A stretch of DNA of 22,793 bases from Saccoglossus kowalevskii (taxonomy: Eukaryota; Hemichordata; Enteropneusta; Harrimaniidae). The notes beneath the pieces are model-generated. The model saw nothing but the letters and a program-made list of their open reading frames with translations, had not been told where the DNA came from and ran no database searches. The DNA is taken from the NCBI RefSeq assembly GCF_000003605.2, contig NW_003132785.1, positions 1 to 22,793 on the forward strand. The letters run 5' to 3'. A program made the position numbers and the translations under genes. Numbering within the stretch: position 1 is the stretch's first letter; the number at the start of each line of letters is the position of its first letter. Positions 1 through 22,793 of the stretch are shown in pieces.

Positions 1-61
1 AATTTGTTTGCCCAAAAGCTCATCACACCTGCTCAGTTGTGTAAAGTATGAATTTCTCTCC
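1..61. repeat. Degenerate left-edge unit of the array
   Basis: Bases 1-31 align without gaps to the AATTT...CACCTG part of the unit, but 11 of the 31 positions differ. From about 25 onward the sequence returns to consensus (CACACCTGCTCAGTTGTG). Terminal units of satellites are typically the most diverged because they escape homogenisation, so a true array boundary probably lies at or just left of base 1. The next unit (about 32-111) carries TAAAGTATG followed by CAAAATG, a pairing that recurs near 8029-8110 and 12128-12200. Confidence 0.7.
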
Positions 62-211
62 CAAAATGCATTGTACATCTGCTCAGTTGTGTAAAATATG
101 AATTTCTCTCCCATAATGCATTGTACACCTGTTCAGTGGTGTAAAATATGAATTTCTCTCCCATAATGCATTGTACACCTGTTCAGTTGTGTAAAATAAG
201 AATTTCTCTCC

Positions 212-510
212 CATAATGCATTGTACACCTGTTCAGTGGTGTAAAATATGAATTTCTCTCCCATAATGCATTGTACACCTGCTTAGTTGTGTAAAATATG
301 AATTTCTCTCCCATAATGCATTGTACACCTGCTCAGTTGTGTAAAATATGAATTTCTCTCCATAATGCATTGTACACCTGCTCAGTTGTGTAAAATATGA
401 ATTTCTCTCCCATAATGCATTGTACACCTTTTCAGTGGTGTAAAATATGAATTTCTCCCCCATAATGCATTGTACACCTGCTCAGTTGTGTAAAATATGA
501 ATTTCTCTCT
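212..510. repeat. 49-bp-marker module, copy 1
   Basis: The order of variants is TTCAGTGG, CTTAGTTG, CTCAGTTG ending in a 49-bp unit (one C lost before ATAATG, new anchor at 361), CTCAGTTG, TTCAGTGG with CTCCCCC, then CTCAGTTG with CTCTCTC. The same string with the same one-base deletion recurs elsewhere in the array, so this is a duplicated block and not independent mutation. Confidence 0.75.
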
Positions 511-760
511 CATAATGCATTGTACACCTGCTCAGTAGTGTAAAATATGAATTTCTCTCCCATAATGCATTGTACACCTGCTCAGTAGTGTAAAATATGA
601 ATTTCTCTTCCATAATGCATTGTACACCTGCTCAGTGGTGTAATATATGAATTTCTCTCCCATAATGCATTGTACACCTGCTCAGTTGTGTAAAATATGA
701 ACTTCTCTTCCATAATGCATTGTACACCTGCTCGGTGGTGTAAAGTATGAATTTCTCTCC

Positions 761-1160
761 CATAATGCATTGTACACCTGCTCTGGGGTGTAAAATATGA
801 ATTTCTCTCCCATAATGCATTGTACACCTGCTCAGTGGTGTAAAATATGCACTTCTCTCCCATAATGAATTGTACACCTGCTCTGGGGTGTAAAGAATGA
901 ATTTCTCTCCCATAATGCATTGTACACCTGCTCAGTGGTGTAAAATATGAATTTCTCTCCCATAATGCATTGTACACCTGTTCAGTAGTGTAAAATATGA
1001 ATTTCTCTCCCATAATGCATTGTACACCTGCTCAGTTGTGTAAAATTTGAGTTTCTCTCCCATAATGCATTGTACACCTGCTCAGTGGTGTAAAGTATGA
1101 ATTTCTCTCCCATAATGCATTGTACACCTGTTCAGTGGTGTAAAATATGAATTTCTCTCC
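761..1160. repeat. Eight-unit GCACTT/AAATTTGAG module, copy 1
   Basis: The order is CTCTGGGG; CTCAGTGG with TATGCACTT; CTCTGGGG with TAAAGAATG; CTCAGTGG; TTCAGTAG; CTCAGTTG with TAAAATTTGAG; CTCAGTGG with TAAAGTATG; TTCAGTGG. The identical order occurs at 13704-14103, offset 12943 bp. Because several of these variants are uncommon, their joint order marks a long-range duplication. Confidence 0.8.
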
Positions 1161-1459
1161 CATAATGCATTGTACACCTGCTCAGTTGTGTAAAATATGA
1201 ATTTCTCTCCATAATGCATTGTACACCTGCTCAGTTGTGTAAAATATGAATTTCTCTCCCATAATGCATTGTACACCTGTTCAGTGGTGTAAAATATGAA
1301 TTTCTCCCCCATAATGCATTGTACACCTGCTCAGTTGTGTAAAATATGAATTTCTCTCTCATAATGCATTGTACACCTGCTCAGTTTTGTAAAATATGAA
1401 TTTCTCTCCCATAATGCTTTGTACACCTGTTCAGTAGTGTAAAATATGAATTTCTCTCC
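1111..1459. repeat. 49-bp-marker module, copy 2
   Basis: The unit 1161-1209 is 49 bp. It is followed by CTCAGTTG, TTCAGTGG with CTCCCCC, CTCAGTTG with CTCTCTC, CTCAGTTT, and a unit with GCTTTG plus TTCAGTAG. The rare GCTTTG unit also closes the copy near 11806-12104, so those two copies are especially close relatives. Confidence 0.75.
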
Positions 1460-2309
1460 CATAATGCATTGTACACCAGTTCAGTGGTGTAAAATATGAA
1501 TTTCTCTCTCATAATGCATTGTACACCTGTTCAGTAGTGTAAAATATAAATTTCTCTCCCATAATGCATTGTACACATGTTCAGAGGTGTAAAATATGAA
1601 TTTCTCTCCCATAATGCATTGTACACCTGTTCAGTGGTGTAAAATATGAATTTCTCTCCCATAATGCATTGTACACCTGTTCAGTGGTGTAAAATATGAA
1701 TTTCTCTCCCATAATGCATTGTACACCTGTTCAGTAGTGTAAAATATGAATTTCTCTCCCATAATGCATTGTACACCTGTTCAGAGGTGTAAAATATGAA
1801 TTTCTCTCCCATAATGCATTGTACACCTGTTCAGTGGTGTAAAATATGAATTCCTCTCCCATAATGCATTGTACACCTGCTCAGTTGTGTAAAATATGAA
1901 TTTCTCTCCCATAATGCATTGTACACCTGCTCAGTTGTGTAAAATATGAATTTCTCTCCCATAATGCATTGTACTTCTGCTCAGTGGCGTAAAATATGAA
2001 TTTCTCTCCCATAATGCATTGTACACCTGCTCAGTGGTGTAAAATATGAACTTCTCTTCCATAATGCATTGTACACCTGCTCAGTTGTGTAAAATATGAA
2101 TTTCTCTCCCATAATGCATTGTACACCTGCTCAGTAGTGTAAAGTATGAATTTCTCTCCCATAATGCATTGTACACCTGTTCAGTTGTGTAAAATATGAA
2201 TTTCTCTCCCATAATGCATTGTACACCTGCTCAGTGGGGTAAAATATGAATTTCTCTTCCATAATGCATTGTACTCCTGTTCAGTAGTGTAAAATATGAA
2301 TTTCTCTTC

Positions 2310-2559
2310 CATAATGCATTGTACACCTGCTCAGTGGTGTAAAATATGAACTTCTCTTCCATAATGCATTGTACACCTGCTCAGTTGTGTAAAATATGAA
2401 TTTCTCTCCCATAATGCATTGTACACCTGCTCAGTAGTGTAAAGTATGAATTTCTCTCCCATAATGCATTGTACACCTGCGCAGTGGTGTAAAATATGAA
2501 TTTCTCTCCCATAATGCATTGTACACCCGCTCAGTTGTGTAAAATATGAATTTCTCTCC
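2310..2559. repeat. AACTTCTCTTCC/GCGCAG/CCCGCTC module, copy 1
   Basis: Five units run CTCAGTGG with AACTTCTCTTCC; CTCAGTTG; CTCAGTAG with TAAAGTATG; TGCGCAGTGG; CCCGCTCAGTTG. The adjacent rare changes GCGCAG and CCCGCTC recur together at 11506-11605. A related three-unit string begins 300 bp upstream at 2010. Confidence 0.75.
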
Positions 2560-3705
2560 CATAATGCATTGTACACCTGCTCAGTAGTGTAAAGTATGAA
2601 TTTCTCTCCCATAATGCATTGTACACCTGCTCAGTGGTGTAAAATATGAATTTCTCTCCCATAATGCATTGTACACCTGCTCAGTTGTGTAAAATATGAA
2701 CTTCTCTCCCATAATGCATTGTACACCTGCTCAGTAGTGTAAAATATGAATTTCTCTCCCATAATGCATTATACACCTGCTCAGTGGTGTAAAATATGCA
2801 TTTCTCTCCCATAATGCATTGTACACCTGCTCAGTAGTGTAAAATATGAATTTCTCTCCCATAATGCATTGTACACCTGTTCAGTGGTGTAAAATATGAA
2901 TTTCTCTTCCATAATGCATTGTACACCTGCACTGGGGTGTAAAATATGAATTTCTCTCCCATAATGCATTGTACACCTGTTCAGTGTTGTAAAATATGAA
3001 TTTCTCTCCCATAATGCATTGTACACCAGCTCAGTTGTGTAAAATATGAATTTCTCTCCCATAATGCATTGTACACCTGTTCAGTGGTGTAAAATATGAA
3101 TTTCTCTCCCATAATGCATTGTACACCTGTTCAGTAGTGTAAAATATGAATTTCTCTCCCATAATGCATTGTACACCTGTTCAGAGGTGTAAAATATGAA
3201 TTTCTCTCCCATAATGCATTGTACACCTGTTCAGTGGTGTAAAATATGAATTTATCTCCCATAATGCATTGTACACCTGTTCAGTTGTGTAAAATATGAA
3301 TTTCTCTCCCATAATGCATTGTACTCCTGTTCAGTGGTGTAAAATATGAATTTCTTTCCCATAATGCATTGTACACCTGCTCTGGGGTGTAAAATATGAA
3401 TTTCTTTCCCATAATGCATTGTACACCTGCTCAGTGGTGTAAAATATGAATTTCTCTCCCATAATGCATTGTACACCTGCTCAGTGGTGTAAAATATGAA
3501 TTTCTCTCCCATAATGCATTGTACACCTGCTCAGTTGTGTAAAATATGAATTTCTCTCCCATAATGCATTGTACACATGCTCAGTAGTGTAAAATATGAA
3601 TTTCTCTCCCATAATGCATTGTACACCTGTTCAGTAGTGTAAAATATGAATTTCTCTCCCATAATGCATTGTACACCTGCTCAGTTGTGTAAAATATGAG
3701 TTTCT

Positions 3706-3723
3706 CTCCCATAATGCATTGTA
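3706..3723 (+). promoter_or_regulatory. STAF/ZNF143-like motif at the unit junction (representative site)
   Basis: CTCCCATAATGCATTGTA spans the last four bases of one unit and the first fourteen of the next. Against the recalled STAF/ZNF143 consensus YWCCCRNMATSCMYYRCR it matches at 17 of 18 positions; the one mismatch is T for C at position 17. ZNF143/STAF is an animal zinc-finger activator of Pol II and Pol III snRNA-type promoters and is linked to promoter-anchored chromatin loops. The site recurs in most of the 455 units. It is weakened where CCC becomes TCC, CTC, CGC or loses a C. Binding is not shown, and the match may come from chance amplification of one ancestral sequence. Confidence 0.35.
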
Positions 3724-3759
3724 CACCTGCTCAGTTGTGTAAAATATGAATTTCTCTCC
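3710..3759. repeat. Reference unit identical to the consensus
   Basis: This unit matches the consensus at all 50 positions and can serve as the type unit. It contains two short palindromes, AATGCATT (unit 4-11, an NsiI site) and TGTACA (unit 11-16, a BsrGI site). It also has an E-box CACCTG at 15-20, an A/T-rich stretch at 31-44 and a pyrimidine run TTTCTCTCCC that crosses the unit junction. On the plus strand TAA (3-5), TAA (31-33) and TGA (38-40) close all three frames. On the minus strand the only stop is TGA, from TCA at 22-24. Confidence 0.95.
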
Positions 3760-4309
3760 CATAATGCATTGTACACCTGCTCAGTTGTGTAAAATATGAA
3801 TTTCTTTCCCATAATGCATTGTACACCTGCTCAGTTGTGTAAAATATGAATTTCTCTTCCATAATGCATTGTACACCTGTTCAGTCGTGTAAAATATGAA
3901 TTTCTCTCCCATAATGCATTGTACACCTGCTCAGTTGTGTAAAATATGAATTTCTCTCCCATAATGCATTGTACACCTGCTCAGTAGTGTAAAATATGAA
4001 TTTCTCTCCCATAATGCATTGTACACATGCTCAGTGGTGTTAAATATGAATTTCTCTCCCATAATACATTGTACACCTGCTCAGTAGTGTAAAATATGAA
4101 TTTCTCTCCCATAATGCATTGTACACCTGCTCAGTGGTGTTAAATATGAATTTCTTTCCCATAATGCATTGTACACCTGCTCAGTTGTGTAAAATATGAA
4201 TTTCTCTTCCATAATGCATTGTACACCTGTTCAGTTGTGTAAAATATGAATTTCTCTCCCATAATGCATTGTACACCTGCTCAGTAGAGTAAAATATGAA
4301 TTTCTCTCC

Positions 4310-4659
4310 CATAATGCATTGTACACATGCTCAGTGGTGTTAAATATGAATTTCTCTCCCATAATACATTGTACACCTGCTCAGTTGTGTAAAATATGCA
4401 TTTCTCTCCCATAATGCATTGTACACCTGTTCAATGGTGTAAAATATGAATTTATCTCCCATAATGCATTGTACACCTGCTCAGTTGTGTAAAATATGAA
4501 TTTCTCTCCCATAATGCATTGTACACCTGCTCTGGGGTGTAAAGAATGAATTTCTCTCCCATAATGCATTGTACACCTGCTCGGTGGTGTAAAATATGAA
4601 TTTCTCTCCCATAATGCATTGTACACCTGCTCAGTTGTGTAAAATTTGAGTTTCTCTCC
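4310..4659. repeat. ACATGCTC/AAAGAATG module, copy 1
   Basis: The order is ACATGCTCAGTGG with GTTAAATATG; CTCAGTTG with TATGCATTT; TTCAATGG; CTCAGTTG; CTCTGGGG with TAAAGAATG; CTCGGTGG; CTCAGTTG with TAAAATTTGAG. Five related strings occur in the window (here and near 16552, 18752, 20150 and 22398). Confidence 0.75.
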
Positions 4660-4859
4660 CATAATGCATTGTACACCTGCTCAGTTGTGTAAAATATGAA
4701 TTTCTCTCCCATAATGCATTGTACACCTGCTCAGTTGTGTAAAATATGAGTTTCTCTCCCATAATGCATTGTACACCTGCTCAGTAGTGTAAAATATGAA
4801 TTTCTCTCCCATAATGCATTGTACACCTGTTCACTAGTGTAAAGTATGAATTTCTCTCC

Positions 4860-5309
4860 CATAATGCATTGTACACCTGTTCAGTAGTGTAAAATATGAA
4901 TTTCTCTTTCATAATGCATTGTACACCTGTTCAGTAGTGTAAAATATGAATTTCTCTCCCATAATGCATTGTACACCTGCTCTGAGGTGTAAAATAAGAA
5001 TTTCTCTCCCATAATGCATTGTACACCTGTTCAGTGGTGTAAAATATGAATTTCTCTCCCATAATGCATTGTACACCTGTTCAGTGAGGTAAAATATGAA
5101 TTTCTCTCCCATAATGCATTGTACACCTGCTCAGTTGTGTAAAATATGAATTTCTCTCCCATAATGCATTGTACACCTGCTCAGTGGTGTTAAATATGAA
5201 TTTCTTTCCCATAATGCATTGTACACCTGCTCAGTTGTGTAAAATATGAATTTCTATTCCATAATGCATTGTACACCTGTTCAGTGGTGTAAAATATGAA
5301 TTTCTCTCC
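4860..5309. repeat. CTCTGAGG/CAGTGAGG module, copy 1
   Basis: The order is TTCAGTAG with CTCTTTC; TTCAGTAG; CTCTGAGG with AAAATAAG; TTCAGTGG; TTCAGTGAGG; CTCAGTTG; CTCAGTGG with GTTAAATATG and CTTTCCC; CTCAGTTG; TTCAGTGG. CTCTTTC and CAGTGAGG are rare and recur in the same order 1050 bp downstream. Confidence 0.8.
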
Positions 5310-5909
5310 CATAATGCATTGTACACCTGCTCAGTTGTGTAAAATATGAATTTCTCTCCCATAATGCATTGTACACCTGCTCAGTAGTGTAAAATATGAA
5401 TTTCTCTCCCATAATGCATTGTACACCTGTTCAGTAGTGTAAAATATGAATTTCTCTCCCATAATGCATTGTACACCTGCTCAGTTGTGTAAAATTTGAG
5501 TTTCTCTCCCATAATGCATTGTACACCTGCTCAGTTGTGTAAAATATGAATTTCTCTCCCATAATGCATTGTACACCTGCTCAGTAGTGTAAAATATGAA
5601 TTTCTCTCCCATAATGCATTGTACACCTGCTCTGGCGTGTAAAATAAGAATTTCTCTTCCATAATGCATTGTACACCTGTTCAGTGGTGTAAAATATGAA
5701 TTTCTCTCCCATAATGCATTCTACACCTGTTCAGTGGTGTTAAATATGAATTTCTTTCCCATAATGCATTGTACACCTGCTCAGTTGTGTAAAATATGAA
5801 TTTCTCTTCCATAATGCATTGTACACCTGTTCAGTGGTGTAAATTATGAATTTCTCTCCCATAATGCATTGTACACCTGCTCAGTAGTGTAAAATATGAA
5901 TTTCTCTCC

Positions 5910-6409
5910 CATAATGCATTGTACACCTGTTCAGTAGTGTAAAATATGAATTTCTCTTTCATAATGCATTGTACACCTGTTCAGTAGTGTAAAATATGAA
6001 TTTCTCTCCCATAATGCATTGTACACCTGCTCTGAGGTGTAAAATATGAATTTCTCTCCCATAATGCATTGTACACCTGTTCAGTGGTGTAAAATATGAA
6101 TTTCTCTCCCATAATGCATTGTACACCTGTTCAGTGAGGTAAAATATGAATTTCTCTCCCATAATGCATTGTACACCTGCTCAGTTGTGTAAAATATGAA
6201 TTTCTCTCCCATAATGCATTGTACACCTGCTCAGTAGTGTAAAATATGAATTTCTCTCCCATAATGCATTGTACACCTGCTCAGTGGTGTTAAATATGAA
6301 TTTCTTTCCCATAATGCATTGTACACCTGCTCAGTTGTGTAAAATATGAATTTCTCTTCCATAATGCATTGTACACCTGTTCAGTGGTGTAAAATATGAA
6401 TTTCTCTCC
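5910..6409. repeat. CTCTGAGG/CAGTGAGG module, copy 2
   Basis: The first six units match 4860-5159 at an offset of 1050 bp (21 units). One CTCAGTAG unit is then inserted, and the GTTAAATATG/CTTTCCC, CTCAGTTG and TTCAGTGG units follow at an offset of 1100 bp. A third relative at 6610-6859 shares TAAAGTATG and CTCTGAGG with AAAATAAG, but not CAGTGAGG. Confidence 0.8.
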
Positions 6410-7209
6410 CATAATGCATTGTACACCTGCTCAGTTGTGTAAAATATGAATTTCTCTCCCATAATGCATTGTACACCTGTTCAGTAGTGTAAAATATGAA
6501 TTTCTCTCCCATAATGCATTGTACACCTGTTCAGTAGGGTAAAATATGAATTTCTCTCCCATAATGCATTGTACACCTGCTCAGTAGTGTAAAATATGAA
6601 TTTCTCTCCCATAATGCATTGTACACCTGTTCAGTAGTGTAAAGTATGAATTTCTCTCCCATAATGCATTGTACACCTGTTCAGTAGTGTAAAATATGAA
6701 TTTCTCTCCCATAATGCATTGTACACCTGTTCAGTAGTGTAAAATATGAATTTCTCTCCCATAATGCATTGTACACCTGCTCTGAGGTGTAAAATAAGAA
6801 TTTCTCTCCCATAATGCATTGTACACCTGTTCAGTGGTGTAAAATATGAATTTCTCTCCCATAATGCATTGTACACCTGTTCAGTGGTGTAAAATATGAA
6901 TTTCTCTCCCATAATGCATTGTACACCTGTTCAGTAGTGTAAAATATGAATTTCTCTCCCATAATGCATTGTACACCTGTTCAGTAGTGTAAAATATGAA
7001 TTTCTCTCCCATAATGCATTGTACACCTGTTCAGTAGTGTAAAATATGAATTTCTCTCCCATAATGCATTGTACACCTGTTCAGTAGTGTAAAATATGAA
7101 TTTCTCTCCCATAATGCATTGTACACATGCTCAGTAGTGTAAAATAGGAATTTCTCTCCCATAATGCATTGTACACTTGTTCAGTGGTGTAAAATATGAA
7201 TTTCTCTCC

Positions 7210-7261
7210 CATAATGCATTGTACACCTGTTCATTGGTTGTAAAAATATGAATTTCTCTCC
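7210..7261. repeat. Only 52-bp unit of the array
   Basis: The segment TCATTGGTTGTAAAAATATG replaces TCAGTGGTGTAAAATATG, adding one T in the variable core and one A in the A-run, with G-to-T at unit position 25. The neighbouring units are normal. Two homopolymer-adjacent insertions in a single unit could be genuine or a sequencing/polishing error. Confidence 0.7.
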
Positions 7262-7561
7262 CATAATGCATTGTACACCTGTTCAGTGTTGTAAAATATG
7301 AATTTCTCTCCCATAATGCATTGTACACCAGCTCAGTTGTGTAAAATATGAATTTCTCTCCCATAATGCATTGTACACCAGTTCAGTGGTGTAAAATATG
7401 AATTTCTCTCCCATAATGCATTGTACACCTGTTCAGTAGTGTAAAATATGAATTTCTCTCCCATAATGCATTGTACACATGTTCAGAGGTGTAAAATATG
7501 AATTTCTCTCCCATAATGCATTGTACACCTGTTCAGTGGTGTAAAATATGAATTTCTCTCC

Positions 7562-8010
7562 CATAATGCATTGTACACCTGTTCAGTGGTGTAAAATATG
7601 AATTTCTCTCGCATAATGCATTGTACACCTGTTCAGTGGTGTAAAATATGAATTTCTCTCCCATAATGCATTGTACACCTGCTCAGTTGTGTAAAATATG
7701 AATTTCTCTCCCATAATGCATTGTACACCTGCTCAGTTGTGTAAAATATGAATTTCTCTCCATAATGCATTGTACACCTGCTCAGTTGTGTAAAATATGA
7801 ATTTCTCTCCCATAAGGCATTGTACACCTGTTCAGTGGTGTAAAATATGAATTTCTCCCCCATAATGCATTGTACACCTGCTCAGTTGTGTAAAATATGA
7901 ATTTCTCTCTCATAATGCATTGTACACCTGCTCAGTTGTGTAAAATATGAATTTCTCTCCCATAATGCATTGTACACTTGTTCAGTAGTGTAAAATATGA
8001 ATTTCTCTCC
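7562..8010. repeat. 49-bp-marker module, copy 3
   Basis: Two TTCAGTGG units, the first ending CTCTCGC, are followed by CTCAGTTG, CTCAGTTG (49 bp, new anchor 7761), CTCAGTTG, TTCAGTGG with CTCCCCC, CTCAGTTG with CTCTCTC, CTCAGTTG and TTCAGTAG. This is the fullest version of the module. Another 49-bp unit of the same kind (new anchor 8160) lies just downstream in a less complete copy. Confidence 0.75.
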
Positions 8011-8809
8011 CATAATGCATTGTACACCTGCTCAGTTGTGTAAAGTATGAATTTCTCTCCCAAAATGCATTGCACACCTGCTCAGTTGTGTAAAATATGA
8101 ATTTCTCTCCCATAATGCATTGTACACCTGTTCAGTGGTGTAAAATATGAATTTCTCTCCATAATGCATTGTACACCTGCTCAGTTGTGTAAAATATGAA
8201 TTTCTCTCCCATAATGCATTGTACACCTGCTCAGTTGTGTAAAATATGAATTTCTCTCCCATAATGCATTGTACACCTGTTCAGTGGTGTAAAATATGAA
8301 TTTCTCTTCCAAAATGCATTGTACACCTGCTCAGTTGTGTAAAATATGAATTTCTCTCCCATAATGCATTGTACACCTGCTCAGTTGTGTAAAATATGAA
8401 TTTCTCTCCCATAATGCATTGTACACCTGCTCAGTGGTGTAAAATATGAATTTCTCTCCCATAATGCATTGTACACCTGCTCAGTGGTGTTAAATTTGTA
8501 GTTCTCTCCCATAATGCATTGTACACCTGCTCAGTTGTGTAAAATATGAATTTCTCTCCCATAATGCATTGTACACCTGCTCAGTGGTGTAAAATATGAA
8601 TTTCTCTCCCATAATGCATTGTACACCTGTTCAGTGGTGTAAAATATGAATTTCTCTCCCATAATGCATTGTACACCTGCTCAGTTGTGTAAAATATGAA
8701 TTTCTCTCCCATAATGCATTGTACACCTGCTCAGTTGTGTAAAATATGCATTTCTCTCCCATAATGCATTGTACACCTGCTCAGTGGTGTAAAATATGAA
8801 TTTCTCTCG

Positions 8810-9257
8810 TATAATGCATTGTACACCTGTTCAGTGGTGTAAAATATGAATTTCTCTCGCATAATGCATTGTACACCTGTTCAGTGGTGTAAAATATGAA
8901 TTTCTCTCCCATAATGCATTGTACACCTGCTCAGTTGTGTAAAATATGAATTTCTCTCCCATAATGCATTGTACATCTGCTCAGTTGTGTAAAATATGAA
9001 TTTCTTTCCATAATGCATTGTACACCTGCTCAGTTGTGTAAAATATGAATTTCTCTCCCATAATGCATTGTACACCTGTTCAGTGGTGTAAAATATGAAT
9101 TTCTCCCCATAATGCATTGTACACCTGCTCAGTTGTGTAAAATATGAATTTCTCTCTCATAATGCATTGTACACCTGCTCAGTTGTGTAAAATATGAATT
9201 TCTCTCCCATAATGCATTGTACACCTGTTCAGTAGTGTAAAATATGAATTTCTCTCC
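8810..9257. repeat. 49-bp-marker module, copy 4, with two 49-bp units
   Basis: It has the same order as the copy at 7562-8010, beginning with CTCTCGC/CTCTCGT-type ends. Units 8960-9008 and 9059-9107 are both 49 bp. The first ends CTTTCC and lost a C in the usual place; in the second, CTCCCCC has become CTCCCC. It continues with CTCAGTTG plus CTCTCTC, CTCAGTTG and TTCAGTAG. Confidence 0.75.
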
Positions 9258-9456
9258 CATAATGCATTGTACACCTGCTCAGTTGTGTAAAATATGAATT
9301 TCTCTCCATAATGCATTGTACACCTGCTCAGTTGTGTAAAATATGAATTTCTCTCCCATAATGCATTGTACACCTGTTCAGTGGTGTAAAATATGAATTT
9401 CTCCCCCATAATGCATTGTACACCTGCTCAGTTGTGTAAAATATGAATTTCTCTCC

Positions 9457-9805
9457 CATAATGCATTGTACACCTGTTCAGTGGTGTAAAATATGAATTT
9501 CTCTCGCATAATGCATTGTACACCTGTTCAGTGGTGTAAAATATGAATTTCTCTCCCATAATGCATTGTACACCTGCTCAGTTGTGTAAAATATGAATTT
9601 CTCTCCCATAATGCATTGTACACCTGCTCAGTTGTGTAAAATATGAATTTCTCTCCATAATGCATTGTACACCTGCTCAGTTGTGTAAAATATGAATTTC
9701 TCTCCCATAATGCATTGTACACCTGTTCAGTGGTGTAAAATATGAATTTCTCCCCCATAATGCATTGTACACCTGCTCAGTTGTGTAAAATATGAATTTC
9801 TCTCC
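9457..9805. repeat. 49-bp-marker module, copy 5
   Basis: It repeats the order TTCAGTGG with CTCTCGC, TTCAGTGG, CTCAGTTG, CTCAGTTG (49 bp, new anchor 9656), CTCAGTTG, TTCAGTGG with CTCCCCC, CTCAGTTG. A shorter version directly upstream (49-bp unit 9258-9306) lies 349 bp earlier, pointing to a local tandem duplication of seven units. Confidence 0.75.
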
Positions 9806-10255
9806 CATAATGCATTGTACACCTGCTCAGTGGTGTAAAATATGAATTTCTCTCCCATAATGCATTGTACACCTGCTCAGTGGTGTTAAATATGAATTTC
9901 TCTCCCATAATGCATTGTACACCCGCTCAGTTGTGTAAAATATGAATTTCTCTCCCATAATGTATTGTACACCTGCTCAGTAGTGTAAAGTATGAATTTC
10001 TCTCCCATAATGCATTGTACACCTGCTCAGTGGTGTAAAATATGAATTTCTCTCCCATAATGCATTGTACACCTGCTCAGTTGTGTAAAATATGAATTTC
10101 TCTCCCATAAGGCATTGTACACCTGCTCAGTAGTGTAAAATATGAATTTCTCTCCCATAATGCATTGTACACCTGCTCAGTAGTGTAAAATATGAATTTC
10201 TCTCCCATAATGCATAGTACACCTGTTCAGTGGTGTAAAATATGAATTTCTCTTC

Positions 10256-10455
10256 CATAATGCATTGTACACCTGCTCTGGGGTGTAAAATATGAATTTC
10301 TCTCCCATAATGCATTGTACACCTGTTCAGTGTTGTAAAATATGAATTTCTCTCCCATAATGCATTGTACACCTGCTCTGGGGTGTAAAATATGAATTTC
10401 TCTCCCATAATGCATTGTACACCTGTTCAGTGTTGTAAAATATGAATTTCTCTCC
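10256..10455. repeat. Local two-unit tandem duplication
   Basis: The pair CTCTGGGG then TTCAGTGTTG occurs twice in immediate succession (10256-10355 and 10356-10455). Single copies of the same pair, or of a close variant, occur elsewhere (14554-14653, 15603-15702). A recent 100-bp slippage or crossover event is the simplest reading. Confidence 0.75.
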
Positions 10456-11105
10456 CATAATGCATTGTACACCTGTTCAGTGGTGTAAAATATGAATTTC
10501 TCTCCCATAATGCATTGTACACCTGTTCAGTAGTGTAAAATATGAATTTCTCTCCCATAATGCATTGTACACCTGTTCAGAGGTGTAAAATATGAATTTC
10601 TCTCCCATAATGCATTGTACACCTGTTCAGAGGTGTAAAATATGAATTTATCTCCCATAATGCATTGTACACCTGTTCAGTTGTGTAAAATATGAATCTC
10701 TCTCCCATAATGCATTGTACACCTGTTCAGAGGTGTAAAATATGAATTTCTCTCCCATAATGCATTGTACACCTGTTCAGTGGTGTAAAATATGAATTTA
10801 TCTCCCATAATGCATTGTACACCTGCTCAGTTGTGTAAAATATGAATTTCTCTCCCATAATGCATTGTACACCTGTTCAGTTGTGTAAAATATGAATTTA
10901 TCTCCCATAATGCATTGTACACCTGTTCAGTTGTGTAAAATATGAATTCCTCTCCCATAAGGCATTGTACACCTGCTCAGTTGTGTAAAATATGAATTTC
11001 TCTCCCATAATGCATTGTACACCTGTTCAGTGGTGTAAAATATGAATTTATCTCCCATAATGCATTGTACACCTGCTCAGTTGTGTAAAATATGAATTTC
11101 TCTCC

Positions 11106-11605
11106 CATAATGCATTGTACACCTGTTCAGTTGTGTAAAATATGAATTTCTCTTCCATAATGCATTGTACACCTGTTCAGTTGTGTAAAATATGAATTTC
11201 TCTCCCATAATGCATTGTACACCTGCTCAGTTGTGTAAAATATGAATTTCTCTCCCATAATGCATTGTACACCTGCTCAGTTGTGTAAAATATGAATTTC
11301 TCTCCCATAATGCATTGTACTCCTGCTCAGTGGCGTTAAATTTGTATTTCTCTCCCATAAAGCATTGTACACCTGTTCAGAGGTGTAAAATATGAACTTC
11401 TCTTCCATAATGCATTGTACACCTGCTCAGTGGTGTAAAATATGAATTTCTCTCCCATAATGCATTGTACACCTGCTCAGTAGTGTAAAATATGAATTTC
11501 TCTCCCATAATGCATTGTACACCTGCGCAGTGGTGTAAAATATGAATTTCTCTCCCATAATGCATTGTACACCCGCTCAGTTGTGTAAAATATGAATTTC
11601 TCTCC
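11106..11605. repeat. GGCGTTAAATTTG module joined to the GCGCAG/CCCGCTC module
   Basis: TTCAGTTG with CTCTTCC, TTCAGTTG and two CTCAGTTG units lead into a unit with TACTCC, GGCGTT and TTTGTATTT (11306-11355) and then a CATAAAGC unit. This order recurs at 20900-21199, offset 9794 bp. From 11356, the AACTTCTCTTCC, GCGCAG and CCCGCTC units match 2310-2559. Two duplicated blocks therefore overlap here. Confidence 0.75.
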
Positions 11606-11705
11606 CATAATGCATTGTACACCTGTTCAGTGGTGTAAAATATGAATTTATCTCCCATAATGCATTGTACACCTGCTCAGTTGTGTAAAATATGAATTTC
11701 TCTCC

Positions 11706-12104
11706 CATAATGCATTGTACACCTGCTCAGTGGTGTTAAATTTGTAGTTCTCTCCCATAATGCATTGTACACCTGCTCAGTTGTGTAAAATATGAATTTC
11801 TCTCCCATAATGCATTGTACACCTGCTCAGTTGTGTAAAATATGAATTTCTCTCCATAATGCATTGTACACCTGCTCAGTTGTGTAAAATATGAATTTCT
11901 CTCCCATAATGCATTGTACACCTGTTCAGTGGTGTAAAATATGAATTTCTCCCCCATAATGCATTGTACACCTGCTCAGTTGTGTAAAATATGAATTTCT
12001 CTCTCATAATGCATTGTACACCTGCTCAGTTGTGTAAAATATGAATTTCTCTCCCATAATGCTTTGTACACCTGTTCAGTAGTGTAAAATATGAATTTCT
12101 CTCC
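11706..12104. repeat. 49-bp-marker module, copy 6
   Basis: A unit with GTTAAATTTGTAG is followed by CTCAGTTG, CTCAGTTG (49 bp, 11806-11854), CTCAGTTG, TTCAGTGG with CTCCCCC, CTCAGTTG with CTCTCTC, CTCAGTTG and a GCTTTG/TTCAGTAG unit. From the 49-bp unit onward it matches 1161-1459 in order and in the rare GCTTTG change, about 10.6 kb away. Confidence 0.75.
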
Positions 12105-12654
12105 CATAATGCATTGTACACCTGCTCAGTTGTGTAAAGTATGAATTTCTCTCCCAAAATGCATTGTACCCCTGCTCAGTTGTGTAAAATATGAATTTCT
12201 CTCCCATAATGCATTGTACACCTGTTCAGTGGTGTAAAATATGAATTTCTCTCCCATAATGCATTGTACACCTGCTCAGTTGTGTAAAATATGAATTTCT
12301 CTCCCATAATGCATTGTACACCTGCTCAGTTGTGTAAAATATGAATTTCTCTCCCATAATGCATTGTACACCAGCTCAGTTGTGTAAAATATGAATTTCT
12401 CTCCCATAATGCATTGTACACCTGCTCAGTTGTGTAAAATATGAATTTCTCTCCCATAATGCATTGTACACCTGCTCAGTTGTGTAAAATATGAATTTCT
12501 CTCCCATAATGCATTGTACACCTGCTCAGTGGTGTTAAATTTGTAGTTCTCTCCCATAATGCATTGTACACCTGCTCAGTTGTGTAAAATATGAATTTCT
12601 CTCCCATAATGCATTGTACACCTGCTCAGTTGTGTAAAATATGATTTTCTCTCC

Positions 12655-12854
12655 CAAAAGGAATTGAACCCCTGCTCATAGGGGTAATATATAAATTTCT
12701 CTCCCTTATGGCATTGAACACCTGTTCGGGGTGGTAAAAATTAAATTTCTCTCCCTTATGGCTTTGTACTCCTGCTCATGGGGGTAAAATTTAAATTTCT
12801 CTCCCATAAGGCATTGAACCCCTGCTCATTTGGGAAAAATATGAATTTCTCTTC
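12655..12854. repeat. Four-unit diverged island inside the array
   Basis: Four consecutive units differ from the consensus at 11, 13, 11 and 7 positions, about 21% over 200 bp. All four stay exactly 50 bp and in phase. Differences are shared: G at unit position 6 and G at 29 in all four; A at 13 in units 1, 2 and 4; T at 25 in units 1, 3 and 4; A at 39 in units 1-3; and CCCTTATGGC at the start of units 2 and 3. The flanking units return sharply to near-consensus. The shared substitutions and absence of indels suggest an old or separate subfamily rather than random long-read error, though a poorly polished assembly patch is possible. The STAF-like motif is disrupted in these units. Confidence 0.85.
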
Positions 12855-13703
12855 CATAATGCATTGTACACCTGCTCATTGGTGTAAAATATGAATTTCT
12901 CTCCCATAATGCATTGTACACCTGCTCAGTTGTGTAAAATTTGAATTTCTCTCCCATAATGCATTGTACACCTGCTCAGTGGTGTAAAATATGAATTTCT
13001 CTCCCATAATGCATTGTACACTGCTCAGTAGTGTAAAATATGAATTTCTCTCCCATAATGCATTGTACACCTGTTCAGTGGTGTAAAATATGAATTTCTC
13101 TCCCATAATGCATTGTACACCTGTTCAGTTGTGTAAAATATGAATTTCTCTCCCATAATGCATTGTACACTTGTTCAGTTGTGCAAAATATGAATTTCTC
13201 TCCCATAATGCATTGTACACCTGTTCAGTAGTGTAAAATATGAATTTCTCTCCCATAATGCATTGTACACCTGTTCAGTGGTGTAAAATATGAATTTCTC
13301 TCCCATAATGCATTGTACACCTGTTCAGTGGTGCAAAATATGAATTTCTCTCCCATAATGCATTGTACACCTGTTCAGTTGTGTAAAATATGAATTTCTC
13401 TCCCATAATGCATTGTACACCTGCTCAGTTGTGTAAAATATGAATTTCTCTCCCATAATGCATTGTACACCTGTTCAGTTGTGTAAAATATGAATTTCTC
13501 TTCCATAATGCATTGTACACCTGTTCAGTTGTATAAAATATGAATTTCTCTTCCATAATGCATTGTACACCTGCTCAGTTGTGTAAAATATGAATTTCTC
13601 TCCCATAATGCATTGTACACCTGCTCAGTGGTGTAAAATATGAATTTCTCTCTCATAATGCATTGTACACCTGTTCAGTGGTGTAAAATATGAATTTCTT
13701 TCC

Positions 13704-14103
13704 CATAATGCATTGTACACCTGCTCTGGGGTGTAAAATATGAATTTCTCTCACATAATGCATTGTACACCTGCTCAGTGGTGTAAAATATGCACTTCTC
13801 TCCCATAATGCATTGTACACCTGCTCTGGGGTGTAAAGAATGAATTTCTCTCCCATAATGCATTGTACACCTGCTCAGTGGGGTAAAATATGAATTTCTC
13901 TCCCATAATGCATTGTACACCTGTTCAGTAGTGTAAAATATGAATTTCTCTCCCATAATGCATTGTACACCTGCTCAGTTGTGTAAAATTTGAGTTTCTC
14001 TCCCATAATGCATTGTACACCTGCTCAGTGGTGTAAAGTATGAATTTCTCTCCCATAATGCATTGTACACCTGTTCAGTGGTGTAAAATATGAATTTCTC
14101 TCC
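13704..14103. repeat. Eight-unit GCACTT/AAATTTGAG module, copy 2
   Basis: It repeats the order seen at 761-1160 unit by unit. The few differences include CTCTCAC before the second unit, CAGTGGGG instead of CAGTGGTG in the fourth, and a consensus GCATTG where copy 1 has GAATTG. A shorter relative (first four units) is at 15803-16051, where the last unit is 49 bp. Confidence 0.8.
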
Positions 14104-14253
14104 CATAATGCATTGTACTCCTGCTCAGTAGTGTAAAATATGAATTTCTCTCCCATAATGCATTGTACACCTGCTCAGTGGTGTAAAATATGAATTTCTC
14201 TCCCATAATGCATTGTACACCTGCTCAGTGGTGTAAAATATGAATTTCTCTTC

Positions 14254-14653
14254 CATAATGCATTGTACACCTGCTCAGTAGTGTAAAGTATGAATTTCTC
14301 TCCCATAATGCATTGTACACCTGCTCAGTGGTGTAAAGAATGAATTTCTCTCCCATAATGCATTGTACACCTGCTCAGTGATGTAAAATATGCACTTCTC
14401 TCCCATAATGCATTGTACACCTGCTCTGGGGTGTAAAGAATGAATTTCTCTCCCATAATGTATTGTACACCTGCTCAGTAGTGTAAAGTATGAATTTCTC
14501 TCCCATAATGCATTGTACACCTGCTCAGTGGTGTAAAATATGAATTTCTCTCCCATAATGCATTGTACACCTGCTCTGGGGTGTAAAATATGAATTTCTT
14601 TCCCATAATGCATTGTACACCTGTTCAGTGTTGTAAAATATGAATTTCTCTCC
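14254..14653. repeat. AAAGTATG/CAGTGATG module, copy 1
   Basis: The order is CTCAGTAG with TAAAGTATG; CTCAGTGG with TAAAGAATG; CTCAGTGATG with TATGCACTT; CTCTGGGG with TAAAGAATG; CTCAGTAG with TAAAGTATG; CTCAGTGG; CTCTGGGG with CTTTCCC; TTCAGTGTTG. The CAGTGATG-plus-GCACTT unit recurs with the same neighbours 899 bp downstream. Confidence 0.8.
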
Positions 14654-15152
14654 CATAATGCATTGTACACCAGCTCAGTTGTGTAAAATATGAATTTCTC
14701 TCCCATAATGCATTGTACACCTGTTCAGTGGTGTAAAATATGAATTTCTCTCCCATAATGCATGTACACCTGTTCAGTAGTGTAAAATATGAATTTCTCT
14801 CCCATAATGCATTGTACACCTGTTCAGTGGTGTAAAATATGAATTTCTCTCCCATAATGCATTGTACACCTGTTCAGTGGTGTAAAATATGAATTCCTCT
14901 CCCATAATGCATTGTACACCTGTTCAGTTGTGTAAAATATGAATTTCTCTCCCATAATGCATTGTACACCTGCTCTGGGGTGTAAAGAATGAATTTCTCC
15001 CCCATAATGCATTGTACACCTGCTCAGTAGTGTAAAGTATGAATTTCTATCCCATAATGCATTGTACACCTGCTCAGTGGTGTAAAATATGAATTTCTCT
15101 CCCATAATGCATTGTACACCTGCTCAGTTGTGTAAAATATGAATTTCTCTCC

Positions 15153-15702
15153 CATAATGCATTGTACACCTGCTCAGTAGTGTAAAGTATGAATTTCTCT
15201 CCCATAATGCATTGTACACCTGCTCAGTGGTGTAAAGAATGAATTTCTCTCCCATAATGCATTGTACACCTGCTCAGTGATGTAAAATATGCACTTCTCT
15301 CCCATAATGCATTGTACACCTGCTCTGGGGTGTAAAGAATGAATTTCTCTCCCATAATGCATTGTACACCTGCTCAGTAGTGTAAAGTATGAATTTCTCT
15401 CCCATAATGCATTGTACACCTGCTCAGTGGTGTAAAATATGAATTTCTCTCCCATAATGCATTGTACACCTGCTCAGTTGTGTAAAATATGAATTTCTCT
15501 CCCATAATGCATTGTACACCTGCTCAGTAGTGTAAAATATGAATTTCTCTCCCATAATGCATTGTACACCTGTTCAGTGGTGTAAAATATGAATTTCTCT
15601 CCCATAATGCATTGTACACCTGCTCTGGGGTGTAAAATATGAATTTCTTTCCCATAATGCATTGTACACCTGTTCAGTGTTGTAAAATATGAATTTCTCT
15701 CC
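15153..15702. repeat. AAAGTATG/CAGTGATG module, copy 2
   Basis: The first six units repeat 14254-14553 in order at an offset of 899 bp (18 units minus the base lost in the 49-bp unit 14754-14802). Three units (CTCAGTTG, CTCAGTAG, TTCAGTGG) are then present that copy 1 lacks. The CTCTGGGG/CTTTCCC and TTCAGTGTTG units follow. This is a clear footprint of whole-unit gain or loss after duplication. Confidence 0.8.
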
Positions 15703-16551
15703 CATAATGCATTGTACACCTGTTCAGTGGTGTAAAATATAAATTTCTCTCCCATAATGCATTGTACACCTGTTCAGTGGTGTAAAATATGAATTTCTTT
15801 CCCATAATGCATTGTACACCTGCTCTGGGGTGTAAAATATGAATTTCTCTCCCATAATGCATTGTACACCTGCTCAGTGGTTTAAAATATGCACTTCTCT
15901 CCCATAATGCATTGTACACCTGCTCTGGGGTGTAAAGAATGAATTTCTCTCCCATAATGCATTGTACACCTGCTCAGTGGTGTAAAATATGAATTTCTCT
16001 CCCATAATGCATGTACACCTGTTCAGTTGTGTAAAATATGAGTTTCTCTACCATAATGCATGGTACACCTGCTCAGTTGTGTAAAATATGAATTTCTGTC
16101 CCATAATGCATTGTACACCTGGTCAGTGGTGTAAAGTATGAATTTCTGTCCCATAATGCATTGTACACCTGTTCAGTGGTGTAAAATATGAATTTCTGTC
16201 CCATAATGCATTGTACACCCGCTGTGGGGTGTAAAAAATGAATTTCTCTCCCATAATGCATTGTACACCTGTTCAGGGGTGTAAAATATGAATTTCTCTC
16301 CCATAATGCATTGTACACCTGCTCAGTGGTGTAAAATATGAATTTCTCTTCCATAATGCATTGTACACCAGTTCAGTAGTGTAAAATATGAATTTCTCTC
16401 CCATAATGCATTGTACACCTGCTCAGGGGTGTAAAATATGAATTTCTCTCCCATAATGCATTGTACACCTGCTCAGTTGTGTAAAATATGAATTTCTCTC
16501 CCATAATGCATTGTACACCTGCTCAGTAGTGTAAAATATGAATTTCTCTCC

Positions 16552-16951
16552 CATAATGCATTGTACACATGCTCAGTGGTGTTAAATATGAATTTCTCTC
16601 CCATAATGCATTGTACACCTGCTCAGTTGTGTAAAATATGCATTTCTCTCCCATAATGCATTGTACACCTGTTCAGTGGTGTAAAATATGAATTTCTCTC
16701 CCATAATGCATTGTACACCTGCTCAGTTGTGTAAAATATGAATTTCTCTCCCATAATGCATTGTACACCTGCTCTGGGGTGTAAAGAATGAATTTCTCTC
16801 CCATAATGCATTGTACACCTGCTCGGTGGTGTAAAATATGAATTTCTCTCCCATAATGCATTGTACACCTGTTCAGTAGTGTAAAATATGAATTTCTCTC
16901 CCATAATGCATTGTACACCTGCTCAGTTGTGTAAAATTTGAGTTTCTCTCC
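16552..16951. repeat. ACATGCTC/AAAGAATG module, copy 2
   Basis: It has the same order as 4310-4659, with one extra TTCAGTAG unit before the TAAAATTTGAG unit and TTCAGTGG in place of TTCAATGG. It lies exactly 2200 bp (44 units) upstream of the copy at 18752. Confidence 0.75.
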
Positions 16952-18751
16952 CATAATGCATTGTACACCTGCTCAGTTGTGTAAAATATGAATTTCTCTC
17001 CCATAATGCATTGTACACCTGCTCAGTTGTGAAAAATTTGAGTTTCTCTCCCATAATGCATTGTACACCTGCTCAGTTGTGTAAAATATGAATTTCTCTT
17101 CCATAATGCATTGTACACCTGTTCACTGTTGTAAAATATGAATTTCTCTCCCATAATGCATTGTACACCTGTTCAGTAGTGTAAAATATGAATTTCTCTC
17201 CCATAATGCATTGTACACCTGCTCAGTTGTGTAAAATATGAATTTCTCTCCCATAATGCATTGTACACCTGCTCAGTTGTGTAAAATATGAATTTCTCTC
17301 CCATAATGCATTGTACACCTGCTCAGTGGTGTAAAATATGAATTTCTCTCCCATAATGCATTGTACACCTGTTCAGTGGTGTAAAATATGAATTTCTCTC
17401 CCATAATGCATTGTACACCTGCAGTGGGGTGTAAAGAATGAATTTCTCTCCCATAATGCATTGTACACCTGCTCTGGGGTGTAAAATATGAATTTCGCTC
17501 CCATAATGCATTGTACACCTGCTCAGTGGTGTAAAATATGAACTTCTCTTCCATAATGCATTGTACACCAGTTCAGTAGTGTAAAATATGAATTTCTCTC
17601 CCATAATGCATTGTACACGTGCTCTGGGGTGTAAAATATGAATTTCTCTCCCATAATGCATTATACACCTGCTCAGTGGTGTAAAATATGCATTTCTCTC
17701 CCATAATGCATTGTACACCTGCTCAGTGGTGTAAAATATGAATTTCTCTCCAATAATGCATTGTACACCTGCTCAGTCGTGTAAAATACGAATTTCTCTC
17801 CCATAATGCATTGTACACCTGCTCAGTGGTGTAAAATATGAATTTCTCTCCCATAATGCATTGTACACCTGCTCAGTTGTGTAAAATATGAATTTCTCTC
17901 CCATAATGCATTGTACACCTGCTCAGTAGTGTAAAATATGAATTTCTCTCCCATAATGCATTGTACACCTGCTCTGGGGGTGTAAAATAAGAATTTCTCT
18001 CCCATAATGCATTGTACACCTGTTCAGTGGTGTAAAATATGAATTTCTCTCCCATAATGCATTGTACACCTGTTCAGTGGTGTAAAATATGAATTTCTCT
18101 CCCATAATGCATTGTACACCTGCTCAGTTGTGTAAAATATGAATTTCTCTCCCATAATGCATTGTACAGCTGCTCAGTAGTGTAAAATATGAATTTCTCT
18201 CCCATAATGCATTGTACACCTGCTTAGTGGTGTTAAATATGAATTTCTTTCCCATAATGCATTGTACACCTGCTCAGTTGTGTAAAATATGAATTTCTCT
18301 TCCATAATGCATTGTACACCTGTTCAGTGGTGTAAAATATGAATTTCTCTCCCATAATGCATTGTACACCTGCTCAGTTGTGTAAAATATGAATTTCTCT
18401 CCCATAATGCATTGTACACCTGCTCAGTAGTGTAAAATATGAATTTCTCTCCCATAATGCATTGTACACCTGCTCAGTTGTGTAAAATTTGAGTTTCTCT
18501 CCCATAATGCATTGTACACCTGCTCAGTTGTGTAAAATATGAATTTCTCTCCCATAATGCATTGTACACCTGCTCAGTTGTGTAAATATGAATTTCTCTC
18601 CCATAATGCATTGTACACCTGTTCAGTGGTGTAAAATATGAATTTCTCTCTCATAATGCATTGTACACCTGCTCAGTTGTGTAAAATATGAATTTCTCTC
18701 CCATAATGCATTGTACACCTGCTCAGTAGTGTAAAATATGAATTTCTCTCC

Positions 18752-19051
18752 CATAATGCATTGTACACATGCTCAGTGGTGTTAAATACGAATTTCTCTC
18801 CCATAATGCATTGTACACCTGCTCAGTTGTGTAAAATATGCATTTCTCTCCCATAATGCATTGTACACCTGTTCAATGGTGTAAAATATGAATTTCTCTC
18901 CCATAAGGCATTGTACACCTGCTCAGTTGTGTAAAATATGAATTTCTCTCCCATATTGCATTGTACACCTGCTCTGGGGTGTAAAGAATGAATTTCTCTC
19001 CCACAATGCATTGTACACCTGCTCGGTGGTGTAAAATATGAATTTCTCTCC
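18752..19051. repeat. ACATGCTC/AAAGAATG module, copy 3
   Basis: It shares the first six units in order, including TTCAATGG, CTCTGGGG with TAAAGAATG, and CTCGGTGG. It carries private changes: TAAATACG, CATAAGG, CATATTG and CACAATG. It then departs from the other copies with GTGTGAAATATG. Confidence 0.75.
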
Positions 19052-20149
19052 CATAATGCATTGTACACCTGCTCAGTGGTGTGAAATATGAATTTCTCTC
19101 CCACAATGCATTGTACACCTGCTCAGTGGTGTAAAATATGAATTTCTCTCCCATAATGCATTGTACACCTGTTCAGTAGTGTAAAATATGAATTTCTCTC
19201 CCATAATGCATTGTACACCTGTTCAGTAGTGCAAATATGAATTTCTCTCCCATAATGCATTGTACACCTGCTCAGTTGTGTAAAATATGAATTTCTCTCC
19301 CGTAATGCATTGTACACCTGTTCAGTAGTGTAAAATATGAATTTCTCTCCCATAATGCATTGTACACCTGCTCAGTTGTGTAAAATATGAATTTCTCTCC
19401 CATAATGCATTGTACACCTGCTCAGTTGTGTAAAATTTGAGTTTCCCTCTCATAATGCATTGTACACCTGCTCAGTTGTGTAAAATATGAATATCTCTCC
19501 CATAATGCATTGTACACCTGCTCAGTTGTGTAAAATATGAATTTCTCTCCCACAATGCATTGTACACCTGCTCAGTGGTGTAAAATATGAATTTCTCTCC
19601 CATAATGCATTGTACACCTATTCAGTGGTGTAAAATATGAATTTCTCTCCCATAATGCATTGTACACCTGCTCAGTTGTGTAAAATATGAATTTCTCTCC
19701 CATAATGCATTGTACACCTGCTCTGGGGTGTAAATATGAATTTCTCTCCCATAATGCATTGTACACCTGTTCAGTGTTGTAAAATATGAATTTCTCTCCC
19801 ATAATGCATTGTACACCTGCTCAGTGGCGTTAAATTTGTATTTCTCTCCCATAATGCATTGTACACCTGCTCAGTAGTGTAAAATATGCATTTCTCTCCC
19901 ATAATGCATTGTACACCTGCTCAGTGGTGTAAAAAATGAATTTCTCTCTCATAATGCATTGTACACCTGCTCAGTTGTGTAAAATATGAATTTCTCTCCC
20001 ATAATGCATTGTACACCTGCTCAGTGTTGTAAAATATGAATTTCTCTCCCATAATGCATTGTACACCTGCTCAGTAGTGTAAAGTATGAATTTCTCTCCC
20101 ATAATGCATTGTACACCTGCTCAGTGGTGTAAAATATGAATTTCTCTCC

Positions 20150-20549
20150 CATAATGCATTGTACACATGCTCAGTGGTGTAATATATGAATTTCTCTCCC
20201 ATAATGCATTGTACACCTGTTCAATGGTGTAAAATATGAATTTCTCTCCCATAATGCATTGTACACCTGCTCATTTGTGTAAAATATGAATTTCTCTCCC
20301 ATAATGCATTGTACACCTGCTCTGGGATGTAAAGAATGAATTTCTCTCCCATAATGCATTGTACACCTGCTCGGTGGTGTAAAATATGAATTTCTCTCCC
20401 ATAATGCATTGTACACCTGCTCAGTTGTGTAAAATTTGAGTTTCTCTCCCATAATGCATTGTACACCTGCTCAGTTGTGTAAAATATGAATTTCTCTCCC
20501 GTAATGCATTGTACACCTGCTCAGTTGTGTAAAATTTGAGTTTCTCTCC
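20150..20549. repeat. ACATGCTC/AAAGAATG module, copy 4
   Basis: ACATGCTCAGTGG with TAATATATG is followed directly by TTCAATGG, so the TATGCATTT unit is missing. Then come CTCATTTG, CTCTGGGA with TAAAGAATG, CTCGGTGG, TAAAATTTGAG, CTCAGTTG and TAAAATTTGAG. One unit has been lost relative to copies 1-3. Confidence 0.7.
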
Positions 20550-20899
20550 CATAATGCATTGTACACCTGCTCTGGGGTGAAAAATATGAATTTCTCTCCC
20601 ATAATGCATTGTACACCTGTTCAGTGATGTAAAATATGAATTTCTCTCCCATAATGCATTGTACACCAGCTCAGTTGTGTAAAATATGAATTTCTCTCCC
20701 ATAATGCATTGTACACCTGTTCAGTGGTGTAAAATATGAATTTCTCTCCCATAATGCATTGTACACCTGCTCTGGGGTGTAAAATATGAATTTCTCTCCC
20801 ATAATGCATTGTACACCTGTTCAGTTGTGTAAAATATGAATTTCTCTCCCATAATGCATTGTACACCTGCTCAGTTGTGTAAAATATGAATTTCTCTCC

Positions 20900-21199
20900 C
20901 ATAATGCATTGTACACCTGTTCAGTTGTGTAAAATATGAATTTCTCTTCCATAATGCATTGTACTCCTGTTCAGTTGTGTAAAATATGAATTTCTCTTCC
21001 ATAATGCATTGTACACCTGCTCAGTTGTGTAAAATATGAATTTCTCTCCCATAATGCATTGTACACCTGCTCAGTTGTGTAAAATATGAATTTCTCTCCC
21101 ATAATGCATTGTACTCCTGCTCAGTGGCGTTAAATTTGTATTTCTCTCCCATAAAGCATTGTACACCTGCTCAGTGGTGTAAAATATGAACTTCTCTCC
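20900..21199. repeat. GGCGTTAAATTTG module, copy 2
   Basis: TTCAGTTG with CTCTTCC, TACTCC/TTCAGTTG with CTCTTCC, two CTCAGTTG units, the TACTCC/GGCGTT/TTTGTATTT unit (21100-21149) and a CATAAAGC unit with AACTTCTC repeat the order found at 11106-11405. Confidence 0.75.
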
Positions 21200-21598
21200 C
21201 ATAATGCATTGTACACCTGCTCAGTTGTGTAAAATATGAATTTCTCTCCCATAATGCATTGTACACCTGCTCAGTGGTGTAAAATATGAATTTCTCTCCC
21301 ATAATGCATTGTACACCAGCTCAGTTGTGTAAAATATGAATTTCTCTCCCATAATGCATTGTACACCTGCTCAGTTGTGTAAAATATGAATTTCTCTCCC
21401 ATAATACATTGTACACCAGCTCAGTTGTGTAAAATATGAATTTCTCTCCCATAATGCATTGTACACCTGCTCAGTTGTGTAAAATATGAATTTCTCTCCC
21501 ATAATACATTGTACACCTGCTCAGTTGTGTAAAATATGAATTTCTCTCCATAATGCATTGTACTCATGCTCAGTTGTGTAAAATATGAATTTCTCTCC

Positions 21599-21897
21599 CA
21601 TAATGCATTGTACACCTGTTCAGTGGTGTAAAATATGAATTTCTCTCGCATAGTGCATTGTACACCTGTTCAGTGGTGTAAAATATGAATTTCTCTCCCA
21701 TAATGCATTGTACACCTGCTCAGTTGTGTAAAATATGAATTTCTCTCCCATAATGCATTGTACACCTGCTCAGTTGTGTAAAATATTAATTTCTCTCCAT
21801 AATGCATTGTACACCTGCTCAGTTGTGTAAAATATGAATTTCTCTCCCATAATGCATTGTACACCTGTTCAGTGGTGTAAAATATGAATTTCTCCCC
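21599..21897. repeat. 49-bp-marker module, copy 7
   Basis: Six units run TTCAGTGG with CTCTCGC, TTCAGTGG, CTCAGTTG, CTCAGTTG (49 bp, new anchor 21798, with TATTAATTT), CTCAGTTG, TTCAGTGG with CTCCCCC. This matches the copies near 7.6, 8.8 and 9.5 kb, although 12-14 kb away. A further 49-bp unit (21500-21548) lies just upstream, and a 51-bp unit (21898-21948) just downstream. Confidence 0.75.
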
Positions 21898-22397
21898 CAT
21901 AATGCATTGTACACCTGTTCAGTGGTGTTAAATTGGTAGTTTTCTCCCCATAATGCATTGTACACCTGCTCAGTAGTGTAAAATATGAATTTCTCTCCCA
22001 TAATGCATTGTACACTGCTCTGGGGTGTAAAATAAGAATTTCTCTCCCATAATGCATTGTACACCTGCTCAGTGGTGTAAAATATGAATTTCTCTCCCAT
22101 AATGCATTGTACACCTGTTCAGTGGTGTAAAATATGAATTTCTCTCCCATAATGCATTGTACACCTGCTCAGTGGTGTTAAATATGATTTTCTTTCCCAT
22201 AATGCATTGTACACCTGCTCAGTTGTGTAAAATATGAATTTCTCTCCCATAATGCATTGCACACCTGTTCAGTGGTGTAAAATATGAATTTCTCTCCCAT
22301 AATGCATTGTACACCTGCTCAGTTGTGTAAAATATGAATTTCTCTCCCATAATGCATTGTACACCTGCTCAGTAGTGTAAAATATGAATTTCTCTCC

Positions 22398-22647
22398 CAT
22401 AATGCATTGTACACATGCTCAGTGGTGTTAAATATGAATTTCTCTCCCATAATGCATTGTACACCTGCTCAGTTGTGTAAAATATGCATTTCTCTCCCAT
22501 AATGCATTATACAACTGTTCAGTGGTGTAAAATATGCATTTCTCTCCCATAATGCATTGTACACCTGCTCAGTTGTGTAAAATATGAATTTCTTTCCCAT
22601 AATGCATTGTACACCTGCTCTGGGATGTAAAATATGAATTTCTCTCC
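22398..22647. repeat. ACATGCTC module, copy 5, degraded toward the right edge
   Basis: ACATGCTCAGTGG with GTTAAATATG, CTCAGTTG with TATGCATTT, TTCAGTGG with TATGCATTT, CTCAGTTG and CTCTGGGA follow the order of the other copies. Here the CTCTGGGA unit has TAAAATATG, and the CTCGGTGG unit is absent. Confidence 0.6.
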
Positions 22648-22697
22648 CATAATGCATTGTACACCTGCTCAGTTGTGTAAAATATGAATTTCTCTCC

Positions 22698-22793
22698 CAT
22701 AATGCATTGTACACCTGTTCAGTGGTGTAAAATATACATTTCTCGGTCCATAATGCATTATACACCTGCTCAGTGGTGTAAAATATGCATTGA
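22698..22793. repeat. Drifting right-edge units, 51-bp unit and partial terminal unit
   Basis: The unit at 22698-22748 is 51 bp. It carries AATATACATTT in place of AATATGAATTT, and CTCGGTCC in place of CTCTCCC at the junction. The last 45 bases are a partial unit with ATTATACACC and end in TATGCATTGA. Several changes cluster here, more than in an average interior unit, though less than at the left edge. This suggests an array end is near, but repeat sequence is still present at the last base. Confidence 0.55.

Follow-up and report, generated by a model that had tools for sequence, protein, structure and literature searches.

A 50-bp satellite of Saccoglossus kowalevskii carrying a near-consensus STAF/ZNF143 site, and its probable origin in a dispersed repeat

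When the units of a tandem array each carry a sequence close to the binding site of a known factor, does the resemblance reflect chance, present use by the host or descent from another sequence? The question is raised here by an 18-bp STAF/ZNF143-like site that recurs across the unit junctions of a 50-bp array. The window, i.e. the whole stretch of DNA analysed, is 22,793 bp long and corresponds to an entire contig (G000:C2434) of the S. kowalevskii assembly (572 Mb, 4830 contigs). An earlier note on this DNA had proposed that such an array could act as a sponge for ZNF143, as a looping hub or as a promoter-like transcription platform.

The 50-bp array and its STAF/ZNF143-like site

TRF detected a single head-to-tail array in the window (25..22791, + strand), with a period of 50, 455.6 copies and 93% matches, the mean divergence from the consensus being about 4%. 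It has the features of satellite DNA, its unit being non-coding, homogenised and repeated head to tail over a long stretch. Four open frames of at least 100 aa lie inside it; three are 149 aa long, and the fourth, of 107 aa, runs off the end. Within the window no Rfam family matched at gathering score and no tRNA was found. Among the matches listed, C2821 (41.9 kb) and C4120 (82.2 kb) also carry the unit, which is thus present in at least two contigs besides this one. The stretches of these contigs that were read consist of the same array, except for the first ~390 bp of C4120; this non-array DNA marks an array edge. The ends of the window were rejected as edges because C2821, which has array at both ends, is similarly ragged at its start.

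Higher-order repeats were not evident: the best lag identities were 0.9365-0.9387, compared with a mean of 0.9348 (lags 1-199), and no constant offset was seen for the 15 longest among the exact repeats listed (188-277 bp). A candidate hairpin or dyad in the unit (ATTGTACACC-TGCTCAGT-GGTGTAAAAT) was dropped, as 4.7% of 1500 shuffles reach its score and its closing C-G pair is retained in only 198/454 cases. Relatives of the satellite were sought with exact 19-24-mers in viral and genome contig collections and by blastn against phages and plasmids, all of which may omit the organism's own genome, and none was found; an 18-mer match in one viral contig (L001), which carries no such array, was taken as chance. 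Literature searches with strings of the unit returned papers unrelated by title. Of the papers that name both ZNF143 and satellite DNA, one speaks of LAVA elements in connection with ZNF143.

The site that drew attention, CTCCCATAATGCATTGTA, lies at 3706..3723 (+ strand) and starts in the unit at 3673..3722 (+ strand, unit position 1 being 3673). Compared to the STAF/ZNF143 consensus YWCCCRNMATSCMYYRCR, it fits at 17 of 18 positions, the sole mismatch being a T for C at position 17. The earlier note had given this consensus, and the same string appears in print in PMC5006282. Scanning the window with at most one mismatch gave 359 matches, compared to 0.10 on average over 100 shuffles, and all of the ~200 among the matches listed were on the + strand. 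When units were aligned, the 454 junctions between the 455 full units comprised 2 perfect copies and 358 with one mismatch (360 with at most one), 81 with 2-5 mismatches and 13 whose motif is interrupted by a deletion. The two perfect copies are at 8057..8074 (+ strand), found both by the window scan and in the unit-aligned count, and at 22244..22261 (+ strand), in the unit starting at 22211. Motif position 17 is off-consensus in the other 452 junctions. Both a near-consensus site at most junctions and its recurrence hundreds of times at 50-bp spacing, as the earlier note had described them, are therefore confirmed.

These copies are not independent, one unit having been copied, and chance was therefore tested at the level of the unit. 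Only 15 of 200,000 shuffled 50-bp units contained a match with at most one mismatch, and 1 of 60,000 column-permuted motifs fitted the unit as well as the real one. The matrix scan against shuffled units that the earlier note had suggested agrees with this: 2 of 40,000 shuffles reached the score of the unit, the matrix being a proxy derived from the IUPAC letters of the consensus. All these figures concern a single motif, where many other known motifs could have matched. The resemblance of the satellite unit to a ZNF143/STAF site is real.

According to PMC11118474, ZNF143 recognises a degenerate motif of 29 bases, and TGGGA is named there as the core. Longer, 27-base SBS strings are quoted in PMC7154149, and these agree with the site at 14/27 positions. 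The unit's best scores, 16/27 for SBS1 (P 0.013 against shuffled units) and 15/27 for SBS2 (P 0.074), exceed this value and so lie at another offset; shuffled units reach on average 12.8-12.9 at their best position. The ACTACA submotif 5′ of the core, relevant only to SBS2 and to THAP11-HCF1 recruitment, occurs in the window 0 times on the + strand and 3 times on the − strand, in no case within 15 bp 5′ of TCCCA. The M4 pattern is absent from both strands of the window.

Variation of the site within the array

The earlier note had proposed comparing substitution in the motif with that in the rest of the unit, and the outcome depends on the measure. Over the 455 units, variation per position is 1.7% in the 18 motif positions and 5.3% in the rest (p 0.033), and the lower motif variation persists with distinct units only (p 0.026) and by permutation at fixed place (P about 0.03). 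The value for the rest drops to 2.7% once its two most variable positions are removed. By alleles per position, motif and rest do not differ (p 0.24), nor do they by singletons (p 0.50). As a separate observation, most of the variation of the unit is held by positions 8 and 14, which depart from the consensus in 34% and 54% of units, respectively, and three letters are common at position 14.

The CCCA contact core of the site (3708..3711, + strand) is intact, without motif deletion, in 390 of 454 junctions. In zebrafish, a site with an altered CCCA was reported to lose its footprint (PMC3282657, in extract). Here the three core Cs are off consensus in 9.0% (C36), 4.0% (C37) and 0.4% (C38) of units; C36 is thus the most variable motif position, followed by position 34 (4.4%) and then C37, and its variants, found in 41/455 units, are distributed along the whole array. 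Ranked for intactness among the 50 4-mers of the unit, CCCA comes 37th in the window, below the median 4-mer, 25th in C2821, where it stands at the median (0.893 vs 0.887), and 34th in C4120. Alleles that break the site are not depleted (23/28, compared to 25.1/33 expected from the non-motif spectrum; p 0.84). By these figures the contact core is not both intact and constrained. The variation profile recurs in C2821 (177 units) and in C4120 (728 units), with r 0.96-0.99.

Low variation is instead centred on a 15-bp box, CATAATGCATTGTAC (3710..3724, + strand; unit positions 38-50 and 1-2), which overlaps the motif and includes only one of the three core Cs. No other 15-mer of the unit varies as little in any of the three contigs (0.8-1.1%), and the box includes the palindromes AATGCATT and TGTACA. 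The satellite site departs from the consensus by one letter, and there is little to suggest that it is retained for a function. There is room for weak constraint, since the motif is less variable by two measures and CCCA lies at the median in C2821.

Exact sites and a dispersed repeat of about 62 bp

Matches to the consensus are not confined to this array. The exact consensus occurs 1081 times (532+549) in the 572 Mb, compared to 9 (4+5) for a reversed control pattern, a 120-fold excess. Of the first 100 exact sites in contig order, a subset that was not drawn at random, 56 share one string type, [CT]TCCCA[TCG]AATGCATTGCA. The other 44 comprise 39 distinct strings, where the control predicts about 1 site.

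We read 20 stretches, mostly carrying the commonest string, and eight loci from the exact-site search, all selected for an exact site. At the loci read, the commonest string type forms part of a scattered repeat whose copies have diverged; its monomer measures about 62 bp and carries a perfect site (…TTGCA). The monomer starts with the exact consensus CTCCCATAATGCATTGCA, followed in L052 by CATATGTGCAGTAACATGCTCAGTAGTGCAAAATTTGAAGTTAT. One to about six copies are found in tandem per locus, with a monomer of 62 bp (L052 and L053), 60 bp (L054) or 63 bp (L050). Homology runs past one monomer, from −252 to −2 between L053 and L060 and from −134 to +60 between L048 and L064; overall it extends up to a few hundred bases, the longer pairs being about 67-88% identical. 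In these loci, monomers were also located by their site-free half: of 24, 19 are perfect (all preselected) and the 5 unselected ones have 1, 1, 1, 1 and 6 mismatches.

The 62-bp monomer, taken as the consensus of one locus (L052), aligns with the 50-bp satellite unit at 43/50 identical positions and one 12-bp gap. When the site is left out, none of 2000 shuffles scores as high as this alignment. An intermediate-looking copy with CATTGTACATGTGCTCAG is present at L066. Satellite and dispersed repeats thus have a monomer in common, as expected of a satellite derived from a mobile element.

A single family that copied one string accounts for part of the genome-wide excess. L047, which carries a non-commonest string, shares the left flank of the family and is a diverged member of it; L044, L045, L049 and L071 have no clear family flank in the part inspected. 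Promoters, the repeat family with its diverged members, or a combination of the two could account for the excess. Among five hand-picked loci with non-family exact sites, one site lies beside an E-box and one beside an ETS-like site; among 19 family loci there was one E-box, numbers too small to carry weight. A distinct 147-bp tandem duplication was also observed at two exact ZNF143-type consensus sites (L057, G000:C202:45600-47000).

Host factor, origin of the satellite and alternative readings

Whether the host uses such sites was examined at the genes where they might be expected. In the 500 bp upstream of tRNA-Sec (6 of the 11 loci over the cut-off) and of U6 (all 3 loci over the cut-off), nothing came closer to the consensus than 4 mismatches. 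Few independent promoters were sampled in this way, because five of the six tRNA-Sec loci are tandem copies that hardly differ from one another and two of the U6 loci look degenerate. Promoters of tRNA-Sec and U6 genes may also differ in invertebrates. Ten tRNA-Sec genes over the family cut-off are grouped at G000:C1591:112-9534 (loci L035-L039), several at ~1.3-kb spacing, and the eleventh is a single copy on C4068; such a tandem cluster of tRNA-Sec genes appears to be unusual. Another observation on decoding concerns COX1 (L043, G000:C4830:13523-14863), in which TGA is read as Trp and AGA/AGG codons are absent; its 10 ATA codons fall largely where Ile is expected. The TGA reading in COX1, the C2H2 zinc-finger frames and the presence of tRNA-Sec genes together suggest an animal genome.

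ZNF143 itself was searched for with approximate finger sequences. These gave at least 194 and at least 176 C2H2 matches in the genome, with a best identity of 60% among the matches listed. No clear ZNF143 gene was found among the 150 of 514 and the 150 of 682 candidates that were scored, exons being matched singly; C2073, four further candidates and several top loci were inspected and none was convincing as ZNF143. Among 39 PDB sequences matched by these fingers at E 1e-20, there was no ZNF143 chain. The evidence on host use of such sites is mixed, the surplus of exact sites, some of it outside the family, being the point in favour.

We think it likely that the satellite is derived from a dispersed, probably mobile repeat and that its ZNF143-type site is a decaying relic, the array not being maintained for binding. 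The starting point would be the scattered ~62-bp monomer with its exact consensus, mobility being suggested by the dispersal of its copies. One such monomer would have lost 12 bp and changed C to T at site position 17, and would then have given rise to long 50-bp arrays, unequal exchange or rolling-circle amplification being the presumed mechanism. Since the dispersed copies have diverged from one another and those of the satellite are homogeneous, we regard the satellite as the derived form. Its site would thus be an inherited relic in the course of being lost. Weak residual binding by a ZNF143-like protein is plausible, and the perfect site of the parent repeat may have served as a promoter element.

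On the window data, chance alone had been the favoured explanation. The genome count and the monomer homology weakened it, and it was retained as a rival in a broader form, in which the resemblance arose by coincidence either in the satellite or already in the source repeat, and no host protein ever bound it. Several findings agree with such a coincidence: the contact core is not constrained, the inspected tRNA-Sec and U6 loci have no site, and limited searches revealed no clear ZNF143 gene. In addition, a repeat copying one coincidental string would explain much of the genome-wide excess. Against it stand a unit-level chance of 1.7e-5 to 7.5e-5, although this is for one motif among many known ones, and the 44 exact sites of other strings, although some of these are diverged family members. 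We regard coincidence as unlikely. Still less probable is a constraint on the 15-bp box exerted by a different protein or by DNA structure. The CENP-B box of alpha satellite is a precedent for a conserved box in a satellite, and the low variation of the box in three contigs is in line with this, with a permutation P of 0.00025 to 0.04 depending on the measure, a test that is generous because copies share ancestry. The allele-count measure reaches only P 0.04, however, and no factor or centromere location is linked to the box; we give this constraint little credence.

The functional roles proposed in the earlier note fare poorly. On the sponge or transcription-platform reading, hundreds of in-register sites would bind a host ZNF143-like protein, and the array would titrate the factor or start transcripts. 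The abundance of near-consensus junctions, the degenerate motif reported for ZNF143 and a possible vocabulary of sites outside the repeat family (the 44 exact sites of other types) can be cited in its favour, together with the report that the satellites HSat2 and HSat3 act as factor sponges (PMC12771815, in extract). The ranks of CCCA in the three contigs, the site-breaking alleles and the loss of the consensus letter at position 17 speak against it, as do the poor agreement with the 27-base strings and the absence of ACTACA 5′ of the site, and ZNF143-CTCF motif pairs within mouse B2 repeats were reported to be unbound (PMC11687419, in extract). The looping hub has lost ground, since in the same source ZNF143 loss had no effect on loops and the link was traced to an antibody cross-reacting with CTCF. 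The promoter platform is weakened because ACTACA is absent beside the site and the core is not kept. By analogy a sponge is possible in principle; a working sponge or transcription platform nevertheless seems to us very unlikely. A bolder combination would have the mobile repeat spreading hundreds of perfect ZNF143/STAF sites and seeding near-site satellites, with a host factor binding both, the family rewiring promoters and the satellites buffering free factor; we consider it highly improbable.

A satellite arising from a mobile repeat, the origin that we favour, is of a kind already known from Helitron-linked satellites of bivalves (PMC8268682, in extract). CgiSat and the central repeats of Helitrons/Helentrons in Crassostrea gigas, described in that source, likewise form arrays of short monomers. 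These lie within dispersed elements, and some arrays of that monomer family also stand on their own. The present unit differs in its size (50/62 bp) and its exact ZNF143-type site, and the element is recognised by dispersal and monomer homology, not by ends or class. Set beside the STAF/ZNF143 SBS1 sites of PMC5006282 and PMC7154149 (both in extract), the satellite agrees at 17/18 positions and the dispersed monomer at 18/18; the satellite differs by its T at position 17, by its agreement over the longer string and by its tandem arrangement at 50 bp, and it lacks the ACTACA that is a feature of SBS2. It shares with HSat2/HSat3 (PMC12771815) a long tandem array and a possible factor-binding unit, but those arrays are multi-megabase in size, far above the ~147 kb to which the three array-bearing contigs add up here.

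A match to a factor site in a satellite is easily due to chance. Here the history of the match can be traced: the satellite with its near-site shares descent with a dispersed repeat in which the ZNF143-type site is exact. If the site of the parent repeat is bound, the repeat would be carrying a housekeeping-promoter element to new places in an animal genome, and the satellite would be a decaying by-product of it.
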